DNA from: a virus
Virus record (IMG/VR): IMGVR_UViG_3300048835_000830
Span: 1 to 64,000 of that record
Strand: one strand, 5' to 3'
DNA: 64,000 bases
In this document: piece after piece, positions 1 to 64,000 of the stretch
Position numbering within the stretch: the first letter of the stretch is position 1
How the letters are laid out: each line of letters begins with the position of its first letter
Notes under the pieces: generated by a model
What the model saw: only the letters and a program-made list of their open reading frames with translations
What the model was told of the DNA's origin: nothing
The model's database searches: none
Made by a program: the position numbers and the translations under genes

Positions 1-2
1 CT

Positions 3-3000
3 GACACGGATGACATTCAATCCAAAATCGGAACCCCTGTCACGACACTGGCGGGCGACATTGCGGCGGTCAAATCCACTGCCGATACCATCAATTCAAA
101 AATCGGGACCCCTGTCGGCGCCTCGCTCAGTGCTGATGTCGCCGCTGTGAAAGCGGACACTGCAGCGATTCTCGATGATACGGGGACGAGCGGTGTCGTT
201 CTCTCTCCGGCGGCCGAGGCCCAGCTGGTCGATGCCGTTTGGGATGAGCTCCAGGCTGGTCACACAGCAGCAGGGAGCTTTGGCAAGCGGCTCGATGTTG
301 ATGTCTCCACTCGGCAGGCTGAGTCCGATGCGCTCACAAGGTTCAACGATTTGACCTCCGATATTGCCGGTGTGCAGGCCGATACGGATGACATTCAAAC
401 GAAGATTGGGACGCCGGTCTCGACCGTCTCTGCTGATATCGCTGCGGTTAAAGCCGTCGCGGACTCCACAGCGGCCGACGTCACCGCAATCAAAGTCAAA
501 ACCGATCAGCTGACCTTCACCGGTTCCAATGTCAACGCGAATGCGCAGGTCGTCTCGGATAAGACGGACTACGCGTTGTCGTCAGCATCCAGAGCCGCTG
601 TGGTTGATGAAGTATGGGATGAGCTGCTCTCTGCTCACACATCGCCTGGATCAACGGGGGAGGCTCTCGGCAGCCTTACAGCTTCGACCCCAACCGGAAT
701 CGCCGCTGCGGTATGGGACGCTCTTGTCGCACCACACAACCTTCCGAACACCTTCGGCAACTATGTCCAGGTCATCCGGCAATCCGCGCTCTCGACCCTG
801 GCCGAGCTCAACAGCCCCACCTACGGTCTGTCGCAGATTTTCGGCGCGATCGGCGACAGTGAACTGGCTGTCATAGCAGAGGTCAACGGGAACGAGACGA
901 AGATCGACGCCATCATACCTTACGTCGGCTCGCAGACAGCTCTGCTGAAAAGCGAGATTGATCAGAATCAGATTTTGATCGAGGCTCTGGCCACGCAGCT
1001 GACCGCCGCCGAGTCGAGCATCATAGGCGAAATCAATGTCGTCGAAACAAAGGTCGACGCCGTCGCCGCCCAGATCGGGACGATTCAAAACAATACAACG
1101 GTGCGGTTTATTGTTCCTGAGAGGCTGGTGAAGCCGACGAGTGGAACCAAAACCTACCAGTTCCACCTGCGGCTCTATGATGAGACGGGGCACGCTGAGG
1201 CCCCGGATAGCACCCCCACAATAAGGATACGTAGACTCGACACAGGCATCGACATCGTGGCGGGAGCTGCGATGACGCCCGACGGAGTCAAAGTGGGGGC
1301 TTACTACTATAATTTTAGCATAACCTCGGGAACGGACGAATATCAGGCTCTCGTTGAGGCGACCGTGATCGAGAACGGGGCAACGCGCTATGTACCGGCG
1401 GTCACTGAAATCACAGAGTTTGAGAGCGATCTCAACTCGATTCAGGCCCAGCTGACAAGTGTTCAAGGCACCGTCACCAACACAAACCTCGCCGTGAACT
1501 CCGGAGTGTACGGGCTTGCAGCCATCAAAACAGGCCAAAGCCAGATCATCGGCGAAATTGACGCCAACGAGCTGCTTCTCATCAACATCAAGGCCCGGAC
1601 CGATCTGATACCGAACGATCCGGCAACGCTGGCCTCGGTCTCGGCTGTCAACGCCACTGTGTTGACGCGCCCTGACATCAATGAGATTCAGACCCGTCTC
1701 GACCTGACGCGGGACTACATCGTTGGTCCTGACAACCGCAACAACACGGCGATCTACGACAAGATCGACTTTACGCCTATCATGAAGACCAACGACCCGC
1801 GGCTCAACAACCTCGACGCAACGATTTCGAGCCGCTCGATCCTCGACGCCGCCAGCGTCTGGAGTTACGGCACGCGCGAGCTGACGAGCTTCAGCTTGCC
1901 CGCGGCCTCGGTCAAGGCCATCTGGGATCATCTGGCTTCGCAGGCGACCGTAAACGGCTCTCTCGGCAAACGTGTGGCCGACATGCTCGATGCCCAGGTC
2001 TCGACCCGCGCAACGGCTTCACAGGTCGCTTCCGCTCTCGCCGGTGTGGCTCAGGAGTCCACCGTGAGCTCGCTGGCAGGACTCATCACCTCGGGTGACA
2101 ATCAGACGCAGATTCTCGTCAATGCGATGCAGGCCGACGTATCCGCCATCCAGGCGAAAACGACCAACCTGCCGTCCGATCCGGTTTCCGCTTCCGTTGT
2201 GACAGGCGGCTTCTCGGCTCAGTCGATAGCCATCGCCAACCTCGACCTCAAGGCCACCGGCATCAAGTCCAAGACAGACAACCTCCCGCCAGATCCGGCG
2301 AAGGAGACGAGCGTTCTCGCGCGTCCGACAAATCCGGTCCTGGCCAGCGATGTGCGTCTTACAAGGCTCGACGTCGCGGTATCGACAAGAGGCACGGTAC
2401 AGGCCGCGGACCTCGCCCCTCTGGCCACTACGGCCCAGCTGTCGAGCACTCAAACGGCTTTGACCTCCGAGATCAATCAGAACGAAGCCAAGCTCAATAC
2501 GCTCCAGGCGACGGTGAATCTTGTGAAGGCCAAAACCGATCAGATCACAAGCGACCCTGCAACAGGCTCGCAGCTTTCGACGGTCGAGGCGAATATCCTA
2601 AGCGAGATCGACAACGTGTGCGGTGGCGGGGGCGGGGGCGCTACTGCAGCCGAAATCTGGACCTACCCGAGCCGGACGATTACGCAGGATCCTCAGAGCT
2701 TCGGGCCTGATATCTCAGACCTTGCAACGAAAGAGGATGTTGAGGAAATCACGATCAACACCGCCTTCTGCAGGATGTCCACGACGCTGAACTCCAGCGA
2801 TGAAACGCAGGAAGTCATAGTCTGGCTTGAAAAGAACGGAGCACCCTTCCTTTCGGCGAGCAATGCACGCATCAAGGTCAAGAGCACCGAAGGCGCTCTT
2901 CTTTGGGAGGCGAACCTCGCCTCGCCGAATGCAGACGGCGTCTTCGCCTTCAGCATGCCGTTCGTCCCGCCCGCCGCGGATCGAAGCTACTATATCGAGA

Positions 3001-3062
3001 TGCTTATCAATGATGGCGCGACCGACATCTCCGGGCGCTCCGCTTTCATAACTGTGGGGTGA
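3..3062 (+). CDS. Repeat-rich phage fibre/baseplate-type structural protein (5' partial)
   Basis: The reading frame is open through the left edge, so the N-terminus is missing; the first internal Met is at 147. The protein is built from two alternating repeat types. One is a heptad-like unit with cores such as DTDDIQTKIGTPV followed by DIAAVK. The other is a module of the form V-W-D-(E/A)-L-x(3)-H-x(4)-G-S-F-G, seen four or more times. Such modules are common in phage fibre and baseplate proteins. Near the C-terminus a glycine run (GGGGGG) precedes a beta-rich domain of about 130 residues. The next gene starts 1 nt after the stop. Its structural role is inferred from repeats and position upstream of the portal; whether it is a tail fibre or another appendage cannot be told. 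Confidence 0.75.
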   Translation, partial: DTDDIQSKIGTPVTTLAGDIAAVKSTADTINSKIGTPVGASLSADVAAVKADTAAILDDTGTSGVVLSPAAEAQLVDAVWDELQAGHTAAGSFGKRLDVDVSTRQAESDALTRFNDLTSDIAGVQADTDDIQTKIGTPVSTVSADIAAVKAVADSTAADVTAIKVKTDQLTFTGSNVNANAQVVSDKTDYALSSASRAAVVDEVWDELLSAHTSPGSTGEALGSLTASTPTGIAAAVWDALVAPHNLPNTFGNYVQVIRQSALSTLAELNSPTYGLSQIFGAIGDSELAVIAEVNGNETKIDAIIPYVGSQTALLKSEIDQNQILIEALATQLTAAESSIIGEINVVETKVDAVAAQIGTIQNNTTVRFIVPERLVKPTSGTKTYQFHLRLYDETGHAEAPDSTPTIRIRRLDTGIDIVAGAAMTPDGVKVGAYYYNFSITSGTDEYQALVEATVIENGATRYVPAVTEITEFESDLNSIQAQLTSVQGTVTNTNLAVNSGVYGLAAIKTGQSQIIGEIDANELLLINIKARTDLIPNDPATLASVSAVNATVLTRPDINEIQTRLDLTRDYIVGPDNRNNTAIYDKIDFTPIMKTNDPRLNNLDATISSRSILDAASVWSYGTRELTSFSLPAASVKAIWDHLASQATVNGSLGKRVADMLDAQVSTRATASQVASALAGVAQESTVSSLAGLITSGDNQTQILVNAMQADVSAIQAKTTNLPSDPVSASVVTGGFSAQSIAIANLDLKATGIKSKTDNLPPDPAKETSVLARPTNPVLASDVRLTRLDVAVSTRGTVQAADLAPLATTAQLSSTQTALTSEINQNEAKLNTLQATVNLVKAKTDQITSDPATGSQLSTVEANILSEIDNVCGGGGGGATAAEIWTYPSRTITQDPQSFGPDISDLATKEDVEEITINTAFCRMSTTLNSSDETQEVIVWLEKNGAPFLSASNARIKVKSTEGALLWEANLASPNADGVFAFSMPFVPPAADRSYYIEMLINDGATDISGRSAFITVG

Positions 3063-3063
3063 C

Positions 3064-3321
3064 ATGGACTTCACGACGCTCACCAAATTTATAACGAGGC
3101 ACTCGACCGACGAAAACACGGGCGTCCTAACCATCACCTTCCGCGACGAGGGTGATACGACCACGATCGGCGAGATCATTCTGGAGGGTGTGAGGGCGCG
3201 GGCGTTTTTTGAATCGCTGAGCCGAATCCAGCAGGCTCGCTGGCCCAACGGCGTTGTGCGCCAGAACCACAAAACGATTTTCGATCTCAACGAGGACGAG
3301 GGCACAACGGAGTTCGTATGA
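3064..3321 (+). CDS. Small hypothetical structural-cluster protein
   Basis: 85 residues; I do not recognise the family. The ATG follows GGGGTGAC, a usable ribosome-binding site. Its stop overlaps the start of the next gene by 4 nt (ATGA), indicating translational coupling. The sequence is acidic and rich in beta-forming residues in its first half. Its place between the fibre-type protein and the portal suggests a minor virion or assembly role (inference). Confidence 0.7.
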   Translation: MDFTTLTKFITRHSTDENTGVLTITFRDEGDTTTIGEIILEGVRARAFFESLSRIQQARWPNGVVRQNHKTIFDLNEDEGTTEFV

Positions 3322-3485
3322 AGATTCTTCCGTCCAACACGGTCGTGACGTTTATGGATGGTGCCGGGATCGGCCATGACTTCGGGCAGATCGGGCCACA
3401 GATTCGATATTTCGATGTTTACTACATCAACCCGCCTGTAGTGGGTTTTACCGTGGCCTTGCCGCCTGAGGAGGACATTCCGTGA
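3318..3485 (+). CDS. Very small hypothetical protein (55 aa)
   Basis: 55-residue frame beginning MKILPSNTVV and ending EEDIP. It overlaps the upstream stop by 4 nt (ATGA) and the downstream GTG start by 4 nt (GTGA), and exactly fills the space between its neighbours. This packing is the main evidence that it is translated. No family is recognised. Confidence 0.6.
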   Translation: MKILPSNTVVTFMDGAGIGHDFGQIGPQIRYFDVYYINPPVVGFTVALPPEEDIP

Positions 3486-4321
3486 TTAACCTTCGGTGGG
3501 CCCCTTTCCCCGGGTCAGATGTCGCCAGCTACAAGGTCTACCGCAGCATGATCGGTTTCAGGGCGCTTGCGGCACTGCCATCGGCTCTCGTCGGCAAAAC
3601 CCTCTCCCTGAAACTCAACGGCGGCTCGACGCAAACCATAACGTTCTCCGGCACGGCGAGCGCGGTCGATCAGATAAATGCCGTTCTCACGGGCGGCAAG
3701 GCTTTCGCGTCAAACGCCGACAGCGCTTATTTTTTCGTGCGCTCGAATATCAGAAGTGCGCCGGGCTCTGTGCAGATCACGGGCGGGACCGCGTTGGCCG
3801 ATCTTCAGCTCACAGCGCGCACGATCACGGAAAAATCAGAGGATCTTCTCGTTGCCGAAGTCGATGCGCTTGAGGACCCTGAGGAAATGGTCGAGTGGGC
3901 CGATTCCGACGGAGTTCCCGAGGATTTCTATGCGATCGTAACGGTCGATAGCTTTGGCAATGAGAGCCTGAAGACGAGCTATCGGCAGGCGGTCGCCTAC
4001 ACCGGCGCCGTCTGTGTCCTTGAAGGTATCGTGACTGATCTTCAGGGTGTGCGGTACCCGGACGCCGAGATCTCAATACAGCTTATCCGCTACCCACAGG
4101 CTCAGGGAAAGGTTCCGCAAATTACGCGGCACAAGCTCCGCTTTCTCACAGGGCCGGACGGTCGCTTTTCGGTTCCGGTCCTCCAGGGGGCCCTGATACA
4201 GTTTGAAATAAAAGAGGTTCAATTCTCACGCGAAATCGAAGTGCCCTACCTCGCCTATCAGTTTCTGACTGATATTCTGGTGGACCTTGATTATCGCTAT
4301 CCCTTGGAGTACCGCGAATGA
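3482..4321 (+). CDS. Fibronectin type III-like structural protein
   Basis: 279 residues with GTG start in a GTGA overlap. The N-terminus (WAPFPGSDVASYKVYRS) and residues near 145-165 (FYAIVTVDSFGNES) are the two ends of a fibronectin III-like fold, with a domain inserted between them that contains LNGGSTQTITFSG. The last 100 residues look like a carboxypeptidase-regulatory or Ig-like beta sandwich. Such domains decorate phage tails and bind surfaces. It overlaps the portal gene by 4 nt. The specific role is unknown. Confidence 0.7.
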   Translation: MINLRWAPFPGSDVASYKVYRSMIGFRALAALPSALVGKTLSLKLNGGSTQTITFSGTASAVDQINAVLTGGKAFASNADSAYFFVRSNIRSAPGSVQITGGTALADLQLTARTITEKSEDLLVAEVDALEDPEEMVEWADSDGVPEDFYAIVTVDSFGNESLKTSYRQAVAYTGAVCVLEGIVTDLQGVRYPDAEISIQLIRYPQAQGKVPQITRHKLRFLTGPDGRFSVPVLQGALIQFEIKEVQFSREIEVPYLAYQFLTDILVDLDYRYPLEYRE

Positions 4322-6348
4322 CCAACCCACAGGAACGCCTGGCCGAGCCCTCGCTTGCCCTCGGAGACATGAGGGGCCAGCGGTATCCAAACCAGTTCTT
4401 TGACCTCGCGCAGCAGTACATGCCGCCGACGATCAAGGAGCTTTTCCGCTGGTGCACCTACTACTACTACAACAGCCCCCTCATCGGGGCTGCGATGAAG
4501 AAGGTTTCGCGGTACCCGATCACAGACCTTATCATCGAGGACGACCAGGAGAGCAACCGTAACGTCTGGGACAAGATTCTCAACAAAGAGCTTTTCATCA
4601 AAGACAAGCTCATGGAGATTAACCTCGACTACCATACTTACGGCAACGCGTTCGTCAGTATCCACTTCCCTTTCACGCGGTTTCTCGTCTGTAAGGAATG
4701 TCGCAACAGCCAGCCTATTCGCCAATGGGACTGGACGTTTCGCGGGGCCGACTATCAGTTCTCGGGGACCTGTTCACGCTGCAACCACACGGGGCAGGTG
4801 ACCGTAAAAGACGTCCCTTATCGAAGTAGAAAAGGGATCCGGATAGTCCGCTGGAACCCTGAAAATATCCACATCAAGTTCAACGAATATACGGGCCGCT
4901 ACATCTATATGTACTCGGTGCCCGGAAAGCTTCGTAATGCCATCCTTCGCGGCGACAAGGACATCATCGAGGACATTCCCATCATCGTCCTTGAAGCTCT
5001 TAAAAACCGCCGGATGATTCGCTTCAACTCAGATAACATCAAACACCTGAAAGCTCCGACACTGGCTGAGCAGGACCAGGGCTGGGGCAAGCCTGCAATC
5101 ATCCACGTCCTGAAGGATATGTATTACCTCTATACCCTCAGGCGTGCGCAGGAAGCGATTGCGATGGAGCATATCGTCCCCTTCGATATGATCTACCCGC
5201 TTCCAAACGCGCAGCAGGACCCCTACATTCATACGGACCTTGCCAGCTGGCGGCAGCAGGTTGAAAACGTCATCACAAAGCACCGCCGCGATCCCAACTT
5301 CAAAGGTGTTATCCCTATCCCGATTGGCTTTGGGCGACTTGGTGGTGACGGAAAAGCGCTCCTCCTCGCGCCTGAAATCAACTACATCACGCAGACAGTT
5401 GTCGGTGGGCTCGGGCTTCCGCAGGAGTTCCTCTTTGGTGGTCTCAACTGGACAGGGTCGAGCGTTTCGCTTCGGACGCTCGAGAACGACTTTATCCAGA
5501 ATAGAAGCCAGCTTCTTGATTTTACTCTTTGGCTGAAAGACAAGCTGCGCACATGGCTCAACCTCTCTGACGTAAAGGATATCCGGTTCTCCGACTTTCG
5601 TATGGCTGACGATATTCAAAGGAATCAGCAGCTCATCGGGCTTAACGCTCAGCGGAAGATCAGCGACCAAACTCTTCTCACAGAACTCGGCTACGACTAC
5701 GAGTCGGAAACCAAAAAACTTATCGAAGAGCAGCATGTCCAGAACTACATCATGGATCTACAAAGCAAATCAGGTGCACGCTCGCAGGGTGAGGCCTCGC
5801 TCATTCAGTTTAATTATCAGCAGACACTTCAGGAGCTTTCCGAGAAGGCCCAGGTGGCTGCACAGGAGCGGGCTCAGAGGCTTGGGATTCCTGGTCCCCT
5901 CGATCAGCCAACTGATCCAAATGCACCCGGCGGCGGTGACCCCTCTGCAGGCGGACCTGCCGGCCCTGGAGGCGGAGCTGGAGGGGGCGCACCCGGCGCT
6001 GCTACGGCTCAAGGCCTGCCGGGCACAGCAGGTGGAGCGGCTGCCGGCGGCAAGGAAGACAAGGCTCTTGGTCAGCAAATCGACTCGAAAGTCGATTCCT
6101 GGGCTCGCCAGTTGATGAGCCTTTCGCCCGGTGAAGCCGCCCTTACGCTCTCCGAGGTGAAACAAAAAATGCCCGAGGTTGGTCAGCGTATCGAAACCCG
6201 TCTCAATCAGCTGCGCGCTGAGGGCTCGGGCGAAGCCGCGCCGATGCAAGGTGGTGCAGGCTCTCCCACGCCAGCGCCCAGTGGTGGCGGCGTAGGCATG
6301 GACCCTTTGCCTGAGCAGAAGGTTCCGCGGCGGCAGGGAGCGGTTTAA
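4318..6348 (+). CDS. Portal protein with zinc-finger insertion
   Basis: 676 residues. It is expected to form the dodecameric portal ring through which DNA is packaged and to which neck and tail attach. The N-terminal 450 residues show portal features: a helical start (QFFDLAQQYMPP), an alpha/beta body, and the segment GGLGLPQEFLFGGLNWTGSS that resembles the stem/clip part of phage portal proteins. Two CxxC pairs (C125/C128 and C152/C155) form a zinc ribbon inserted in the body. The C-terminus has a glycine/alanine/proline-rich linker at about 530-590 followed by helices. It sits in a coupled series with the preceding structural genes. The portal call rests on pattern recognition. Confidence 0.8.
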   Translation: MTNPQERLAEPSLALGDMRGQRYPNQFFDLAQQYMPPTIKELFRWCTYYYYNSPLIGAAMKKVSRYPITDLIIEDDQESNRNVWDKILNKELFIKDKLMEINLDYHTYGNAFVSIHFPFTRFLVCKECRNSQPIRQWDWTFRGADYQFSGTCSRCNHTGQVTVKDVPYRSRKGIRIVRWNPENIHIKFNEYTGRYIYMYSVPGKLRNAILRGDKDIIEDIPIIVLEALKNRRMIRFNSDNIKHLKAPTLAEQDQGWGKPAIIHVLKDMYYLYTLRRAQEAIAMEHIVPFDMIYPLPNAQQDPYIHTDLASWRQQVENVITKHRRDPNFKGVIPIPIGFGRLGGDGKALLLAPEINYITQTVVGGLGLPQEFLFGGLNWTGSSVSLRTLENDFIQNRSQLLDFTLWLKDKLRTWLNLSDVKDIRFSDFRMADDIQRNQQLIGLNAQRKISDQTLLTELGYDYESETKKLIEEQHVQNYIMDLQSKSGARSQGEASLIQFNYQQTLQELSEKAQVAAQERAQRLGIPGPLDQPTDPNAPGGGDPSAGGPAGPGGGAGGGAPGAATAQGLPGTAGGAAAGGKEDKALGQQIDSKVDSWARQLMSLSPGEAALTLSEVKQKMPEVGQRIETRLNQLRAEGSGEAAPMQGGAGSPTPAPSGGGVGMDPLPEQKVPRRQGAV

Positions 6349-6566
6349 TGTATACGACAAGAAAATTTGTAAAGCGGTTCAACCTCAATGACAAAGAGGA
6401 CTGCGCAGAGTACGAGGCGATCCTGAATAACCCAAACGCGCAGATCCTCGACCGCATCAAGGAAAAAATATCGAATCGGGAGATGGACCCGGACACAGGG
6501 CGCATCACCTCGATTCAGGATCACTTGGAGCTGGTGGTGACATGGCAGGAAAGAACATTGCTCTGA
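6348..6566 (+). CDS. Small hypothetical protein downstream of portal
   Basis: 72 residues, highly charged and helical. Its ATG overlaps the portal stop by 1 nt (TAATG), and its end overlaps the next gene by 25 nt. No family is recognised; coupling to the portal implies a role in head assembly or structure. Confidence 0.65.
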   Translation: MYTTRKFVKRFNLNDKEDCAEYEAILNNPNAQILDRIKEKISNREMDPDTGRITSIQDHLELVVTWQERTLL

Positions 6567-6784
6567 AAGCGTTTGAGGAAAAGCTCGCTGCGGGCATGGC
6601 TGAGGGCCTTATGATGCCTCTTCACTGGTACAAGCGAACGAGCAAAAGTCCTCTTTTTAAACTCAAGCAGAAGGCGGCGCTTGGCACCATCGCTGCTGGA
6701 GGCGGTCTTTACGGACTCGGAAAGCTTACCGATTCGCCTGAGGTGAAGCCTGTTCAAGCGGGCGGCGGCCCGCGGAACTACTGA
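6542..6784 (+). CDS. Small hypothetical protein with hydrophobic glycine-rich segment
   Basis: 80 residues. An amphipathic N-terminus (LKAFEEKLAAGMAEG) precedes a basic stretch and a hydrophobic glycine-rich segment (LGTIAAGGGLYGLGKL) that may be membrane-associated. It ends just before the 6809-6832 palindrome and is the last gene of the first plus-strand block. Function unknown. Confidence 0.65.
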   Translation: MAGKNIALKAFEEKLAAGMAEGLMMPLHWYKRTSKSPLFKLKQKAALGTIAAGGGLYGLGKLTDSPEVKPVQAGGGPRNY

Positions 6785-6794
6785 TGGGCATAGC

Positions 6795-6832
6795 TAAAAA
6801 AATGAGAATGCGCCCTGGGATCCCAGGGCGCA
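6795..6832 (-). terminator. Intrinsic terminator (24-nt perfect palindrome)
   Basis: Positions 6809-6832 are a perfect palindrome with 12-nt arms (TGCGCCCTGGGA). Read on the minus strand it is followed by TTCTC and a run of seven T (plus positions 6797-6803). It therefore best fits as the terminator of the minus-strand gene ending at 6850; it may also block readthrough of the plus-strand block. Confidence 0.75.
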
Positions 6833-6849
6833 CCGATGCGCAAACCTTC

Positions 6850-7380
6850 TCAGTTTACAAACGACCGTTGTGCGTACGGCCTGTCAGCGGGGTAAGCCAT
6901 GAGATTGTCCTGGACGGAACCACCTGATGGCCTTGCTCTTGGCGGCCAGGACTGCTGGCTCGCATACGCCGTACCCTGCGCAGCTGCTTCAGTCTCTGAC
7001 ACCATTCCGCTCTTGTCACGGAAGATGATGTCACCGGTCGCCGCAGCTTTCTTGACCATTCGCATGCCGATCGAATACCCAAGAGCGGCAAGCGCATCAC
7101 GGAGCGCTGTTGCTATAAAATCAACCCAGAACTGTCGTGAAAATACAGCCCTTCCGATACCGACGAAGAAGTCCTTCACAACTCGCCACGCGCGTACCAC
7201 AAAGTTCGGCTTCGATCCGCCGCTTGGCGATTTCCGCTGCTGCGCCCCGGGGGAATCGCGGAATGGGTTTCCACCCGTCTCTCCCGCAAAACCCCCGAAA
7301 GGGTTTCCACCGGGCGCTTTTGAAAAAGGACTATCGTGGTCAGACGAAACTTCAGCTTCAAATTCAGCGTTAATCGACAT
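6850..7380 (-). CDS. Hypothetical protein, glycine/proline-rich N-terminus and hydrophobic helix
   Basis: 176 residues on the opposite strand from the structural genes. The ATG is preceded by AAGGAAGG at good spacing. The first 60 residues are disordered with repeats of GGNPF; residues about 65-110 are an amphipathic-to-hydrophobic region (VVKDFFVGIGRAVFSRQFW); the tail is disordered. The opposing-strand frame (6899-7492) is rejected because this one has the better ribosome-binding site and a terminator. Function unknown. Confidence 0.65.
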   Translation of the reverse strand: MSINAEFEAEVSSDHDSPFSKAPGGNPFGGFAGETGGNPFRDSPGAQQRKSPSGGSKPNFVVRAWRVVKDFFVGIGRAVFSRQFWVDFIATALRDALAALGYSIGMRMVKKAAATGDIIFRDKSGMVSETEAAAQGTAYASQQSWPPRARPSGGSVQDNLMAYPADRPYAQRSFVN

Positions 7381-7531
7381 GGCTTGCCTTCCTTGTGTAA
7401 AGCCAGTTCATTCAGAAACAACTCATCGGAAAGAAAAGGTGATTTTTCACGAAAACTACTCTAGTTTGTCTATAGAACCCCTTTCAAAGTGAAAAGTTAA
7501 ACGCTCCGCCAGGAGGCTTATATCAACTTCT

Positions 7532-10500
7532 ATGCGAAATTTTGACGCCAAACAGCAAACTGAATCGGTGAAGAGTGCTGCGGTAAATGCCGTCCGATCG
7601 ATTTTTCCGGTGACTGGGCGAATCCGCACGATGAAGCTTGATAACGTCTGGACCGACGACAAAGCCGCTCCGGACGACTTTTCCGGCCAGGCAAAGACAA
7701 AGCTTCGTGAGGGGACATGGGGGGTTCCTGTGTACGCCTCGCTGTCACTCGTCGAAAATTCGACAGGAAAAGTGATTGACCGCGCGGAGAAAGTGAGGCT
7801 CTTTCTTCTTCCAACGGCAACGGCGCGCTCGTCGTATATCGTCGCCGGCAACGAGTATCAGGTGAACAACCAGCTTCGCCTGCGCTCTGGCGTCTACACG
7901 ATAAGGAAGCAAAATGGACAACTCAAAACCCAAGTTAACCTGGCACGAGGAAGGAACTTTGACCTCGCGTTTGATGAGAGGAGTGGTGTCTTCACCATCC
8001 AGAAAATCGGCGGGGGTCAGACGAATATTCCTCTTTATCCTATTCTTACTCATCTCGGCGTCTCTCCTGTACTCATGGCTCAAACCTGGGGTTCCAAACT
8101 AGAGGCGGCCAACAAAAATACTGATCCGAAAGCGGTGCAGCGTGCTGAAACCGCGTTCGGGGTTAAAAAAGATGGTCTCAGAGAGTATTTTGGAAAAACG
8201 TCTCTGCCGGCGGATACGACGAAACTGGTGCTTGGGACTTCGTTTGAGAGGGTCGATGGGCCAATGCTCTTGGCCGCGTCCAAAAACCTTCTTGATGTGC
8301 AGCTTGGAAAAAAAGAACCCGTGGACAGGGACTCCCTCGCGTTTAAAGAAATCCATAGCGTGGAGGATTTCATAGCCGAGCGTCTTGAAAAGAACCGCAC
8401 AGAGCTGGAGCGCAAGATCCGAAGACAGGTCGATAACCCGCGCCGTGTGAAGATAAGCCAGCTCGTAAACCCGGCCGCGTTCTCGTCTACGGTCGAGGGG
8501 TTTTTCACGCAGGACGACAAGGCGGCAACGCCCGAGCAGACAAATCCCCTTGAGATGCTATCCGGCGGACACAAGGCGACTTTCATGGGTTCGGGCGGGA
8601 TCACATCGCGCCATGCAATCAAAGACGAGATGCGGCAGGTCCACCCTTCGCATTACGGTTTCATAGACCCCGTCCACACGCCTGAATCAGAACGAATAGG
8701 CGTCAACCTCCACCTTCCAATGGGCGTGATCAAGGACGGCAAGAATCTTAAGGCCATCCTGAAAAATGCAAAGACGGGGCAGCCTGAGGCTCTCACGCCA
8801 ATTGAAAGCTGGGAGAAGTACGTGGCTTTTCCGGGGCAAAAGGGCGATACGGTCAAGGCCCTCTACCGCGGGCAGATCGTTATGGTGCCCGTCTCCAAGG
8901 TGGATTACTTCACGCCAACCGCCGAGGCCCTTTTCTCTCCATCGACAAACCTTGTCCCCTTTCTTCCCTCAAACCAGGGGAACCGGGCGATGATGGCCTC
9001 GAAAATGCTGGAGCAGGCCATCGGCCTTAAGCACCGGGAGGCGCCGCTTGTTCAAGTCGGAACTTCAACCGGCCAATCCATGGAGGAGGTCGTCGGGCGC
9101 CAGGTGGCGATTCGTGCCCCTGAAGAAGGCACTGTAAAAAAGGTTGGCGAGGACGAGATCGTTCTTACGACGGCTGGAGGTGATCGGAAGATTAGCCTCT
9201 ATAATAACTTCTCGCTCAACCGGAAAAGCTTTCTCCATCATACGCCCGTGGTCAAGGTCGGGGAGCGGGTGAAAAAGGATCAGCTCCTCGCGGAGAGCAA
9301 TTTTACAAAAGGCGGGACGCTGGCGCTCGGCACAAACCTGCGCGCCGCATATATTCCCTACAAGGGCTACAACTTCGAGGACGGGATTGTAATCTCGGAG
9401 TCTGCGGCTGAGAAGCTCACGAGCGAGCACATACACAAAAAATCCTACGCGGTAACACCCCAGTCAACTCTCGACAAGGGGCTTTTCCGGCTGAACTACC
9501 CGGCGCTCCTGAGTCCGGACAACGCCTCAAAAATTGGTTCTGATGGCGTTATCAAAAAAGGTTCGCGCGTCCGCTCGGGTGATATTATCATCGCAGCAAT
9601 GGAGAGGAAGAATCGGGATGCTCAGATCGCGGTTATCTCCAAAACCCTCGCGGATAGACCGCGGGATGCCAGCGTTCGCTGGACGGGCGAGGACGAAGGC
9701 GTTGTCACTGAAGTGGTTAAAGTTGGGGGAACGATCACGGTCTTCATACGAACCGAGGAGCGCGCAAAGATCGGCGACAAGCTCTCGGGACGCATGGGGA
9801 ACAAGGGCATCATCACAAAAATCCTCCCCGATGGACAGATGCCGAAGGATGCTGGAGGCGGAGCTGTCGATATCCTCCTCAATCCTCACGGAGTTATTGG
9901 ACGAATCAACATTGGTCAGATCTACGAGTCTGCTGCAGGCAAGGCGGCTCTCAAAGCTGGGGCTCCATACAAGGTTCAAAACTTCACAGGACAAAACTAT
10001 CTTGGCACAACTCGAAAGTTTCTTAAAGAAAACGGGGTGTCTGACAAGGAAGAACTTTTTGATCCTTCGACTGGCAAAAGCCTCGGTCAGGTGCACGTCG
10101 GAAACCCATACATCCTGAAGCTCTTCAAGCAATCGGCCGGCAACTTCTCGGTTCGCCAGGGCGGACCTGGGATGCCGTATGACAGTAACCTTCAGCCCCT
10201 GAAAACAGGCGGCGAGGAAGGCTCAAAATCGCTCGACCTTCTGACGATGTATTCGCTCCTCTCCCACGGGGCGCGGGCAAACCTTCGTGAGATGAGCTCG
10301 CTGAAAGCGAACGTCAACGACGAATACTGGAAGGCACTTCGTAGCGGCCAGCAGCTGCCGCCGCCCAAGGCCCCGTTTGTATTCGACAAATTCATGGCCT
10401 ATCTGAAGGGGGCCGGCATCGATGTCCAAAAGGAGGGGACCAAACTCACGCTTGCCCCTCTCACGGACGCCCAGATCGAAAAGATGAGCAGCGGCGGCGT

Positions 10501-13500
10501 GCAGAAGGCGCACTTCTATCACGCCAAGGACTTTCAGCCCGTCAAGGGCGGGTTTTTCGATGGCAAGATCTTCGGCGGCCTCAAGGGAACCAAGTGGGGC
10601 CATCTTGAGCTGAAGGAGCCCGTCGTAAACCCGGCGTTTGAAGAGGCAGCGAGAAAACTTCTCGGGCTCTCGGGGAAATTTGACGAGATCGTTGCAGGAA
10701 AGCTTTTCGTTAAACCTGACGGCAGCCTCACGACCGAGCATACGGGCGTCACCGGCGGCGCGGGAATCGAAACACTTTTAAAGAAAATGGACGTCGACGC
10801 GGAGCTTAAGAACCTTACGCGAAAAGCGCAGAATGCGACTGGCTCGAAGCTTGACGACATGAACAAAAAGCTTCGCTACCTATCGGCGCTGAAGCAGACA
10901 GGTCTTCGTCCTGAAGAGGCCTACATCCGAAGAAAGCTTCCGGTGCTGCCTCCCATCTATAGACCCATCTACCCACTGCCAACGGGCGAGGTGGCGACAT
11001 CCCCCGTGAACGATCTTTATCAGAACGTGGGCGTCGTCAACACGGTGATGAACCTTCCCGTCATGGACCTGCTTTCGGAGGATGCGAAGGCTGATGTCCG
11101 CGCCGATCTTTATAAGCACGTGAAGGGTGTCGTCGGTCTTACGAATACGACCATGAAAGGAAAGCCGAAGGACGGCCTTATAGCCGAGATCAAGGGCGGC
11201 ACGGGTGGTCAGCCAAAAGAGGGCTTCTTTATCAGCAAGCTCCTCTCAAAGCAGCAGGACTATGTCGGCCGCGGGACGATCATCCCTGAGCCCTCGCTTG
11301 GCGTCGATGAAATGGCGATGCCCGAGCCTATGGCGTGGTCGCTCTTTGAACCTTTCGTCGTGCGCGAGCTTCGCAACTTCGGACTGAACCCCCTCGACGC
11401 GAAAGAGGCCATCAAGAAGAAAACGCAGACTGCGCGCCGAGCACTCGATAATGTCATGAAGCAGCGGCATGTTCTTTTGAATAGAGCCCCTTCGCTGCAT
11501 AAGTTCTCGATCATGGCATTTAAGCCCAAGATCACCGACGGCAAGGCTATCAAGATCCCGCCTCTTATCGTTCAAGGATTCAATGCTGACTTCGACGGCG
11601 ATACGATGACGGTTCACGTGCCGATTGGAGATGAGGCCAACAAAGAGGCCGAGCGGCTGAAGCCCTCGCGCAATCTCTTCCAGCCGGGGTCGGGCAAGCT
11701 TATGATTCAGCCCTCCCAGGAGGCGCAGATTGGGCTTTTCTACCTTTCAAAAACGCCGGCTGGCCGCCAGAGCCTCAATCGCTTTCTGCCTGAGAAATAT
11801 AAGGTCACGGGTGTCCTTGATAAAAAGGCGACCGGGGCTCTTGTCATGAAGCTTTCAAAAGAGCTGCCGCCGCAGGACTATGCGAGTATCGTCGCCAACC
11901 TCAAGGCCGAAGGTGAAAAGCACGCATACGAAAGAGGCTTTACACTTGGTCTTGAAGACATTGCGCAGTTTGGGACGATCCGTGACAGGGTGGTCGAGAG
12001 TGCATCCAGAGCCGCTGCGGCGACCACCGACCAGGCCCGGCTTATGGACGTCAACAAGCGCGCGGCGAACCTTATCGACAAGGTCATCGAGAAAAAGCTC
12101 GAAGGGAAAGACAATCCGCTTTTCGATATGGTCCGCTCAGGGGCGCGCGGCAACTCAAGCCAGCTCAGGCAGATCGTGGCGACCCCTCTTTTTATGAGCG
12201 ACGAAAAGGGCCGCATTATCCCGACCCCAATAAAAAAATCCTACGCCGAAGGCCTGGACGTCGGCGATTACTGGATCAGCATGTACGGGGCTCGTCGAGG
12301 CATGATGGATAGGGCGATCCAGACCTCGCTGCCCGGGGCCTTTTCAAAAGACATCATGGCGACCACAATCGGAAACGTCATATCAAAAGAGGACTGCGGA
12401 ACGAAAGAAGGGGTCGCTCACAAGATCGAGGACACCGATGTCTACGACCGCTTCCTCGCGGGCGATCAGGGCGGCTTTTCTCACAATACCCTGGTTGACA
12501 CGAAGGTGGTCAACGAGCTGAAAAAACGCGGTCTTTCAAGCATCAAGGTCCGCTCGCCACTTCGCTGTCTTGCCCCAAAAGGCACATGCGCGAAGTGCTA
12601 TGGCCTCGACGAGCACGGTCACATGCCTGAGATAGGCGAGAACATCGGTGCCAAGGCAGGCCAGACGATAAGTGAGCCGCTGGTGCAGATGGTGATGCGA
12701 ACTTTCCACACGGGCGGGGCTGCCGGCACAGGGGCCGACGTTCAGGGCTACGCCCGGATCGATCAGCTTCTTCAGATGCCAAAGCAGGTCGCAGGCGCTG
12801 CGCCACTTGCCCCGGTCGATGGCCGGGTGACAAAGATCGAAAAGGGTCTTGGTGGCGGCTTTGTCGTGACGATCGGTAAAGACACAAAGGCGCATGTTCC
12901 TCAGGGCAAACCTCTTCGCGTGCAGGTGGGCTCGCAGGTCAGGCGTGGTGAGCCGCTTTCTGAGGGGCCTATCAAGCCCCAGGATCTCGTGAAACACCTC
13001 GGGATGGACGCCGCCCAGGACTACCTCGCCACCGAGCTCAAAAAGAGCTACGAGGGCCAGGGGGTCAATCTCCACAAAAAGATTTTTGAGACCGTTGTGC
13101 GGTCCATGGGCAATACGACCCAGGTGCAGAACGCTCCCAAAGGGACGGGTTATCTTCCGGGGGATGTGATCCCCTATACGGTGGCCCAGCACCACAACAA
13201 AAACCTCGCCCAGGACGTGCCGATCGAAGAGAGCCTCGGCTTTAAGCTCGCCGAGTCTGCCGGAGGCCTTCGCGCGGGGCACGAGATGACCCCTGAGGAC
13301 ATCTCCCGGCTTTCGGCCACGGTGAAAACGGTTAAGATTCAAAAGGATCCCATAGTTCATGCGCCACTTCTCAAATCCGTGCGCAATCTGCCTCTTTTGA
13401 GAAAAGACTGGATGGCTGCTCTCGGCTATCAGCAGCTGCAGCGCGCGCTGACGACCGGGGCCTCGCAAGGCTGGAGCACGAATACGAGTGACTACCATCC

Positions 13501-13558
13501 GATCCCGGCGTTCGCCTACGGAGCGGAGTTTGGCAAAGGCAAGGAAGGGAAATACTGA
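7532..13558 (+). CDS. rpoBC: Single-chain multisubunit-type RNA polymerase, beta and beta-prime fused
   Basis: 2,008 residues combining the two catalytic double-psi beta-barrel subunits of cellular-type RNA polymerase. Beta region (about 1-970): HPSHYGFIDPVHTPE at 371, a SNQGNRAMMASKM fork-type motif, GYNFEDG at 612-618, and KIGDKLSGRMGNKG from 746. Beta-prime region (about 975-2008): the catalytic NADFDGD at 1351-1357 with its three Asp, the second zinc site with all four Cys (C1622, C1679, C1686, C1689), and MRTFHTGG at 1722-1729. The N-terminal beta-prime zinc site is absent: the sequence runs from GKIFGGLKGTKWGHLEL with no cysteine. Separate bacterial beta plus beta-prime total roughly 2,750 residues, so this is a compact version. 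No alpha, omega or sigma gene is visible here. An AGGAGG lies 15 nt before the ATG, unusually far. It presumably transcribes phage genes independently of the host enzyme; its place among structural genes suggests it may travel in the virion. Confidence 0.95.
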   Translation: MRNFDAKQQTESVKSAAVNAVRSIFPVTGRIRTMKLDNVWTDDKAAPDDFSGQAKTKLREGTWGVPVYASLSLVENSTGKVIDRAEKVRLFLLPTATARSSYIVAGNEYQVNNQLRLRSGVYTIRKQNGQLKTQVNLARGRNFDLAFDERSGVFTIQKIGGGQTNIPLYPILTHLGVSPVLMAQTWGSKLEAANKNTDPKAVQRAETAFGVKKDGLREYFGKTSLPADTTKLVLGTSFERVDGPMLLAASKNLLDVQLGKKEPVDRDSLAFKEIHSVEDFIAERLEKNRTELERKIRRQVDNPRRVKISQLVNPAAFSSTVEGFFTQDDKAATPEQTNPLEMLSGGHKATFMGSGGITSRHAIKDEMRQVHPSHYGFIDPVHTPESERIGVNLHLPMGVIKDGKNLKAILKNAKTGQPEALTPIESWEKYVAFPGQKGDTVKALYRGQIVMVPVSKVDYFTPTAEALFSPSTNLVPFLPSNQGNRAMMASKMLEQAIGLKHREAPLVQVGTSTGQSMEEVVGRQVAIRAPEEGTVKKVGEDEIVLTTAGGDRKISLYNNFSLNRKSFLHHTPVVKVGERVKKDQLLAESNFTKGGTLALGTNLRAAYIPYKGYNFEDGIVISESAAEKLTSEHIHKKSYAVTPQSTLDKGLFRLNYPALLSPDNASKIGSDGVIKKGSRVRSGDIIIAAMERKNRDAQIAVISKTLADRPRDASVRWTGEDEGVVTEVVKVGGTITVFIRTEERAKIGDKLSGRMGNKGIITKILPDGQMPKDAGGGAVDILLNPHGVIGRINIGQIYESAAGKAALKAGAPYKVQNFTGQNYLGTTRKFLKENGVSDKEELFDPSTGKSLGQVHVGNPYILKLFKQSAGNFSVRQGGPGMPYDSNLQPLKTGGEEGSKSLDLLTMYSLLSHGARANLREMSSLKANVNDEYWKALRSGQQLPPPKAPFVFDKFMAYLKGAGIDVQKEGTKLTLAPLTDAQIEKMSSGGVQKAHFYHAKDFQPVKGGFFDGKIFGGLKGTKWGHLELKEPVVNPAFEEAARKLLGLSGKFDEIVAGKLFVKPDGSLTTEHTGVTGGAGIETLLKKMDVDAELKNLTRKAQNATGSKLDDMNKKLRYLSALKQTGLRPEEAYIRRKLPVLPPIYRPIYPLPTGEVATSPVNDLYQNVGVVNTVMNLPVMDLLSEDAKADVRADLYKHVKGVVGLTNTTMKGKPKDGLIAEIKGGTGGQPKEGFFISKLLSKQQDYVGRGTIIPEPSLGVDEMAMPEPMAWSLFEPFVVRELRNFGLNPLDAKEAIKKKTQTARRALDNVMKQRHVLLNRAPSLHKFSIMAFKPKITDGKAIKIPPLIVQGFNADFDGDTMTVHVPIGDEANKEAERLKPSRNLFQPGSGKLMIQPSQEAQIGLFYLSKTPAGRQSLNRFLPEKYKVTGVLDKKATGALVMKLSKELPPQDYASIVANLKAEGEKHAYERGFTLGLEDIAQFGTIRDRVVESASRAAAATTDQARLMDVNKRAANLIDKVIEKKLEGKDNPLFDMVRSGARGNSSQLRQIVATPLFMSDEKGRIIPTPIKKSYAEGLDVGDYWISMYGARRGMMDRAIQTSLPGAFSKDIMATTIGNVISKEDCGTKEGVAHKIEDTDVYDRFLAGDQGGFSHNTLVDTKVVNELKKRGLSSIKVRSPLRCLAPKGTCAKCYGLDEHGHMPEIGENIGAKAGQTISEPLVQMVMRTFHTGGAAGTGADVQGYARIDQLLQMPKQVAGAAPLAPVDGRVTKIEKGLGGGFVVTIGKDTKAHVPQGKPLRVQVGSQVRRGEPLSEGPIKPQDLVKHLGMDAAQDYLATELKKSYEGQGVNLHKKIFETVVRSMGNTTQVQNAPKGTGYLPGDVIPYTVAQHHNKNLAQDVPIEESLGFKLAESAGGLRAGHEMTPEDISRLSATVKTVKIQKDPIVHAPLLKSVRNLPLLRKDWMAALGYQQLQRALTTGASQGWSTNTSDYHPIPAFAYGAEFGKGKEGKY

Positions 13559-13938
13559 TGCATGCATTTTGGAACGGCTTTGAAAAGCGGGCTTACGACT
13601 ACGATTACGAGGCTCGTGTTCTTAAAAAAGAGCTCGAAGAATCAGCGCAGAAAAAACCGCTGTCGAAACTAAAAGGAGGTCTCGTCGGAGCTGGTTTAGG
13701 CGGGGTTACGGGGGCTCTTTTCGGTGCCGCGGACCGCGCTGTCCCTGGGGCTTTTGCCGGAGGTGCGGCCGGCTTGGCTGTCGGCGGGCTGGCCGGGGTC
13801 CTTAGGGCGATCGCCCAGAAGCGGGGTATCGAGGAAGCCAAAAGAGTTCTCGCCATGCCTCCAAAAGAACAGAAGGAATACCTCCGCTATCTTGCGCGAA
13901 CGGGCGAAGACGAAGAGCTTATGCTTGGCACCATTTGA
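13558..13938 (+). CDS. FEKRA-tagged glycine-zipper protein
   Basis: 126 residues. The ATG shares its A with the RNA polymerase stop (TGATG). The N-terminus MHAFWNGFEKRA is the tag shared with several other genes here. Residues about 40-85 are a glycine/alanine-rich hydrophobic stretch with GxxxG spacing (GLVGAGLGGVTGALFG), typical of glycine-zipper membrane or assembly segments. The C-terminus is charged and helical. Its function is unknown; coupling to the polymerase suggests a partner or packaging role. Confidence 0.8.
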   Translation: MHAFWNGFEKRAYDYDYEARVLKKELEESAQKKPLSKLKGGLVGAGLGGVTGALFGAADRAVPGAFAGGAAGLAVGGLAGVLRAIAQKRGIEEAKRVLAMPPKEQKEYLRYLARTGEDEELMLGTI

Positions 13939-13960
13939 ATCTTCCGGAGGAGAAACGGTA

Positions 13961-15391
13961 ATGCACAGCTTCTGGCTGGGTTTTGAGAAGAGAGCCAAAC
14001 TAAAAACCACAACCAAGCTGGAGCCGCAGCAGATCCGCGTTCAGCAAAGGCTCGGTAAAAAGCCGGGCGTTCTTGTCTATCACGGCCTTGGAAGCGGCAA
14101 GACGCTCACCTCCCTGGCCGCGACGCAAGGTGACGAAACCGATGTCGTTGTACCAGCGGCTCTTCGTCAGAACTATGCGAAAGAGGTACAAAAGCATACG
14201 ACTGGCCACAAGCCGAACATCATGAGCTACGAAAAGGCCGTGAAGACGCCACCTACGGGCCACGCTCTTGTGGTCGATGAGGCCCACATGCTCGGTCGCA
14301 CCGACAGCAAGCGGACTCAGGAGATGATTCAAAAGGCGCGCGATTACGACAAGCGGATTCTTCTCACAGGCACTCCTATCCGCAACTACCCGCACGAGAT
14401 CGGCCCTCTTATGGCCATGGTGCGTGGCGATACGAAAATACCGTCCGACCCCAAGGCCTTCGACAAGGCCTTCATAGCAGAGGTCATGAAAAGCCCCGGA
14501 CTCCTGGCCCGAATCTTTCATGGGGCAAAACCAGGGGTCGAGTACAAAATCAAAAACCCCGAGCGCTTCGCTGATCTCGTGAAGGGCTATGTGGACTATC
14601 ACGCGCCGGCGCGGGAGAACTTTCCCGCTGTGAGCCGCGAGACGATCCAGGTCCCGATGAATGCCGAGCAGATGAAATATTACGACTTCGTCCTCGACAA
14701 GGCAGGTCCTGGGCTTCGTTATAAGATTCGTCGAGGCTTGCCGCCAAACAAACAGGAGAGCAAGTCGCTCAATTCCTTCCTTTCCGGACCGCGGCAAATA
14801 TCAAATAGCACGAGAGGGTTTGGGGGAACGGAGACTTCTCCAAAAATTCAGCGGGCGATCGACGAGTTCCAAAAACGTATGCAAAAAGACCCTAACTTCA
14901 AGGCGGTCGTCTACTCAAACTACCTCGATTCCGGAGTGAAGGAATATGCGCGACATCTTGCCAATCTTGGTGTTCCACACGCTGTATTTGACGGGACACT
15001 CTCTGATGCGAAACGAAAGCAAGCGGTGGAGGATTATAATGCCGGACGAGCAAAGGCCCTCCTCATCTCTGGCGCAGGCGCTCAAGGCCTGGACCTCAAA
15101 GGCACAAAATTGATGCAGCTTTTGGAACCGCACTGGAACACCTCACGGCTGGAGCAGGCTGAGGGCCGGGGCGTCCGCTTTAAAAGCCATGAGCACCTTC
15201 CGCCGGAAGAGAGGAATGTCCATGTTCAGAAGTTCCATTCGACCGTTCCAAAAACCTTCCTGCAGAGAGTTTTACGCAGGAAAGCGGACTCTGGTGTGGA
15301 TGAGTACCTCGACATGCTCTCGGCGCAAAAGGATGCTCTGAACGACCAGTTTTTGAATATTCTCCGTGAAAAAGGAAGCGAAAAGCCATGA
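13961..15391 (+). CDS. FEKRA-tagged SF2 helicase resembling D6/NPH-I viral transcription helicases
   Basis: 476 residues. I start it at ATG 13961, which has GGAGGAG upstream and begins with the tag MHSFWLGFEKRA; the open frame extends further upstream but those codons lie out of frame inside the previous gene. SF2 motifs in order: Walker A GLGSGKT at 42-48, DEAH at 106-109, LLTGTPIRN (motif III), GAGAQGLDLKGT (motif V) and EQAEGRGVR at 398-406 (motif VI). The wording YHGLGSGKT and LEPHWNTSRLEQAEGRGVR...SHEHLPPEER is strikingly like the D6/D11 family helicases that act in transcription of large eukaryotic DNA viruses. It lies directly behind the RNA polymerase. A role in transcription initiation, termination or template handling is inferred. 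Confidence 0.88.
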   Translation: MHSFWLGFEKRAKLKTTTKLEPQQIRVQQRLGKKPGVLVYHGLGSGKTLTSLAATQGDETDVVVPAALRQNYAKEVQKHTTGHKPNIMSYEKAVKTPPTGHALVVDEAHMLGRTDSKRTQEMIQKARDYDKRILLTGTPIRNYPHEIGPLMAMVRGDTKIPSDPKAFDKAFIAEVMKSPGLLARIFHGAKPGVEYKIKNPERFADLVKGYVDYHAPARENFPAVSRETIQVPMNAEQMKYYDFVLDKAGPGLRYKIRRGLPPNKQESKSLNSFLSGPRQISNSTRGFGGTETSPKIQRAIDEFQKRMQKDPNFKAVVYSNYLDSGVKEYARHLANLGVPHAVFDGTLSDAKRKQAVEDYNAGRAKALLISGAGAQGLDLKGTKLMQLLEPHWNTSRLEQAEGRGVRFKSHEHLPPEERNVHVQKFHSTVPKTFLQRVLRRKADSGVDEYLDMLSAQKDALNDQFLNILREKGSEKP

Positions 15392-15573
15392 GAGACGATG
15401 TGTCGAAGAAAGATCTGAAAGCGCTCCTTCTGAGCCATGAGCGGCGGGAATCAAAGGAGCAGGAAGCTGCGGAAAGCCCGAAAGAGCAAAAGCTCGAAGC
15501 CAAGGTCGGTCTCCATGAAGATCACGAAGAGAAAAAAGCTTTCTGGCGAGGCTTTGAAAAAAGAAGGGGCTAG
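15388..15573 (+). CDS. Small charged protein with C-terminal FEKR tag
   Basis: 61 residues overlapping the helicase stop by 4 nt (ATGA). It is very rich in Lys and Glu. It ends with KKAFWRGFEKRRG: the same tag found at the N-termini of neighbouring proteins, here at the extreme C-terminus. It may be an adaptor that carries the tag for an untagged partner such as the polymerase (speculation). Confidence 0.7.
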   Translation: MRDDVSKKDLKALLLSHERRESKEQEAAESPKEQKLEAKVGLHEDHEEKKAFWRGFEKRRG

Positions 15574-15752
15574 GCAGGTTTCCGCTTCACTCTGAGACAC
15601 CGCCTGCAGATGCAGACTTCCGTGCTGGGGGACAGATCGCCGTCTGCCCACAGCTCGTTTCGATCCGGGCCCAGCCTTCTGTCGGAATGAGGGAGAAAGC
15701 GGCAAAGAAAGCGCCGCAGAAAAATAGGGAGGCCAGTCGTCAGACCGTTCAT
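15570..15752 (-). CDS. Small basic Cys-containing hypothetical protein
   Basis: 60 residues convergent with the preceding gene, stops overlapping. ATG 15752 has AAGGAGGGC immediately upstream, which favours it over the longer TTG-initiated frame. It is arginine-rich and ends with VCICRRCLRVKRKPA; too few cysteines are present to claim a full zinc site. Function unknown. Confidence 0.5.
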   Translation of the reverse strand: MNGLTTGLPIFLRRFLCRFLPHSDRRLGPDRNELWADGDLSPSTEVCICRRCLRVKRKPA

Positions 15753-15869
15753 ACGGCCCTCCTTGCCCAGCAAAGCTTCGGTGGTCTTAAGATCAGCCTA
15801 GCCTATTGAGCACTGGCACTCTATCGGAAAACTCACAGGGAAGGATTAGCCGGAGCTTCCGGTGCACCT

Positions 15870-16193
15870 TCAATCTTTTTTACGGTTGGCCTTGCGACGC
15901 TGCGCTTTTGCCGGACTCTCCTTGGCCATCGTATCCTTGAACTCCTTGCCCGGCTTAAAGCGTGGCACGGGGCCTGCCGGGATTTTTACCTCTTCTCCCG
16001 TCTGGGGGTTACGCCCCACCCGTTCTTTTCGGGCGAAGGGGTAAAAACTTCCAAAGCCGACGATGCAAACCCGGCCACCCTTGGCGACCTCAAGCTGCAT
16101 GGCGTCGAATGTTGTTTTGATTATCTCGCGTGTTTGAGCCTTGCTGGCTCCGCTAGCTGCGGCCACTCGGTCTGTCAACTCACTCAAATTCAT
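15870..16193 (-). CDS. HU/IHF-family DNA-binding protein
   Basis: 107 residues with the HU signature: an N-terminal helix pair (MNLSELTDRVAAASGASKAQ), the core GFGSFYPFARKERVGRNPQT, and PRFKPGKEFKD. HU proteins bind and bend DNA as dimers. The usual length is about 90; here a basic tail (AKAQRRKANRKKD) is added, which could increase DNA affinity. A GAGGAAT ribosome site precedes the ATG. It sits downstream of ssb on the same strand. It may serve replication, packaging or condensation of phage DNA. Confidence 0.92.
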   Translation of the reverse strand: MNLSELTDRVAAASGASKAQTREIIKTTFDAMQLEVAKGGRVCIVGFGSFYPFARKERVGRNPQTGEEVKIPAGPVPRFKPGKEFKDTMAKESPAKAQRRKANRKKD

Positions 16194-16250
16194 ACTGATT
16201 CCTCGGTCGGTGTTAATTCATCGCCAGCCCGATATTGGGCTGACCTGCGG

Positions 16251-16277
16251 AAAAACTCAAGCCGTAAAGTTTACGGG
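16251..16277 (-). terminator. Probable intrinsic terminator after ssb
   Basis: CCGTAAA at 16262-16268 faces TTTACGG at 16270-16276. On the minus strand this stem is followed by CTTGAGTTTTT, four bases past the ssb stop. The stem is short and AT-rich, so efficiency is uncertain. Confidence 0.5.
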
Positions 16278-16280
16278 CGA

Positions 16281-16835
16281 TCAGAAGGGTAAATCGTCTG
16301 CGACGGCGAGGTCCACGGGAACCTTGTCGGGCTTGGGGGCGGCGGCTTTGATTGGAGTCTTCTTTTTGGGAGCGGAAGGCTTTTCTTCTTTTACCGCAGC
16401 CTCGGGAGCTGCCGGGGACGGTTGTTTGGCGCTCTCAGGAGGCGGATCCTGTCGAGGAGCCGGGAAAGCCTCGGGTCGTGCGGGGCGACTTTCGGCGAGG
16501 GCGGCTCCTCCGCAAAACCTTACGCCGTTAGGTACGGCCACCACCTCCGTGATGTCGATCGTGACCCCGTTCTCGCTCTTCCAGGCCCTTGTTTTGTTCC
16601 GACCTTCGACGACTACGAGGTGGCCTTTTTTGAAATCCTTTGAGATGCGCTCTGCGTCTTTTCCCCACACGAGCACGCGATGCCTCTCTTCGTCCTCGCG
16701 CACGCTGCCGTCCGGACCGATCCAGCTCTCCGCCGTCTTCAAGCGAAACGCACAGCAGGCGACGCCCGCCTGGTTCCATCTGAGCTCGGGGTCGGTGATG
16801 ATCTCGCCGCATAAAATCGTTTTTTGAAATGACAT
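16281..16835 (-). CDS. ssb: Single-stranded DNA-binding protein
   Basis: 184 residues from the ATG at 16835 (TTAGGAG upstream); the frame continues upstream but without a better start. The OB fold spans about residues 1-110 (start MSFQKTILCGEIITDPELRW, core EERHRVLVWGKDAERI). A linker rich in Pro, Ala and Lys follows, and the C-terminus is the acidic tip DDLPF that recruits partner proteins in bacterial SSBs. It protects single-stranded DNA in replication and recombination. It lies apart from the polymerase gene, on the minus strand, within a structural region. Confidence 0.93.
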   Translation of the reverse strand: MSFQKTILCGEIITDPELRWNQAGVACCAFRLKTAESWIGPDGSVREDEERHRVLVWGKDAERISKDFKKGHLVVVEGRNKTRAWKSENGVTIDITEVVAVPNGVRFCGGAALAESRPARPEAFPAPRQDPPPESAKQPSPAAPEAAVKEEKPSAPKKKTPIKAAAPKPDKVPVDLAVADDLPF

Positions 16836-16909
16836 CGGCAAATGGCTCCTAAGGCTATATACTCGGGACTGACCAGAAACCCCATGAGAATGCACGGAGA
16901 AATGCCGGA

Positions 16910-18205
16910 ATGGACGCTTCAATATACGAGCGCGAGCATCCCACCCGCGAGGAGCAGGCCTTCGGTTTTGCCTTCGGACGAATTACCGAAGTCTTTGCGA
17001 AGGAGCGCTACTGCACGGTTGTCACATTTCTGGGTAAGGGTAGTCTTAATGATAATTACATCCCTCGATGCCAGTGGGTCAACCTAGATAGTAATCCGGA
17101 AGGCGATGAGTCCACCTCAATACCTCGCAAAAATTCGATAGGGCTTGTTTTTTACGTCGATGGCGAACCTTTTATTTTTGGCTTTTTTAAGCCTCTCTCC
17201 CGAAACGCTGCGACGGTCACAGGCGATGAACCAGCAAAGCTTATCGAGGGTGACAAGGTCATCTCCACCGTTGCCGGCAACAAAATTACGGTGAAATCGA
17301 ACGGGGCGATTGAGATCGTAAGCAGCGACACATTAAGACGGACCATGATCCCGAAAGGCTCGGCAATTTTCGATCTTTGCCGGCGCTACCAACTGAGGAC
17401 TGACGGCGGGACTATCGACTGGGGATCAGATCCCATCACCCAGCTCACTGTGCATAAGGCCGAGTATCGACGGGACCTCCTTAGAACCTTCATCATGACT
17501 GAGGATCGCGGCGGGGTTGACCTCACCACCGTCTGGAAGAGGCAGGTAGGGCCTGCTGTGCCTGGCGTTCTGGGAGTTCAACTTCCGAGCTTCACCGAAA
17601 CGATCTCAAACCTCGGCGTGTACGAGCTTCAAATATCCCCACCCTCCCCCGTCGGCACACCGATTGGGATACGAACAAAAATTTCCCCCGACGGCAGCTA
17701 CAACTTCAAGTCCGGTCCCATCCCAAATTTTGAGCTTGATATTTCTCCCACAGGTGCGGCTAAAGTAGCCGTAAATAGTCTGATTACAATCAATCTGAGT
17801 GCGACTGGGGCTTTGGAGGTCAAGAATCCGACATCCAAACTGTCGCTGACGGAGAGCGGGGATATCGAGGTCTCAAATCCACTGGTGAAGGTCAATGCGT
17901 TGGCCACCGGGGATTTTGAGATCTCGGCGCCGGGTGGCACCGTTAAGATTTCCAATGCTGGCGAGATGAGCTTCACTGCCCTTCAGAAGGTGAAGATCGA
18001 CGCCAAGGCGGGGATCGACGTGCAGTCGCTGGGGCCTGTAAACCTTGAGGCAAAAGCTCCCGTCAAGCTAAAGGCACTTGGCACCATCGAGCTTGATGGA
18101 GGTACCGGCGCGACTGAAAACGTGCTGACCTACCCGTCAACCATCAACGCGTTCACAGGGTCACCGCTCGTCCCGTTTTCCACCACAGTCAAGGTATCGA
18201 AATAA
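16910..18205 (+). CDS. Baseplate/tail spike protein (gp5-like, OB fold plus beta-helix repeats)
   Basis: 431 residues. The N-terminal 100 residues resemble the OB fold found in baseplate hub and spike proteins (GRITEVFAKERYCTVV). The C-terminal 180 residues consist of short repeats such as GDIEVSNPLVKV and GDFEISAPGGTVKIS, as in membrane-puncturing beta-helical spikes. No lysozyme domain is visible. GGAG lies 10 nt before the ATG. It is divergent from ssb. The puncturing role is inferred from the repeat architecture. Confidence 0.7.
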   Translation: MDASIYEREHPTREEQAFGFAFGRITEVFAKERYCTVVTFLGKGSLNDNYIPRCQWVNLDSNPEGDESTSIPRKNSIGLVFYVDGEPFIFGFFKPLSRNAATVTGDEPAKLIEGDKVISTVAGNKITVKSNGAIEIVSSDTLRRTMIPKGSAIFDLCRRYQLRTDGGTIDWGSDPITQLTVHKAEYRRDLLRTFIMTEDRGGVDLTTVWKRQVGPAVPGVLGVQLPSFTETISNLGVYELQISPPSPVGTPIGIRTKISPDGSYNFKSGPIPNFELDISPTGAAKVAVNSLITINLSATGALEVKNPTSKLSLTESGDIEVSNPLVKVNALATGDFEISAPGGTVKISNAGEMSFTALQKVKIDAKAGIDVQSLGPVNLEAKAPVKLKALGTIELDGGTGATENVLTYPSTINAFTGSPLVPFSTTVKVSK

Positions 18206-18891
18206 TGCCGGCGCCATCAGGATCGACCATGGCCCAGCAGGCCATCGCACTCTACGGAATGCCTCTCGGGCCCGAGGGCGTCTCCTACATCGAAAGCCTT
18301 TTTGGTGCTGTGGAGAAAGCCTGGAAGAGCTGGCAGGACTCAATCCTGTTCGACAGCCTTATCATCACGGGCGCAGGGGTGGGAGCGTGGGCCGGTACGG
18401 GGGTTGGCGGTGTAATGACGTCGGCTCCCTTCGTTGCCACCGCACCTAGTTTCGGAAAGGATTCGCCTGAGCAGGTGATGTTCACCCAGGCGCTCCTCAC
18501 GGTGCTCGCGGAAAAATTCACCCGCTGGCCGACGACCTATAAATTCAGCTCACTCAACTACCTCGGAACGAGCGGGGCGACGCCGATCAACCCCGGCCCT
18601 GTAAGTGCCCAAAACCTTCCGACCCAGCTGAAGGCGGCTGGCGCCGGAGGGCCGATCGCCGGGATAGCCGACGATTGGATAAAGCAGCTGACGCCACCCA
18701 TGTGGGACCTTGAAAACCCGCAGGCGCGGTCAAAGCCTCTTGTGAAAGCGATCGGCAAAACCATTGAAATGACCTTTGAGGGCGTCTGGCTCACGACGAC
18801 GATTGCAAGCAGCAGTCCTCTCGTCACGACCGGGGCTCCAGGCGGCGCTGTGGCCGGAATCCCTAGCCAGCCAGGCGGTAAGCTAGTATGA
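18205..18891 (+). CDS. Hypothetical virion-cluster protein
   Basis: 228 residues; ATG overlaps the spike stop by 1 nt. It has an Ala/Gly-rich hydrophobic stretch near residues 50-72 (LIITGAGVGAWAGTGVGGVM) and a proline/glycine-rich end. Coupling to the spike gene suggests a baseplate or tail role. No family is recognised. Confidence 0.65.
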   Translation: MPAPSGSTMAQQAIALYGMPLGPEGVSYIESLFGAVEKAWKSWQDSILFDSLIITGAGVGAWAGTGVGGVMTSAPFVATAPSFGKDSPEQVMFTQALLTVLAEKFTRWPTTYKFSSLNYLGTSGATPINPGPVSAQNLPTQLKAAGAGGPIAGIADDWIKQLTPPMWDLENPQARSKPLVKAIGKTIEMTFEGVWLTTTIASSSPLVTTGAPGGAVAGIPSQPGGKLV

Positions 18892-18922
18892 TAAAAACGA
18901 TTTCCTTAAATTGGAGACAGCT

Positions 18923-20980
18923 ATGACCATGCCCGCGAACCTTTTTATCGACGCGCCCGATGTGCAGGATGTAAGCCTCACCCATCTCGGCAACGATCTC
19001 GAGCAGTGGCCCGAGGAAATTATCCAAAAGTTTAAAGAGCGCGTTCCCATGGCGAGCGAAATGAGCGTCATGGTCAAGTTTCAGAAAAAAGACGAAGAGA
19101 ACGGAACTGCGACCGGCGCCATCATCATCAACACGACCGACAAGGCAGCCGTCGTTCCGATCATTGTCAAAGACTTCATGCTCTATCCCCTTGATGTCAT
19201 GATCGCCAAACAAAAGCTTTTACCTCTCACCCCGCAGATGTTCCAGGAAATCTTCATGACAACCGGGGCTTTTCAAAAGATCGAAGAGTTTCCGACCTAC
19301 GGTGGCCTCGGGCGCTTCGAGGATGCGAACCTCTGGAATGCAATCTACCCGCCCTCGCTTGGCCGCTACGCCTATGCCTCCGAGCGGGCAAAAGAGGATC
19401 CGATTGGCGAGGTCCTTTCGATCGTCTCGAAAATCCCGGAGGGCATGAAGACCGCCTCCTACCCTCTCATCGATGAGATCGCGCCGACTGTCGGGGATGG
19501 GGATAAAATCCTCGATTTTTTCAATAAAAAACCCGAGTACCTGACGGGTTTTCACAAGCATGGTCACGCAAAGCTTATCAAAAAGATCGCCAATCTTCAG
19601 GGCGTGAACATGAACGAGTTCCGCCAGGGTGCTGATAAGCTCATTCCAAACAGCATCGTCATGCTGCGCCGCGAGAGTCCGGATAAGTATTCGATCCTTT
19701 CAAATAGCGACGAGGTCTTCTCGCCAAGCCTTGTGGGGCCTGTCTCGCGCGATGACTGCTACTCGCTCGTCTCAAAAATTTCCGATCACGTCGAAGACAC
19801 GATGAATGAGGTCGATCAGAACGGAGAGAAGTTTCTTCTCCTTCCGAGCGGCAAGGACAACGTGATTCTGGCTCAGGAGGATCAAACCATAGTCGAGGAG
19901 GCGACCACCTTCGACTCCTTCAGGGTTAAAACAAAAACCGGTGTGACTGTTGAGGGCTGGGTTATTCCAAAAGTCATCGACTTTGATATGAAGCCGGTTG
20001 ACCTCAAAATCTTTGTCGGCAAAACGATGTCGACCATCCAGCCGCGCATCGCCGGTGTTCGTGTGAAGAACACCAACTTTCGGATGCCCGACGAAACGCC
20101 AAAGGTCGGGCAGACGGGAACGTTCGTCTATCAGCCTGACGCTTCGCACGCTCTGGCCACAATCCCGGTCACGATCCGGGTCATCGAGGCCGAGCCCTAT
20201 GGCTACCGAATGGTTTGCGCCGATCTTATGGGCCGCCCGATCAAACTCCGGACCAACGGCTCCATGGAGCTTCACCGCATCACGCCCGAGATGAACGGCT
20301 ACCATACGCTTCCGAGAAACATGAAGTGGGTCCCCATGCAGAGCTTTGGCCCGGTGTCGGATACGCTCGAATCCTACGCGATCAAGGAAGCCGAAGAGAA
20401 TCCAAAAGGTCTTCCTCTTCATGTGATATCGACCGGCTACGGACAGTTTTCGATCAAGGGCGCACAGAAATATGCCCAGGCCATCGGCTGGGACCAGTCG
20501 CTTCTTTCCGAGGCAAAGGCAGGTTTTCTTCTGGCCTCGCTCGGCTGCGGTCGGGAGAAAATTGCCAGCGTTATAAAGGAGGCAAAGGTTCGCGGCCGCG
20601 CAGAGGTCTACGGTCTTGCGTCGCCGCCTCTTGCTTCGGAGAAGCTGGCTGCGAAAAAACCCTTGCGCGACAAGGCTGAAAAGGTGGCCGCGCTTCTGCG
20701 CCGGGACCTCTTGAAAGAGGCCTCTTACATCGACAACGCGCAGACGGTTGACGCTCTTTTAGCTTTAAACTTTGTAAATCCTGACAATATTGCTAAGTTC
20801 ATTGGAAAGATTCCACAACTGAAAGCTGCAATTTCCTGCCTTGCAAGCTGTTTGCTCGCCAGCCGCATCGGGCTCAAAGAGATCCCCGAGGAGGCGGCCA
20901 GCACGTCGATGCACAGGCTGATCGAGGTGGTCGACGGTCTTGAAAAGCTTAGGTCGGCCCAGGAAATTGCGCCGGGTTGA
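18923..20980 (+). CDS. Large hypothetical protein, probably virion-associated
   Basis: 685 residues from ATG 18923, which follows TTGGAG at 6 nt; an upstream in-frame TTG at 18911 is part of that site. The protein is soluble-looking, mixed alpha/beta, with a helical C-terminal 150 residues rich in Ala, Lys and Leu. I recognise no catalytic motif. Its size and placement between spike and terminase genes argue for a structural or ejected protein. Confidence 0.7.
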   Translation: MTMPANLFIDAPDVQDVSLTHLGNDLEQWPEEIIQKFKERVPMASEMSVMVKFQKKDEENGTATGAIIINTTDKAAVVPIIVKDFMLYPLDVMIAKQKLLPLTPQMFQEIFMTTGAFQKIEEFPTYGGLGRFEDANLWNAIYPPSLGRYAYASERAKEDPIGEVLSIVSKIPEGMKTASYPLIDEIAPTVGDGDKILDFFNKKPEYLTGFHKHGHAKLIKKIANLQGVNMNEFRQGADKLIPNSIVMLRRESPDKYSILSNSDEVFSPSLVGPVSRDDCYSLVSKISDHVEDTMNEVDQNGEKFLLLPSGKDNVILAQEDQTIVEEATTFDSFRVKTKTGVTVEGWVIPKVIDFDMKPVDLKIFVGKTMSTIQPRIAGVRVKNTNFRMPDETPKVGQTGTFVYQPDASHALATIPVTIRVIEAEPYGYRMVCADLMGRPIKLRTNGSMELHRITPEMNGYHTLPRNMKWVPMQSFGPVSDTLESYAIKEAEENPKGLPLHVISTGYGQFSIKGAQKYAQAIGWDQSLLSEAKAGFLLASLGCGREKIASVIKEAKVRGRAEVYGLASPPLASEKLAAKKPLRDKAEKVAALLRRDLLKEASYIDNAQTVDALLALNFVNPDNIAKFIGKIPQLKAAISCLASCLLASRIGLKEIPEEAASTSMHRLIEVVDGLEKLRSAQEIAPG

Positions 20981-20988
20981 GAGGGAAG

Positions 20989-21312
20989 ATGCGCTACTTT
21001 TGGAAAGGCTTCGAGCGGAAAACCGCGGCTCCGGTCGAGTTCAAAAAGCACGTCATAATGCTTTTTTGGGATAGCGGCGAGAGCGAGAGCGAGACGGCCC
21101 GCGGCAATGTTCGACGCCTTTCCCGTAAATATCCGAGCGTAAAGGTTCGCCTTGTCGAGGTGAAGCGAGACCCTCTCAGGCCGCAGAAACATCATGTGAC
21201 GACGTTTCCGACGATCGTGCTTTTGAAAAACGGGCGCGAGGTCGAGCGTCTGGCTGGGGGGAGAGACGGCGCAACTCTGCTCGAACAGCTATTCCGCAAA
21301 GCGCACACCTAG
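20989..21312 (+). CDS. FEKR-tagged thioredoxin-fold protein without CxxC
   Basis: 107 residues starting at ATG 20989 with the tag MRYFWKGFERKT. The body has thioredoxin-like order: beta strand HVIMLFWDSG, helix, beta strand VKVRLVEV, the cis-Pro-like segment VTTFPTIVLLKNG and a C-terminal helix. The CxxC active site is replaced (FWDSGESESE), so it should be redox-inactive and may be a binding adaptor. It lies between the large unknown protein and the terminase genes. Confidence 0.7.
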   Translation: MRYFWKGFERKTAAPVEFKKHVIMLFWDSGESESETARGNVRRLSRKYPSVKVRLVEVKRDPLRPQKHHVTTFPTIVLLKNGREVERLAGGRDGATLLEQLFRKAHT

Positions 21313-21321
21313 CGGGCGGCC

Positions 21322-22191
21322 ATGGCATCACCTTTTGAACTATACCTGAGGTTTCTCGTCACAAAGGACATGGTGGTCGAAGAGGAGGTCAACGAGCACC
21401 TTGCCCTTCTCATGCTGCCTCCCGTAACCCAGGGCGAGATCGATCTTCAGTGCGAGTTTGTGCGTTCGACTCTTCCGCTTGGCGTTCAAAGTCAGCTCGC
21501 CAACGGCAGCCAGGGCGGGGCGGATTTTCTTCACTGGATGCGCGTTCTTGATATCCTCGAACTGTGGCAGGGCGAAAAACCTTTTGTGACACCTGAGTTC
21601 AGGATGCGGTTGAAGCTGACAACCGACATCCACGACGACCCCAAGCTCCGCATGACCATCAACGCGCTCGTCATGAAGGGCGTCAAATCGCACGATATCA
21701 TCCAGGCGATCCAGGCCAAATTCGCCACTCCTTTGCGGGAGGTCCACATCGACCTCTATCGGCGGGTCTTCTTTGACCCCCGGCGGCTGACGAGGACCGA
21801 CTGGCGCCGGTATCTCAAGCGGGTGTCTGACCAGGAGCAAAAAATCTATTTCCTGGCCCTTACCGAGCCGCTGGACATCCTGAAGTCGGAGCTCGACCTT
21901 CCGGCCAAGGTCTCGGTCTCGTCGATGCTCCAGGGGCTTTTAACGCGATCCTACCAAAAGGCCCGCATCCACCTTGAGGACGGGGGCGCCGGATCTGCCA
22001 AAGAGGCGCGGGAGTGGATTAGCCAGGTGCTGGCGATCGCGGACAAGTACGAAAAATATCGCTCGGCCGATCAGTCGGACTTCAGCCAATCGCTGCAGCT
22101 CGAATTCGACTTCGTCGAGACCACCTTTGAGACCCCCGACTCGGAGACGCTCCGGGAAGTGGCGGAAAAAGCCAAATCCAAGACAGATTGA
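21322..22191 (+). CDS. Hypothetical protein upstream of terL; candidate small terminase subunit
   Basis: 289 residues, largely helical. A segment around 115-150 (VKSHDIIQAIQAKF, then LREVHIDLYRRVFF) is compatible with a helix-turn-helix. The position immediately upstream of the large terminase, bordering a cluster of repeats, is typical for a small terminase that recognises the packaging site. No direct sequence match can be claimed. Confidence 0.6.
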   Translation: MASPFELYLRFLVTKDMVVEEEVNEHLALLMLPPVTQGEIDLQCEFVRSTLPLGVQSQLANGSQGGADFLHWMRVLDILELWQGEKPFVTPEFRMRLKLTTDIHDDPKLRMTINALVMKGVKSHDIIQAIQAKFATPLREVHIDLYRRVFFDPRRLTRTDWRRYLKRVSDQEQKIYFLALTEPLDILKSELDLPAKVSVSSMLQGLLTRSYQKARIHLEDGGAGSAKEAREWISQVLAIADKYEKYRSADQSDFSQSLQLEFDFVETTFETPDSETLREVAEKAKSKTD

Positions 22192-22229
22192 CACCATTAC
22201 TGCGGCATAAGGGGGCGGTTTGCCCTCTG

Positions 22230-22715
22230 TGTCACCAGGAGGAGCTGAGCGGTGACAAGTGCGGTGACAAAATCCGGGCGTTTTGCGAAATTAAAATCCA
22301 ATAAAATTAAATATATATATCTCTCTCCGAGTCGTTGTCACCATTGTCACCGCTGTCACCGGCATTTTTGGGTAACTATCGCGTGCGAGAATTTTAAATC
22401 GTGTGAGCCCCCACCCCCTCCCCTCCCGTGGGTAAGTTCTCTGATAACGATGTTTTTCGCGTATAGGCTTTCTACTTTTCGGGTTTCACTGGTGCCAGCG
22501 GTGACAAATTTCAAACCCATTGAAATGACTACAAAAAATGTCCGGAAAAGCGTCACCGAAAGTGTCTCCGCAAAAAAGCGTTTGGTGACAAGGTCGGAGG
22601 CGGCTCTGGCACAAGTGTCTGTAATCAAAGAGCTTTGTCTCTTAAAGTGCGTCGAAAGGGCTTGAAAAAACGATGGGAACAATCGGTGACAACGGTGACA
22701 AGCGGATCGGTGACG
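22230..22715 (+). repeat. Cluster of GGTGACA/TGTCACC heptamers (candidate pac site or origin)
   Basis: Exact copies start at 22230 (inverted), 22251, 22263, 22336, 22345 and 22354 (all three inverted), 22500, 22584, 22685 and 22694. Near copies are CGTCACC at 22551 and GGTGACG at 22709. Two subsets are spaced exactly 9 bp apart (22336/22345/22354 and 22685/22694). Random expectation for both strands of this span is well under one. The array fills the intergenic region and continues into the first 15 codons of terL. It contains no convincing gene. Roles to consider are terminase recognition, replication origin iterons or a multi-site operator. Confidence 0.8.
22288..22320. other. AT-rich tract inside the heptamer array
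   Basis: A run of almost pure A/T ending in alternating ATATATATAT, within an otherwise GC-rich genome and flanked by heptamers on both sides. This could be an unwinding element if the array is an origin. The intergenic stretch from 22192 to 22672 otherwise holds only the heptamers and a pyrimidine-rich run near 22410-22430. Confidence 0.6.
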
Positions 22716-25690
22716 ACATCGATCTCGAGGAAGAGCTGGGATCGGACGCCTTTGAGGCGCGGATGTATGACGACAAACCGCCTGCTGTCTCCGAGCGGAC
22801 GGTGGCCGCGTTCCGCAGCACGGTCAACCAGGACGGAACGCTCCGGGAGATCCTGAAGGCCAAAAAGTCGGACTTTGTGCGAAACCTCATCTATCTTGAC
22901 GGCCATAAATTCGACTTCACCGGAAGGGGCTATCTCCGCCCGATCTACGACGGCAACTTCAAGCGAATCCTTCTTAAGACTGCCCGCCAAGTGGAGAAGT
23001 GCCAGACCGGCACGTCCCTCGTTTTGACGCGATATGGTGAAGAGAAAGCCATACGTGACCTTAGGCCTGGCGACGAGATAGTGGCGCTTGGCGAAAACGG
23101 CAGGCAGACTGCGGATCGCGTGATAGCGGCGGAGTTTAACGGAGCCAAACCCTGTCTTAGGATCCGAACACGCCTCGGCTCCACCGTGGAGGTTACCCAT
23201 AACCACCCCTTGCGGATGCTGCTCGGGTGGCGACAGGCAGCCGACCTCAGACCAGGCGACCGCATAGCGAGTCTTCGCACTCAGGGTTTTTTTCTTGAGG
23301 CTGAGGACCCCACGGCCGCGCTACTGGGGCTGATGATCGGCGATGGCTCCATGACAGAAAACTGCCAAAGGTTTACAGCAAAAAACCCTGTCGTCCAAGA
23401 CTGGTTTGAGTCGCTCTACGGCCCCTGCGAGTTCTCGATCGACCCGCGCTCAGGCACGCGGAATTACTACATATCCAAAAAATCTCAGATCTATCAATAT
23501 TTTCAGGAGACCGGCATCTTTGGAAAACGGGCCTCCGAAAAAACCATCCCCTCCAAGGCGATGCAGTTGGGGCCAGATTCCACTGTTCAACTATTACGGG
23601 GGCTTTGGGCCACTGACGGGCATTGCAAGAACGTAACCTCATCGAAGATAGACCTCGTCTTTTGTACTACAAGCAAGACTTTGGCGAGGCAGGTTCGTCT
23701 TTTGCTCCGTAGATTCGGCATTGTAACTACGGTGCGTGAGAATCGCCCGTCAACCGGAGGGCAGCTGGCCTATATCCTTCGTGTCGTCACAAGAGATTCA
23801 ATCGAGGCGTTTTATAATAAAATCGGCCCGATTCCAGGCAAGCCCTTTTCTTTACCCGGAACGGCCTCCAATAGTAACCTCGATACTTTACCGAGCGAGG
23901 TTTACGATCTTGTTGAATTGGCAAGACGCCGTGGCGGCAACTACTGGAAAAGAACTGGTCTTCAATCTCAAGGTCTTAGAATCAATAGAAGCTATGCCCC
24001 GACATTCGGAAAGATAAGAAAAATAAACGAGACGCTCTGTGATCCAGACCTGGCAGACGTTTTAGCAGCTGACATAATCTGGGACCAGATCGAATCAATT
24101 GAGGATATTGGTGTCCAAGACACCTGGGGCATAGAAACTGAAACTCACACCTATGTTTCAGATTTTTTGGTGCAGCACAACACCACCTTCCTTGCCAATA
24201 ACCTCACCGTCACCTCGGTCGTCATCCCCTACAACAAGGCCCTCTACGTCTCGCCGTCGCACACTCAGACGCGGCAGTTCTCGAACGAAAAGCTGCGGCC
24301 GGCAATCGAGCGCTCGCCTCTCATCGCCCGCTACTTTCAGGATAGCTCGGTTTCGACTCAGGTCTTTGAGAAGGGCTTCACAAACGGCAGCTACATCTTC
24401 CTTCGCTCTGCATTCCGTTCGGCGGATAGAACGAGGGGTATATCGGCGAGGGTGCTCTGCCTTGACGAGATCCAGGATTTCCTCACGACAGAAATTCCCG
24501 TTATCATGGAGTGTACGTCCCACTTTCCCGACGCCTCCAACCTCATGGCGGGCACACCGAAGTCCCACGACAACCCGATCGAGATCTACTGGCAGTCCAC
24601 GACACAGGCCGAGTGGCTGGTGCCGTGCCCACACTGCGGCAAGTGGAATTTTCTCGACGAGGAAAACATCGGCCCGACCGAGTGGTATCAAACGAAGCGC
24701 CTTCCGCCTGGCCCCATTTGCAAAAAATGCCATAAGCCGATCGACCCTTCGACGGGCCGGTGGGTTGAGTTTTATCCGAACAACATGATCAAGGGCTTCC
24801 GCGTCCCCCAGCTCATGGTGCCGTGGATCTGCGGGCTCTACGATCAGTGGATGAAGCTTCTCTGGAAAAGGGACAACTATCCCTACGGGCAGCTTGCAAA
24901 CGAGGTGCTTGGCCTTTCCTACGACTCGGCATCCAAGCCTATAACGCGCGATGAGATTATCGAGGCCTGCGGCGACTATTCGCTCTGGAACCTCACGACC
25001 CCCGAAGGCATTCGCGCGGCCCAGGCGGAAGCCAAAAAATGGGGTCTGACGGCCGGCGTCGATTGGGGCGAGGGGAATGATGGCTCCGAGAAGTCGCCTT
25101 CCGGGAAAATACGAAACGCAAGCTATACCGTTCTCACGATAGGGGCTTACGTCTCGCAGAAACACTGGAAAGTCTTTTATGCGAAACGGTACGAAGGACG
25201 CGAGGTGGATCCGGACTTTGTCGTTAAAGACATCACGCGCATCTGCCAGCTTCTTGGCGTCAAGCTTATCGGTGCCGACTGGGGGCACGGCTGGGGGGTT
25301 AACAACGTCCTCATGCGGACCTTTGGCCCCAACCGCGTGGCCCAGTTTCAGTATATGCCCAAGCTCAAGCAAAGAATGAAGTGGGATGCTATCGGCTACC
25401 GCTATCAACTGCAGCGAAACTTCATCATGTCAGAGCTTTTCTTTGATATGAAACACGGTCTTATCCTTTTTCCGCGCTGGAAGGACTTTGAGCCGTTTGC
25501 AAAGGATATTCTTGGCATTTACGCCGAGTACAACGAATATCGCCGCGAGATAAAATATGATCATAGACCCTCCGACCCCGACGATTATTTCCATTCGATG
25601 AACTATGCGAAACTCATGTCCGATATCATGACAGGAAAAAGCCGCCGCTATACCCTCGACGCCGTGGCGCTCGACGGGCCGCAGGCTTAG
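22673..25690 (+). CDS. terL: Large terminase subunit with in-frame intein
   Basis: 1,005-residue precursor; removal of a 394-residue intein leaves 611 residues. The ATPase P-loop is rebuilt from ARQVEK (before C110) and TTFLANN (from T504). Walker B is LCLDEIQDF near residue 597, followed by LMAGTPKS (coupling motif). A zinc ribbon with CPHC near 652 and CKKC near 683 is inserted. The RNase H-like nuclease has GVDWGEG near 797, GADWGHG, and DPDDYFHS near 970. The enzyme cuts concatemers and pumps DNA into the head through the portal. The ATG has only a weak ribosome site (AAAGGG, 13 nt away), and the first codons lie inside the heptamer array; a start at 22763 is an alternative. Confidence 0.93.
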   Translation: MGTIGDNGDKRIGDDIDLEEELGSDAFEARMYDDKPPAVSERTVAAFRSTVNQDGTLREILKAKKSDFVRNLIYLDGHKFDFTGRGYLRPIYDGNFKRILLKTARQVEKCQTGTSLVLTRYGEEKAIRDLRPGDEIVALGENGRQTADRVIAAEFNGAKPCLRIRTRLGSTVEVTHNHPLRMLLGWRQAADLRPGDRIASLRTQGFFLEAEDPTAALLGLMIGDGSMTENCQRFTAKNPVVQDWFESLYGPCEFSIDPRSGTRNYYISKKSQIYQYFQETGIFGKRASEKTIPSKAMQLGPDSTVQLLRGLWATDGHCKNVTSSKIDLVFCTTSKTLARQVRLLLRRFGIVTTVRENRPSTGGQLAYILRVVTRDSIEAFYNKIGPIPGKPFSLPGTASNSNLDTLPSEVYDLVELARRRGGNYWKRTGLQSQGLRINRSYAPTFGKIRKINETLCDPDLADVLAADIIWDQIESIEDIGVQDTWGIETETHTYVSDFLVQHNTTFLANNLTVTSVVIPYNKALYVSPSHTQTRQFSNEKLRPAIERSPLIARYFQDSSVSTQVFEKGFTNGSYIFLRSAFRSADRTRGISARVLCLDEIQDFLTTEIPVIMECTSHFPDASNLMAGTPKSHDNPIEIYWQSTTQAEWLVPCPHCGKWNFLDEENIGPTEWYQTKRLPPGPICKKCHKPIDPSTGRWVEFYPNNMIKGFRVPQLMVPWICGLYDQWMKLLWKRDNYPYGQLANEVLGLSYDSASKPITRDEIIEACGDYSLWNLTTPEGIRAAQAEAKKWGLTAGVDWGEGNDGSEKSPSGKIRNASYTVLTIGAYVSQKHWKVFYAKRYEGREVDPDFVVKDITRICQLLGVKLIGADWGHGWGVNNVLMRTFGPNRVAQFQYMPKLKQRMKWDAIGYRYQLQRNFIMSELFFDMKHGLILFPRWKDFEPFAKDILGIYAEYNEYRREIKYDHRPSDPDDYFHSMNYAKLMSDIMTGKSRRYTLDAVALDGPQA
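23000..24181 (+). other. Intein with LAGLIDADG endonuclease in the terL P-loop
   Basis: Precursor residues 110-503. Splicing features: nucleophile C110 opening block A (GTSLVLTRYGE...RPGDEIV), block B with THNHPLR, block F/G TWGIETETHTYVSDFLVQHN ending in His-Asn, and Thr504 as the first C-extein residue. Two endonuclease helices are visible: LLGLMIGDG and LLRGLWATDG, each with its acidic residue. All residues needed for splicing and homing appear intact. Insertion inside the ATP-binding loop means the terminase is inactive until splicing occurs. Confidence 0.93.
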
Positions 25691-25974
25691 TTCTTCAGGT
25701 CCTCCTCGATAGGGTTTGTGAGCGCCGATAAAATTTCAAGCTGCTGGGAGAGCTCCTTTACGAGGGCCTCCTTTTCCTTCGGCATGTTGAGGGCAACAAT
25801 TGCCGAGACAATGAGGTCGTGGACGTAAAGGTTTCGGATGATGCTGAGATGCGCATCGGGATCCGGATCGAGGCGCATCTGAAAAAGACAGACGTCAAAG
25901 TTTTCAAGAAGCTGTTTGACGAACTGAGGCACCTCATAACCAAACGGAACCGGCAGATCGTCGTGGTAACTCAT
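25687..25974 (-). CDS. Small acidic hypothetical protein
   Basis: 95 residues, convergent with terL with stops overlapping by 4 nt. The ATG follows AAGGAAAAAATC. Helical, with a hydrophobic central helix (VHDLIVSAIVALNM) and a Glu/Lys-rich end. Function unknown. Confidence 0.65.
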   Translation of the reverse strand: MSYHDDLPVPFGYEVPQFVKQLLENFDVCLFQMRLDPDPDAHLSIIRNLYVHDLIVSAIVALNMPKEKEALVKELSQQLEILSALTNPIEEDLKN

Positions 25975-25994
25975 GATTTTTTCCTTGAAAGATA

Positions 25995-26012
25995 GGGCGT
26001 ATTGCTACGCCC
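25995..26012. promoter_or_regulatory. Inverted repeat in divergent intergenic region
   Basis: GGGCGTA and TACGCCC are perfect 7-nt arms around a 4-nt loop. It sits about 20 nt upstream of the minus-strand ATG at 25974 and before the plus-strand genes starting at 26153. No T-run follows on either strand, so it could be an operator or 5' leader hairpin rather than a terminator. Confidence 0.45.
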
Positions 26013-26152
26013 CCAAGGTGTAGGGAAGGATTTACCTTTATTTCATTTTAGATGACCCGTTTTGCCGCAGCAAGTTTCCGGCTGATTCCCACCGAAAAAC
26101 CTGATAGGCATTATTTTCAAGTGTCTAAAAATCCAAAAATTCGGAGGCCACC

Positions 26153-26458
26153 ATGCGCACGTTGGCGGATATTGCGCCTCAGCAATACTACCGGCATCAC
26201 CAGGGCGAATATTACTGCGTCCGCGCGATTGCCCGGAGCGCCGAGAGCGGCGAGCCTATCGTCGTTTACAGTAAGGCCATTTACCCGGAAGCGGTCTGGT
26301 ATCACACCCCCGAGCAATTCCTGAAAGTCCTCCCGGACGGGAGGGAAAGATTTGCCCTCTGCGATGTGCTCGATGTCCTCAAGGACGTTGACCCGCGGGT
26401 TCTGGAGAAGATTTACTTTGTAAGTGCCAATGAGCTTGGCGAGAAAGGGAGACGGTGA
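26153..26458 (+). CDS. DUF1653-like protein
   Basis: 101 residues; CGGAGG precedes the ATG. The pattern YYRHHQGEYYCVRAIARSAESGEPIVVY, shown here only as the elements YRHHQGEYY and SGEPIVVY, plus WYHTPEQFL, matches the small DUF1653 fold found in bacteria and phages. The biochemical role of the family is not established. First gene of the long accessory block. Confidence 0.7.
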   Translation: MRTLADIAPQQYYRHHQGEYYCVRAIARSAESGEPIVVYSKAIYPEAVWYHTPEQFLKVLPDGRERFALCDVLDVLKDVDPRVLEKIYFVSANELGEKGRR

Positions 26459-26763
26459 TGGGCATGTACTTTGTTTGCAAAAAGTTTGCTGCCGACGGCA
26501 AGACCTTCTATGGGGATATGATTCCTGTAGAGGACACGCTTCACTCGATTGATGACCTTGAAAGGGCGCAGCGCCTTGCTCTCAAAAAGTATCTCGACTC
26601 GGGCGGCAAGGACGAGTTTTTTGTCGTCGAAGGTCAGGTCGTCTTCAAACCCGCAATCATGAACGCCGTCGGAGGAAAACCTGTTGAACCAGAATCCCTC
26701 TCCTCAATCACGACAAGGAACAACCCAGCTCGGGGAGTCGATGGCGCCTCTCGCTCTAAGTGA
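26458..26763 (+). CDS. Hypothetical protein
   Basis: ATG 26458 overlaps the upstream stop (GTGATG); GTG 26455 is a possible alternative. About 101 residues with a compact N-terminal 75 residues and a polar tail that overlaps the next gene. No family is recognised. Confidence 0.6.
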   Translation: MGMYFVCKKFAADGKTFYGDMIPVEDTLHSIDDLERAQRLALKKYLDSGGKDEFFVVEGQVVFKPAIMNAVGGKPVEPESLSSITTRNNPARGVDGASRSK

Positions 26764-27031
26764 GCTCACGAGCCTCATCAACCGGGTTGAGGATAAGGCG
26801 CTCCGTATGAGCTTTCTCAAGTGGGCCTCGCGGCACATCGAGTCAGTTCACATAAAGATTCAGGCGCCGATCGAAAACGGGATCCTGCCCGTGCTGGAGG
26901 CCTGGGACGAGCGGGTCATCAAGGAGAATATCCTCAAGACTCTCTACGAAAAAATCGGCGTCGTCGAAACCAAATCGGAAGACGGAAGTCACCTTCAGCA
27001 GAGACTTGGCGTTGTAATTATCAAGGACTGA
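26684..27031 (+). CDS. Hypothetical helical protein
   Basis: 115 residues if TTG 26684 is used, which has a perfect GGAGG 8 nt upstream. ATG 26741, after GGGGAG, would give 96 residues and a much shorter overlap with the preceding gene. The conserved-looking part starts near MAPLALSELTSLINRVEDKA. Function unknown. Confidence 0.6.
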   Translation: MNQNPSPQSRQGTTQLGESMAPLALSELTSLINRVEDKALRMSFLKWASRHIESVHIKIQAPIENGILPVLEAWDERVIKENILKTLYEKIGVVETKSEDGSHLQQRLGVVIIKD

Positions 27032-27032
27032 C

Positions 27033-27314
27033 ATGACAGACGAGAAAAAACCAAATCCCGCAATCATCCGGCCTATCCCGGGCCGATGCGGTCTTCACGG
27101 CAAGGTCCTCGACGTTCCGGTGAAACCGGAGAACTACAACCATCACGTCTGGATCTGCATCGTCTGCGTGACGAAGGATTTTTATAACGAAGACATCACG
27201 GGAAAGATCCGAAAAGACTGGCCCACGGAATTTAGGCAGGGAACGGAGGCACTCGCCGAGTTCCTGAAAAAGGAGAAGGGTGGCGTCAAAAGAAAAGGAG
27301 CCACTGGCGCATAA
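27033..27314 (+). CDS. Hypothetical protein with possible zinc site
   Basis: 93 residues starting 2 nt after the previous stop, with AAGGACTGAC upstream. RCGLHG and ICIVC are potential metal ligands; the C-terminus is Lys-rich. Function unknown. Confidence 0.6.
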   Translation: MTDEKKPNPAIIRPIPGRCGLHGKVLDVPVKPENYNHHVWICIVCVTKDFYNEDITGKIRKDWPTEFRQGTEALAEFLKKEKGGVKRKGATGA

Positions 27315-27403
27315 TGCCAGCGCATCCTGACCTCTAACCATAACCACGTTTTCTTCAAAACGCTCTTGGGCGCGGCCTTGAGGGCATAGCAAAGAGGATC
27401 CAA

Positions 27404-27709
27404 ATGCAAAGAGACGCAGCCAACGAGAAGGAAGATCTCAAAAAAGAGTGGCAGATGATCGCGGGTGCTCTGCCGGGCATCAGCCTCACCCCAAGAACGC
27501 TCGTCTATATGGCGATCGGTTGGGCTCTCGTCGCCCTCTTTTTTGTTTGGATGCCCATCGTCTTTGCCTATGCTTTCGCCCTCGGCTTGTGGCATCTTGG
27601 GCGTTTGTTTATGGGTGCAGCACTCAGGGCGGCCGAGATTATCCAGGGCCCGCTGCAAAAGCCCACGGAAAAAGGAACAGCTGACCATGGAGAGTCTCAA
27701 ACTCCCTAG
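27404..27709 (+). CDS. Small membrane protein
   Basis: 101 residues. A charged N-terminus is followed by two adjacent hydrophobic segments (about 35-50 and 52-70; LVYMAIGWALVALFFVW then VFAYAFALGLWHLG). AGAGGATC precedes the ATG. A strong terminator follows. Could be a holin-like or exclusion protein, but nothing specific supports that. Confidence 0.6.
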   Translation: MQRDAANEKEDLKKEWQMIAGALPGISLTPRTLVYMAIGWALVALFFVWMPIVFAYAFALGLWHLGRLFMGAALRAAEIIQGPLQKPTEKGTADHGESQTP

Positions 27710-27741
27710 ATCCATAGATCACGTCTTCAAACGATTCCGGG

Positions 27742-27774
27742 GCCGTTCTCCTTTGCAGGGGAGCGGCTTTTTTT
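27742..27774 (+). terminator. Intrinsic terminator
   Basis: GCCG/CGGC and CTCC/GGAG form a stem with a two-base bulge and a TTTGCAG-type loop, followed by seven T (27768-27774). It ends the transcription unit of the membrane protein at 27404-27709. Confidence 0.8.
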
Positions 27775-27793
27775 ATGCATGAAAGGAAAGCGC

Positions 27794-28045
27794 ATGACAG
27801 AACATCAGTCGAATGACCAGGTCAAAGAACAGAGCGTCAACGCCATAAAGGAGATATTGCAGGACGCCATCGACGACAAGCTCGATGCCATCGCAGTCAC
27901 CGGGATCATGAAGGACGGCAGCACGCGTTTTGCCACAAGCATCGGAACGTGTAGCAAGCTCCACGTTTTGGGCGCCATTGAGATCCTGAAGTCGCAGCTC
28001 GCCGCCAGAATCAAGCTGGGGAGCCCTGACGATGCCGATGCATGA
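27794..28045 (+). CDS. Hypothetical acidic protein
   Basis: 83 residues from ATG 27794, chosen over ATG 27779 because AAAGGAAAGCGC is correctly spaced. One alpha/beta domain with a hydrophobic strand (AIAVTGIMKDG) and helix (LGAIEILKSQLAARI). Overlaps the next gene by 14 nt. Function unknown. Confidence 0.6.
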   Translation: MTEHQSNDQVKEQSVNAIKEILQDAIDDKLDAIAVTGIMKDGSTRFATSIGTCSKLHVLGAIEILKSQLAARIKLGSPDDADA

Positions 28046-28391
28046 AATTCTTATCGACGACGAAGCCCTCCGCCTTCTTTTGCTCGCCAAGGACGATGCC
28101 GGCCTTGGGACGTTCAGCGAGGTCATCCGCTACCTTTATAGGCCGAGGCCGAAAAAGACCGAGCCCGATCCCGAAAAGGAGCGGATTGTGGTGGCCGAGC
28201 CCCTCTTCGGAAAAGGCCACCAGCATTCGGCCTGGGGCGCCGACTGCCCGGTCTGCAAAAACTATTTTTTCGAGGACTGCGATACCATGCCCCTTCCCAT
28301 CGAGGAACGGCCCTCCCGCTGTGACAGCTGCGAGCAGAAAATCCGGCTTATCTATCCGTGGGAGCTGGAGGCGGGCATGCGAATCGGCTGA
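28032..28391 (+). CDS. Ribbon-helix-helix-like N-terminus plus zinc ribbon
   Basis: 119 residues. The first 40 residues (EILIDDEALRLLLLAKDD, then TFSEVIRYLYR) have the pattern of ribbon-helix-helix antitoxin/repressor domains. The C-terminal half has CPVC and CDSC about 30 residues apart, a zinc ribbon. A DNA-binding regulator is plausible. It lies just before a HicA-like gene. Confidence 0.65.
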   Translation: MPMHEILIDDEALRLLLLAKDDAGLGTFSEVIRYLYRPRPKKTEPDPEKERIVVAEPLFGKGHQHSAWGADCPVCKNYFFEDCDTMPLPIEERPSRCDSCEQKIRLIYPWELEAGMRIG

Positions 28392-28482
28392 AAATTCTGG
28401 GAATAAGCTTTTTGGTGGAGTTTTTAGCGGACAGACACAAGGGGAAATCCGCGAAATGAATGGAAATAACGGAGAGAAGGTC

Positions 28483-29355
28483 ATGCGAGCATACGAAATG
28501 GACCGCTACCTGAGGGACAGGGGGTTCACATTTGAACGTGAAGGCGGAAAGCACAGGATATACCGCTACGGGAACAGGACTGTTTCGATTCCACGGGGAA
28601 AGAGCTTCAAGCACGGCACTGTTGCCATCGTCGAGAGATTTCTAAAGCAGATCGGCTCAAGTCAGTCGGGATCAGCCTCCGAGGCGATAAGCCTTCCTGC
28701 GGTGGGCGATGACCTCATGGTACCCGAATCCGCGTGCGAGCCTGCAGTCGTGGATGAGAATACCACGACTCTGCCGCCAGGGCTTTATGAGGTTTTCAAG
28801 GACTTTGTCCATTTTTGTGAAATCAATTCAGACAAGGCGGGCGAGTACGAGATCCGGGACATCCTTATGCACAACGGACACCAGCTGCCCGACTGGAACT
28901 CCCTTCTTCACATGGCGCAGAGAAACGAGGACGTCTCGGTGATCTTCGATCTTCAGGACGCCCTGGAACTCATGAAGATCAAAAGCATTCAGCTTCAGAC
29001 GATCTATAACGAGCTCGACCGCAAGACCGCCCCCGCAAACCCCGAGCCCTCGCGCGGAGAGAAACCGGGCGATACCCAGGCGGCACGTTTTGTGATTCGG
29101 ACGCCCGAGCGAAGCCATCAGCCGAACGCCGAAAGGCCGAAGCCTGTGAGCACCGTCCCGCCCGCTGCGGCCCTGGCCGATGTGTCGAGGCCCGGCGCGA
29201 CCTACCAGCTTCAGTCGCAGGAGATAAGGTATGCCCGGAGCCTCTCGCCAAAACAGCAGGCCTATCTTGAGATTATCCAGATCCTTGGGCGGCTCGATGC
29301 CGATGACGGCAGAGCAATCCTTCAACATGCCAACGGCTTTTTGGAAATGGGGTGA
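28483..29355 (+). CDS. HicA-like domain fused to a long C-terminal extension
   Basis: 290 residues from ATG 28483 (GGAGAGAAGG upstream); the longer frame back to 28042 is a shadow of the preceding gene. Residues 1-57 match the HicA mRNA-interferase fold (dsRNA-binding-like): YLRDRGFTFEREGGKHRIYR, with the glycine-Lys-His element, and VSIPRGKSFKHGTVAIV. HicA toxins are usually about 60-80 residues alone. Here about 230 residues follow, with a helical region and a Pro-rich linker. Whether it is a toxin or an RNA-binding regulator is open. Confidence 0.7.
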   Translation: MRAYEMDRYLRDRGFTFEREGGKHRIYRYGNRTVSIPRGKSFKHGTVAIVERFLKQIGSSQSGSASEAISLPAVGDDLMVPESACEPAVVDENTTTLPPGLYEVFKDFVHFCEINSDKAGEYEIRDILMHNGHQLPDWNSLLHMAQRNEDVSVIFDLQDALELMKIKSIQLQTIYNELDRKTAPANPEPSRGEKPGDTQAARFVIRTPERSHQPNAERPKPVSTVPPAAALADVSRPGATYQLQSQEIRYARSLSPKQQAYLEIIQILGRLDADDGRAILQHANGFLEMG

Positions 29356-29358
29356 GCA

Positions 29359-29724
29359 GTGGAGGAACACAAGTTTTCTCATATGGCGTTGTTCGACGGA
29401 AGCGCAATTGCTGATCTTGCGCTGCGCTCAATGCTTGGGGCGGCGGGGCTTTCCAAGGATAAGATTGATGAGCTGGCGGCGAGCTTTCATACCAGCGAGG
29501 CCGCACGGATCAAGATAGTGGAGATCATGGCGTCTTCCGATGTGCGCTCCGATAAATTCGCCCGAACTCTCGGCGGTTACCTCAGGGCGAGTTGCACGCA
29601 GTTTTTGCTATTCGCAGGGTTCTCGGAAGAGGCCGTGAAAACAAACGTCAACTATATTCTTGGGGCAGCAAAGCAGCCTCACCAAATGATGAGATTCGGT
29701 TCCATGGATGATCCGGATGCGTAA
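29359..29724 (+). CDS. Hypothetical helical protein
   Basis: 121 residues with GTG start shortly after the upstream stop; ATG 29383 is an alternative. Mostly alpha-helical, rich in Ala and Ser. No family is recognised. Confidence 0.6.
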   Translation: MEEHKFSHMALFDGSAIADLALRSMLGAAGLSKDKIDELAASFHTSEAARIKIVEIMASSDVRSDKFARTLGGYLRASCTQFLLFAGFSEEAVKTNVNYILGAAKQPHQMMRFGSMDDPDA

Positions 29725-29745
29725 CCTACTCCTGGAGAAAGTGTG

Positions 29746-29958
29746 ATGAAAGAGAAAAAGACCGAGGTTGAACACGGGATGCTGCTCGACGGCAAGTCGG
29801 TTATGGATGATGCGCTGCCCGAGCTTCAGGACCTGAGAAAGCTGGTTCCGGAAAAACTTCACGAAGATCTTGATGAAGTTTTGGAACGCTTTCAGGAAAC
29901 CCTCGCAGGCTGTGATGTTCAGGAAAGATACGAGGAGAAGCCGCGTGGACGTCCCTGA
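29746..29958 (+). CDS. Small charged hypothetical protein
   Basis: 70 residues from ATG 29746 (GGAG upstream; GTG 29743 is adjacent in frame). Coiled-coil-prone helix (LVPEKLHEDLDEVLERFQE). Overlaps the next gene by 14 nt. Confidence 0.6.
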   Translation: MKEKKTEVEHGMLLDGKSVMDDALPELQDLRKLVPEKLHEDLDEVLERFQETLAGCDVQERYEEKPRGRP

Positions 29959-30313
29959 ATTGACAAAAGACGCGCTTTTGGATTTGAAGCGGCGCGGTGA
30001 AGCCACCATGAAAAAGTGGAGCCAGCCGCCGACAGCATGGCTCGCGGATCCCACCTGGGACGTGACCTACTGTGTTGAAAACTTCGTTCGTATGGCGGCT
30101 ATCAGCCGCAAGGATCGCGCGGACTTCGGGCTCGGGAGTTTTCTCGAAGCCGCCCCCGATTTCATCGCGGTCTTCGGTGCGGTTCACCAAGTCGATATTG
30201 TCCAGTACCCCATGCGCGGGCCAACGATCATCCTGCAATTCAACGATTTTTTGAAAACCCCTTTTTTCCCGCGCGACGTCCGGGATGGAGAGCCTGATGA
30301 ACGAAGAGGCTGA
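29945..30313 (+). CDS. Hypothetical protein
   Basis: 122 residues. GTG 29945 has GAGGAG well placed and gives VDVPELTKDA as N-terminus; the longer frame from 29870 has no ribosome site. Alpha/beta, with hydrophobic core strand DFIAVFGAVHQVDIVQ. Function unknown. Confidence 0.6.
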   Translation: MDVPELTKDALLDLKRRGEATMKKWSQPPTAWLADPTWDVTYCVENFVRMAAISRKDRADFGLGSFLEAAPDFIAVFGAVHQVDIVQYPMRGPTIILQFNDFLKTPFFPRDVRDGEPDERRG

Positions 30314-30710
30314 AGAGACTGAAGTTGCGATGGAAACCCGCCTTAAGCTGGAGACCGTCGAGACGGACGAATACGTGATGACAAAGTATTCAAATAAGCA
30401 GATCTACTGCGATCTAACCGAGGTGAGCCTCGCCGCCATGGGTTCAGGAGAAAAGCTTGCTCTCGGCCTTACGGTCCTGGCGGCCTCTGCAAGGGGCAAT
30501 GGCTCAGCCGTCCATGTGTTTACTTATCCGGGATCGATCTACGCCTACGCTGTGCCGCCCAGGGGGAAGCTCGTTCCGGCTCTCATAGAGAGCGAGAACG
30601 AGGCTCTGAGAAAGCTGGGGTGGAGGAAGGCCGAGGCCGATGACGGCTGGTATCTGGCCACCGAGCGGGGTCGGATTGACTATGAACCTGACAAGGAAGG
30701 GGAGCCGTGA
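30297..30710 (+). CDS. Hypothetical acidic protein
   Basis: 137 residues from ATG 30297 (GGAG upstream), overlapping the previous gene by 17 nt and the next GTG start by 4 nt. A mixed fold with beta-rich centre. No family is recognised. Confidence 0.65.
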   Translation: MNEEAEETEVAMETRLKLETVETDEYVMTKYSNKQIYCDLTEVSLAAMGSGEKLALGLTVLAASARGNGSAVHVFTYPGSIYAYAVPPRGKLVPALIESENEALRKLGWRKAEADDGWYLATERGRIDYEPDKEGEP

Positions 30711-30922
30711 AACACAAACCTCGTCGCTGGATCGAACGCATGAAGTTAAAGTGCGCCGATACTTTTCATCAAGAGCGGCTTGACGAATTCGGGTTTGAAG
30801 CTTACGTCACGCAGGCGCTTTATTGGAAAAGAGCGCCGGACGAAGACGGCTACAGACTGGAGATGGACCGCTCACTTTTTGCTGCAGTGTGCAAGCTGCT
30901 TGCACGCGAAGCAAAAGTTTGA
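30707..30922 (+). CDS. Small basic hypothetical protein
   Basis: 71 residues, GTGA overlap with the previous stop and GGAAGGGGAG upstream. Basic N-terminus (KHKPRRWIERMKLK). Ends a coupled run of genes that closes at the terminator 30929-30962. Confidence 0.6.
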   Translation: MKHKPRRWIERMKLKCADTFHQERLDEFGFEAYVTQALYWKRAPDEDGYRLEMDRSLFAAVCKLLAREAKV

Positions 30923-30928
30923 ATGTCT

Positions 30929-30962
30929 GCCCGGCGCCAGCTCTGGCTGGCACGGGCTTTTT
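30929..30962 (+). terminator. Intrinsic terminator
   Basis: Two-part stem: GCCCG/CGGGC outside and GCCAG/CTGGC inside, followed by five T. Only 13 nt separate it from the next start codon at 30976, so it may act as an attenuator for that gene. Confidence 0.8.
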
Positions 30963-30975
30963 CTTTGGAGAAGCT

Positions 30976-32028
30976 ATGGAAAAAAGATTTCTGCACGAAG
31001 AACTGAGAAGACCGCAAAGTATGCTCTGGCGCATGCAGCGGGCTTTTTGCGATGTCTACAACAGCGCATCGGATTTGGGCGTGAGGGATAATGAAGGTAA
31101 CGTCCTTCTGCAATATGACAGGGAAAGAGTGGAGCGAATCTTTCGAGCGCACAAGGTCGATGCGCCCGCGGACGCGATATGGAACATGGTCAAAGTGTTT
31201 TCTTCAGACCCCACGATGACCTACCTTGCCAACATCTCGAACTTTTTGCTTGAAGGCGACGTTCAGAGCTACGTCTTCACAAAAGAGTTTTGGCCGGTTC
31301 TTCGCAAGACCAGCATCAAAAATATTTCCTGGGACGCGCTGCCCGAGTATTTTACAGCAACGATCCGCTGGCCCGAGCCTCTCCGGGACAGCGACGGTGA
31401 TCAAATCGAACAAATAATGGTGGCCATCCGCCCTAAAGCTGCTCTTGAGGCTGTTCGCAAAACAGAGTTTAAAGCAGAAGACGGCGAAGGCTCACGGGTT
31501 CTTGTTGCCTGGTGGCTGTGCCGCACCGGGGCGGGCGGCTATTTTTGCCAGATGATTCCCGATCGTACGGACCGAATCATTCCGGACAACTGGAGCCGGG
31601 TGATGAGGAGGAATAGTAGGCTGAGCCCCTGGTACTTTGAGACGGCCGAGGAGTACGACAACGACTCTCATATCGTGGATCTCGTCAAATCTCTCATCTA
31701 CGTGTCCAGCGGCGACCCTGACCTCAGGTCCGAGCGCAACCCGATCCAGTATAAAGACGGCAAAAGCAGTCAGCCTGTACGTAAGCACAGGGAGTTCAGT
31801 GAGGTCGAGTTTCATCGGGTTGGCTGGAACTGGAAAAAGATGATGGAGCGCCGCGCCGCCGAATATTCAGAGGGCAGCTGGCCCGTGGAACCTTTCCCGC
31901 GCTACCAGCCTTACGGGCCGCGGGAAAACCCCAAGTACAAATGGATCATCGTCGAGGGCCACGAGAGGTCGCGGCGCACGGAACTGTTGAACCGGAAAGG
32001 GGATTCTGAAAGTGCAGCACAGCAGTAA
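30976..32028 (+). CDS. Hypothetical protein (350 aa)
   Basis: ATG 30976 with TTGGAG upstream; the longer frame from 30823 crosses the terminator and is rejected. Mixed alpha/beta over 350 residues with a charged, aromatic-rich C-terminus (VEFHRVGWNWKKMMERR, then YQPYGPRENPKYKWI). One of the longest accessory genes. No family or catalytic motif is recognised. Confidence 0.7.
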   Translation: MEKRFLHEELRRPQSMLWRMQRAFCDVYNSASDLGVRDNEGNVLLQYDRERVERIFRAHKVDAPADAIWNMVKVFSSDPTMTYLANISNFLLEGDVQSYVFTKEFWPVLRKTSIKNISWDALPEYFTATIRWPEPLRDSDGDQIEQIMVAIRPKAALEAVRKTEFKAEDGEGSRVLVAWWLCRTGAGGYFCQMIPDRTDRIIPDNWSRVMRRNSRLSPWYFETAEEYDNDSHIVDLVKSLIYVSSGDPDLRSERNPIQYKDGKSSQPVRKHREFSEVEFHRVGWNWKKMMERRAAEYSEGSWPVEPFPRYQPYGPRENPKYKWIIVEGHERSRRTELLNRKGDSESAAQQ

Positions 32029-32067
32029 CCAAGGCACGGCTCAACTCACTGGAAGATGATCACAATT

Positions 32068-32105
32068 CCTGTCAGGTTGTCAGAAACCTTGGCAGGAGCC
32101 TTTTT
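32068..32105 (+). terminator. Probable intrinsic terminator
   Basis: CCTGTCAGG at 32068-32076 faces CCTTGGCAGG at 32087-32096 with one bulge, then AGCC and five T. It closes the unit of the 350-residue protein. Confidence 0.65.
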
Positions 32106-32176
32106 CAGATCGGGGGTTTTCCGTCCAATAAACACGTGTTTTTTGATCACAGCAACAAGCCAGAAGGTACCCATAT

Positions 32177-32440
32177 ATGGAAAAAGTTAAAGGTCTCTTT
32201 GAATCGGCCAAGGATTTCCGCAAAAACGTCATACCGCCGAATGCTTCAGCCGTACAGGTTACGGAGATGGACAAGGCCTTCAAGGCTGGATGGGCCACAG
32301 CATTCTCCACTGTGACCGACGTCTGCGATGAATACGAGGAACAGGATGCGTTTAGAATTCTCACCTCGTTCAAAGACGAAATCGAGAAGCATATTCAGGA
32401 TATGAATGAGGAGGCTATTCGGCGAATGAAGGGGATGTAG
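32177..32440 (+). CDS. Small helical hypothetical protein
   Basis: 87 residues, helical, acidic. AAGG lies upstream of ATG. Preceded by the terminator at 32105, so it should have its own promoter or depend on readthrough. Function unknown. Confidence 0.6.
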   Translation: MEKVKGLFESAKDFRKNVIPPNASAVQVTEMDKAFKAGWATAFSTVTDVCDEYEEQDAFRILTSFKDEIEKHIQDMNEEAIRRMKGM

Positions 32441-32488
32441 AAATAAAAAACAGAAAAACTGCTCTTTTTGATGACGGAAGGGACGTAC

Positions 32489-32746
32489 ATGGATCAAAGG
32501 CTTTACAGCGTTGTGGATACGAGAGACGGAAATCGGATCATTATGGCAAACCTTTTGGGGCTGCAGTCCTCAACGCTCTGTTTGGAGCTAAACGATCTCG
32601 ATGGAATGAATGGTCGATATAGAATCGAACCCGCATCCATTGTGGATAACTGGGAGGACTTCTGCGCGCTGGTGGAAGCGCACCACAAGAATCATGTGTA
32701 TCCGCGCGACTACTACGCGGACGATGAAGAAAGAGCGCGCAGCTAA
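32489..32746 (+). CDS. Hypothetical acidic protein
   Basis: 85 residues from ATG 32489, preceded by GGAAGGGACGTAC; an upstream TTG/ATG pair at 32468-32473 is weaker. N-terminal beta-rich half (LYSVVDTRDGNRIIM), acidic C-terminus. Function unknown. Confidence 0.6.
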   Translation: MDQRLYSVVDTRDGNRIIMANLLGLQSSTLCLELNDLDGMNGRYRIEPASIVDNWEDFCALVEAHHKNHVYPRDYYADDEERARS

Positions 32747-32784
32747 CTTTTTTGATCAAAAAGGAACTAACCAAGGAGACGTGC

Positions 32785-33153
32785 ATGGAATTTAGAGATT
32801 TGACGAAAGAAGAGAAAGACTTTCTTAAAACCTACACCGACAAAGTGGTTAACTTGGATGAGTCACGGCGAGCCGTTGAGCTTATCCGGGAGGCTAATAT
32901 AGAAAGTCTTTTTGATGTCGTCGTATACGGAGAGGGTACAGATATCTGCGCAACGATTGCCAGCTACCTCAACGACAATGCCGATCAGCTGGGCTTTACA
33001 GAAAGCTGCGCTGTTGAGAAGATGGCGCGCGTGAAAAGATCACCCTGGGCTCTCAATCAGTTCCGATTTACCCCTGAGGAACAAAAGTGGGTCGTGGAAA
33101 CGCAGACCAAACTTCTGACGGGCATCATGATATCTTTTCTGCAGCAACCGTAA
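32785..33153 (+). CDS. Hypothetical protein
   Basis: 122 residues from ATG 32785 with AAGGAG upstream. Helical with a central alpha/beta part. No family is recognised. Confidence 0.6.
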   Translation: MEFRDLTKEEKDFLKTYTDKVVNLDESRRAVELIREANIESLFDVVVYGEGTDICATIASYLNDNADQLGFTESCAVEKMARVKRSPWALNQFRFTPEEQKWVVETQTKLLTGIMISFLQQP

Positions 33154-33161
33154 CTATCAGA

Positions 33162-33186
33162 GCCGGTGGATGCGTCTACCGGCTTT
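33162..33186 (+). terminator. Weak hairpin terminator candidate
   Basis: GCCGGT at 33162-33167 pairs with ACCGGC at 33178-33183, followed by only three T. It lies between two genes as other terminators in this block do. Confidence 0.4.
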
Positions 33187-33200
33187 CACAAGGAGCCTTT

Positions 33201-33437
33201 ATGGCAAGAGAAAAACCTGGATTCCTGAGCGTATTGGAGCCTCTTTTCTCGCAGCTGAGACACGGGGACCTTTACGAGATGTCCCCCGAGTTTTACGATG
33301 AGCTGGAGGTGTACGCGATGGACCTGGAAGAATCCTCCGCCGAGCATGGTGCCGTGACCGTGCGGCTGGCTGTACCTTACCTTCATTATGTGACTCCGGA
33401 TAAAACGATAGTGATCGTCAGGGGCGAGGCTGTATGA
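33201..33437 (+). CDS. Small acidic hypothetical protein
   Basis: 78 residues from ATG 33201 with AAGGAG upstream. Stop overlaps the next start by 4 nt. Function unknown. Confidence 0.6.
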   Translation: MAREKPGFLSVLEPLFSQLRHGDLYEMSPEFYDELEVYAMDLEESSAEHGAVTVRLAVPYLHYVTPDKTIVIVRGEAV

Positions 33438-33661
33438 AGTTTGAAGTCGGTAAAACCTACTACTGCAGATCGCTTTGCGATTACGACTGCATTTACAGGA
33501 TTACAGTCGCATCCCGCACCGAGAAGACCCTTACGACGAGTGAGGGGAAACGTCTCGGGATAAAGGTGAAAGAAGGCGTTGAGTCTGTGGCACCGAAGGG
33601 CCGCTACAGCATGTCACCGACAATTTACGCAAACAAGGAAGACAAGGGGGATCTCAAATGA
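33434..33661 (+). CDS. Conserved phage/plasmid small protein (GKTYYCRSLCDYDC type)
   Basis: 75 residues in ATGA overlap on both sides. The pattern FEVGKTYYCRSLCDYDC with later GKRLGIKV and P-x-GRYSM is one I recall from many phages and mobile elements, where it has no assigned function. Beta-rich. Confidence 0.7.
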   Translation: MKFEVGKTYYCRSLCDYDCIYRITVASRTEKTLTTSEGKRLGIKVKEGVESVAPKGRYSMSPTIYANKEDKGDLK

Positions 33662-33963
33662 GTGAAGCGAACGGGAGTCTACGGGAGCTTGCAAAAGCGG
33701 ACGCCTGCCTACAGGCCATGGCGGACGCGCTGATACCTGTTCTGAGGCAGCACGAGGGTTTTCATATCATGTTGGCCCTCGCCCGGATTGCTGCGAGCAA
33801 TATCGGAGGTCAAAAAGATCCCAAGGCCGCCATGCGGCATTTTTTTGGTCTGGTGGAGAATCAAGTGGACTACGCTGTGGGCTACTACAGCAGGGTGCCG
33901 CCAGTCCGCGGAACCAAGGAACAGCCGGAGAAGGAGCAAGGTCGTGACGAACGAGGAGATTGA
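33658..33963 (+). CDS. Hypothetical helical protein
   Basis: 101 residues in ATGA overlap with its predecessor. Helical, with charged C-terminal tail. Overlaps the next gene by 20 nt. No family is recognised. Confidence 0.6.
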   Translation: MSEANGSLRELAKADACLQAMADALIPVLRQHEGFHIMLALARIAASNIGGQKDPKAAMRHFFGLVENQVDYAVGYYSRVPPVRGTKEQPEKEQGRDERGD

Positions 33964-34138
33964 CACAAGGCTGAAGCTACTGTCGCAAGCGATCCCGCTT
34001 CACGCGAAAAAACTTCTGGAGATGAACGAGGGCAAGCGAACGGCGGTTGGCGAGCTTGAGCTCCTGAACATGAATCTTATGGCGATATGGACGATGCTCG
34101 GTGAGATAGCCAAAAGGCTTCCGGCAGAGCCCAAGTAA
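33944..34138 (+). CDS. Small helical hypothetical protein
   Basis: 64 residues from GTG 33944 (AGGAG upstream). Two helices; coiled-coil-like. The longer frame from 33788 is a shadow of the preceding gene. Confidence 0.55.
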   Translation: MTNEEIDTRLKLLSQAIPLHAKKLLEMNEGKRTAVGELELLNMNLMAIWTMLGEIAKRLPAEPK

Positions 34139-34156
34139 CCCGAAAGGAAGTGGGAT

Positions 34157-34486
34157 ATGGAAAACGAGGATTTTTTTGAGGACCCGGCATTCAAAGAGAG
34201 CGTCCGGCGGAATATCGAAGGGCTCTCCGGATCAAGCGTTTTTACCGCAATTTTCAGTAAAAACTATGAGAAGGACATTCAGGCCATTATGCAGTTTGGT
34301 CTGGCGGTTCTCATGAATAAGCCGATTCTTCTGATTGCGCCGCGCGAGATGGAGTCACAAATTTGCGACAACGTGAAAAGACTCGCCCAGGGGATCGAGT
34401 TCGTCGACGACTGGAACAACGGCCTTCAGATCACGGCTGCAGCAAAGCGTCTGATGGACAAGGCAAAGAAAATGGGGTTCATGTGA
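34157..34486 (+). CDS. Hypothetical alpha/beta protein
   Basis: 109 residues; AAGGAAG before the ATG. Central strand-turn element (KPILLIAPREMES) inside helices, as in Rossmann-type folds, but no nucleotide motif. Function unknown. Confidence 0.6.
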   Translation: MENEDFFEDPAFKESVRRNIEGLSGSSVFTAIFSKNYEKDIQAIMQFGLAVLMNKPILLIAPREMESQICDNVKRLAQGIEFVDDWNNGLQITAAAKRLMDKAKKMGFM

Positions 34487-34487
34487 A

Positions 34488-34958
34488 ATGGGGATAAATC
34501 CGGAACTGACGCCAGCGCCTGAGCAGTATAATTGCAAGATTTGCCGTGATAAAAAGCTCCTCCGAATGTCGGACGGCGGTGGTGGGAACGGCGTGCAGGT
34601 ACCCTGCCCTTCCTGTATGAAGGAGGCCGGCGTCGATGCCATCGCAGACGTTGTCACGGCAGCATTGAAAGATGCAACGGAGGACGATCTCCGGGATGTG
34701 ATCATGGTCGGAAGACGGGCGCAGGATAAGCACCGCTTCGGCGAGAGCCTGCCGGAAGGCTTTCCTCTGAAGGAGCGCTACGACATATCCTGCCCCTACT
34801 GCGAGGCGTCCTTTTTCATGAGACCCGGTCTTTCCCTTCAGATGGGGAGAAACTCGGGTCACGGGCGCTGCCTTGGCTGCAAGAAGCATTTTCACATTCA
34901 AATTGACGTCAGAGACAACACCGCGAAGACCATCTGCTGGGATGTGCCGGGCGCGTAG
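34488..34958 (+). CDS. Double zinc-ribbon protein
   Basis: 156 residues with four Cys pairs: CKIC and CPSC in the first 45 residues, CPYC and CLGC in the C-terminal third. The arrangement suggests two independent zinc ribbons joined by a helical linker. Likely nucleic-acid or protein binding. Followed by a terminator. Confidence 0.65.
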   Translation: MGINPELTPAPEQYNCKICRDKKLLRMSDGGGGNGVQVPCPSCMKEAGVDAIADVVTAALKDATEDDLRDVIMVGRRAQDKHRFGESLPEGFPLKERYDISCPYCEASFFMRPGLSLQMGRNSGHGRCLGCKKHFHIQIDVRDNTAKTICWDVPGA

Positions 34959-34976
34959 AATTCTGACAGAAAGTAA

Positions 34977-35005
34977 GGGGGCAGGGCTCGTTTCCAGCCC
35001 CTTTT
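34977..35005 (+). terminator. Intrinsic terminator
   Basis: GGGGC at 34978-34982 pairs with GCCCC at 34997-35001, with alternative inner pairing GGGCT/AGCCC, followed by TTTT and shortly another TTTT. Confidence 0.65.
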
Positions 35006-35047
35006 CGCATTTTAAACAGACGTTCAACCGGCTACAGGGATTGAAGA

Positions 35048-35686
35048 ATGCAGGACTACGTTTACTTACAAAAGAAATTTCTCGATGACTATATCGACCG
35101 CGCGAAGCAGCATTATCTGAACCGGAAGAAGCCTTTTGCGTCAGCGGTCGTTGCTTTTCGTGACAAAAAAGCGTGGGTCATACCGCTGGATTTTACGACC
35201 ATCCGGGATAAACAGAAGTTTATGCTGCTGCTGGCCGGAGCCTTTGCGGCCAAGGATGTCGAGCGCTTCGGCTTTCTCGTTGACACATGGTGTGTTGCGG
35301 TCAAAATCGACAAGACGGAAAGCAAAACCGACGAGGAGCTTCTGGACGAAGCTAAAAAAAAGCGGGCGACTTTTCCAGAGGACTTCTCTGCAGAGGATTT
35401 CCCTGAGCGCACCGAATGTATACTTTGGGGCATGTATGGTGAAAGCGGGCTGGAATTCGCGTATGGGCAGGATCACGACTCGCGGACCCATAAGCTGACA
35501 AGCAGGGCGCGCAAGTGTACGGATGACGATCGCTTTATTGTCGAGGCGTTCAGAAACCTCATCCCTCTTTCAAAAGAGGCGGATTTTAAGGCGGCGGGTG
35601 TCACCAAAAAAGAGCTTTGGGGCTATATGAGTGCCTTTATGGAACACAAAGGTATTCCCGTTACAGAAGTTGACCTGAAAAACTGA
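35048..35686 (+). CDS. Hypothetical protein (212 aa)
   Basis: 212 residues, alpha/beta N-terminal half (FASAVVAFRDKKAWVIPLDF) and charged C-terminal half. The ribosome site is weak. No family is recognised. It ends immediately before the leader of the next gene. Confidence 0.65.
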   Translation: MQDYVYLQKKFLDDYIDRAKQHYLNRKKPFASAVVAFRDKKAWVIPLDFTTIRDKQKFMLLLAGAFAAKDVERFGFLVDTWCVAVKIDKTESKTDEELLDEAKKKRATFPEDFSAEDFPERTECILWGMYGESGLEFAYGQDHDSRTHKLTSRARKCTDDDRFIVEAFRNLIPLSKEADFKAAGVTKKELWGYMSAFMEHKGIPVTEVDLKN

Positions 35687-35705
35687 TGTGGGATTGGAGA
35701 ACGCT

Positions 35706-36437
35706 ATGACCATGACTGAGGCTTTAAGCCTTGCTATAAAAAAATGGGAGGCCGGGCGCGAAAGCCGGAACCTCACGATGCTCAAAAGGCTGACTCACGT
35801 TTCCTATTCGACAATACGAAGGATCGTGCAAAATGAAACGTCCGTCATGCCGGAAACGGCCATGAGGATAGCCGAGCGCATCATGAGCCAGACGGAGCTT
35901 CAGGCTTTTGTGCAGACCTATATGCCGACCTTCGCCAGGACGCGCACGGAGGTCTCTGAGCGCACCGAAGACGAAGACATGATGGAGTACCTGGAGAACC
36001 GCGACTATGTGCCCGTCCTTCTTCTTGCAAGCCATAGGAGCGGCACGAATGAGGCCGAGGTCCGCGACTTTTTTGGGCGGGAGGCGGCCCGGCGTTTTTC
36101 CGAGCTTGTGAGCGCGGGCCATCTGGCACCGGCCAGCGGCGGCAATTTCAGGCTCGACCGCGCGCTCGGCAGCGTGAGTCTTGATACGGCCCGCCAGTGG
36201 ATCGGGGTCATGGCCTCCATATGTCCATCCCAGAACGACGACGTGGAGCGATCCTCGCTCGCCCATGTGGCCTGGGAAAGCGTGAACTTTGAAACCGCAC
36301 TCGCTGTCTATCATGCCGCGATCGATTTTGTCCGACACACCATGACGCTCGTCCGTGATGAGCGGAACAAGGGCGATGTGCTGATAATGGTCGGCACGCT
36401 CTTTAACGTACTGAAAGGAACGGAGGAGTATCCATGA
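35706..36437 (+). CDS. HTH-containing regulator-like protein
   Basis: 243 residues from ATG 35706 (TGGAGAACGCT upstream). Residues about 20-55 form a helix-turn-helix of the Xre type (LTHVSYSTIRRIVQNETSV, then PETAMRIAERIM). The remaining 180 residues are helical and may be a sensor or oligomerisation domain. A transcriptional regulator is the best guess. Overlaps the next gene by 4 nt. Confidence 0.6.
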   Translation: MTMTEALSLAIKKWEAGRESRNLTMLKRLTHVSYSTIRRIVQNETSVMPETAMRIAERIMSQTELQAFVQTYMPTFARTRTEVSERTEDEDMMEYLENRDYVPVLLLASHRSGTNEAEVRDFFGREAARRFSELVSAGHLAPASGGNFRLDRALGSVSLDTARQWIGVMASICPSQNDDVERSSLAHVAWESVNFETALAVYHAAIDFVRHTMTLVRDERNKGDVLIMVGTLFNVLKGTEEYP

Positions 36438-36736
36438 AAGCTATCATCGCATCGTCTCTTTTGACTCTTTTGCTTTCGTCTGAACTGAAGGCCGGTGGCG
36501 CCATAGGAGGGGGGACTGGTCTTATCATCCGTCAGGATTCCCCTATGATATCAAAGGAGCTTTTCCAGGACCTCGTCGTTTCCGGTTGGAACGGTGAGGC
36601 TGTCGACTTCAACGGCACTCCCGCCGTGGTCGTAAACGTGAATTTCAAGCAAAAGACCGTCGAGCTTTTGGTTGAAGGTCAAGCCGCTTCTGCCGTCCTG
36701 CAGGAGGAGAGCGCTGCGACGGGCAGCGACCAGTAA
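36434..36736 (+). CDS. Exported small protein
   Basis: 100 residues. N-terminal signal peptide (MKAIIASSLLTLLLSSELKA) with likely cleavage after KAGG or KA. The mature part is small, beta-rich with no cysteine. ATGA overlap with the regulator gene. A GGGCGC/GCGCCC hairpin (36750-36766) follows without a T-run. Probably periplasmic. Confidence 0.65.
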   Translation: MKAIIASSLLTLLLSSELKAGGAIGGGTGLIIRQDSPMISKELFQDLVVSGWNGEAVDFNGTPAVVVNVNFKQKTVELLVEGQAASAVLQEESAATGSDQ

Positions 36737-36833
36737 TCCAGCCAAAAAAGGGCGCGTTCTGCGCCCTTCACAAAATCCTTGAGCCATCGCATTTATCACT
36801 TTATACCTTTCAGATAACCATCGTGAGAGAGCC

Positions 36834-37223
36834 ATGACAAAACTTGATCCATGCCCTTTTTGTGGCGGTGAAGCCAGCTTTGAAAGACTCGGGACCAACC
36901 GGCAGTCGTGTATCATCAATTGCGAAAACTGCGGCTGCAGGCTTGAGACTAACGAGACAGGTGAGTGGTGCGGAGAGCAGTGGAACAGGCGGAAGTACGT
37001 GCTGGCGGTCAGCGAGGAGCCTGTCGAACAGCAGCCCAGACCCCCTGAGAGCGCCGCGCCCGAGTCCATGGACGGGCGGGTGTCTGTGCCGGTGGAGGTT
37101 GTAAAAAACGTCGAGAAGCTCCACTTCATATCGCTCCTTCTTGTTCTTGTCACGGGAGTGCAGGCAGGCATCTCTGTAGCCCAGCTTCTTGTACGTTTTG
37201 GAATCATTGGAGGCGGCGGTTAA
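36834..37223 (+). CDS. Lar-like zinc ribbon with C-terminal membrane helix
   Basis: 129 residues. The N-terminus has the Lar (restriction alleviation) pattern: LDPCPFCGGEA, then CENCGC and QWNRRK. Phage Lar proteins modulate type I restriction, but many members are of unknown function. The C-terminal 40 residues include a transmembrane helix (LLLVLVTGVQAGISVAQLLV), not usual for Lar. The stop overlaps the next start by 1 nt. Confidence 0.75.
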   Translation: MTKLDPCPFCGGEASFERLGTNRQSCIINCENCGCRLETNETGEWCGEQWNRRKYVLAVSEEPVEQQPRPPESAAPESMDGRVSVPVEVVKNVEKLHFISLLLVLVTGVQAGISVAQLLVRFGIIGGGG

Positions 37224-37441
37224 TGCTCATAACAAGGCTCGTCCAATGGGTGACGCGGGAGATAAAGCTCTACAAACTCAGGCGCGACATGGAGCGGCAG
37301 GAGAAAGTCTGGCTTTCCACCATGCTTATCAAAAAGTTTTCGAGCGATGCCGCCCGTGAACGTGCGGGAAGAAGCGTGGCGTCGCAGTTTCTGAAAACTC
37401 AGGAAATTTACGACAAGGAGAAAAGCGGCTGTGAGTTTTGA
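37223..37441 (+). CDS. Small basic helical protein
   Basis: 72 residues overlapping its predecessor (TAATG) and the next GTG start. Amphipathic basic helices, possibly membrane-peripheral. Function unknown. Confidence 0.6.
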   Translation: MLITRLVQWVTREIKLYKLRRDMERQEKVWLSTMLIKKFSSDAARERAGRSVASQFLKTQEIYDKEKSGCEF

Positions 37442-37676
37442 GTACATTCAAAAAACCTACGGCGTCCCGGCAAAGCGTGGCGGCCGGGTACTTTACAAGG
37501 GAAAGCCGGGAACCATCGTGTCCACGCAGGGCCCGTATATTCGCATCAGGCTTGACGATCAGGCCCACGTTCTCAACTATCACCCAACCTGGAAAATTGA
37601 ATACCTTGACGACAAAGGCAGGGTTATCTACAGGGATAAAAGCGAGGAGAGCTCTCTTGCAGCTGACGGATGCTAA
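37431..37676 (+). CDS. Conserved phage small protein (YGVPAKRGGRV type)
   Basis: 81 residues with GTG start and AAGGAG upstream. The motif YGVPAKRGGRVLYKGKPG, followed by IRIRLDD and YHPTWKIEYL, is a pattern I know from phage and prophage accessory regions, function unassigned. SH3-like beta fold likely. Confidence 0.7.
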   Translation: MSFEYIQKTYGVPAKRGGRVLYKGKPGTIVSTQGPYIRIRLDDQAHVLNYHPTWKIEYLDDKGRVIYRDKSEESSLAADGC

Positions 37677-38058
37677 TGTACGCGAGATCATGAATCACGT
37701 CCTCTACAGTGACGAAGAGGTTCCCGACCATAAGCCGCCTCCGGACGCCGTTATCGTCGAAGGGGTTATCCGGAAATTCGGCTTTCACCCTGGTCGTCTT
37801 TTGGAGAAGAAAGAGGCGATACGGGAGCTTTTGCGGCAGCTGCCTGACACATTTCATAAGGGTAAAGGTGAAGGTTGGTCGTTTCTCGCCCTCTGTGAAG
37901 ACAGGGAAGGCAGACAGTGGGGTGAGCATAACAGGTGCGAGGACCTTATGTGCCTTGGTCTTGCGGTCAACATGCTGGAATTCTGTATGAAGCGTGACAG
38001 CTGGCATCTGCTTCCTGGCGGAATGCCGTATGTCGTCGTCAATACGGATATCCCCTGA
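37657..38058 (+). CDS. Conserved phage/plasmid protein (GWSFLALC type)
   Basis: 133 residues. TTG 37657 follows GAGGAG and overlaps the upstream gene by 20 nt. The patterns VVEGVIRKFGFHP-like, GGWSFL-like (here GEGWSFLALCEDREGRQWG) and LPGGMPYVVV recur in many phage and plasmid proteins without known function. Confidence 0.7.
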   Translation: MQLTDANVREIMNHVLYSDEEVPDHKPPPDAVIVEGVIRKFGFHPGRLLEKKEAIRELLRQLPDTFHKGKGEGWSFLALCEDREGRQWGEHNRCEDLMCLGLAVNMLEFCMKRDSWHLLPGGMPYVVVNTDIP

Positions 38059-38141
38059 AGAAAGAGAAGACACGGCGGCAGTTTTAAGGCAGGATACCTT
38101 TCAGAAAGAATCATCCGGAACCTGGTTCCATATATCGACGA

Positions 38142-38174
38142 AGCGCAGCGCCCTTTTGGACGATGCGCTTTTTT
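38142..38174 (+). terminator. Intrinsic terminator
   Basis: AGCGCA at 38142-38147 pairs with TGCGCT at 38164-38169; a T-run of six includes the last stem base (38169-38174). It closes the unit ending at 38058. Confidence 0.65.
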
Positions 38175-38248
38175 CGTTTCTCGCCAAAAAACCTGTGCCC
38201 TGGGATTAAGAGTCCTGGTATCACATTCTGAATAGCAACGGAGAGGTC

Positions 38249-38710
38249 ATGACAGAAATCAAAGAGACGAGGGTTACCTTCACGTTTAAAGACAATGGCG
38301 ACGGACGCTACAGGCTGAACCTTGAGGGCGACGAGCCCGACACAGGCCAGACCTATATCCTCTGGGTCAAGTGTATGGAAGTGCTTCTCTCCTCGCAAGA
38401 CCTCGGAGAGGATAAGGAAAAATTCATCCGCTCTGTCTACGAGAGGGTGATGGCGCCATCTGAAAAAGTGCTAAGTAGCATGGAAAAGGCGCCGCTTCGT
38501 ATCGTGACCATCTACAGTAACCCGCAGAACGAAAAGGAGTTTGCTGCGGTCGAGTTTCATGCGGGCTCAGGGACCGCTGTGAGGACGGGCTGGGTCGTTT
38601 ACGGCGAATACGAGGCTGTCATTGCCGCGATGGAGGACACATTTGGGCCCCTGGTGAAAATTCCAAAGGATGAAAGCGACCCGCCGACGGTCGTTGAGAA
38701 CTGGATATGA
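38249..38710 (+). CDS. Hypothetical protein
   Basis: 153 residues; ACGGAGAGGTC precedes the ATG. Two alpha/beta halves. A GCCCGG/CCGGGC hairpin follows at 38715-38737 without plus-strand T-run. No family is recognised. Confidence 0.6.
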   Translation: MTEIKETRVTFTFKDNGDGRYRLNLEGDEPDTGQTYILWVKCMEVLLSSQDLGEDKEKFIRSVYERVMAPSEKVLSSMEKAPLRIVTIYSNPQNEKEFAAVEFHAGSGTAVRTGWVVYGEYEAVIAAMEDTFGPLVKIPKDESDPPTVVENWI

Positions 38711-38800
38711 AAAAGCCCGGCAGGTAGTTTTCCGGGCCATCAAAAGGATTTTCAGACTTTTATCACGTGCAAGGGCATCATAAAACCACAGGATTTGCTC

Positions 38801-39241
38801 ATGATCAAAGGGAAAATGAGGGATATCGTTATCCTCGGCTTCACTCCAGAAAATCTGAGAGGGTTGAGAGAGATCGGCCCTGTCTATATCTCAAAGGAAG
38901 AGCTGGAGATTGACACAGACATTCAGGTCACGGCAAACGGCGAGGCCGTGGCCGTTGATGACCGCAAGTGCATGCTGATCAGCATCAGCGAGGGGGTTTT
39001 GCAGGCCTGGAAAAAAGGCGGCTACACAAAAATCGACATGGGCGAGCACTCCGCCTACAATGTTGTTCTTTTCTACGTGGAGTCCGCCAAGCACGGAATT
39101 GATCTTATCAACAACACGCTGCGCAAAGAGGCTGTGCCCTCCGATCTTAAGGAAGGCGAGGCCGTATACGAAAGGATGGTCGATGGCAAACGAGTTCAGG
39201 AAAGGGGCAAGGCCCCTCCCGGTATATTCAGAAGACCTTAG
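38801..39241 (+). CDS. Hypothetical protein, conserved-looking N-terminus
   Basis: 146 residues from ATG 38801 (AGGA upstream; TTG 38795 is an alternative). N-terminal half has IVILGFTPENLRGLREIGPV, which resembles small phage proteins that bind or sense something through a beta-alpha unit, but no function is known. Overlaps the next gene by 59 nt. Confidence 0.6.
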   Translation: MIKGKMRDIVILGFTPENLRGLREIGPVYISKEELEIDTDIQVTANGEAVAVDDRKCMLISISEGVLQAWKKGGYTKIDMGEHSAYNVVLFYVESAKHGIDLINNTLRKEAVPSDLKEGEAVYERMVDGKRVQERGKAPPGIFRRP

Positions 39242-39413
39242 CTCTGAGGATCTGCGCCCCTGTGCAGCCCCTGTCCGCGGAGCGCTGGTCATACGAAATG
39301 GGCACGTCGTTGAGATAAGCCTTGAGGAATATAAGGAGATCGGCGGCACCCTGCAGCTAAACGAACACGGCGTTTTTGGAGAGATCCTTGTGGACAAAAG
39401 CCATGCGCACTGA
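39183..39413 (+). CDS. Small hypothetical protein
   Basis: 76 residues from ATG 39183 (AAGGATGGTCG upstream). The large overlap with the preceding gene uses a different frame. Beta-rich centre (GALVIRNGHVVEISLEEY). Function unknown. Confidence 0.55.
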   Translation: MANEFRKGARPLPVYSEDLSSEDLRPCAAPVRGALVIRNGHVVEISLEEYKEIGGTLQLNEHGVFGEILVDKSHAH

Positions 39414-39720
39414 GACGATAACCGGTCTGAAAATCAGATATGACAACGGTATCGAGGCTCTGTTCCGCACCTACGAGTTCCTCGCGGCAAGCCCTCTTCC
39501 CAAAGGGCTTTGGATGATCACGGTCCGCGAACGCTTCTTTGTCTTTTTTGCCGGCAAGCCCCAGACCTTCTGCGGGCACAACAGCTGGTGGAGAAACGAC
39601 GCGGGAGAGTGCCCACCGATCCACCTCGGCCTTTACCTCTGCCAGTGCTGGATTGCGGTCAAGGAGCTGCGAGCCGCTAGCGCTCAACACACCATCCATG
39701 AAAACCCGCTTCAAAAGTGA
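39403..39720 (+). CDS. Hypothetical Cys/Trp-containing protein
   Basis: 105 residues from ATG 39403, with only a weak ribosome site; an upstream in-frame TTG at 39376 is possible. Contains CGHNSWWRNDAGE and CQCWIAVK. Function unknown. Confidence 0.55.
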   Translation: MRTETITGLKIRYDNGIEALFRTYEFLAASPLPKGLWMITVRERFFVFFAGKPQTFCGHNSWWRNDAGECPPIHLGLYLCQCWIAVKELRAASAQHTIHENPLQK

Positions 39721-39725
39721 GAGCC

Positions 39726-40175
39726 ATGTTTTCACCGCCTCTTGTCAAAACGGTATTTGAGCATTTTCGGGCCGTCTGCCCGGAATGTTTTACCATTCTC
39801 CAGGAGTGCCCGTGCGGGCGTCCGGGAGATTCCAAAAAAACCTTCTGGAACCTATGTGAGATGTGTATGAAACGAGAACACGATGCCGCGAAGGACGCGG
39901 AACTCATCCCCGAAGGGACGCTTCTCGATGCGAGGCAGGTCTACCGGAAGATCATGCCTGTCCTGAACTTCCCGAAAGAGTTTATTCCGGTGCGCCTGCA
40001 CCCAGGCTATGACCAGTGGAAAGAAAAACTCGTTCGGGATATCTTTTCGTCCACAGCACCAAAACCTAAAGGAGCGCATGATGAGCGAAGCGTCGATACC
40101 GGAAATAAGGCTGCCGACCGAGGAGGAGAGAGCGGAGCATCGCCGCAGGCACCTTCAGAACATCAAAGAGAATAA
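39726..40175 (+). CDS. Cys-rich hypothetical protein
   Basis: 149 residues from ATG 39726; GTG 39717 is nearby in frame. CPEC, CPC and CEMC in the first 50 residues suggest zinc binding. The last 30 residues overlap the start of the next gene and are low complexity. Confidence 0.6.
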   Translation: MFSPPLVKTVFEHFRAVCPECFTILQECPCGRPGDSKKTFWNLCEMCMKREHDAAKDAELIPEGTLLDARQVYRKIMPVLNFPKEFIPVRLHPGYDQWKEKLVRDIFSSTAPKPKGAHDERSVDTGNKAADRGGESGASPQAPSEHQRE

Positions 40176-40914
40176 GACCTGCCAGAGCTATTGGTTTCCG
40201 CTTTTGCCGGCGGACATTCCGGTGCCCCCGACTGCGCTGGTGGAGTTTCCCTACGAGCTTCAGCTCGCAATTCTAAGCGTTGCTGAAAACGAAAAGCTCG
40301 ATGAGGTCACGCAAAAAGCCGTGGATCGTGGAATAAGCAAAGTGGAGGAAATGTGCGACCTCTTTGGCTATCCCTGCTTTGTCAAGACGGGACTTTTTTC
40401 GGACAAGCATAACTGGAGCTGTTACGTCGAGAAAAAGGAAAACGTGAGGGAGGCAGTCTACAACATCGTCTACAACTGGGCTTGCGTCGGAGGCATGGGC
40501 ACAGAAGACACCAACTTCATGGTGGTTCGCCGCCTCATTCCAACCAAGACTCACATGCTCTTTGAGGGTAAGATGCCTGTGACCAAGGAGCGCCGCTACT
40601 TTGCTGAAAACGGAAAGGTGAGCTGGCACCAGCCCTACTGGCCACGCGAGGCGTTCCCGGACTGGGCCGAAGTGGACACTCTGGAATACCCCTCCATCGA
40701 CGCCGCGCTTGAGGTTTTAAACGCCGAGACCGAGGACGAGGTTCGCTACCTCGCAGGGCTGGCCGAATCGATCACAACCGCCATTCCAGGGGCCTGGTCG
40801 ATCGACTTCCTTCAGGATGTGGAGGGTCGCTGGTGGATGATTGATATGGCTGAGGCCCATAAGAGCTACGTGGATAAAAAATACGAGGGGGGTCGGAAAT
40901 GGCTGAATGGTTGA
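40081..40914 (+). CDS. ATP-grasp family protein
   Basis: 277 residues; AAAGGAG precedes ATG 40078/40081. Central features fit the ATP-grasp fold: CFVKTGLFSDKHNW (first Lys strand), FMVVRRLIP, a RYFAENGKV strand, and the metal-binding end AWSIDFLQDVEGRWWMIDMA. ATP-grasp enzymes ligate carboxylates to amines or thiols; the substrate cannot be told. I have seen similar solitary ATP-grasp proteins in phages. Overlaps the next gene by 16 nt. Confidence 0.7.
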   Translation: MSEASIPEIRLPTEEERAEHRRRHLQNIKENKTCQSYWFPLLPADIPVPPTALVEFPYELQLAILSVAENEKLDEVTQKAVDRGISKVEEMCDLFGYPCFVKTGLFSDKHNWSCYVEKKENVREAVYNIVYNWACVGGMGTEDTNFMVVRRLIPTKTHMLFEGKMPVTKERRYFAENGKVSWHQPYWPREAFPDWAEVDTLEYPSIDAALEVLNAETEDEVRYLAGLAESITTAIPGAWSIDFLQDVEGRWWMIDMAEAHKSYVDKKYEGGRKWLNG

Positions 40915-41162
40915 AAAGCCTCTTTATATGGGCCGGGGATTCTGGCACGTTCTGCCTTTCCCTCGCCGCCGCTTTTGGAATGTTCCTCGCCATCGACGTT
41001 TTCTTTGGACAGTGGTTCATGGCAGCGATCGACGCAGCCGGGGTCACCATCTTTCTTCCCTTGGGGATCTGTCTGCGCATCAAGTACAATCGCCAGCGAC
41101 GGATAGCCGAAAGAGGTGAAAAACCGCCCACGGCGGCCAATCTTTCTCGGCCTGACAATTAG
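40899..41162 (+). CDS. Small membrane protein
   Basis: 87 residues with two hydrophobic segments (FCLSLAAAFGMFLAIDVFF and AAGVTIFLPLGICL) and a basic cytoplasmic-looking tail. GAGGGGGG lies before the ATG. A terminator follows. Function unknown. Confidence 0.6.
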   Translation: MAEWLKSLFIWAGDSGTFCLSLAAAFGMFLAIDVFFGQWFMAAIDAAGVTIFLPLGICLRIKYNRQRRIAERGEKPPTAANLSRPDN

Positions 41163-41198
41163 ATTCACTCCCATCATTCTCTCGATGGAAATAACATG

Positions 41199-41233
41199 GC
41201 GTCTTACGGAAAACCCCGTAGGACGCTATTTTT
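41199..41233 (+). terminator. Intrinsic terminator
   Basis: GCGTC and TACGG on the left arm pair with CCGTA and GACGC on the right, with single-base mismatches, then TATTTTT. It separates the ATP-grasp unit from the exported-protein unit. Confidence 0.75.
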
Positions 41234-41259
41234 CATTCACCCTTCACAAAGGAATTTTC

Positions 41260-41928
41260 ATGAAGGTTTTCGGATTTCTGGCAGCGGCTTTCCTTGCACC
41301 ACTCGCCCCAAACGCTTTTGCCGATGGTATGGACGATCTCATAGAGTATGTCGAGTCCTACCGTGAGGCTCACCCGGAGAAGAGCTGGGAGGAAATTGAC
41401 CACGACCTTTTCTTCTCGGTTCAAAGCCGGACAGAAAACGCTGACGATTACGACTACGCCTCGATTATTGATGCGCTCAACGCCTCCGATATCGAGTTCA
41501 TCAAAGGCCGGTTGAACCTCACCGCCGACGAGAGAAGGCTCTTCAACGAGAGCCCTTCGCGTGGCGTGATGGCCATTCGCTACGGCTACACGGCCTCCCT
41601 CGCCACCGAAGACAACTGGACAAGCGGCTTTCATAACGGCAATGCCGACGCCTTCCGCCACTGCTATTGGAACGCTCTTATGACGATCAACATCGAGAGA
41701 AGCTGGACTCACAGCTGGACCAAGGCTCACGAGGAATACCCGGGAAATCCCCCCATGGAAAAACTTATGGATCTTCGCAATAATCTCAACGGCCAGCAAA
41801 TTGGAATGGCCTATCAGACCAACGATCGTTCAAAATCGGGCTGTCTCGCTGCCACTCAGGTCGGCCGGCTTACGCGGATTGTCGGCGCAGAGCACAAGCC
41901 GTCAAACAATGATGGAAGGAAATTATGA
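41260..41928 (+). CDS. Exported DUF6973-like domain protein
   Basis: 222 residues from ATG 41260 (AAAGGAATTTTC upstream). Signal peptide MKVFGFLAAAFLAPLAPNAF ends at an A-D-G junction. The C-terminal half contains GNADAFRHCYWNALM, AHEEYP and MDLRNNLNGQQIG, the pattern of the DUF6973 domain found in secreted bacterial proteins and polymorphic toxins. His/Asp/Asn-rich motifs suggest a catalytic or metal site, but the activity is not known. Candidates are lysis, exclusion or a toxin. Overlaps the next gene by 4 nt. Confidence 0.7.
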   Translation: MKVFGFLAAAFLAPLAPNAFADGMDDLIEYVESYREAHPEKSWEEIDHDLFFSVQSRTENADDYDYASIIDALNASDIEFIKGRLNLTADERRLFNESPSRGVMAIRYGYTASLATEDNWTSGFHNGNADAFRHCYWNALMTINIERSWTHSWTKAHEEYPGNPPMEKLMDLRNNLNGQQIGMAYQTNDRSKSGCLAATQVGRLTRIVGAEHKPSNNDGRKL

Positions 41929-42479
41929 AAGATAAAAGCTCGCTTGCTCTTTGGGCCCTGCTTACGCTCGCCGTTTCGATGGTGTGGCTCAATGCCTCTC
42001 ATCTGATGGATGCCATCCTCAGACTTCAGCCCGGCCTTCCGCCCAGGCTGACCATGAACGGGGTTGAGATTCTTCAAAAGGGGTCTGTCTCGCCAATCGT
42101 GGCGCCCATCCTCGGCTTCAAATTCTCAGCAGGCATAGCCTTTTCGGTGGCATTCAGAAACCTTGTTGTGACCGAAAGGCCGTGGCTCCGCATGGCGATG
42201 TTTCTCGCAACAATCTGCCTTGTACTGACGTGCTGGTGGGTCCTTCAGTTCAAGCTCATGGTCGTGAATCCGGCTAACGTGAGCGATCCCGAGATTGCCG
42301 GCTGGACGCGCACGGGCCTTCTCTCGCTTCAGGCGACCTTTGAGCGAGGTCAGCAGCCTGCAGCCTTGAGCTTTGGACTATGGCTCGTCGCCTACACCTT
42401 CGGGATAGCCTGGCTAGCCTATCCTGAGAACAAATCGAATTCCTCTGGACAGGGTGTCCGGAGTTCACTAAGGAGATAA
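41925..42479 (+). CDS. Integral membrane protein
   Basis: 184 residues with about four transmembrane segments (near 8-26, 55-75, 88-108, 150-166). ATGA overlap with the exported gene upstream suggests a functional pair, for example an immunity or lysis partner (inference). No family is recognised. Confidence 0.65.
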   Translation: MKDKSSLALWALLTLAVSMVWLNASHLMDAILRLQPGLPPRLTMNGVEILQKGSVSPIVAPILGFKFSAGIAFSVAFRNLVVTERPWLRMAMFLATICLVLTCWWVLQFKLMVVNPANVSDPEIAGWTRTGLLSLQATFERGQQPAALSFGLWLVAYTFGIAWLAYPENKSNSSGQGVRSSLRR

Positions 42480-42482
42480 CGT

Positions 42483-42839
42483 ATGAAGTTTTTGATCTCA
42501 GTCGCAGCAGCCCTTCTGGCTGGTAACGCACTGGCTCAAGGCCCGGGGCATTGTCTGCAGTGGAAATACCGCTGCACCGAAAAGGATGAGTACGGCACCT
42601 GCATCGCATGGGAAACGGAGTGCATCAAGTGGGGCGGAGGCTCCACGGAGGGTCCTGGCAAGGATTATCCTGGCACAGGGGCCGGCACCTTTTCTTTGCG
42701 CTCGCAGCCGACCGACCCGGCCAACGGCCTCACCCCTCCTTTCATCCTTGAGAGCATGTCGCGTGGCGTCGAGAGCTTTGAGCTCATGCATGTGGCAGGG
42801 AAAATGGTCATCAAGAATATCGTGCGCACAGCTCCATAA
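42483..42839 (+). CDS. Exported small Cys-rich protein
   Basis: 118 residues; signal peptide MKFLISVAAALLAGNALAQ with AxA cleavage site. The mature start has Cys at HCLQWKYRC and TECIKW, likely disulfides in the periplasm. Strong terminator follows. Confidence 0.65.
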   Translation: MKFLISVAAALLAGNALAQGPGHCLQWKYRCTEKDEYGTCIAWETECIKWGGGSTEGPGKDYPGTGAGTFSLRSQPTDPANGLTPPFILESMSRGVESFELMHVAGKMVIKNIVRTAP

Positions 42840-42873
42840 CGGATAACTGTTGCGTAGCGAGGCCTCGTTCATT

Positions 42874-42908
42874 AGGCTTGGGGGAAACCCCAGGCCTTCT
42901 TTTTTTTT
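42874..42908 (+). terminator. Strong intrinsic terminator
   Basis: AGGCTTGGGG, GAAA tetraloop, CCCCAGGCCT, then TCTTTTTTTTT. The most canonical terminator in the window. Confidence 0.9.
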
Positions 42909-42925
42909 AACGAGGTAAATACCGC

Positions 42926-43177
42926 GTGCGAGCTTTTTTGCTGGTTCCCGCCTTTTGTGCTTTGACGGCCTGTGCCGATGAAAGGCCCCTGCCCACTCCC
43001 TCAAAACCGGAAGCACCGAAGGCGGAGGACCCCGATCTTGTAATGCTCGACGAAATGATTACAATGCTCGAAAAACAGGTCCGAGCTGACTCTTCTAAAG
43101 GAAAGGTTAAAGTCCATGGAAACAGAACTGCCGCACGACATGAGCAACGTGACAACAATGAGGGCGATTCCCATTAA
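42926..43177 (+). CDS. Small lipoprotein
   Basis: 83 residues with GTG start. The N-terminus ends in a lipobox (LTAC followed by A), so the protein should be lipidated. A proline-rich stretch follows (RPLPTPSKPEAPK). This size and composition recall outer-membrane spanin subunits, but no inner-membrane partner is evident. The last 20 codons overlap the next gene. Confidence 0.6.
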   Translation: MRAFLLVPAFCALTACADERPLPTPSKPEAPKAEDPDLVMLDEMITMLEKQVRADSSKGKVKVHGNRTAARHEQRDNNEGDSH

Positions 43178-43550
43178 CGCGCTCGACATAGTCATCGCTC
43201 ACACGAGCGGCCTTCAGGGGGTTTTTCAGGAAACCGGGCGGCGCATCGATGGGCTCCGCTGGCAGCACTACCTCTACCCTCTCACCGTCATCTCCTCGGT
43301 CTGCATTGAAGAGGACATGAAACCCTGGCTTCACGTTTCGCTGGCCCACCAGAAGAGGCTTCCGAGCTACGATGAAATCAAGCTCGTCAAAGAGAGGTTC
43401 ATTGGAAAAGACAAGTATGCGGCCATGGTCTTTCCGCCCGAGGACCGTTTTGTGAACATCCATAGCTACTGCCTTCATCTTTGGCATTGCCTTGAAGGCT
43501 GGCCACTGCCCGAGTTCTCTGGCTTTGACAAGGGGAGGCGCTCGGTGTGA
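43116..43550 (+). CDS. Conserved phage protein (W-L-H-V-S type)
   Basis: 144 residues; AAAGGAAAGG precedes the ATG. The series WLHVSLAHQKRLPSYDEI, VKERFIGKDK, VNIHSYCLHLWHC matches a family I recall from phage accessory regions with no known function. Last plus-strand gene before a convergent junction. Confidence 0.65.
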   Translation: METELPHDMSNVTTMRAIPINALDIVIAHTSGLQGVFQETGRRIDGLRWQHYLYPLTVISSVCIEEDMKPWLHVSLAHQKRLPSYDEIKLVKERFIGKDKYAAMVFPPEDRFVNIHSYCLHLWHCLEGWPLPEFSGFDKGRRSV

Positions 43551-43571
43551 AACCTGCCGATTCTGATTTAT

Positions 43572-43599
43572 GCGTAACCTTTTACAGTTACGCGGCAGG
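43572..43599. terminator. Inverted repeat between convergent genes, candidate bidirectional terminator
   Basis: GCGTAAC (43572-43578) pairs with GTTACGC (43587-43593); an additional CCTGCCG at 43553-43559 can pair with CGGCAGG at 43593-43599. It lies between convergent stops at 43550 and 43612. No long T-run on either strand. Confidence 0.45.
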
Positions 43600-43611
43600 A
43601 CGGGTTATAAT

Positions 43612-44076
43612 CTAGTCCTGCTTTTCGGGGTTGCCACAGTACCAGTCGGCCTTGGTCCCCCCATCGTATGCTATACCCCACCTTCCTTTGAGAATTCTCT
43701 CCCCTATATCCACCTCACCTGCTTTTACGGTGCAGAGGAGTCTGAAATACTTGTCCCTCTCGCACCCGAGCAGCCTTATTTTGGTGCCCGAGAGGGCGCG
43801 CCTAAGGAAGCGGCGGGCGTCGTCCGCGGCCTTGCGCTCACAGTTTCTTGAGGCATTCATCTCGGGCGTGTCAACGCCGCGAATCCTCACGGGAATCTCC
43901 TTGCCGAAGACGTCCGGCAAATCCTTGATATTGACCGTAAGCGTGTCGCCGTCGTAATTTTTTAGGTATTCCACATCAGTAAAATCCGAGCCGAGGGCTA
44001 TGGCGCTGACAATGACAAGCACCAGAGCAATCGTGACCCGGACAAGAAACGGAGTGCTTATTTTGAAAAGACTCAT
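43612..44076 (-). CDS. Exported or membrane-anchored staphylococcal nuclease-like protein
   Basis: 154 residues from ATG 44076 with AGGAG upstream (a longer frame to 44154 exists). Residues 10-29 form a signal or anchor helix. The catalytic set of the SNase fold is present: D44 (in YDGDTL), R64, D69, T70 and E72 (in RGVDTPE), and R112. The enzyme would cleave DNA or RNA in the periplasm or outside. It overlaps a divergent plus-strand gene by 14 nt. Confidence 0.85.
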   Translation of the reverse strand: MSLFKISTPFLVRVTIALVLVIVSAIALGSDFTDVEYLKNYDGDTLTVNIKDLPDVFGKEIPVRIRGVDTPEMNASRNCERKAADDARRFLRRALSGTKIRLLGCERDKYFRLLCTVKAGEVDIGERILKGRWGIAYDGGTKADWYCGNPEKQD

Positions 44077-44443
44077 CACACTTTTCTCCTGGATGCGTGA
44101 AGCTGCGCCGGCAGCCTTTGAAGCCCTCATATCTGCAACCATCCCCCTCTTCAAGGCGGCGGTCCTGATCTGCGCGATAACGGGTTTTCTTTATCTCGCC
44201 GAGTTTTTTATCACGAGAAAACCGCCGGAAAGCTCGCCACGACCGCCTCTCTCCGGGGTCTACATGAACATTGTCCTTGACGATTCAAGACTCGTGCGGT
44301 GCAGAACAATCGACCGGACCCAGCCCTCGTGCACGCTCATCTCCGACTGTGACGACGACGTTGATCGCTGCGTTGTGACTTTTGAGATCCTTCGCAGGCT
44401 TCCCGGTCCAGCCGACCATCTGCCGCTCGACGCAGCGGACTAG
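44063..44443 (+). CDS. Membrane-anchored hypothetical protein
   Basis: 126 residues from TTG 44063, preceded by GGAG at 8 nt; ATG 44093 is an alternative. One transmembrane segment (about 33-50) and a C-terminal domain with four Cys (CRTIDRTQPSC, CDDDVDRC). Its stop overlaps that of the next convergent gene, and its start overlaps the nuclease start divergently. The tight packing supports translation, but confidence is moderate. Confidence 0.5.
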   Translation: MKRLITLFSWMREAAPAAFEALISATIPLFKAAVLICAITGFLYLAEFFITRKPPESSPRPPLSGVYMNIVLDDSRLVRCRTIDRTQPSCTLISDCDDDVDRCVVTFEILRRLPGPADHLPLDAAD

Positions 44444-45159
44444 ATCTTCTTCAAAAGACTGGCAACCTTTTCCTTTCTACGAAGCTGCTTCATCTTTTGC
44501 TTGATGGCGGAGCGCTTTTTTCCGATTTCGGATTTGAAGTAGGTCGTCTCACGGCCTATCTTTGGATCGAAGAAGCCAAGGTAGCCTCCGGCGGTGACGT
44601 CAAAGCTACGAAGCCCAGAGGTTTCGAGAAAATTTACTTTCTCGTTATTTTCCCGCTCCGGCGTAAAAAAATGAGGCAGAACAAAGTCGGAGACCTCAAC
44701 ATTACGGATGGTATAGGTCTGGTCCTGCACGGCGTCGCAGGCTTCCTTCCAGTGCCAGACGTTTCTTTTCCTGTCCGTTGGGTGCGGCCCCACGCAATAG
44801 TCGTTGATCATCGAGTTCAGGCAGAGCTCCAAAAGCTCGTGGCTCAAAGTCACCGACCAGGGTTCGCCCAGTTCGCGACATATATCCTCGAAAACAAAGC
44901 CAATTGGGAGCCCGGTTTCCACTATCCGATCATGATAACCGAGAGCCCCCTCGATGTGCGCTTCATCGGCCACGACGAGCACGGCGCCGGCGGGCGTTGC
45001 CAAGGGGTCCACGGGGCCCATGACGAGGCGGCTTTTGGCAACAATGTGCCAGGCAGGCCCGAAATGGTCCTTCAGCTGCGTATTGAGGGCTGAAACCACC
45101 CGTTTCGCCTGGGCATTGGTGATGTCTTCGCTTTGGATCGAGATGATGATATCGAGCAT
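44440..45159 (-). CDS. Putative metal-dependent hydrolase with HExxE motif
   Basis: 239 residues from ATG 45159, which has GAGGAGGGC upstream (the frame extends 49 codons further without a start signal). SHELLE contains H107, E108 and E111, a possible metal site. Downstream conserved-looking parts are EACDAVQDQTY and VSDFVLPHFF. The C-terminus is strongly basic. I recall a family with SHELLE and DFVLP elements, function undefined; a peptidase-like role is only inferred. Confidence 0.6.
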   Translation of the reverse strand: MLDIIISIQSEDITNAQAKRVVSALNTQLKDHFGPAWHIVAKSRLVMGPVDPLATPAGAVLVVADEAHIEGALGYHDRIVETGLPIGFVFEDICRELGEPWSVTLSHELLELCLNSMINDYCVGPHPTDRKRNVWHWKEACDAVQDQTYTIRNVEVSDFVLPHFFTPERENNEKVNFLETSGLRSFDVTAGGYLGFFDPKIGRETTYFKSEIGKKRSAIKQKMKQLRRKEKVASLLKKI

Positions 45160-45276
45160 ACGCCCTCCTCTGATGATCACGAGGTATCGGCTGACGGGGG
45201 CCCAATTAGGAGTGTCTGCATGTTGGTCAAATTTGGTAAGAATTGGGGAAGAAATCTGCAGAGGGAGAGTGAGGAC

Positions 45277-45597
45277 ATGAAAGAGGAAATGGCTGGAGGA
45301 CGGCATTTAGGTGTATGCAACCGACCGGACCCGAATTTTAAAAAAGCTTTTCAGGCCTGGCTGTCCTATTATGACCAGCTTGAGGAATATGAGCAAAAAA
45401 TCTGTCAGGCAAGGACTCCCGAAGGTATTGCGCTGCCGCGCGCTGGCGAGGAGCTGAGGCTCTCTGCGCAAAAGAGTAGACTTTTGCGTGAGGAGCTGTT
45501 TCAACCATTAAAGGCACTCCAGATACCAGCACGAATTGAAGAGGCGGCAAGGGAACTAGCCCTAAGGGAGCATCGAAAAAAATGGCAAAAGTCATAG
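45277..45597 (+). CDS. Hypothetical helical protein
   Basis: 106 residues from ATG 45277, preceded by GAGTGAGG; ATG 45220 would add 19 residues. Helical and charged, ending RKKWQKS. Begins a new plus-strand run that is divergent from the HExxE gene. Overlaps the next gene by 16 nt. Confidence 0.55.
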   Translation: MKEEMAGGRHLGVCNRPDPNFKKAFQAWLSYYDQLEEYEQKICQARTPEGIALPRAGEELRLSAQKSRLLREELFQPLKALQIPARIEEAARELALREHRKKWQKS

Positions 45598-45878
45598 TCG
45601 AGGATCTGAAGGGGCACTACCCCTGCAAAATAGAAGGCAGCTTTTTAAGGCCGTGCGCGGGCCTCAGCCGAATCGTGGAACAGGCTCCAGGCTCACCCAG
45701 GGGGAAAGGGTTTTTCCTCGATACATATATGAACCTTCAGACGGGTGAGATGTCGATGTCTTTTATCCGAATCAAGCTCGGGGAGTTTCAGAAAAAGGGC
45801 ATCGTCGCCAACTTCTGCCCCTTTTGCGGCCTTGACATAAGAAGTCATATTGTGGAGCGAAAAAATGCAGCTGGCTGA
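45582..45878 (+). CDS. Hypothetical protein with C-terminal Cys pair
   Basis: 98 residues. Starts inside the end of the previous gene. FCPFCGLDI near the C-terminus and two Cys in the N-terminal part (YPCKIEGSFLRPC) may bind zinc. Function unknown. Confidence 0.6.
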   Translation: MAKVIVEDLKGHYPCKIEGSFLRPCAGLSRIVEQAPGSPRGKGFFLDTYMNLQTGEMSMSFIRIKLGEFQKKGIVANFCPFCGLDIRSHIVERKNAAG

Positions 45879-46155
45879 ACCCGTCTTCTTCACCGAACGG
45901 CAAAGCGCCGATCTTTTCTGCGCATGGCTCGTGGCCCTTGGAGGCTGGGCAGCGTCGAGTCCGGTCGAGGACCCCATCATTCATCGACTGATTCGCGTCA
46001 TGAATCCTGAGAACAAGGCCGGTATTCCCCGGATGGACCTTGTTGTCCAAAAGGAGGATGACGGGAGCTGCACGATCCGCAACGAGTTTCGACCACTCTT
46101 TGACGCCTGGTCGGCTTTTGCGTTTCATGTGCGCTACAAGGGGGGTCCTTGCTAA
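45865..46155 (+). CDS. Hypothetical protein, possible paralogue of the next gene
   Basis: 96 residues from ATG 45865 with GGAG upstream. The N-terminal segment FTERQSADLFCAWLVALGGW resembles the start of the following gene in spacing (E, A, F, GGWA, S). Function unknown. Confidence 0.6.
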   Translation: MQLAEPVFFTERQSADLFCAWLVALGGWAASSPVEDPIIHRLIRVMNPENKAGIPRMDLVVQKEDDGSCTIRNEFRPLFDAWSAFAFHVRYKGGPC

Positions 46156-46601
46156 TGGGCTTTGTGCAGATCAGCAAGGAGGCGGCCGAGCGTTTTGCGG
46201 AGTTTATTCTGGAAAGCGGGGGCTGGGCCAACTGCTCCACCGGACTGTGGGAGGCCTACAGGTTTCGTAAAATTAGAAAGATTGATCCTTCCGAACCATG
46301 CTATTCGCCGCTCGACACCATAGTGATCCACAGAAGCAAAAAAGGCATTCATAGTTTCGATCCTTTGCACCTTAAAGCCTACGAATACTCCACGCTTGGC
46401 CTGTCTCCCCCGCTGGAGGCACCAGCCGAGAGGCGCACAGACATGGGGGACTTTTTAGGGCGCTTAAAGAAGACCCTCGCAGGTTTCAGCAAGGACTACC
46501 GAATAGAAACCGTGGATGCGCAGAAGGATGAGATTCTCGTCACGTTTGCCGTGCCGGTCGTTTCCCCTTCGGACAAAGGAAGTGGCGATGAGTGCCGATG
46601 A
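46155..46601 (+). CDS. Hypothetical protein
   Basis: 148 residues; ATG overlaps the previous stop by 1 nt (TAATG), and AAGGGGGG lies upstream. N-terminal SKEAAERFAEFILESGGWA parallels the preceding protein. The C-terminus is beta-rich. Overlaps the next gene by 14 nt. Confidence 0.6.
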   Translation: MGFVQISKEAAERFAEFILESGGWANCSTGLWEAYRFRKIRKIDPSEPCYSPLDTIVIHRSKKGIHSFDPLHLKAYEYSTLGLSPPLEAPAERRTDMGDFLGRLKKTLAGFSKDYRIETVDAQKDEILVTFAVPVVSPSDKGSGDECR

Positions 46602-46827
46602 GGATTTGGTAAAAAAAGTGGCGGAGGCTATCGCCGAACGCCTGGGGGGTCTTGTTGGAGAGCTGAATGACGAGGTCCGCGATTGGCTATGCGGGGCGAC
46701 GGAAAATACGCTCGACGGTCTGCCGGTGAAAGACCTGGAAGTCGACTGGGTGGAGGTCTGCCCGGAGACATTGGAGGTCACTGTCCACCTCAAGAAGGCT
46801 GGTGGTGCGAGGGAGAAAGAGGAATGA
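46588..46827 (+). CDS. Small acidic hypothetical protein
   Basis: 79 residues from ATG 46588 (AGGAAG upstream). Helical start, then beta strand EVTVHLKKAGG. ATGA overlap with the next gene. Confidence 0.6.
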   Translation: MSADEDLVKKVAEAIAERLGGLVGELNDEVRDWLCGATENTLDGLPVKDLEVDWVEVCPETLEVTVHLKKAGGAREKEE

Positions 46828-47153
46828 GATCCTTTGGGCCAGTGACACGCTCGACGCCCGTGCGGAGGTTCACCTCCATTTCCAGCGTTTTTGCACGCTC
46901 CGCTGAAGCGAAAGCCAAAAAGGAGCGGATCATTCGGGTCTCAAAAAAGGCCTACAGGCTGAAGGAGCGCGACCGCACTCTTAACGCCTTTGTCGAGGGC
47001 GCGTTCTTCGGCTTTGTTACGGCGCTCCTTGTTATCACGCTGGCGAAACCCGCCATGAAAACTGTGACAGCCGGGTTTTTGGGCTACTTTCTCTTTGTTG
47101 TCGCGCGCGGCCTTCTCGACTACAATTCCAAAAAACCAGACGCAAAAGGGTAG
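46824..47153 (+). CDS. Small membrane protein with basic N-terminus
   Basis: 109 residues from ATG 46824 (ATGA overlap). Basic first 50 residues, then two hydrophobic helices (FFGFVTALLVITLA and VTAGFLGYFLFVVA). Function unknown. Confidence 0.6.
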   Translation: MRSFGPVTRSTPVRRFTSISSVFARSAEAKAKKERIIRVSKKAYRLKERDRTLNAFVEGAFFGFVTALLVITLAKPAMKTVTAGFLGYFLFVVARGLLDYNSKKPDAKG

Positions 47154-47155
47154 AC

Positions 47156-47401
47156 ATGGCTGAATTTATTGTATCAGGCGAGGGTCTTGAGTCGCGGACG
47201 ATACAGGCGGGCACAGCCTACGGTGCGGCGAGCCGTTACGCGGAGACCGTTCTCACTGACGACGCGATGGACGACGATGAGTTCGAGGTCACAGTCCTCG
47301 AAAAGGCCACGGGCAAAAAAACGGGCTACACCCTGAGGGCCGAGGTTACCACACACTGGGTGGTCACACGCCGCAAGGATGATGAGGATGAAGTCGAATG
47401 A
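47156..47401 (+). CDS. Small acidic hypothetical protein
   Basis: 81 residues; AAAGGGTAGAC precedes the ATG. Beta-rich with acidic tail (KDDEDEVE). ATGA overlap with the DHH gene. Confidence 0.6.
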   Translation: MAEFIVSGEGLESRTIQAGTAYGAASRYAETVLTDDAMDDDEFEVTVLEKATGKKTGYTLRAEVTTHWVVTRRKDDEDEVE

Positions 47402-48252
47402 CAACATGGATTTTTTATCACGCCGACTGTCTCGATGGCTATGGGGCTGCCTACGCGGCCTGGGAAAAGTTCGGTTATGGCGCCATGTACAGGGCCTGTC
47501 GCTACGATGAAGGCGATGCGCCTTTTGATATGTGTGAGACCGGGGATGAGGTCTTTGTTCTCGACTTCAGCTTCAAGCGTGACATTCTTCTACGCGAGGT
47601 GACGCGGCTCAAGATTACGGTGCTCGACCACCATAAGACGGCCAAAGCGGACTTGGAAGGGCTCGACTTTTGCCACTTCAACCCCGACAAGTCCGGCGCG
47701 GTCATGGCCTGGGAATACTTTCACCCTGGCAGGCATACGCCAAAGCTCCTGCGTCATATCCAGGACAGAGACCTCTGGAAGTTTCAGATGTTTGAGACGC
47801 GGGAGATAACCACAGCGCTCCGGTCAATCTCTGAGGACTTTGAGGTCTGGAAGCGGAACATGCACGACACCTCCACACTCTCAGAGATCGGCGCAATCCA
47901 GTTGTCTGTCGTCAACGAGAGCGTGCGGTTTCTCACCGAAAGGAGCGGCCATCTTGAAATCAAAGGTCATAGAGTTCCGGCAGTCAACAGCCCGCTATAC
48001 CGGTCGGAGATCGGTCATGCCCTTCTCGAAAAGTTTCCTGACAGCGATTTTTCGGTGGTCTACTACGATACGGAGACGGCTGACAGGACGTGGCTGCGAA
48101 CTTATTCCCTTCGCTCCGAAAAGGGGTTTAACGTCGCCGCTATCGCCGAAGCCTTCGGTGGAGGCGGGCACCATAGCGCCGCCGGATTCACCGTCACCAT
48201 TGGAGCGATTGCCTATGGACACCCGGACATTGTCCCGATACCTGCACGATGA
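47398..48252 (+). CDS. DHH-family phosphoesterase
   Basis: 284 residues with DHH/DHHA1 architecture: HADCLDG at 8-14 (H8, D10, D13 as metal ligands), VLDFSF near 60, LDHHK near 76-80 (the DHH motif) and GGGGHHSAAGF near 254-264 (DHHA1 substrate-binding loop). The family includes RecJ and NrnA-type enzymes that degrade short RNA, pAp or ssDNA. The short length suits an oligoribonuclease/pAp phosphatase type. It overlaps a KH-domain gene by 38 nt, hinting at RNA metabolism. Confidence 0.88.
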   Translation: MTTWIFYHADCLDGYGAAYAAWEKFGYGAMYRACRYDEGDAPFDMCETGDEVFVLDFSFKRDILLREVTRLKITVLDHHKTAKADLEGLDFCHFNPDKSGAVMAWEYFHPGRHTPKLLRHIQDRDLWKFQMFETREITTALRSISEDFEVWKRNMHDTSTLSEIGAIQLSVVNESVRFLTERSGHLEIKGHRVPAVNSPLYRSEIGHALLEKFPDSDFSVVYYDTETADRTWLRTYSLRSEKGFNVAAIAEAFGGGGHHSAAGFTVTIGAIAYGHPDIVPIPAR

Positions 48253-48490
48253 CGTCATAGCTCCCCTTTTTCGGCAGCTTCTGGACCACCCGTCGGAAGT
48301 TTCGATTGAGTTTATCTGCTCGGAGAAGACCGTCGCCTTCACGGTGGATACCGCGCCCTCGGATCGGGGCAAGGTCATAGGCATCAAGGGGCGCAACATA
48401 GAATCGCTGCGTATTCTTTGTGGGGCGATCTGTGCCCGCTATGGCTTTAAATTTCACATGAACGTCGCCGGCGCTGGCCGAAGGGATTGA
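48215..48490 (+). CDS. KH-domain RNA-binding protein
   Basis: 91 residues from ATG 48215 (GGAGCGATTGCCT upstream). The GxxG loop of a type II KH domain is GIKG at 56-59 within KVIGIKGRNIESLR. Similar in size to bacterial KhpA-type proteins, which bind RNA. Overlaps the DHH gene and the next TTG start. Confidence 0.75.
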   Translation: MDTRTLSRYLHDDVIAPLFRQLLDHPSEVSIEFICSEKTVAFTVDTAPSDRGKVIGIKGRNIESLRILCGAICARYGFKFHMNVAGAGRRD

Positions 48491-48681
48491 AAGGCCGGGT
48501 GCTACGAGGCTCCGAAAAACCCCCGGCCTCCAGGAAACGCCGCTCTTTTCAGGGGGACCTCTTCGCTTGCAGTGAAGGAGGTACATGGAGCTGGCCGTCT
48601 CCCCCGCCCCTTTCGGCAAAACGCGCCAAAGCTTTACCCGCGCCCGTTTCCTCCGATAAGATCCGCGGAGGGACGCCATGA
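48487..48681 (+). CDS. Small basic hypothetical protein
   Basis: 64 residues from TTG 48487 (TTGA overlap). Low complexity, rich in Arg, Lys, Pro and Ser. Its stop overlaps the next start by 4 nt, which is the main evidence for translation. Confidence 0.4.
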   Translation: MKGRVLRGSEKPPASRKRRSFQGDLFACSEGGTWSWPSPPPLSAKRAKALPAPVSSDKIRGGTP

Positions 48682-48962
48682 AGATCATCTATAACTCGTG
48701 GATTTTCCGATTCTGGCCCATGAAAAACTACGCGGCCATGGTTCTTGGAAGGTGGATGCTGACCGGCTATAAAAAGGGCGAGCTCCCGCGAAGGGTGATT
48801 CGTCACGAGCTCGTCCATCAAGCCCAAATGGATCGACACGGAATTTTCATGTTCTACGTGATCTACCTCAAGGATTATTTCGCAAACCTCATTCGCTACC
48901 GGAATCACGACGAGGCCTATCGCCGGATACCCTTTGAGATCGAGGCTTACTCGAAGGAATAA
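48678..48962 (+). CDS. Mini zinc metallopeptidase-like protein
   Basis: 94 residues; GGAGGGACGCC precedes the ATG. Contains HELVH (H43, E44, H47), the HExxH zinc motif, and a downstream FEIEAY supplying a possible third ligand. Many small phage proteins share the order HELVHxxQ then IPFExEAY. Substrate unknown. Converges with the tagged gene at 48966. Confidence 0.7.
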   Translation: MKIIYNSWIFRFWPMKNYAAMVLGRWMLTGYKKGELPRRVIRHELVHQAQMDRHGIFMFYVIYLKDYFANLIRYRNHDEAYRRIPFEIEAYSKE

Positions 48963-48965
48963 TTC

Positions 48966-49379
48966 CTACCGGGTCCCCTCCTTTAGGGCATCATTCCAGT
49001 GGGTGATCGGCGTTGACCCCTTGGTTGCATTCTGGATGCGCTTCATGGCCACAGCATCAGGGCTGGGAGGTGGGGCGACCGTCTGGGAAGCGGGGGTCTG
49101 CACAGGAGCCCCCTTGGCCTCCAAAACGGGCTTCCCGCTCGAGTAATTGATCCGGGCGGCATCGTGCTCCTTCATGGCCCTTGCGTGGCTCCTCTCGGCG
49201 TTCATGGCCCCGTAGTCGAGCGTCCTGGTGGCGGGCTTCGGTGCGGCCTTCATGGCCCCGTAGTTCAACACCCGTTCCGCCTGACCAGCGGTCTCGGGCA
49301 GCCTCGTTCTTTTGGCGAGCCCCTTGAAGGCGGCGAGCGCATTGGCCTTCTTTTCAAAGCCATCCCAGAAACTTCTCAT
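48966..49379 (-). CDS. FEKKA-tagged disordered protein
   Basis: 137 residues from ATG 49379 (GGAG 8 nt upstream). N-terminus MRSFWDGFEKKA is the shared tag. The rest is low complexity with two YGAM repeats (LNYGAM and LDYGAM) and Pro/Ala/Lys-rich segments; no domain is seen. It lies about 28 kb from the other tagged genes, which makes the tag a genome-wide rather than local feature. Confidence 0.75.
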   Translation of the reverse strand: MRSFWDGFEKKANALAAFKGLAKRTRLPETAGQAERVLNYGAMKAAPKPATRTLDYGAMNAERSHARAMKEHDAARINYSSGKPVLEAKGAPVQTPASQTVAPPPSPDAVAMKRIQNATKGSTPITHWNDALKEGTR

Positions 49380-49404
49380 CACGGTAACTCCACGGTAAGT
49401 AGGC

Positions 49405-49638
49405 TTAACTGCCGGCCTTTCGCTTCACCCTGTCGAGAGGAAAGGGAATGATCCGGGCCGGGGGCCGTTCACGGTAAACCCGCACAAGCGCCCTTGTCGT
49501 TCTAACATAATCGAGGTTTACGTTCTCCATTGTACCCGGTTTTGGCGAAACGAGAATCACCGCTTCCTGATGCCAGGCGGGGAGGGCGACCTCGAATACG
49601 GAACCATCGAGAAATTCAAGACGGGCTTTGACACTCAC
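49405..49638 (-). CDS. Small basic hypothetical protein
   Basis: 77 residues from GTG 49638 with AGGAGG upstream. Beta-rich N-terminus and basic C-terminus (RIIPFPLDRVKRK). Function unknown. Confidence 0.6.
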   Translation of the reverse strand: MSVKARLEFLDGSVFEVALPAWHQEAVILVSPKPGTMENVNLDYVRTTRALVRVYRERPPARIIPFPLDRVKRKAGS

Positions 49639-49641
49639 GAC

Positions 49642-50121
49642 CTACCTCCTAAGAAGAGGCCTCATGAGCAGAATGGGCATGATCGGCTCATAGGCCGAAT
49701 ACCTTCTCGGCAGATCGCCGTAGACGTAAGCATTACAATTTTGCCTATAGCCCGGGTCGCGGTAAAAGCGAACGGTATGGAGCGCATGGCGCGCAACCTG
49801 CTGGATATCGTAGGCCACACGAAACTCATCAGAGATGCGGCTGGAGCTGATGGACTGCGATTGATCGGGAAACTCCACCCCGCCCAAAGCCGTAACGAGG
49901 GCATCGCGGATTTCTGTGATCCCGGCGGCATCCGGCCGCCCCTCGGCCATGATTCGGATGGGTTCGGCGAGCTGCCCCATGCCGACGCGCGAATAAAGGT
50001 CGAGGGCTTTTTCAAGAACTTTTAGATGGCCTTCGCTGAGGTGAAGGCGAAATTGCAGCTCGGGCGCGAGTGCTCCTGGTTTCACTTTGCGCGGCGGCTT
50101 CTGTAGTCTTTGGGAGGCCAT
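49642..50121 (-). CDS. Hypothetical protein
   Basis: 159 residues from ATG 50121 (GGAG at 10 nt), overlapping the preceding gene by 110 nt. Basic start, then helical. The overlap is unusually long; a shorter start is possible. Function unknown. Confidence 0.55.
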   Translation of the reverse strand: MASQRLQKPPRKVKPGALAPELQFRLHLSEGHLKVLEKALDLYSRVGMGQLAEPIRIMAEGRPDAAGITEIRDALVTALGGVEFPDQSQSISSSRISDEFRVAYDIQQVARHALHTVRFYRDPGYRQNCNAYVYGDLPRRYSAYEPIMPILLMRPLLRR

Positions 50122-50596
50122 TCAAAAACTTCTCCATGGCATCGATGGTGCTCGTCAGCTCGTCGGGGTAACGCTCAAAGTCGAGCTGCGGGATGATATG
50201 GGCGTAACCCATAGCTCTCAGTTTTTCCTTGATTCTTTTCGGAGGGCAGTCGCACTTCATGATGAAAGCGCGGAGGGTGGCCCGCCCGACCCCATCGATC
50301 ACGCCCTCATGCAAAAGGGTGTCGATTGACGTTAGAAATTTGGCACGATCCGAGCTGGTTTCCTTATGGACAAGAGCGCGCTCCATAAGGTCCTTTCTCG
50401 ACTGCATGACCTCACCGAGGCGCTCCGCCGGGACATTGCCAGGATTTAAAAAAAACTGGTGGCCCGGCGTTCCCGCAAGGGCGATCTTTCCAGGAAGAAA
50501 TGCGACGGTGAAGCTTTCCGAACCGTGCCTGACGCCGAAGAGGATTTCGCTGTAGCGGCTCACAATGGGCTCGGAGTTTTCATAGGGTGCTGTCAT
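50012..50596 (-). CDS. Hypothetical protein
   Basis: 194 residues from ATG 50596, with AGAGGAG upstream. N-terminal beta-rich region, then helices; basic Ser/Arg-rich end. No family is recognised. Confidence 0.6.
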   Translation of the reverse strand: MTAPYENSEPIVSRYSEILFGVRHGSESFTVAFLPGKIALAGTPGHQFFLNPGNVPAERLGEVMQSRKDLMERALVHKETSSDRAKFLTSIDTLLHEGVIDGVGRATLRAFIMKCDCPPKRIKEKLRAMGYAHIIPQLDFERYPDELTSTIDAMEKFLNGLPKTTEAAAQSETRSTRARAAISPSPQRRPSKSS

Positions 50597-50804
50597 CGAC
50601 CGTCTCCTCTTCCGGTGCTGTGACCTTGATCTCACGGCCCAGAAGCTCCTGCATGATCTTGAGCATGTGGGCGAGCTTGGTCACGTTGTCCTCGCGGCCG
50701 ACCATAAGTTTCATCTCCTCGATCTGCTTCCACGTCACAGAGCCTTTTGTATAGGGCTCCTGGAGCGCTGTGAGGGACGAAAGGATTGAGGTTTTAAAGT
50801 CCAT
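50580..50804 (-). CDS. Small helical hypothetical protein
   Basis: 74 residues from ATG 50804, with AGGAGAGGG upstream; starts inside the end of rnhB. Helical, acidic end. Overlaps the next gene by 17 nt. Confidence 0.6.
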   Translation of the reverse strand: MDFKTSILSSLTALQEPYTKGSVTWKQIEEMKLMVGREDNVTKLAHMLKIMQELLGREIKVTAPEEETVDDSTL

Positions 50805-51550
50805 AGACCCTCTCCTATTTCCGATTCCAGTTTCTGCTCGGTGATTTTGCGCCAGAGCCTTCGCCGTCTGTTCCACATGGCTGACTCCGCGGCATCTTCA
50901 GCAAGGCGCGGGTTTTTGACAAACGGCCAGCGCTTGACCCGGTGAATCCCCACCTGAAAACCATGGGAGTCAAGGCCATCGAAGTGGTTTTTACAGGGGT
51001 GGCCCTTGTTGTTGATCCAATCGTAATAGGGGTAGCTCTGGTGGAGCTTGCACATATACTCGTCACGATAGACCTTGGCTATGATGCTGGCCGCGGCGAT
51101 GCAAAGGCTTTTTCCGTCACCGCCGGGAATGTTGGCCTGTTTGATTTTGAGCGGGGCGTAGACGCCCTGCGCATCGTCAATCATTAAAAAATCAGGGCGT
51201 GCCGGCTTGTTGCTGCCTGGCGCCTTGCACGCCATAATCGAGCGCAGCATGGCCAGACGAACCGAGGCCTCCTGTCCAAGAGCGTCGATCTCGGTCGGGG
51301 TCACCTCCCCTATGCCGATGCCGAGCGCGCATTGCCAGATCACTTCGGCCTTTTTCTTGCGGTAGCGCTCCGGGACCTTTTTGGAGTCGTCCACTTCAAA
51401 GATCCGGACGTCGTCCGCCCGCCCCTGGAATTGGGGCAGGATCACGCAGGCCGCAATGAGCGGCCCGGCGATATCGGAGACGCCGGTCTCGTCCACGCCG
51501 GCAACAAAACGCCCGTGATGGTAGAAAAGCTTGTCAAAGCTGTTGTCCAT
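50735..51550 (-). CDS. rnhB: Ribonuclease HII, altered GRG motif
   Basis: 271 residues; GAGG precedes the ATG. RNase HII signatures: VAGVDET at 16-22 (D20, E21), VDDSKK near 53-58, LMIDDA with D125/D126, and IAAASIIAKVYRDE with D163, giving the full DEDD set. The enzyme removes ribonucleotides and RNA primers from DNA. The usual GRG element after the DE pair, which reads the RNA-DNA junction, is GVS (23-25) here, so junction specificity may differ. About 60 extra C-terminal residues overlap the next gene. Confidence 0.88.
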   Translation of the reverse strand: MDNSFDKLFYHHGRFVAGVDETGVSDIAGPLIAACVILPQFQGRADDVRIFEVDDSKKVPERYRKKKAEVIWQCALGIGIGEVTPTEIDALGQEASVRLAMLRSIMACKAPGSNKPARPDFLMIDDAQGVYAPLKIKQANIPGGDGKSLCIAAASIIAKVYRDEYMCKLHQSYPYYDWINNKGHPCKNHFDGLDSHGFQVGIHRVKRWPFVKNPRLAEDAAESAMWNRRRRLWRKITEQKLESEIGEGLWTLKPQSFRPSQRSRSPIQKAL

Positions 51551-52253
51551 GTGGCCTCGAATGGGTCAAATACGGCGGTTTTGTCATAACGAGAGCGCAC
51601 CGTTCCCACTTCTGCCCGATGAAAAGCGGCGTGAGGTCGTTAGGGTTTCTCTCGTATGCGATTACGACCGTATCGTACCGCGTGATTTCCTTGAGCGCCA
51701 GTTCAAGATTGAAGCCGCTCACGAAAATCGGGTCATCCTCGGGTACCGGGAGGTCCAGTGCGTAACCCTCACGGCTGCTTGGGATTCGATGCGGAGGGGC
51801 CTTGGGGTTGTCCGCCAGCCAGAACCCTTTACGGTTGATGCCGATCGTTGCAGGCTTTTGCCGATCGAGGTCGCCGACCCAGGTAACCCAGTTTAAAAGA
51901 TCGTGCATGGCTTGTCTCGGAACGGGCTCGCTGGCTGTCATGGCCTTAAGGTTTGGCCTGTTGATGTCCTCCTCGCACCGATCGCTGAAAACGAGGCAGT
52001 TGTCGATCGTCAGCTGGTAAAAGCCGTCAGGCAGGTTTAAGCCCGTGCGAAGAAGGACGTGGGGGGCGGCGATGGTGGCCGTTCCTTGAAAAACTCTTAC
52101 GTAACGGATTTTGGCATTGAGAAGGTCGTCGTCCTGCACGATCCCGAGAATTTTGCGCCAGGCGTTCAGAACATAGGGCTGCTCCTTGACGACAAAACGA
52201 TCCCCGGGCTGCAGCACGACATCCCGTGCCACAAGCGATGTTTGCTCTTGCAT
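51534..52253 (-). CDS. Hypothetical protein
   Basis: 239 residues; AAAGGAC precedes the ATG. Beta-rich; no motif recognised. Its end overlaps rnhB by 17 nt. Confidence 0.6.
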   Translation of the reverse strand: MQEQTSLVARDVVLQPGDRFVVKEQPYVLNAWRKILGIVQDDDLLNAKIRYVRVFQGTATIAAPHVLLRTGLNLPDGFYQLTIDNCLVFSDRCEEDINRPNLKAMTASEPVPRQAMHDLLNWVTWVGDLDRQKPATIGINRKGFWLADNPKAPPHRIPSSREGYALDLPVPEDDPIFVSGFNLELALKEITRYDTVVIAYERNPNDLTPLFIGQKWERCALVMTKPPYLTHSRPHGQQL

Positions 52254-52264
52254 TAGTGTGTCCT

Positions 52265-52657
52265 TTAGGCTGAGAGCACTTCCTCAAGCTCCCTGGCTTT
52301 TGAAAGCGCTTTTTGATTCTTGAGCGACCGCCGAATATGAAGAAGGCGCTGGCGATCCACCGTAAATCTTTTACCCGATTTCGGGCATTTATAGGATGGC
52401 GTCTCCGCCATGGCATTGATCCAAAGCAAAAGCTCGCCGGCCGGCAGGCTGAAGATATAGTAGCGAGTGCGCGAGCGGGGAGAGGTGAAGCGGTGGCGCA
52501 TGAAGTTGTGCGGGTGCAAAGCCCGGCTCATGGCCTTTATGCGCTTTCGCTCACACCCAAAGTCCACGCCGAGGAAGTCACAAACCGCCTCGACGCTAAC
52601 CCAGAAATTCCCACGCTTGTCCCGAAACGTACCAACGGCTGTCGGCGGCACTGTCAT
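52265..52657 (-). CDS. P22 antirepressor N-terminal-like protein
   Basis: 130 residues; GGGAG precedes the ATG. The order FRDKRGNFWVSVEAVCDFLG, then ERKRIKAM and SLPAGELLLWINAM is that of the P22_AR_N/BRO-type domain found in phage antirepressors and regulators. A Cys-containing basic C-terminus follows (YKCPKSGKRF). A regulatory role is likely but its target is unknown. Confidence 0.7.
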   Translation of the reverse strand: MTVPPTAVGTFRDKRGNFWVSVEAVCDFLGVDFGCERKRIKAMSRALHPHNFMRHRFTSPRSRTRYYIFSLPAGELLLWINAMAETPSYKCPKSGKRFTVDRQRLLHIRRSLKNQKALSKARELEEVLSA

Positions 52658-52771
52658 ACGGAAGGCTCCCGTTCGCAGAGGATAACTGACTGTTTGGCTG
52701 CTAATAGGGAAAGACAGTATCAGGAAGGGTGCCGGTCAGCCACTAGAGAATTTCGACTCCTTAGTACCTGA

Positions 52772-53581
52772 TTAAAACGCGGCCTCTTCGTCCACACAGT
52801 AAACGCGCTCCCCATGGAATGTGAGGTCGCTTTCTGAAATAGGCGTTGAGCCGGAGGTCAAAAGACTCTCGTTGACAAGCCTTAGAGCATTATCATGACT
52901 GGAGGCAAGCACCTCGTAAGTCTTTTCGCTTTTGTACTCCCGCACCACATGATACTTTTTGAACTTGATATCCAGTGCTTCCGCAGAACTATCGAGTTTT
53001 TCAAGAGTCTCCAGCGCGGTGACGGGAGCGAAACCGTTTTCAACGGCGAAGATAACAGCCCGCGCTACCTGATCGACTTGACCTTCGATGACAACACAGA
53101 TCTTTCCGGAAGAGCAAGTGAAGTCACGAACGCAGTTGTGACAAACCGATGTCTTAACAGACCTCGACCGTCCCGTATAATTGAGCTGCTCGATAGCGTG
53201 GAGGCTGACATGGAGATGCGCTCGCCAAAGAGACCCTTGGCCCCACGGTAAATGAGCTAAACGGAAAATGCAGTAGGCCAGCGGAAACGGTTCGTCTGAC
53301 CACCAGTCGGCGACTACAATATTTTCGGAAAGAACCGGCATCAGCTCGCCGGAGCCGTAGAGGTCGGACTGCTTGTGTTCTTCTGAAAGACTGGCAAAAA
53401 TTAACCGACGCAGATCCTCGGCAGTGACGTCCTTCAGGAGTTCTCGGGCCATCTCGGAAAGTTTGACGTAAGAGTCCGTGTATTCACCGTCGACCTCTTT
53501 CCGGTTCTGAGACAGGCTTAAACGCTGCTCCGCACAGGCCTTAAATTCCTCAAACGTTGATTTTTTTAGATTCGTTTCCAT
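52772..53581 (-). CDS. Hypothetical protein with possible zinc site
   Basis: 269 residues; AGGAG lies before the ATG. CHNC and a nearby CSSGKIC may bind metal. Otherwise no recognised family. Confidence 0.6.
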   Translation of the reverse strand: METNLKKSTFEEFKACAEQRLSLSQNRKEVDGEYTDSYVKLSEMARELLKDVTAEDLRRLIFASLSEEHKQSDLYGSGELMPVLSENIVVADWWSDEPFPLAYCIFRLAHLPWGQGSLWRAHLHVSLHAIEQLNYTGRSRSVKTSVCHNCVRDFTCSSGKICVVIEGQVDQVARAVIFAVENGFAPVTALETLEKLDSSAEALDIKFKKYHVVREYKSEKTYEVLASSHDNALRLVNESLLTSGSTPISESDLTFHGERVYCVDEEAAF

Positions 53582-53610
53582 TCAGGCTCCTATAAGATCC
53601 AATCGGTTGG

Positions 53611-53644
53611 GAAAATCGGGCCCACCCGAAAACCGGGCAGGCCC
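53611..53644 (-). terminator. Intrinsic terminator
   Basis: GGGCC-GCCCG and CGGG-GGCCC arms (53618-53644) around a short loop; on the minus strand followed by GATTTT. Ends the unit whose last gene stops at 53694. Confidence 0.7.
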
Positions 53645-53693
53645 TGAAGAAATCTCTACAAGGATCATACCGTTGTGGTGCGGTATTAAAAGG

Positions 53694-54566
53694 TTAGTGA
53701 ACGTAACCGGCTTGCTGTGCGGACTGGATCGATTGCGGCGCAAAGTCTTTGAGGTACCGCAGCGCCTGCCGGTGCTTTTCCTGCTCAGAGAGGGAAGCCT
53801 GCTTTGAGAAGTGATCCACGATGCGCCTCACTTCGGCGTTGAAGACCGCCAGAGCGTAGGAGCCGCCTCGCCTTGTGACCTCATCCCGCAGCCCTCTGAC
53901 TTCGGCCGTGAAGGCCGTGTAGCTGAAGTTCTCCCGCTCAATCGAGACGAGGTACTCGTTCCAGCCTTTGTAGAAAGACTGCGAGCCGAGCTTTAGCGCA
54001 AGACCGCTGACGCGATCGAAAAGAAATTCCCGGAGGGCGTCATCAAAATCCGTTTCCTCGCACTCCTCGCTGAGAGACGGAAGGAGGAACTCCGCAAACT
54101 GGTCGCCACCGCACTCGTAGCCTTCTTCAAAGACATGACCGGTCTCGTCAAAGTAGGGGCCCTCCTGGTTTCCATGATCGAAGTAGACCTGAAGATAGGG
54201 GCTGTCGTTATTCCGATAACCGACGTCAGCGATGAGAGGAACTATGAAGGTTCGGTTGTCTGCGTGGAAACCCACCGGGATCATGCTGTCCTGCGGGGAT
54301 TGGGGGATGCTCTGCTTGTCGGGAAGTCTTGACTGCGGGGGCATGAGCGAGAACGTTATGGGCCGTATGATCCTCGCGCGCGCATCGCTTTCGTGCATGC
54401 GCCAGATGACGTCCGGTATTTCAGAGTAATGGGTTTTTGTCGGCTCCCAGCCGGCGGCGAAGAGGAGTTGGAACATCCTCGCGCCGTTTGAAAAAGAGAC
54501 GTCACCGCCGAGTCTTTTTGTGAAATAGGGCACGGCTTCAGTGACGAGCCAGTATTCGACGCTCAC
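53694..54566 (-). CDS. Hypothetical protein (290 aa)
   Basis: GTG start at 54566 with GGAGG upstream. Mixed alpha/beta, helical C-terminal third. No family is recognised. Begins 4 nt after the previous gene's stop. Confidence 0.6.
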   Translation of the reverse strand: MSVEYWLVTEAVPYFTKRLGGDVSFSNGARMFQLLFAAGWEPTKTHYSEIPDVIWRMHESDARARIIRPITFSLMPPQSRLPDKQSIPQSPQDSMIPVGFHADNRTFIVPLIADVGYRNNDSPYLQVYFDHGNQEGPYFDETGHVFEEGYECGGDQFAEFLLPSLSEECEETDFDDALREFLFDRVSGLALKLGSQSFYKGWNEYLVSIERENFSYTAFTAEVRGLRDEVTRRGGSYALAVFNAEVRRIVDHFSKQASLSEQEKHRQALRYLKDFAPQSIQSAQQAGYVH

Positions 54567-54569
54567 AAT

Positions 54570-54971
54570 TTAACCTCCAGTTTTTTCGGGTTCAGGGTCC
54601 GGAAGACCCATCGCATCTGCCGTTGCTCTTGTTATAAAGGCTACTCGGGATTTGAGGATTTCCGCCGTGTTTGAATCCGGCTCGCCTGCGCGAGTGAAGA
54701 ACTCTTCCTTTACAACCCAGAGGCGGCCCGTTCTGTGGGGGTTTTTGCCAGACTCACCGTCGCGCGTCTCAATGAGGATAATGCCGATCTTTCTGTGTTC
54801 CTCGCACTTGCCGCAAATCGAGTTGGGGTCGCACGATACCCGTGGCGCCTCCTTCCCTCTGTTATAACCAAGCAACGCAACCCCGTACTCATCGCCGCAA
54901 ATCGGGCACTGGAGCACGGTGGGGTTGACGCCAAACTCCGGGTGCAAGCGAATGCTTTTTTCTTTAGTCAT
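54570..54971 (-). CDS. Zinc-ribbon hypothetical protein
   Basis: 133 residues; AAGGAAGG before the ATG. CPICGDE and CGKCEEH about 32 residues apart form a zinc ribbon. Function unknown. Confidence 0.6.
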   Translation of the reverse strand: MTKEKSIRLHPEFGVNPTVLQCPICGDEYGVALLGYNRGKEAPRVSCDPNSICGKCEEHRKIGIILIETRDGESGKNPHRTGRLWVVKEEFFTRAGEPDSNTAEILKSRVAFITRATADAMGLPDPEPEKTGG

Positions 54972-55002
54972 GAAACCTTCCTTGTTTAAAGAGATTCTAC
55001 AA

Positions 55003-55680
55003 TTAACTTGTACCCAATTTTTCTTCGAGCTCTTCGGTCGGATCGACGACTGTGCGGTGCTGAGAGATGTAGTGTCTTATAAGCGCCGGGTCGTCGCAAA
55101 CGTGGAAGTTTTTGAGGATATCATCGAGGTTGTCAAACTCCTCACACACCCAGAGAAGAAGCGCTCGCGGCGTCCCGACAACAGTTACGTAAATCTCATC
55201 GCCACCATAATGCGCGCAGCTGGTATAGTGACACCCGGATTGATCCCAGTGATTTCGGGCGTGAAACGCAGCTGTTTCAAGCGTCATCGGCCAGGAGATC
55301 TGGTAAATCTCGCCGGTTGGATACTGGGGCAGTTTTTTCAGCAGATAAGTGGCAAGGTCGTGACGGCAAAGCGTTTTGTAGTCTTCGGTTGTCATCCTCG
55401 TCGACAGAGCACGCATTACAGTTTCGAGGACCACCTCGTATTGCGCGATCGCCGCTTTTGCACCATCGCAGAGGCGGCTGGTGGAGTCCATGGCCTCGTG
55501 AGCACTCCGCAGCCTTTCGCTGTTCATGCTGAGTCCGGCGTCGTAAGCTGTACGAAGAGCGTCCTGAAAGGCTTTCCTGGTGTCCTGATAGCTTTCTCTT
55601 CCGAGCAGCAAGCCGGTCTGTGCCTTACAGGCTATTTCGATCAGACGGCCAATCTCTTCGTTGCTCCACTTCTGTTCCAT
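55003..55680 (-). CDS. Hypothetical protein
   Basis: 225 residues; AAGGAG precedes the ATG. Helical N-terminal half, beta-rich C-terminal half with several Cys. No family is recognised. Preceded by the terminator at 55698-55728. Confidence 0.6.
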   Translation of the reverse strand: MEQKWSNEEIGRLIEIACKAQTGLLLGRESYQDTRKAFQDALRTAYDAGLSMNSERLRSAHEAMDSTSRLCDGAKAAIAQYEVVLETVMRALSTRMTTEDYKTLCRHDLATYLLKKLPQYPTGEIYQISWPMTLETAAFHARNHWDQSGCHYTSCAHYGGDEIYVTVVGTPRALLLWVCEEFDNLDDILKNFHVCDDPALIRHYISQHRTVVDPTEELEEKLGTS

Positions 55681-55697
55681 TTTGTCTCCTTAATGTG

Positions 55698-55728
55698 AAA
55701 AAGCCCGCTTCCAACTCTGGAGGCGGGC
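55698..55728 (-). terminator. Strong intrinsic terminator
   Basis: GCCCGCCTCC and GGAAGCGGGC (minus-strand reading) form a 10-base stem with one mismatch, followed by five T. Terminates the DnaQ-type exonuclease unit. Confidence 0.85.
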
Positions 55729-55766
55729 CCGCATAACGGTTTGGGCTAATCCATTGCGCAGTACAT

Positions 55767-56528
55767 TTACATGGCTATCTCTTCGATTTCATGACCGGAA
55801 TTGGCATGACCGTAAACCATTTGTTGCAAAAACTGGACTTCGTCGGCGATCTTCGATTCGATGCATTCCTTCTTCCAAACCTTAAGGTCAGGATCCCAGA
55901 AATACTTCCGCTCTCGAAGCGTGTCCTTGGTGTGAAAAGGCGAGCGCCAGGCGTAAATCCGCATAAGCCTTTGCGTATGGTTTTGAAGAAGCTCTCCAAA
56001 ATGTGGAGCCATAAGCCTGAAGGTTGAGGCGCAGTCAAAGACCGCGCGGTGAGGGAAGGGGTTCAAAAACCCATTGTCGCAGCCAAGATAGGCGAGCGAC
56101 GTGCTTTTAAAACCTTTCTCCATCCAGTCGATGTGCTTGATCGTGCAGGCCCACCGCACCCCTTCGGCCCCAGCGAAAAACGGGGCTTTAAGAAGAAAGC
56201 CTTTATCGAAAAACGCGTTGTGCGCGACGTGAAGGTCAGTGCCCTCGACGTAGGAGCGGAGAACGTTCTGACTGAGACTTTTACCCTTGACGTCCTTATC
56301 GGTGATGCCCGTGAGTTTTGTGATCTCAGGAGGGATTGGTTTGCCCGGATCCCTAAGGCCACCGTAGACAGAAATTATGGAAGGAGAGCCGATGCGAAGA
56401 CCTGTGTCCGTCTCCTCTTCTTCCCACTCAAACTTTACGGCCCCAATCTCGATGATGTCGCATGTTTCGGGGTCAAGACCTGTGGTCTCAACGTCCCAGA
56501 CCACTCCTGTTTTTGTAACGATGCTCAT
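55767..56528 (-). CDS. DnaQ-type 3'-5' exonuclease (DEDDh)
   Basis: 253 residues from ATG 56528 with GGAGG upstream; the longer frame to 56576 is rejected. Exonuclease motifs: D12 and E14 in WDVETTGLDP, N104/D108 in HNAFFDKGF, H160 and D165 in HRAVFDC, the complete DEDDh set. It could proofread or process DNA ends or RNA; DNA polymerase here already carries its own exonuclease domain. The C-terminal 70 residues extend beyond the catalytic core. Confidence 0.9.
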   Translation of the reverse strand: MSIVTKTGVVWDVETTGLDPETCDIIEIGAVKFEWEEEETDTGLRIGSPSIISVYGGLRDPGKPIPPEITKLTGITDKDVKGKSLSQNVLRSYVEGTDLHVAHNAFFDKGFLLKAPFFAGAEGVRWACTIKHIDWMEKGFKSTSLAYLGCDNGFLNPFPHRAVFDCASTFRLMAPHFGELLQNHTQRLMRIYAWRSPFHTKDTLRERKYFWDPDLKVWKKECIESKIADEVQFLQQMVYGHANSGHEIEEIAM

Positions 56529-56587
56529 AGGGCCTCCTGCATGGGAATGCTTGACCTGATTTTCTCTGCAAAGCATTCATACACGAG

Positions 56588-57031
56588 TCAAATTCCAAAA
56601 GCATCCTCGAAGTATTGCTTGACGACCGTTGACTGATGCAAACCAAAATCACGCATGACAAGCTTTCGCCGCAGTCGGAAGACGTGTTTTAAAACCAATC
56701 TCAAAGGACTTATGCCAAAAAACCTATGGACTCTCTTGTACTCGACGTGTTGCGAGAGGACGATCTCTTCCGCAATCCTGCCTTTTACGCGAAGGCAGGG
56801 CTTGTGGTCGCAAAGGTCGTCAACGTCAACGAGCCTTACGTAAAAAAGATGGGCCCCGCCGCAGACACAGGGCTCGATGCGAAGCCAGAGCGTCTCCCTG
56901 CTGAAAGGAAGGAAAACGCTCTGCATGTGGGTTTTCAGATGAGGGTCGGTATCATAACCAGGACCTTTTTCATTCCGCTGCGGAAGAGGGGGCTGGACAA
57001 GACGAAGGTGGAAGGATCTCTTTTTGGTCAT
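56588..57031 (-). CDS. Hypothetical basic protein
   Basis: 147 residues; AAGGAG precedes the ATG. Contains CVCGGAHLFYVR; otherwise basic. Function unknown. Overlaps the preceding gene by 62 nt. Confidence 0.55.
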   Translation of the reverse strand: MTKKRSFHLRLVQPPLPQRNEKGPGYDTDPHLKTHMQSVFLPFSRETLWLRIEPCVCGGAHLFYVRLVDVDDLCDHKPCLRVKGRIAEEIVLSQHVEYKRVHRFFGISPLRLVLKHVFRLRRKLVMRDFGLHQSTVVKQYFEDAFGI

Positions 57032-57200
57032 CAGAGAAGGCTCCTTTAAAATCGAATTCAGGATAAAACCAGCTGGACTCGGCCCTGTAAAACCCGAGCC
57101 GGCAGCTTTCGCAGAGAACGATGGAAAAGTCGAGACGGTAAACCGTGCGGCACTCCGTCGTGCTGCTGCAGCGCTGGCATTGGTTGGTTTTAGCCACCAT
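56970..57200 (-). CDS. Zinc-ribbon small protein
   Basis: 76 residues from ATG 57200 with TTGGAGACA upstream. CQRC and CESC about 22 residues apart form a zinc ribbon. Overlaps its neighbours on both sides. Confidence 0.6.
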   Translation of the reverse strand: MVAKTNQCQRCSSTTECRTVYRLDFSIVLCESCRLGFYRAESSWFYPEFDFKGAFSDDQKEILPPSSCPAPSSAAE

Positions 57201-57933
57201 GATTGTTTGTCTCCAAAAGAGCAATGGTTGTTTCACACAGCACCTTTTCAAGGCGCTGAAGGTGTTCGACGGAAAGCACCTTCAAAATGCGCTCGTCGCG
57301 GGTTTCGATCAATGCAAGAAGCCAACTGACATGAAGCGAGAATGCCGTCACGGCGTTTTTCGGATGATGCTGATGGCTCGCTCCGCTCCTTTGAGAGGGC
57401 TGGGGTTGAGGAGACGGCTGAGGGGACACCCTCGGCAGCTCCAGAGGGGGCGGGAGCGGCTTTCGGATCTGAGGAAGCTCTGCATAAACGGGAACGCCTC
57501 CTGGACTGGCTCCCGGCCTTCTGAGACACCTGGCGTGAGCTTTGGTGACGGGATGCTCGAAGACGATCTCTTCGACGAGCGCACTCTCCAAGGCCTCGTG
57601 GTCGTATATACTGCCGTCAGCAAATACGACTTGAATTGGCACATTCTTTTTGAGCGGTTGCCGGGAGACCGGGTGGTGCTTTTGCTGGTGGGCCTTGTAG
57701 CATTCCACCGAGCACATGGGGGCCCGGCAAACCGTACCCGCGTCGGTCAGCATCGCGCATTCAAACAGGGCCTGCCTCGTCTGACACTCGGCGCAGCGAA
57801 GAGCGTAATGAGACCAGCAAAAACGAAGAGCGTCCTTGCCTGTCCCGTAAACCTTGGTCTCGCCACAGACCTTGCCTTCAGCGAGTTGGAAAATACAGCT
57901 AGCCGTCTCTGGAGTCGCGGTATATGACGCCAT
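57190..57933 (-). CDS. MYND-like or treble-clef zinc protein
   Basis: 247 residues from ATG 57933 (AAGGGGAAGG upstream). N-terminal 95 residues hold many Cys/His in treble-clef order: CAEC, FECAML, CRAPMCSVECYKAHQ and HH. A Pro/Ser/Gln-rich linker and a helical C-terminus follow. MYND fingers mediate protein contacts; a role here is unknown. Confidence 0.6.
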   Translation of the reverse strand: MASYTATPETASCIFQLAEGKVCGETKVYGTGKDALRFCWSHYALRCAECQTRQALFECAMLTDAGTVCRAPMCSVECYKAHQQKHHPVSRQPLKKNVPIQVVFADGSIYDHEALESALVEEIVFEHPVTKAHARCLRRPGASPGGVPVYAELPQIRKPLPPPLELPRVSPQPSPQPQPSQRSGASHQHHPKNAVTAFSLHVSWLLALIETRDERILKVLSVEHLQRLEKVLCETTIALLETNNHGG

Positions 57934-58270
57934 AACCTTCCCCTTCAATCATTCGAGCAGCCCCAAGGTGGTCCTCAAAGACCTGCAGCCCGAGGACATG
58001 ACGCCACATGGAGATCGGCTCCACGATCCACTGGACGTGCTCGGGTTTCTTCTCGTACTCATTATAAAGGCAGCTGAAGTAACGCGGGTGGATCTGAAAA
58101 ATAAGAAGCTTGGGGTAGATGAGCACGCGGTAAGCCGGAACCCCGCGAAGGGCAAAGAAAACCCGGAAGTCCTGTCTTGTTTGCAAAGGAAGGGCAGCCC
58201 ACGGCCGATCCTCGGGGAGGGGCAGCGGGCGGTTAGGGTTGGTCTTACTTTGTCCACGTGGGCCCGACAT
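57899..58270 (-). CDS. Hypothetical protein downstream of DNA polymerase
   Basis: 123 residues; GGAGG at 10 nt before the ATG. Starts inside the end of the polymerase gene (26-nt overlap). Alpha/beta. Function unknown. Confidence 0.6.
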   Translation of the reverse strand: MSGPRGQSKTNPNRPLPLPEDRPWAALPLQTRQDFRVFFALRGVPAYRVLIYPKLLIFQIHPRYFSCLYNEYEKKPEHVQWIVEPISMWRHVLGLQVFEDHLGAARMIEGEGYGVIYRDSRDG

Positions 58271-60122
58271 TCTGCTCGACCTCCATAGGCACGGTTTTAA
58301 GCCACCTGTGAGCCGCCTCCTCCATGAGCTTTTTCTTGACTGGCGCGAAGGAGGGGGAGTCGTCCTTGTGCGTTCTGGTTACAACTTCATCATACACCTG
58401 GTTCATAAATTTGGTCCTGATCCCGTTCTTGCGCGCGTATTGCCGGATAAGCACCATCGCAAGTTTGGTCATTTCCGCATTCATGGCCTGAATCTTAAAG
58501 TTTCCGCCCTGTCGCTCGATTCGGGAGATGAGCCCCTTGTAGGCGAAGTCCTGCCGCCCGCGCGGGAACTTCTCCACGTCGGTCGGATCAGGAAGGCGAT
58601 AGTAGCGGCGACGGCCGAAAAGGTCGCTCACCCAACCTTTCTCAGCAGCCTCCCTCCCCACGGCGCGAAGGTAGTCGATACCCACCGAGAACTCCTGGAT
58701 ATACTTGTCGTAGAGCTCCTGGCCCGTTTCGATGGACATCTGCCGGCCTTCAGGATCGCGGTAGCCCTGGGCATTGATCTGATCGACAAGGGAATAGACT
58801 CCCATGCCGTAGATGATCCCAAAGTTCACCGCCTTGGCCGCATTCCGCAGGTGAGGGTTCACCTTCTTGGAAACCTCGCGGGCAAAGCATTTTGTAGCCG
58901 CGTAGGAGTGAACGTCCACCTTTCTGTTGAAGGCGTCGCGGAGCTGTGGATCGCCCGAGATTTCAGCCCAGATCCTAAGCTCACAGCCGGAAAAATCGTC
59001 CGTTTCAATCAGCTCGTAAGGCTCGCCGTGAAAGCACACCCGCATCTCCAGGTCACGCGGGATATTGAGCGGGTTGAATTTGCCGTCGGTCGCCTTGGAA
59101 GGTCTTCCTGTTTCAGCGCCCATCTGCTTATACATGGGGTGGATGCGGCCCGTGGCCGGGTGCTCGGCGTCGAGGAAGGTTTGACCAAAGTCGGTGATTC
59201 TCTTTTTAAGGGCTCGGTACTGTTTGATGGCATCCACGAACTCGTTGTTTTCTATCTTCAGGAGGGTTTTCTTGCTCGTGTCGTTGAGCGGAACCTGTTC
59301 CCATACGCGGGTCTTACGGTTCTGCTCGGTCTTGGTCACGCCCATCTTTTGCAGAAGCTCCAGGATCTGCTCGGTCGAGGCGTAGTTGATGTCAGGCTTT
59401 CCGAAAAGATCGCTTTGGACGTAAGGCCTCGCCATGACGTCGAGGTAGTTCTCAATATCGAGGAGTTTTTTGAGATTGATCTCCATAAGCTTTCGCCACT
59501 CGGCACTGTTGAGGTAGTGTCCCTCCAGCTCCATTTCGCAAAAGCAGGGAAGCACATCGCACTCAAGAAGCCAGACGTTGGCGAGGTCGTCCCGGAAAAG
59601 GGCCTCGCACTGCTTTTGGGCAAGGGGCAGGAGGAACTTGACGTCGTTGCCGGCGTACTCAATCGACTCGCGGCTGTACTCGCCGTGGATCATCCCCTTG
59701 CCGAAGATCTTTCGCTCCTCCTTTGAAATAACGACATCGAGATAGGAGAGGAGGACGTCGTCAAGACCGAAGCCGTTGAACCTTTTCCCGTTGAAAAGAA
59801 GGTGCTCGGCGAGGAAGGTATCGCGGATATTTTCAAGCTCGATCCCGTAGTTCGCCTTCACCATCTTCCAGTCAAAGGCCATGTTGTGGGCGATTTTTTT
59901 ATGGGAGGTGCTCTCAAAGAAAGGTCTCAAGGGCTCAAGCGAGGCCGTTCGCGTGTCGATGATGTACTGGTCGTCGTAGTTGCCGATCTGAAACATGAGT
60001 ATGGAGTCCACGAGCGGGTCGAGGCCTGTTGTTTCCGAGTCAACACCCCAGGCCGGCTTACCCATGACTGTCGGCAAAAGCTCGTGAACTTCCTGCGTGG
60101 TTCGCAGCAGCTTGACATTCAT
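58245..60122 (-). CDS. Family A DNA polymerase with 3'-5' exonuclease
   Basis: 625 residues; GGAGTCTAA precedes the ATG. The exonuclease domain (about 20-180) has D28 and E30 in GVDSETTGLDP, AHNMAFDW, and a YAGNDVKF segment (DEDDy). The polymerase domain has motif A DFSGCELR near 375, motif B RNAAKAVNFGIIYGMG near 426-441 and motif C QVYDEVV near 574-580. There is no 5'-3' exonuclease domain, as in most phage family A polymerases. It replicates the phage genome; no helicase or primase is visible in the window. Confidence 0.95.
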   Translation of the reverse strand: MNVKLLRTTQEVHELLPTVMGKPAWGVDSETTGLDPLVDSILMFQIGNYDDQYIIDTRTASLEPLRPFFESTSHKKIAHNMAFDWKMVKANYGIELENIRDTFLAEHLLFNGKRFNGFGLDDVLLSYLDVVISKEERKIFGKGMIHGEYSRESIEYAGNDVKFLLPLAQKQCEALFRDDLANVWLLECDVLPCFCEMELEGHYLNSAEWRKLMEINLKKLLDIENYLDVMARPYVQSDLFGKPDINYASTEQILELLQKMGVTKTEQNRKTRVWEQVPLNDTSKKTLLKIENNEFVDAIKQYRALKKRITDFGQTFLDAEHPATGRIHPMYKQMGAETGRPSKATDGKFNPLNIPRDLEMRVCFHGEPYELIETDDFSGCELRIWAEISGDPQLRDAFNRKVDVHSYAATKCFAREVSKKVNPHLRNAAKAVNFGIIYGMGVYSLVDQINAQGYRDPEGRQMSIETGQELYDKYIQEFSVGIDYLRAVGREAAEKGWVSDLFGRRRYYRLPDPTDVEKFPRGRQDFAYKGLISRIERQGGNFKIQAMNAEMTKLAMVLIRQYARKNGIRTKFMNQVYDEVVTRTHKDDSPSFAPVKKKLMEEAAHRWLKTVPMEVEQNVGPTWTK

Positions 60123-60192
60123 TTAGACTCCGAAAATATTAGAGCATAGGATTTTCCAACGAGCTTATACCGCAATCCTGAAAGGATCACGC

Positions 60193-60513
60193 ATGGATTT
60201 GAGGCCACGGCGACCGAGGCTTTGTCTGCCAGGACTTGTCTTTTTGGCGTCTCTGCTTTTGGGCTCAACCCCGGCAGAGGGGAAGCAGGAGTGGATCTGT
60301 AAAAAAAATGGAGTGGTCCGTAAACTCCTGATCCAGGCCGAGCCCTACGGCGTTCTCCCCTGTGAGATCGTCTACAGGAAAGCAGACGAGGGTAGACCCG
60401 ACGCCATCATTGGCAAGGCTCTGCGGGATTTTTCCTTTTGTGAGGCGAAGGCTGAAGAGGTTGCGCTCAAGCTCCAAAATAGCGATTGGGACTGCGAGCG
60501 GGAGGATTCATAA
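60193..60513 (+). CDS. Exported small Cys protein
   Basis: 106 residues; AAAGGATCACGC before the ATG. Basic start and hydrophobic segment (LCLPGLVFLASLLLG) form a signal peptide. The mature part has Cys at WICKK, LPCEIVYRK, FCEAKA and WDCE, resembling small periplasmic proteins of proteobacteria with the pattern LPCEVxYxK. Divergent from DNA polymerase. Confidence 0.65.
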   Translation: MDLRPRRPRLCLPGLVFLASLLLGSTPAEGKQEWICKKNGVVRKLLIQAEPYGVLPCEIVYRKADEGRPDAIIGKALRDFSFCEAKAEEVALKLQNSDWDCEREDS

Positions 60514-60516
60514 CTG

Positions 60517-60535
60517 GATATGGTTATGGTTATGG
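60517..60535. repeat. Short TATGGT tandem repeat
   Basis: Three tandem TATGGT units just after the preceding stop. Simple repeat; no function inferred. Confidence 0.5.
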
Positions 60536-60548
60536 TTAGTCCACAGCT

Positions 60549-60576
60549 AAAAAGAGCCGGGCTGCCCCGGCGGCTC
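60549..60576 (-). terminator. Intrinsic terminator
   Basis: GAGCCGCC...GGCTC stem on the minus strand followed by five T. It should end the glycosyltransferase transcript, about 115 nt past the stop at 60692. Confidence 0.7.
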
Positions 60577-60691
60577 GGCCGAAGCCACAGTTATGACAAC
60601 GACAGCGTCGCCTATACCGTTCTTTCGTCTGCCCCCATCTCTCGCGGCAGGCGGAAAAACGTATTTTTTCCTTCACAATACTTATACCCGA

Positions 60692-61636
60692 CTAGCTGAA
60701 TATTTTTTGAAGTAGTGCCCGTGGCGGGCTTGCGCGCGGATACTGCGCGTGGCAGAGCGCGTCGAGCACCTGCCAACGAATGGAAGGGTCCGCTTCCCAG
60801 CTGAGGATTCCTCGTGGATTTTTCCACATGCGATCCCCTTCGTAGAAAACGCCTTTGCCGCTGGCCACACTGAGCCCGAGGGCGCCCACACGCTTTCCGT
60901 GGACGAGGGCTTCGATGAGGCTTGTCGAATTGATCCCAATCACGAACTCCGCCCCTGGCACGAGATCGTTGATAGGCACGTTTTTCGGAACCATTGTCAC
61001 GTTATTGAAGTCGAAAAGTGTATCGTCCATTGGGTGGAGCTTTACAACGAGGGGGTAGTCAGGGAAATGCCTTTGCACAAAACCCACAAGGCTTGCCATC
61101 GACTTGAAGTAAGGGCTGTCGTAGACGATGGAGGTGTCGCGCTCCAGCTGGAGAGGGACGAGGATATAGTTCCGCGGCAGCTGCATTTCGGGGCGCGAGG
61201 GCTTATAGATGTTCTTGAGCTCGCGCATCGTCGCAAAAACCCGATCCGGCTTTCCTTTGTAACGTTCCCACGAGGTCAAAAGCGAACTCCTCGCACCCGT
61301 CCCCTTTGGGTCGATGTAGTTATTTTCCCTCTGGGGAAGCCAGCCGTGTTCCATATAAAGCGTTCGCCACCTCTGCTCAATGCAGCGGGCGGCGGCATGG
61401 ATGGCCTTATGAAAACCATTAAAGATGATGACGCGATCCGGGTCGAAAGCCACAAGCGGGGCGAGATCGAAAAGGGCCCAGCTGCAGCTTCCAAACCGCA
61501 CACGAGGGTCGGACGGGCCGACGGCACCGCTATAAACGGCCATGACCTCATGCCCTGCCTCAAGAAGAAGTCTGGCAATCGGGGCGAAGGAATACTCGTA
61601 GCCGTTTTTATCAGTGTCGATCAGAGCGACTCTCAT
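60692..61636 (-). CDS. Capsule polysaccharide (KpsC/KpsS)-like glycosyltransferase
   Basis: 314 residues from ATG 61636 (CTGGAGTAGGC upstream). GT-B-like halves: an N-terminal Rossmann-type start (MRVALIDTDKNG), LYMEHGWLPQ, VVKLHPMDD and the sugar-nucleotide segment FVIGINSTSLIEALVHGKRV. These fit the capsule biosynthesis family of Kdo- or similar transferases. It begins 2 nt after the stop of the upstream gene. It may modify host surface glycans or virion components. Confidence 0.7.
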   Translation of the reverse strand: MRVALIDTDKNGYEYSFAPIARLLLEAGHEVMAVYSGAVGPSDPRVRFGSCSWALFDLAPLVAFDPDRVIIFNGFHKAIHAAARCIEQRWRTLYMEHGWLPQRENNYIDPKGTGARSSLLTSWERYKGKPDRVFATMRELKNIYKPSRPEMQLPRNYILVPLQLERDTSIVYDSPYFKSMASLVGFVQRHFPDYPLVVKLHPMDDTLFDFNNVTMVPKNVPINDLVPGAEFVIGINSTSLIEALVHGKRVGALGLSVASGKGVFYEGDRMWKNPRGILSWEADPSIRWQVLDALCHAQYPRASPPRALLQKIFS

Positions 61637-61638
61637 GC

Positions 61639-63585
61639 CTACTCCAGCCATTTGGCCCGAACGCGGGCAGCAATCTCTTTGTTCATCTCGTTGAGGGCGG
61701 TCATGTGCTGCTGGCCCGCCTTCGATATTGCATCGTGGTTTTCAGCTATACATCGGAGCGCCTGCGCGATTTCATAAGGGTCTTCAAAGTGCGGGTTGCG
61801 GCAAACGTTCAGGATTCCCGGGGCGTCCTTTAACACCGGAGTGATCGGCGTTGTCAGGATCGGAACCCCCATGAGAAGACTCTCGGCCGTCAGGTAGCTG
61901 TAGACTTCACTGAGACTCATGCAAAGGTTGATCTGCATGCTCCCGACAAGACGATAGTAGGCCTCATCGGATGGAAGTCTTGGGTGGCGCTTTGGGGTGA
62001 TGCCGAGCGATTCGAGGGACTGCGGGTGCTGGATGGCCTGGATATGCACGTCGGCTCCCGCCATGTCCGCTGCTATTATCTGGGCATCCATATTTTTCCA
62101 GGGCTGACCCGAACCCCAGATGCCGACATGAAAACCCTCAAGTTTTGGCACAGGGTGGAGCTCGGCGGCAACGACGTTGGGCAGGAAATCGGTTTCGATT
62201 CCGTAATGGGTCCATGTTTTCGCAAGCCCTTCGTGAGGGGTCGCCACGAAGTCGAAAAACCCGGCCTTTGCGGCTTTGAGCCCATGGAACATCCACTCGC
62301 GGTTGACGTGATTGAATTCGTTGAGGATGTAGCTCGCGTGCCACGTGAGGACCGTCGTGCAGCCCTCAGCCTTTGCCGCATGAAGAACATTCTCCCAGGC
62401 CATCTGATAACAGCCGAAGACCACCACCTTCGGCCTTGTAAGCTTGATCGTCCGGACGGCGTCCTGCGGCGTTGAGAAGTTCGTACACACCCCATCAAGA
62501 GCGCGCCTGACGCCCCACCAGTCGTGGCACGTGACACCCAGAACAGCGTTGCTTAAGGGAATTCTCCCGCGTGCGGCACGAGGAGGATTTGGGTTTTTCC
62601 TGATGCGGCCGAGCGTAAGATCAACCCAGAGCTCTTCATAGGCGCGAGCCATCTTTGCGGCAGAAAGATCGAGCGCAAGAGGGGTAAGCGTTGCCCCTTC
62701 AGGCGACCATAGTTTTGGCAAAAGAGCCCGCATCTCACTGTCCGAGTCAGCGACGAAGGCATGCTTGTCACGCTCGATCCAGTGACAGACGCCCCCGCAG
62801 TTAAAGACCAGGGTTGGGAGGCCGCAAGCCAGGGCCTCGGCTATGGAAAGTCCGAAACCTTCGCTGGGGCTGTAACTCACGAAAAAGTCCCAGTCGTGGT
62901 AGTAGCGCACCGTATCGGGCGTGTAGTCGCGGACCTTGACGTTAAAAATTGCCTCGTCCTTAAGCTTTTTTTTGTAGCCGCCGTAGTCCACGCCGACAAG
63001 CTCGAACTCGGCGGGCTGCCCGGCCATCAGGCTTATCAGCTCCGGGATGCCCTTGCCCCACCCGGCCTCAAGCCGTCCCGTGAACCCACCCTTGGGGATT
63101 GCGCGCTTTGTCCGCTGCGGTGCGGGGGTAAAGACTGAGGTGTCCACGCCGTTCGGGATGACCCTCGTCAGGACATCGGGCATCTTCGATTTGAAATACT
63201 TCTCGGCATCGGGCGATACGCAGACGACGATGTCGGTCAGGTCTTTTGCGTAGCTTGTTGAATCACCGCCAAAGCCGAGACGATTGTGGACAACCTCGAC
63301 CGTCTTCGGGCGATGCCTTGCCTTTTTCAGAGCGCCGTACATGGTATGGGAGTGGTAGAAATGGATCACATCGGGGCGACTCTGGTCGATAACTTTTGCA
63401 AGATTCATCGGCGAGAAAACGCGATAGGCCACGACACGAGGAAGCGACTTAACGAAGGCCTCTACCTCCGGGTATTCGTATGTAACCACGGGAGCGATGC
63501 CGGGCGAGAGGTGGCGGATAAGATACTGGATCTGCGTTTCCGCACCGCCAACGGCCGGAAAGGGGATGTGAAAGAGGACCTTCAT
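61639..63585 (-). CDS. Tandem GT4-type glycosyltransferase fusion
   Basis: 648 residues; GGAGGCGAAAA precedes the ATG. Two GT-B units lie in one chain. The first (about 1-330) opens MKVLFHIPFPAVGGAETQ and has the EX7E-type motif SEGFGLSIAE near 239-250. The second (about 345-648) ends with SEVYSYLTAESLLMGVPI near 557-575. The second unit's N-terminal start (AVLGVTCHDWWGVRRALDG) marks the fusion. Such enzymes add sugars to glycans, teichoic-type polymers or DNA; the substrate is not evident. Confidence 0.85.
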   Translation of the reverse strand: MKVLFHIPFPAVGGAETQIQYLIRHLSPGIAPVVTYEYPEVEAFVKSLPRVVAYRVFSPMNLAKVIDQSRPDVIHFYHSHTMYGALKKARHRPKTVEVVHNRLGFGGDSTSYAKDLTDIVVCVSPDAEKYFKSKMPDVLTRVIPNGVDTSVFTPAPQRTKRAIPKGGFTGRLEAGWGKGIPELISLMAGQPAEFELVGVDYGGYKKKLKDEAIFNVKVRDYTPDTVRYYHDWDFFVSYSPSEGFGLSIAEALACGLPTLVFNCGGVCHWIERDKHAFVADSDSEMRALLPKLWSPEGATLTPLALDLSAAKMARAYEELWVDLTLGRIRKNPNPPRAARGRIPLSNAVLGVTCHDWWGVRRALDGVCTNFSTPQDAVRTIKLTRPKVVVFGCYQMAWENVLHAAKAEGCTTVLTWHASYILNEFNHVNREWMFHGLKAAKAGFFDFVATPHEGLAKTWTHYGIETDFLPNVVAAELHPVPKLEGFHVGIWGSGQPWKNMDAQIIAADMAGADVHIQAIQHPQSLESLGITPKRHPRLPSDEAYYRLVGSMQINLCMSLSEVYSYLTAESLLMGVPILTTPITPVLKDAPGILNVCRNPHFEDPYEIAQALRCIAENHDAISKAGQQHMTALNEMNKEIAARVRAKWLE

Positions 63586-63911
63586 TTTTCGCCTCCATCC
63601 TTTCTTTGGCGGAGGTTATCTCTAATCTGGTAAGCCTCGCTCAGAGCCTCCTCGGTCAGGCCGTAATCCGGATCGAGGACAGCTCCGAAAAGCCGATCAG
63701 GTTGAGACGTTTCCTTTGGCTTTTGAAGGATGAGCCGAAGACGTACGAGCTCATTGTCGACGTGCTCCTGGGCTGCCGCCATCAGTATGAGCTTATCCTC
63801 AGGGGCGGAGGCCTGGGCGGCAAGACAGATGCTTTTAAAGGCCGACGCAACGTGATAGGGCATTCTTAGAGCTTCAATCACGGGATCCGGATCGAAGGGC
63901 TTGTCGTTCAT
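63582..63911 (-). CDS. Hypothetical helical protein
   Basis: 109 residues; AGGAGAGTCC precedes the ATG; ATGA overlap with the glycosyltransferase. Helical and charged. Function unknown. Confidence 0.65.
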   Translation of the reverse strand: MNDKPFDPDPVIEALRMPYHVASAFKSICLAAQASAPEDKLILMAAAQEHVDNELVRLRLILQKPKETSQPDRLFGAVLDPDYGLTEEALSEAYQIRDNLRQRKDGGEK

Positions 63912-63919
63912 GGACTCTC

Positions 63920-64000
63920 CTACGGAGTAAAGTTCGTGACAAGAGTGTGGTACATGCGCTCATAGTGCTCGATAAGGCGGCCCGGACTCCAGTATCTTTC
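63920..64000 (-). CDS. C-terminal fragment of a larger gene, probably glycosyltransferase
   Basis: Last 26 codons of a gene entering from the right edge. The end (RYWSPGRLIEHYERMY) resembles the final helix of GT4 glycosyltransferases. Too short to be sure. Confidence 0.45.
   Translation of the reverse strand, partial: ERYWSPGRLIEHYERMYHTLVTNFTP

Follow-up and report, generated by a model that had tools for sequence, protein, structure and literature searches.

Alpha-type assembly platforms are present in all cellular multisubunit RNA polymerases (RNAPs) (PMC7598289). The vRNAPs and nvRNAPs of jumbo phages such as phiKZ and AR9 are two-barrel enzymes of the bacterial type that lack alpha and omega; one set is virion-borne, and they show an association with an Snf2 helicase (PMC7598289, PMC7824862). 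They are, however, built from four or five polypeptides, are much more diverged from bacterial enzymes than the polymerase described here, and have no sequence-recognisable sigma gene, phiKZ gp68 being sigma-like in structure (PMC13282480). Other phage RNAPs, namely crAss-like gp66, YonO, and P23-45 gp64 and gp96 (the last also virion-borne), are single-chain two-barrel enzymes, but they belong to a second, QDE-1-like clade with little similarity to cellular RNAPs (PMC10770324). Closer in kind is mReC (Weinheimer and Aylward 2020, PMC7481178), found on tailed-phage contigs of IMG/VR, whose beta and beta-prime align with those of bacteria yet form a deep separate branch, and whose genes lie near those for portal, tail, and terminase proteins. 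That paper describes two subunits, mentions fusion for crAssphage only, and leaves sigma unmentioned. In Salmonella phage Arash, gp206 carries beta fused to beta-prime, adjoins the portal gene, and is virion-borne; its beta-prime is split after the catalytic barrel, with the rest encoded by a second gene, gp216 (PMC10585845).

The window analyzed here comprises the first 64,000 nucleotides of a 166,638-base tailed-phage record (IMGVR_UViG_3300048835_000830), and its features are collected in the table below. Its polymerase lineage is probably mReC: beta and beta-prime occur in a tailed phage with the NADxDGD motif, and the phage clade falls outside the cellular lineages sampled, namely eight bacteria. 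The mReC capsid marker PF07068 was found in none of 32 records, although this profile matched no control either, and terminase PF03237 was found in 10 of 32, this record not among them. Arash gp206 and gp216 are homologous at 33-34% identity, and Arash shares the sigma family, the Snf2 neighbor, and the GGTATAAG element. In contrast to the phiKZ/AR9 enzymes, a single chain is encoded and a sigma-like gene is present; unlike the QDE-1-like enzymes, the chain can for the most part be aligned with the beta and beta-prime subunits of bacteria. The fusion, the sigma link, and the promoter of this lineage appear to be undescribed so far.

Features of the polymerase locus and associated elements (window positions, except for the sigma-like gene, which is given in positions of the whole genome record)
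Feature	Position	Strand	Remarks
Portal protein, upstream neighbor of polymerase	4318..6348	+	near polymerase in 61 loci
Single-chain RNA polymerase P0001, beta fused to beta-prime	7532..13558	+	2,008 aa
Beta motif GYNFED	9365..9382	+	aa 612-617; E. coli beta E813/D814
Beta catalytic motif GDKLSGRMGNKG	9773..9808	+	aa 748-759; E. coli K1065 and K1073
Beta/beta-prime junction	10415..10486	+	aa 962-985; beta end, predicted hairpin, short helix
Site of absent beta-prime N-terminal zinc ribbon (E. coli C70/C72/C85/C88)	10577..10612	+	absent in 53/53
Beta-prime clamp helices	10997..11140	+	aa 1156-1203; modelled helices 1158-1173, 1183-1201
Beta-prime active-site motif NADFDGD	11582..11602	+	aa 1351-1357
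Second beta-prime zinc site C1622, C1679, C1686, C1689	12386..12598	+	kept in 51/53
Beta-prime trigger-loop motif EPLVQMVMRTFH	12674..12709	+	aa 1715-1726
Snf2-type helicase/translocase	13724..15391	+	homologue of Arash gp217, virion protein
Family A DNA polymerase gene, presumed early	58245..60122	-	downstream of 60164-60171 element
GGTATAAG promoter-like element	60164..60171	-	41 bases upstream of family A DNA polymerase gene
GGTATAAG promoter-like element, second window copy	60681..60688	-	
Sigma-like protein	143,096-143,827		243 aa; homologue of Arash gp10, 35% identity

A compact beta/beta-prime chain

The initial annotation placed all core catalytic motifs of both large subunits in one chain, and the present analysis supports a genuine, compact, single-polypeptide RNAP. 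The open reading frame begins with ATG and is uninterrupted across its length; Pfam beta domains (Rpb2_6, E=3.7e-56, and Rpb2_3) are followed in the correct order by those of beta-prime (Rpb1_1, _2, _4, and _5), and matches to solved bacterial beta-prime chains reach E values down to 1e-115. In E. coli numbering, no substitution was seen among 53 full-length single-chain sequences, that of this phage included, at K1065, K1073, E813, D814, R678, or R1106 of beta, nor at D460/D462/D464, R425, or trigger-loop H936 of beta-prime. These residues include the DxDGD aspartates of one double-psi barrel and the two lysines of the other that mark a two-barrel RNAP (D1353/D1355/D1357, K750, and K758 in chain numbering). 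The predicted fold of residues 545-1740 (pLDDT 84.4, pTM 0.75) resembles bacterial RNAP, with a beta-prime match at E=4.4e-55. The chain is presumably an active polymerase.

Beta was described as running directly into beta-prime without a visible linker. The order stands: the end of beta lies near residue 965 (GIDV), and beta-prime restarts near residue 986 (SSGGV), while the joint is modelled as an ordered segment of ~20 residues, a predicted hairpin and helix, that replaces the first ~28 residues of beta-prime. Cellular beta/beta-prime fusion enzymes share the arrangement of beta directly before beta-prime in one chain, and they have alpha and omega. As had been claimed, these cellular fusions are longer, with 2,890 and 2,839 positions in the models for the Helicobacter and Wolbachia types (NCBIfam NF007172 and NF011417), and presumably they and the phage fusion are of separate origin.

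The same fused gene was found in 78 of the 80 loci of a second scan and in most of the 79 loci of the first, and the one-chain gene also occurs in relatives at 34-71% identity from many metagenomes; it is therefore neither a product of chance nor an assembly joint. Fusion is the rule within this phage family, and the enzyme is part of a large phage lineage, with ~476 relatives. Thus, the statement that phage polymerases of the multisubunit type are usually split holds for jumbo phages of the phiKZ/AR9 type, but not here. That an assembly or frame error joined rpoB and rpoC, the first of two outcomes named at the outset as fatal to the finding, is next to inconceivable: nothing was seen in its favor, and against it stand the identical fusion in independent assemblies and the sequenced isolate Arash, in which beta likewise continues into the initial portion of beta-prime. 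As for the origin of split polymerase genes, neither the window nor five split loci yielded an Rfam match indicative of introns, and the ends of the split pieces were not intein-like. The separate-subunit polymerase genes of Cobetia phage Carin-5 and Rhizobium phage RHph_Y65, considered as close kin, led to no IMG/VR relatives.

The second such outcome was a recent capture of a host polymerase, possibly non-functional. The ready alignment of the chain with bacterial RNAP would be in keeping with this origin; it is nevertheless very improbable. In the tree, a branch with full support (SH-aLRT 100) sets the phage family apart from the eight bacteria, which represent several phyla; across the 53 divergent sequences the catalytic residues are invariant and the beta-prime zinc ribbon is absent; and among 84,980 scanned genomes of bacteria and archaea, a full-length relative turned up only once, on a metagenome-bin contig of 31.7 kb.

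Sigma-like protein and candidate promoter

The absence of an alpha-like gene near the polymerase, as first noted, extends to the whole record: profiles for alpha (RNA_pol_A_bac) and omega (Rpb6) had no match in its 166,638 bases or in 30 relatives, while controls matched. In contrast, 25 of 31 records carry a gene for a sigma-like protein. In this record, the gene escaped the Pfam profiles for sigma regions 2 and 4 and came to light through its similarity to Arash gp10. The protein of this phage has a weak Sigma70_r3 match, below the Pfam cut-off (E=7e-5), and a weak FliA/WhiG match (E=1.5e-4), whereas Arash gp10 matches FliA/WhiG clearly (E=6.7e-12). The best PDB matches of its structure model, predicted from an alignment without two rows from phage records, are sigma factors, at a pTM of 0.45 and low whole-chain TM-scores (about 0.35). 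The beta-prime clamp helices, which in bacteria are the docking site of sigma region 2, are retained in the phage chain.

Among all 8-mers, GGTATAAG ranks first in over-representation in each of three genomes, namely that of this phage, Arash, and the relative G003. Its copies are distributed between the strands 10:0 in this genome, 30:1 in Arash, and 28:5 in G003, and in all nine genomes the element prefers the strand opposite the polymerase gene, the D69 version being GTTATAAG. Of the 30 Arash copies, 29 lie between genes, at a median of 33 bases upstream of a gene, in a leftward module that is 11% intergenic. A start-like pyrimidine-purine step occurs at a single offset in 83% of 145 element sites. 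Motif presence tracks sigma similarity among the 30 relatives (AUC 0.89, p=0.0003), but not polymerase similarity (AUC 0.60, p=0.21). The full reading covered six IMG/VR relatives, which had the strongest sigma matches and so do not amount to a blind sample. Among the remaining 23 records, the motif is scarce in the majority, the fairly close G001 being one of these.

The strand bias could also arise from packaging or replication signals, and GGTATAAG, a predicted promoter, might instead be a processing, packaging, or origin element. This is quite improbable, considering the placement in Arash shortly before gene starts, the fixed offset of the start-like step, the likeness to a -10 element, and the correlation with sigma similarity. 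The initial annotation had held that promoter recognition must work differently in the absence of alpha. Instead, the sigma-like gene, together with a conserved element that resembles a promoter in its -10/start spacing, suggests recognition of the sigma type. A -35/-10 dyad of the host type was rejected, since the dyads with the strongest enrichment looked like terminators.

Proposed virion packaging and early transcription

The Arash virion proteome contains 128 unique peptides of gp206 (beta and the N-terminal part of beta-prime), 40 of gp216 (the C-terminal part of beta-prime), 38 of gp217 (Snf2), 24 of gp10 (sigma), and 2 of a primase; the particle preparation also had replication enzymes, and a second Arash sigma, gp196, is not mentioned (PMC10585845). 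Virion packaging of a polymerase of this kind has been published only for this two-piece enzyme of Arash. A one-protein polymerase, a sigma-like factor of the family's own, and a shared start signal suggest a host-independent machine that is probably injected. It is considered likely that a virion-packaged, sigma-guided, alpha-free, and catalytically complete single-chain polymerase serves the early genes.

In the proposed mechanism, the covalent tethering of beta to beta-prime would plausibly make the assembly subunits alpha and omega dispensable. The chain would be produced late, alongside structural proteins, and packaged with the sigma-like protein and, in part of the family, with the Snf2-type translocase (its gene is present in only 12 of 31 records), and all would be delivered together with the phage DNA. 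The sigma-like protein would then dock on the clamp helices and direct the core to early promoters, each comprising the -10-like GGTATAAG, preceded at a distance of ~18 bases by a weak A-rich element, with transcription starting 6-7 bases past GGTATAAG. The evidence leans, if slightly, toward the more general proposal that a widespread phage lineage branching outside the sampled bacteria injects such a self-contained, alpha-free machine (a one-chain core, its own sigma, and sometimes Snf2), which would read G(G/T)TATAAG with sigma-70-like -35/-10/start spacing.

A core in one chain, paired with a recognisable sigma and a predicted promoter, would offer a simple, testable answer to how a polymerase dispenses with alpha, and such a core could be expressed as a single polypeptide, with the isolate Arash as a possible laboratory model. 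The conserved promoter would allow operons and their timing to be predicted for many uncultured phages. Should the branch have the depth that was proposed for mReC, the sigma-promoter pair would inform the age of sigma-type initiation.

Alternatively, the phage polymerase may be functional but made during infection for middle or late genes, while the host polymerase, which an injected phage sigma-like protein may redirect, would use the early GGTATAAG promoters. Redirection of host RNAP by sigma factors of phages is well established, as in jumbo phages of group 2 (PMC7824862), the Arash TGGTATAAG is similar to an extended -10 element, and for the phage studied here packaging is deduced from Arash. 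This division of labor is nonetheless judged unlikely: none of the nine genomes shows clear enrichment of the host-like variant GGTATAAT, and the site profiles lack a TTGACA-like element, whereas Arash particles are rich in unique peptides of both polymerase pieces and of gp10, and the same 8-mer is favored across genomes spanning 36% to 61% G+C.

Architecture of the one-chain polymerase

The fused gene is one open frame of 2,008 codons. Pfam places the beta domains in the N-terminal half and the beta-prime domains in the C-terminal half, in the same order as in cells, and NCBIfam and PDB matches are consistent with this layout. When E. coli beta and beta-prime were aligned with the one-chain polymerase and 52 full-length relatives, beta K1065, K1073, E813, D814, R678, and R1106, as well as beta-prime D460/D462/D464, R425, and H936 (E. 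coli numbering), were invariant in all 53 one-chain sequences, bearing out the initial annotation, in which all core catalytic motifs of both large subunits were assigned to a single 2,008-residue chain. The small size of the chain is explained by the absence of several E. coli segments (e.g., beta 215-296, beta 957-1047, and beta-prime 1093-1167) and of the beta-prime N-terminal zinc ribbon, which none of the 53 full-length sequences has; the second beta-prime zinc site is retained in 51 of them.

The beta part extends to about residue 965, and beta-prime picks up again near residue 986. In an AlphaFold2 model covering residues 545-1740 (pLDDT 84.4, pTM 0.75), the joint comprises short strands at 963-968 and 971-976 followed by a helix at 979-985, which, as modeled, is an ordered, compact connection and not a loose linker, in agreement with the earlier reading of beta directly followed by beta-prime without a visible linker. 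The structural comparison with cellular polymerases proposed at that stage returned bacterial beta-prime chains as the top PDB matches of the modeled region (E=4.4e-55), and clamp helices are seen in the model. In bacteria, sigma region 2 binds the beta-prime clamp helices.

Distribution and ancestry of the fused gene

An IMG/VR scan with the one-chain protein returned 133 relatives, of which 79 were retained: 53 full single chains of <2,260 aa (including one 100% copy of the window's gene), 12 single chains with inserts, and a remainder either split or broken off at contig ends. A second scan, with a beta-prime alignment as query, gave at least 476 relatives; among the best 80 of these, 78 encode beta together with complete beta-prime as one frame, and the other two, apparently one phage, also form one frame if TGA encodes Trp. 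Recurrence of the fusion in these 53 chains and 78 loci speaks against an assembly or frame error having joined two genes. Recent acquisition from a host, the other objection raised initially, is argued against for any sampled bacterial phylum by a branch (SH-aLRT 100) that parts the phage family from eight bacteria of several phyla in a tree of phage and bacterial sequences.

The split loci placed in the tree group together in one clade (SH-aLRT 99) that includes the isolates Arash (a Salmonella phage) and D69. Each of these loci keeps beta and the N-terminal part of beta-prime in one gene; beta-prime breaks off after the catalytic barrel, and a second gene encodes its remainder. A split after that barrel has also been described in jumbo phages and cyanobacteria (PMC7598289). 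Based on published description rather than on sequences, the lineage probably is, or overlaps, the multi-subunit RNAP-encoding Caudovirales (mReC), in whose description a fusion is mentioned for crAssphage only and sigma is not mentioned (PMC7481178). A profile search with the mReC capsid marker PF07068 gave no match in 32 records or in any control.

Twelve relatives have intein-like in-frame inserts at polymerase catalytic motifs, among them sites immediately following NADFDGD and within the trigger loop; most of the inserts have Cys at the start and Asn plus Ser/Thr/Cys at the end, and one polymerase (locus L062) has three. Locus L224 has five TGA codons within its reading frame and L063 has one, inside an intein-like insert; some of these codons coincide with conserved Trp positions, suggesting that the L224/L225 and L063 phages read TGA as Trp. 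One contig with a phage-family polymerase (L119, JAKPDW010000082.1) sits in a Deltaproteobacteria metagenome bin and is probably a misbinned phage.

A promoter-like element and a sigma-like protein

In a k-mer survey, GGTATAAG was the top over-represented 8-mer of the window's genome, with 10 copies, all on the minus strand, against 0.6 expected; nine of the copies lie outside predicted genes. It ranks first in Arash (copies by strand, 30:1) and relative G003 (28:5), second in G002 (15:0), and eighth in G015 (13:4); it is also enriched in G020 (20:2) and G004 (8:1), with weak enrichment in the G012 fragment (3:0), while D69 has GTTATAAG in its place (18:1). The favored strand is opposite to the polymerase gene in all nine genomes. 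GGTATAAT showed no clear enrichment in nine genomes, and the first 50 kb of phage T4 contain zero copies of GGTATAAG. Of the 30 sites in Arash, 29 fall between genes, at a median of 33 bases before an annotated gene. Of 145 sites, 83% have a pyrimidine-purine step at offset 13/14, compared with 4-34% for the remaining offsets, and 36% have AA at -18 from the element, compared with about 6% further upstream. With that purine as the start, the A-rich element would lie near -32 and TATAAG would occupy -12 to -7, i.e., sigma-70 promoter geometry.

Initially, no alpha-like gene had been noticed nearby, and profile searches of 31 records, in which controls were recovered, gave no match to alpha or omega. 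A homolog of Arash gp10, annotated as sigma, is present in 25 of the 31 records, including the window's genome (E=5e-28), where its neighbors, judged by position and sequence, appear to resemble tail and baseplate genes. FliA/WhiG profiles match both Arash gp10 (NF005809, E=6.7e-12) and the window phage's sigma-like protein (TIGR02479, E=1.5e-4), as does Sigma70_r3 (E=9e-9 and 7e-5, respectively). The best matches of the modeled sigma-like protein (pLDDT 84.9, pTM 0.45) are sigma factors, with whole-chain TM-scores that are low (about 0.35), which probably reflects flexibility in how the domains are arranged.

Among 30 relatives, whether a genome carries the strand-biased element tracks how similar its sigma-like protein is (AUC 0.89, Mann-Whitney p=0.0003) rather than how similar its polymerase is (AUC 0.60, p=0.21). 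These genomes are themselves related to one another, the counts were taken from two slightly different searches, and the six IMG/VR relatives covered along their whole length had the strongest sigma matches. G001, a relative nearer in polymerase and not in sigma, is without the element. Copies are few or absent in most of the remaining 23 records, and promoters of these element-poor lineages must differ. A second phage sigma family, encoded close to helicase genes in Arash (gp196) and D69, was not found in the window's genome and perhaps serves late genes.

Virion proteins and a proposed mechanism

Arash particles contain gp206 (beta and N-terminal beta-prime; 128 unique peptides, 3,516 spectra), gp216 (C-terminal beta-prime; 40, 1,210), the Snf2 helicase gp217 (38, 1,148), and sigma gp10 (24, 467), compared with 32 unique peptides for portal, 30 for capsid protein, and 2 for primase; gp196 is unmentioned in this proteome (PMC10585845). 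Spectra per 100 residues computed from these counts (231, 200, 243, and 200, respectively) give a rough hint that the four proteins are present in near-equal amounts. The Arash authors' own explanations were early transcription or carry-over (PMC10585845).

From the observed sequence, homology, and motif, together with the predicted fold, we propose that in the window's phage an active one-chain core and its sigma, in some phages joined by the Snf2 protein, would be packaged and injected; sigma would dock on the core, recognize GGTATAAG-type elements, and thereby start early transcription. No account of such a motif or of a sigma-guided virion polymerase was found among the papers listed in a literature search that covered few subscription papers and preprints, so priority is uncertain. 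The Snf2 gene occurs in 12 of 31 records, and its product may, by analogy, act like RapA, the bacterial RNAP-recycling enzyme, a role suggested for phiKZ-type phages (PMC7824862).

Coordinates of the polymerase, sigma, and element features, and of other genes observed in the window
Feature	Location	Strand	Remark
One-chain polymerase	window 7532-13558	+	
GGTATAAG copy	window 60,164-60,171	-	41 bases before family A DNA polymerase gene
Sigma-like protein	genome 143,096-143,827	+	homolog of Arash gp10
Second sigma, Arash gp196	L003:2507-3544		
Second sigma, D69	L002:1828-2604		
Separate polymerase subunit genes, Cobetia phage Carin-5	L238:1541-5394		annotated sigma gene immediately upstream
In-frame TGA codons	L224/L225, polymerase near 4761-10875		
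In-frame TGA codon	L063, 12353		
Beta-prime split after catalytic barrel	L002, L003, L053, L054, L056, L057, L074, L078		
Intein-like inserts	L009, L013, L040, L050, L051, L052, L055, L061, L062, L064, L076, L082		
Terminase large subunit	window 22673-25690	+	intein containing LAGLIDADG endonuclease domain
ORF, 437 aa	window 28042-29355	+	weak HicA-like domain match
Capsule-synthesis-like and glycosyltransferase genes	window 60692-63585	-	adjoin replication genes
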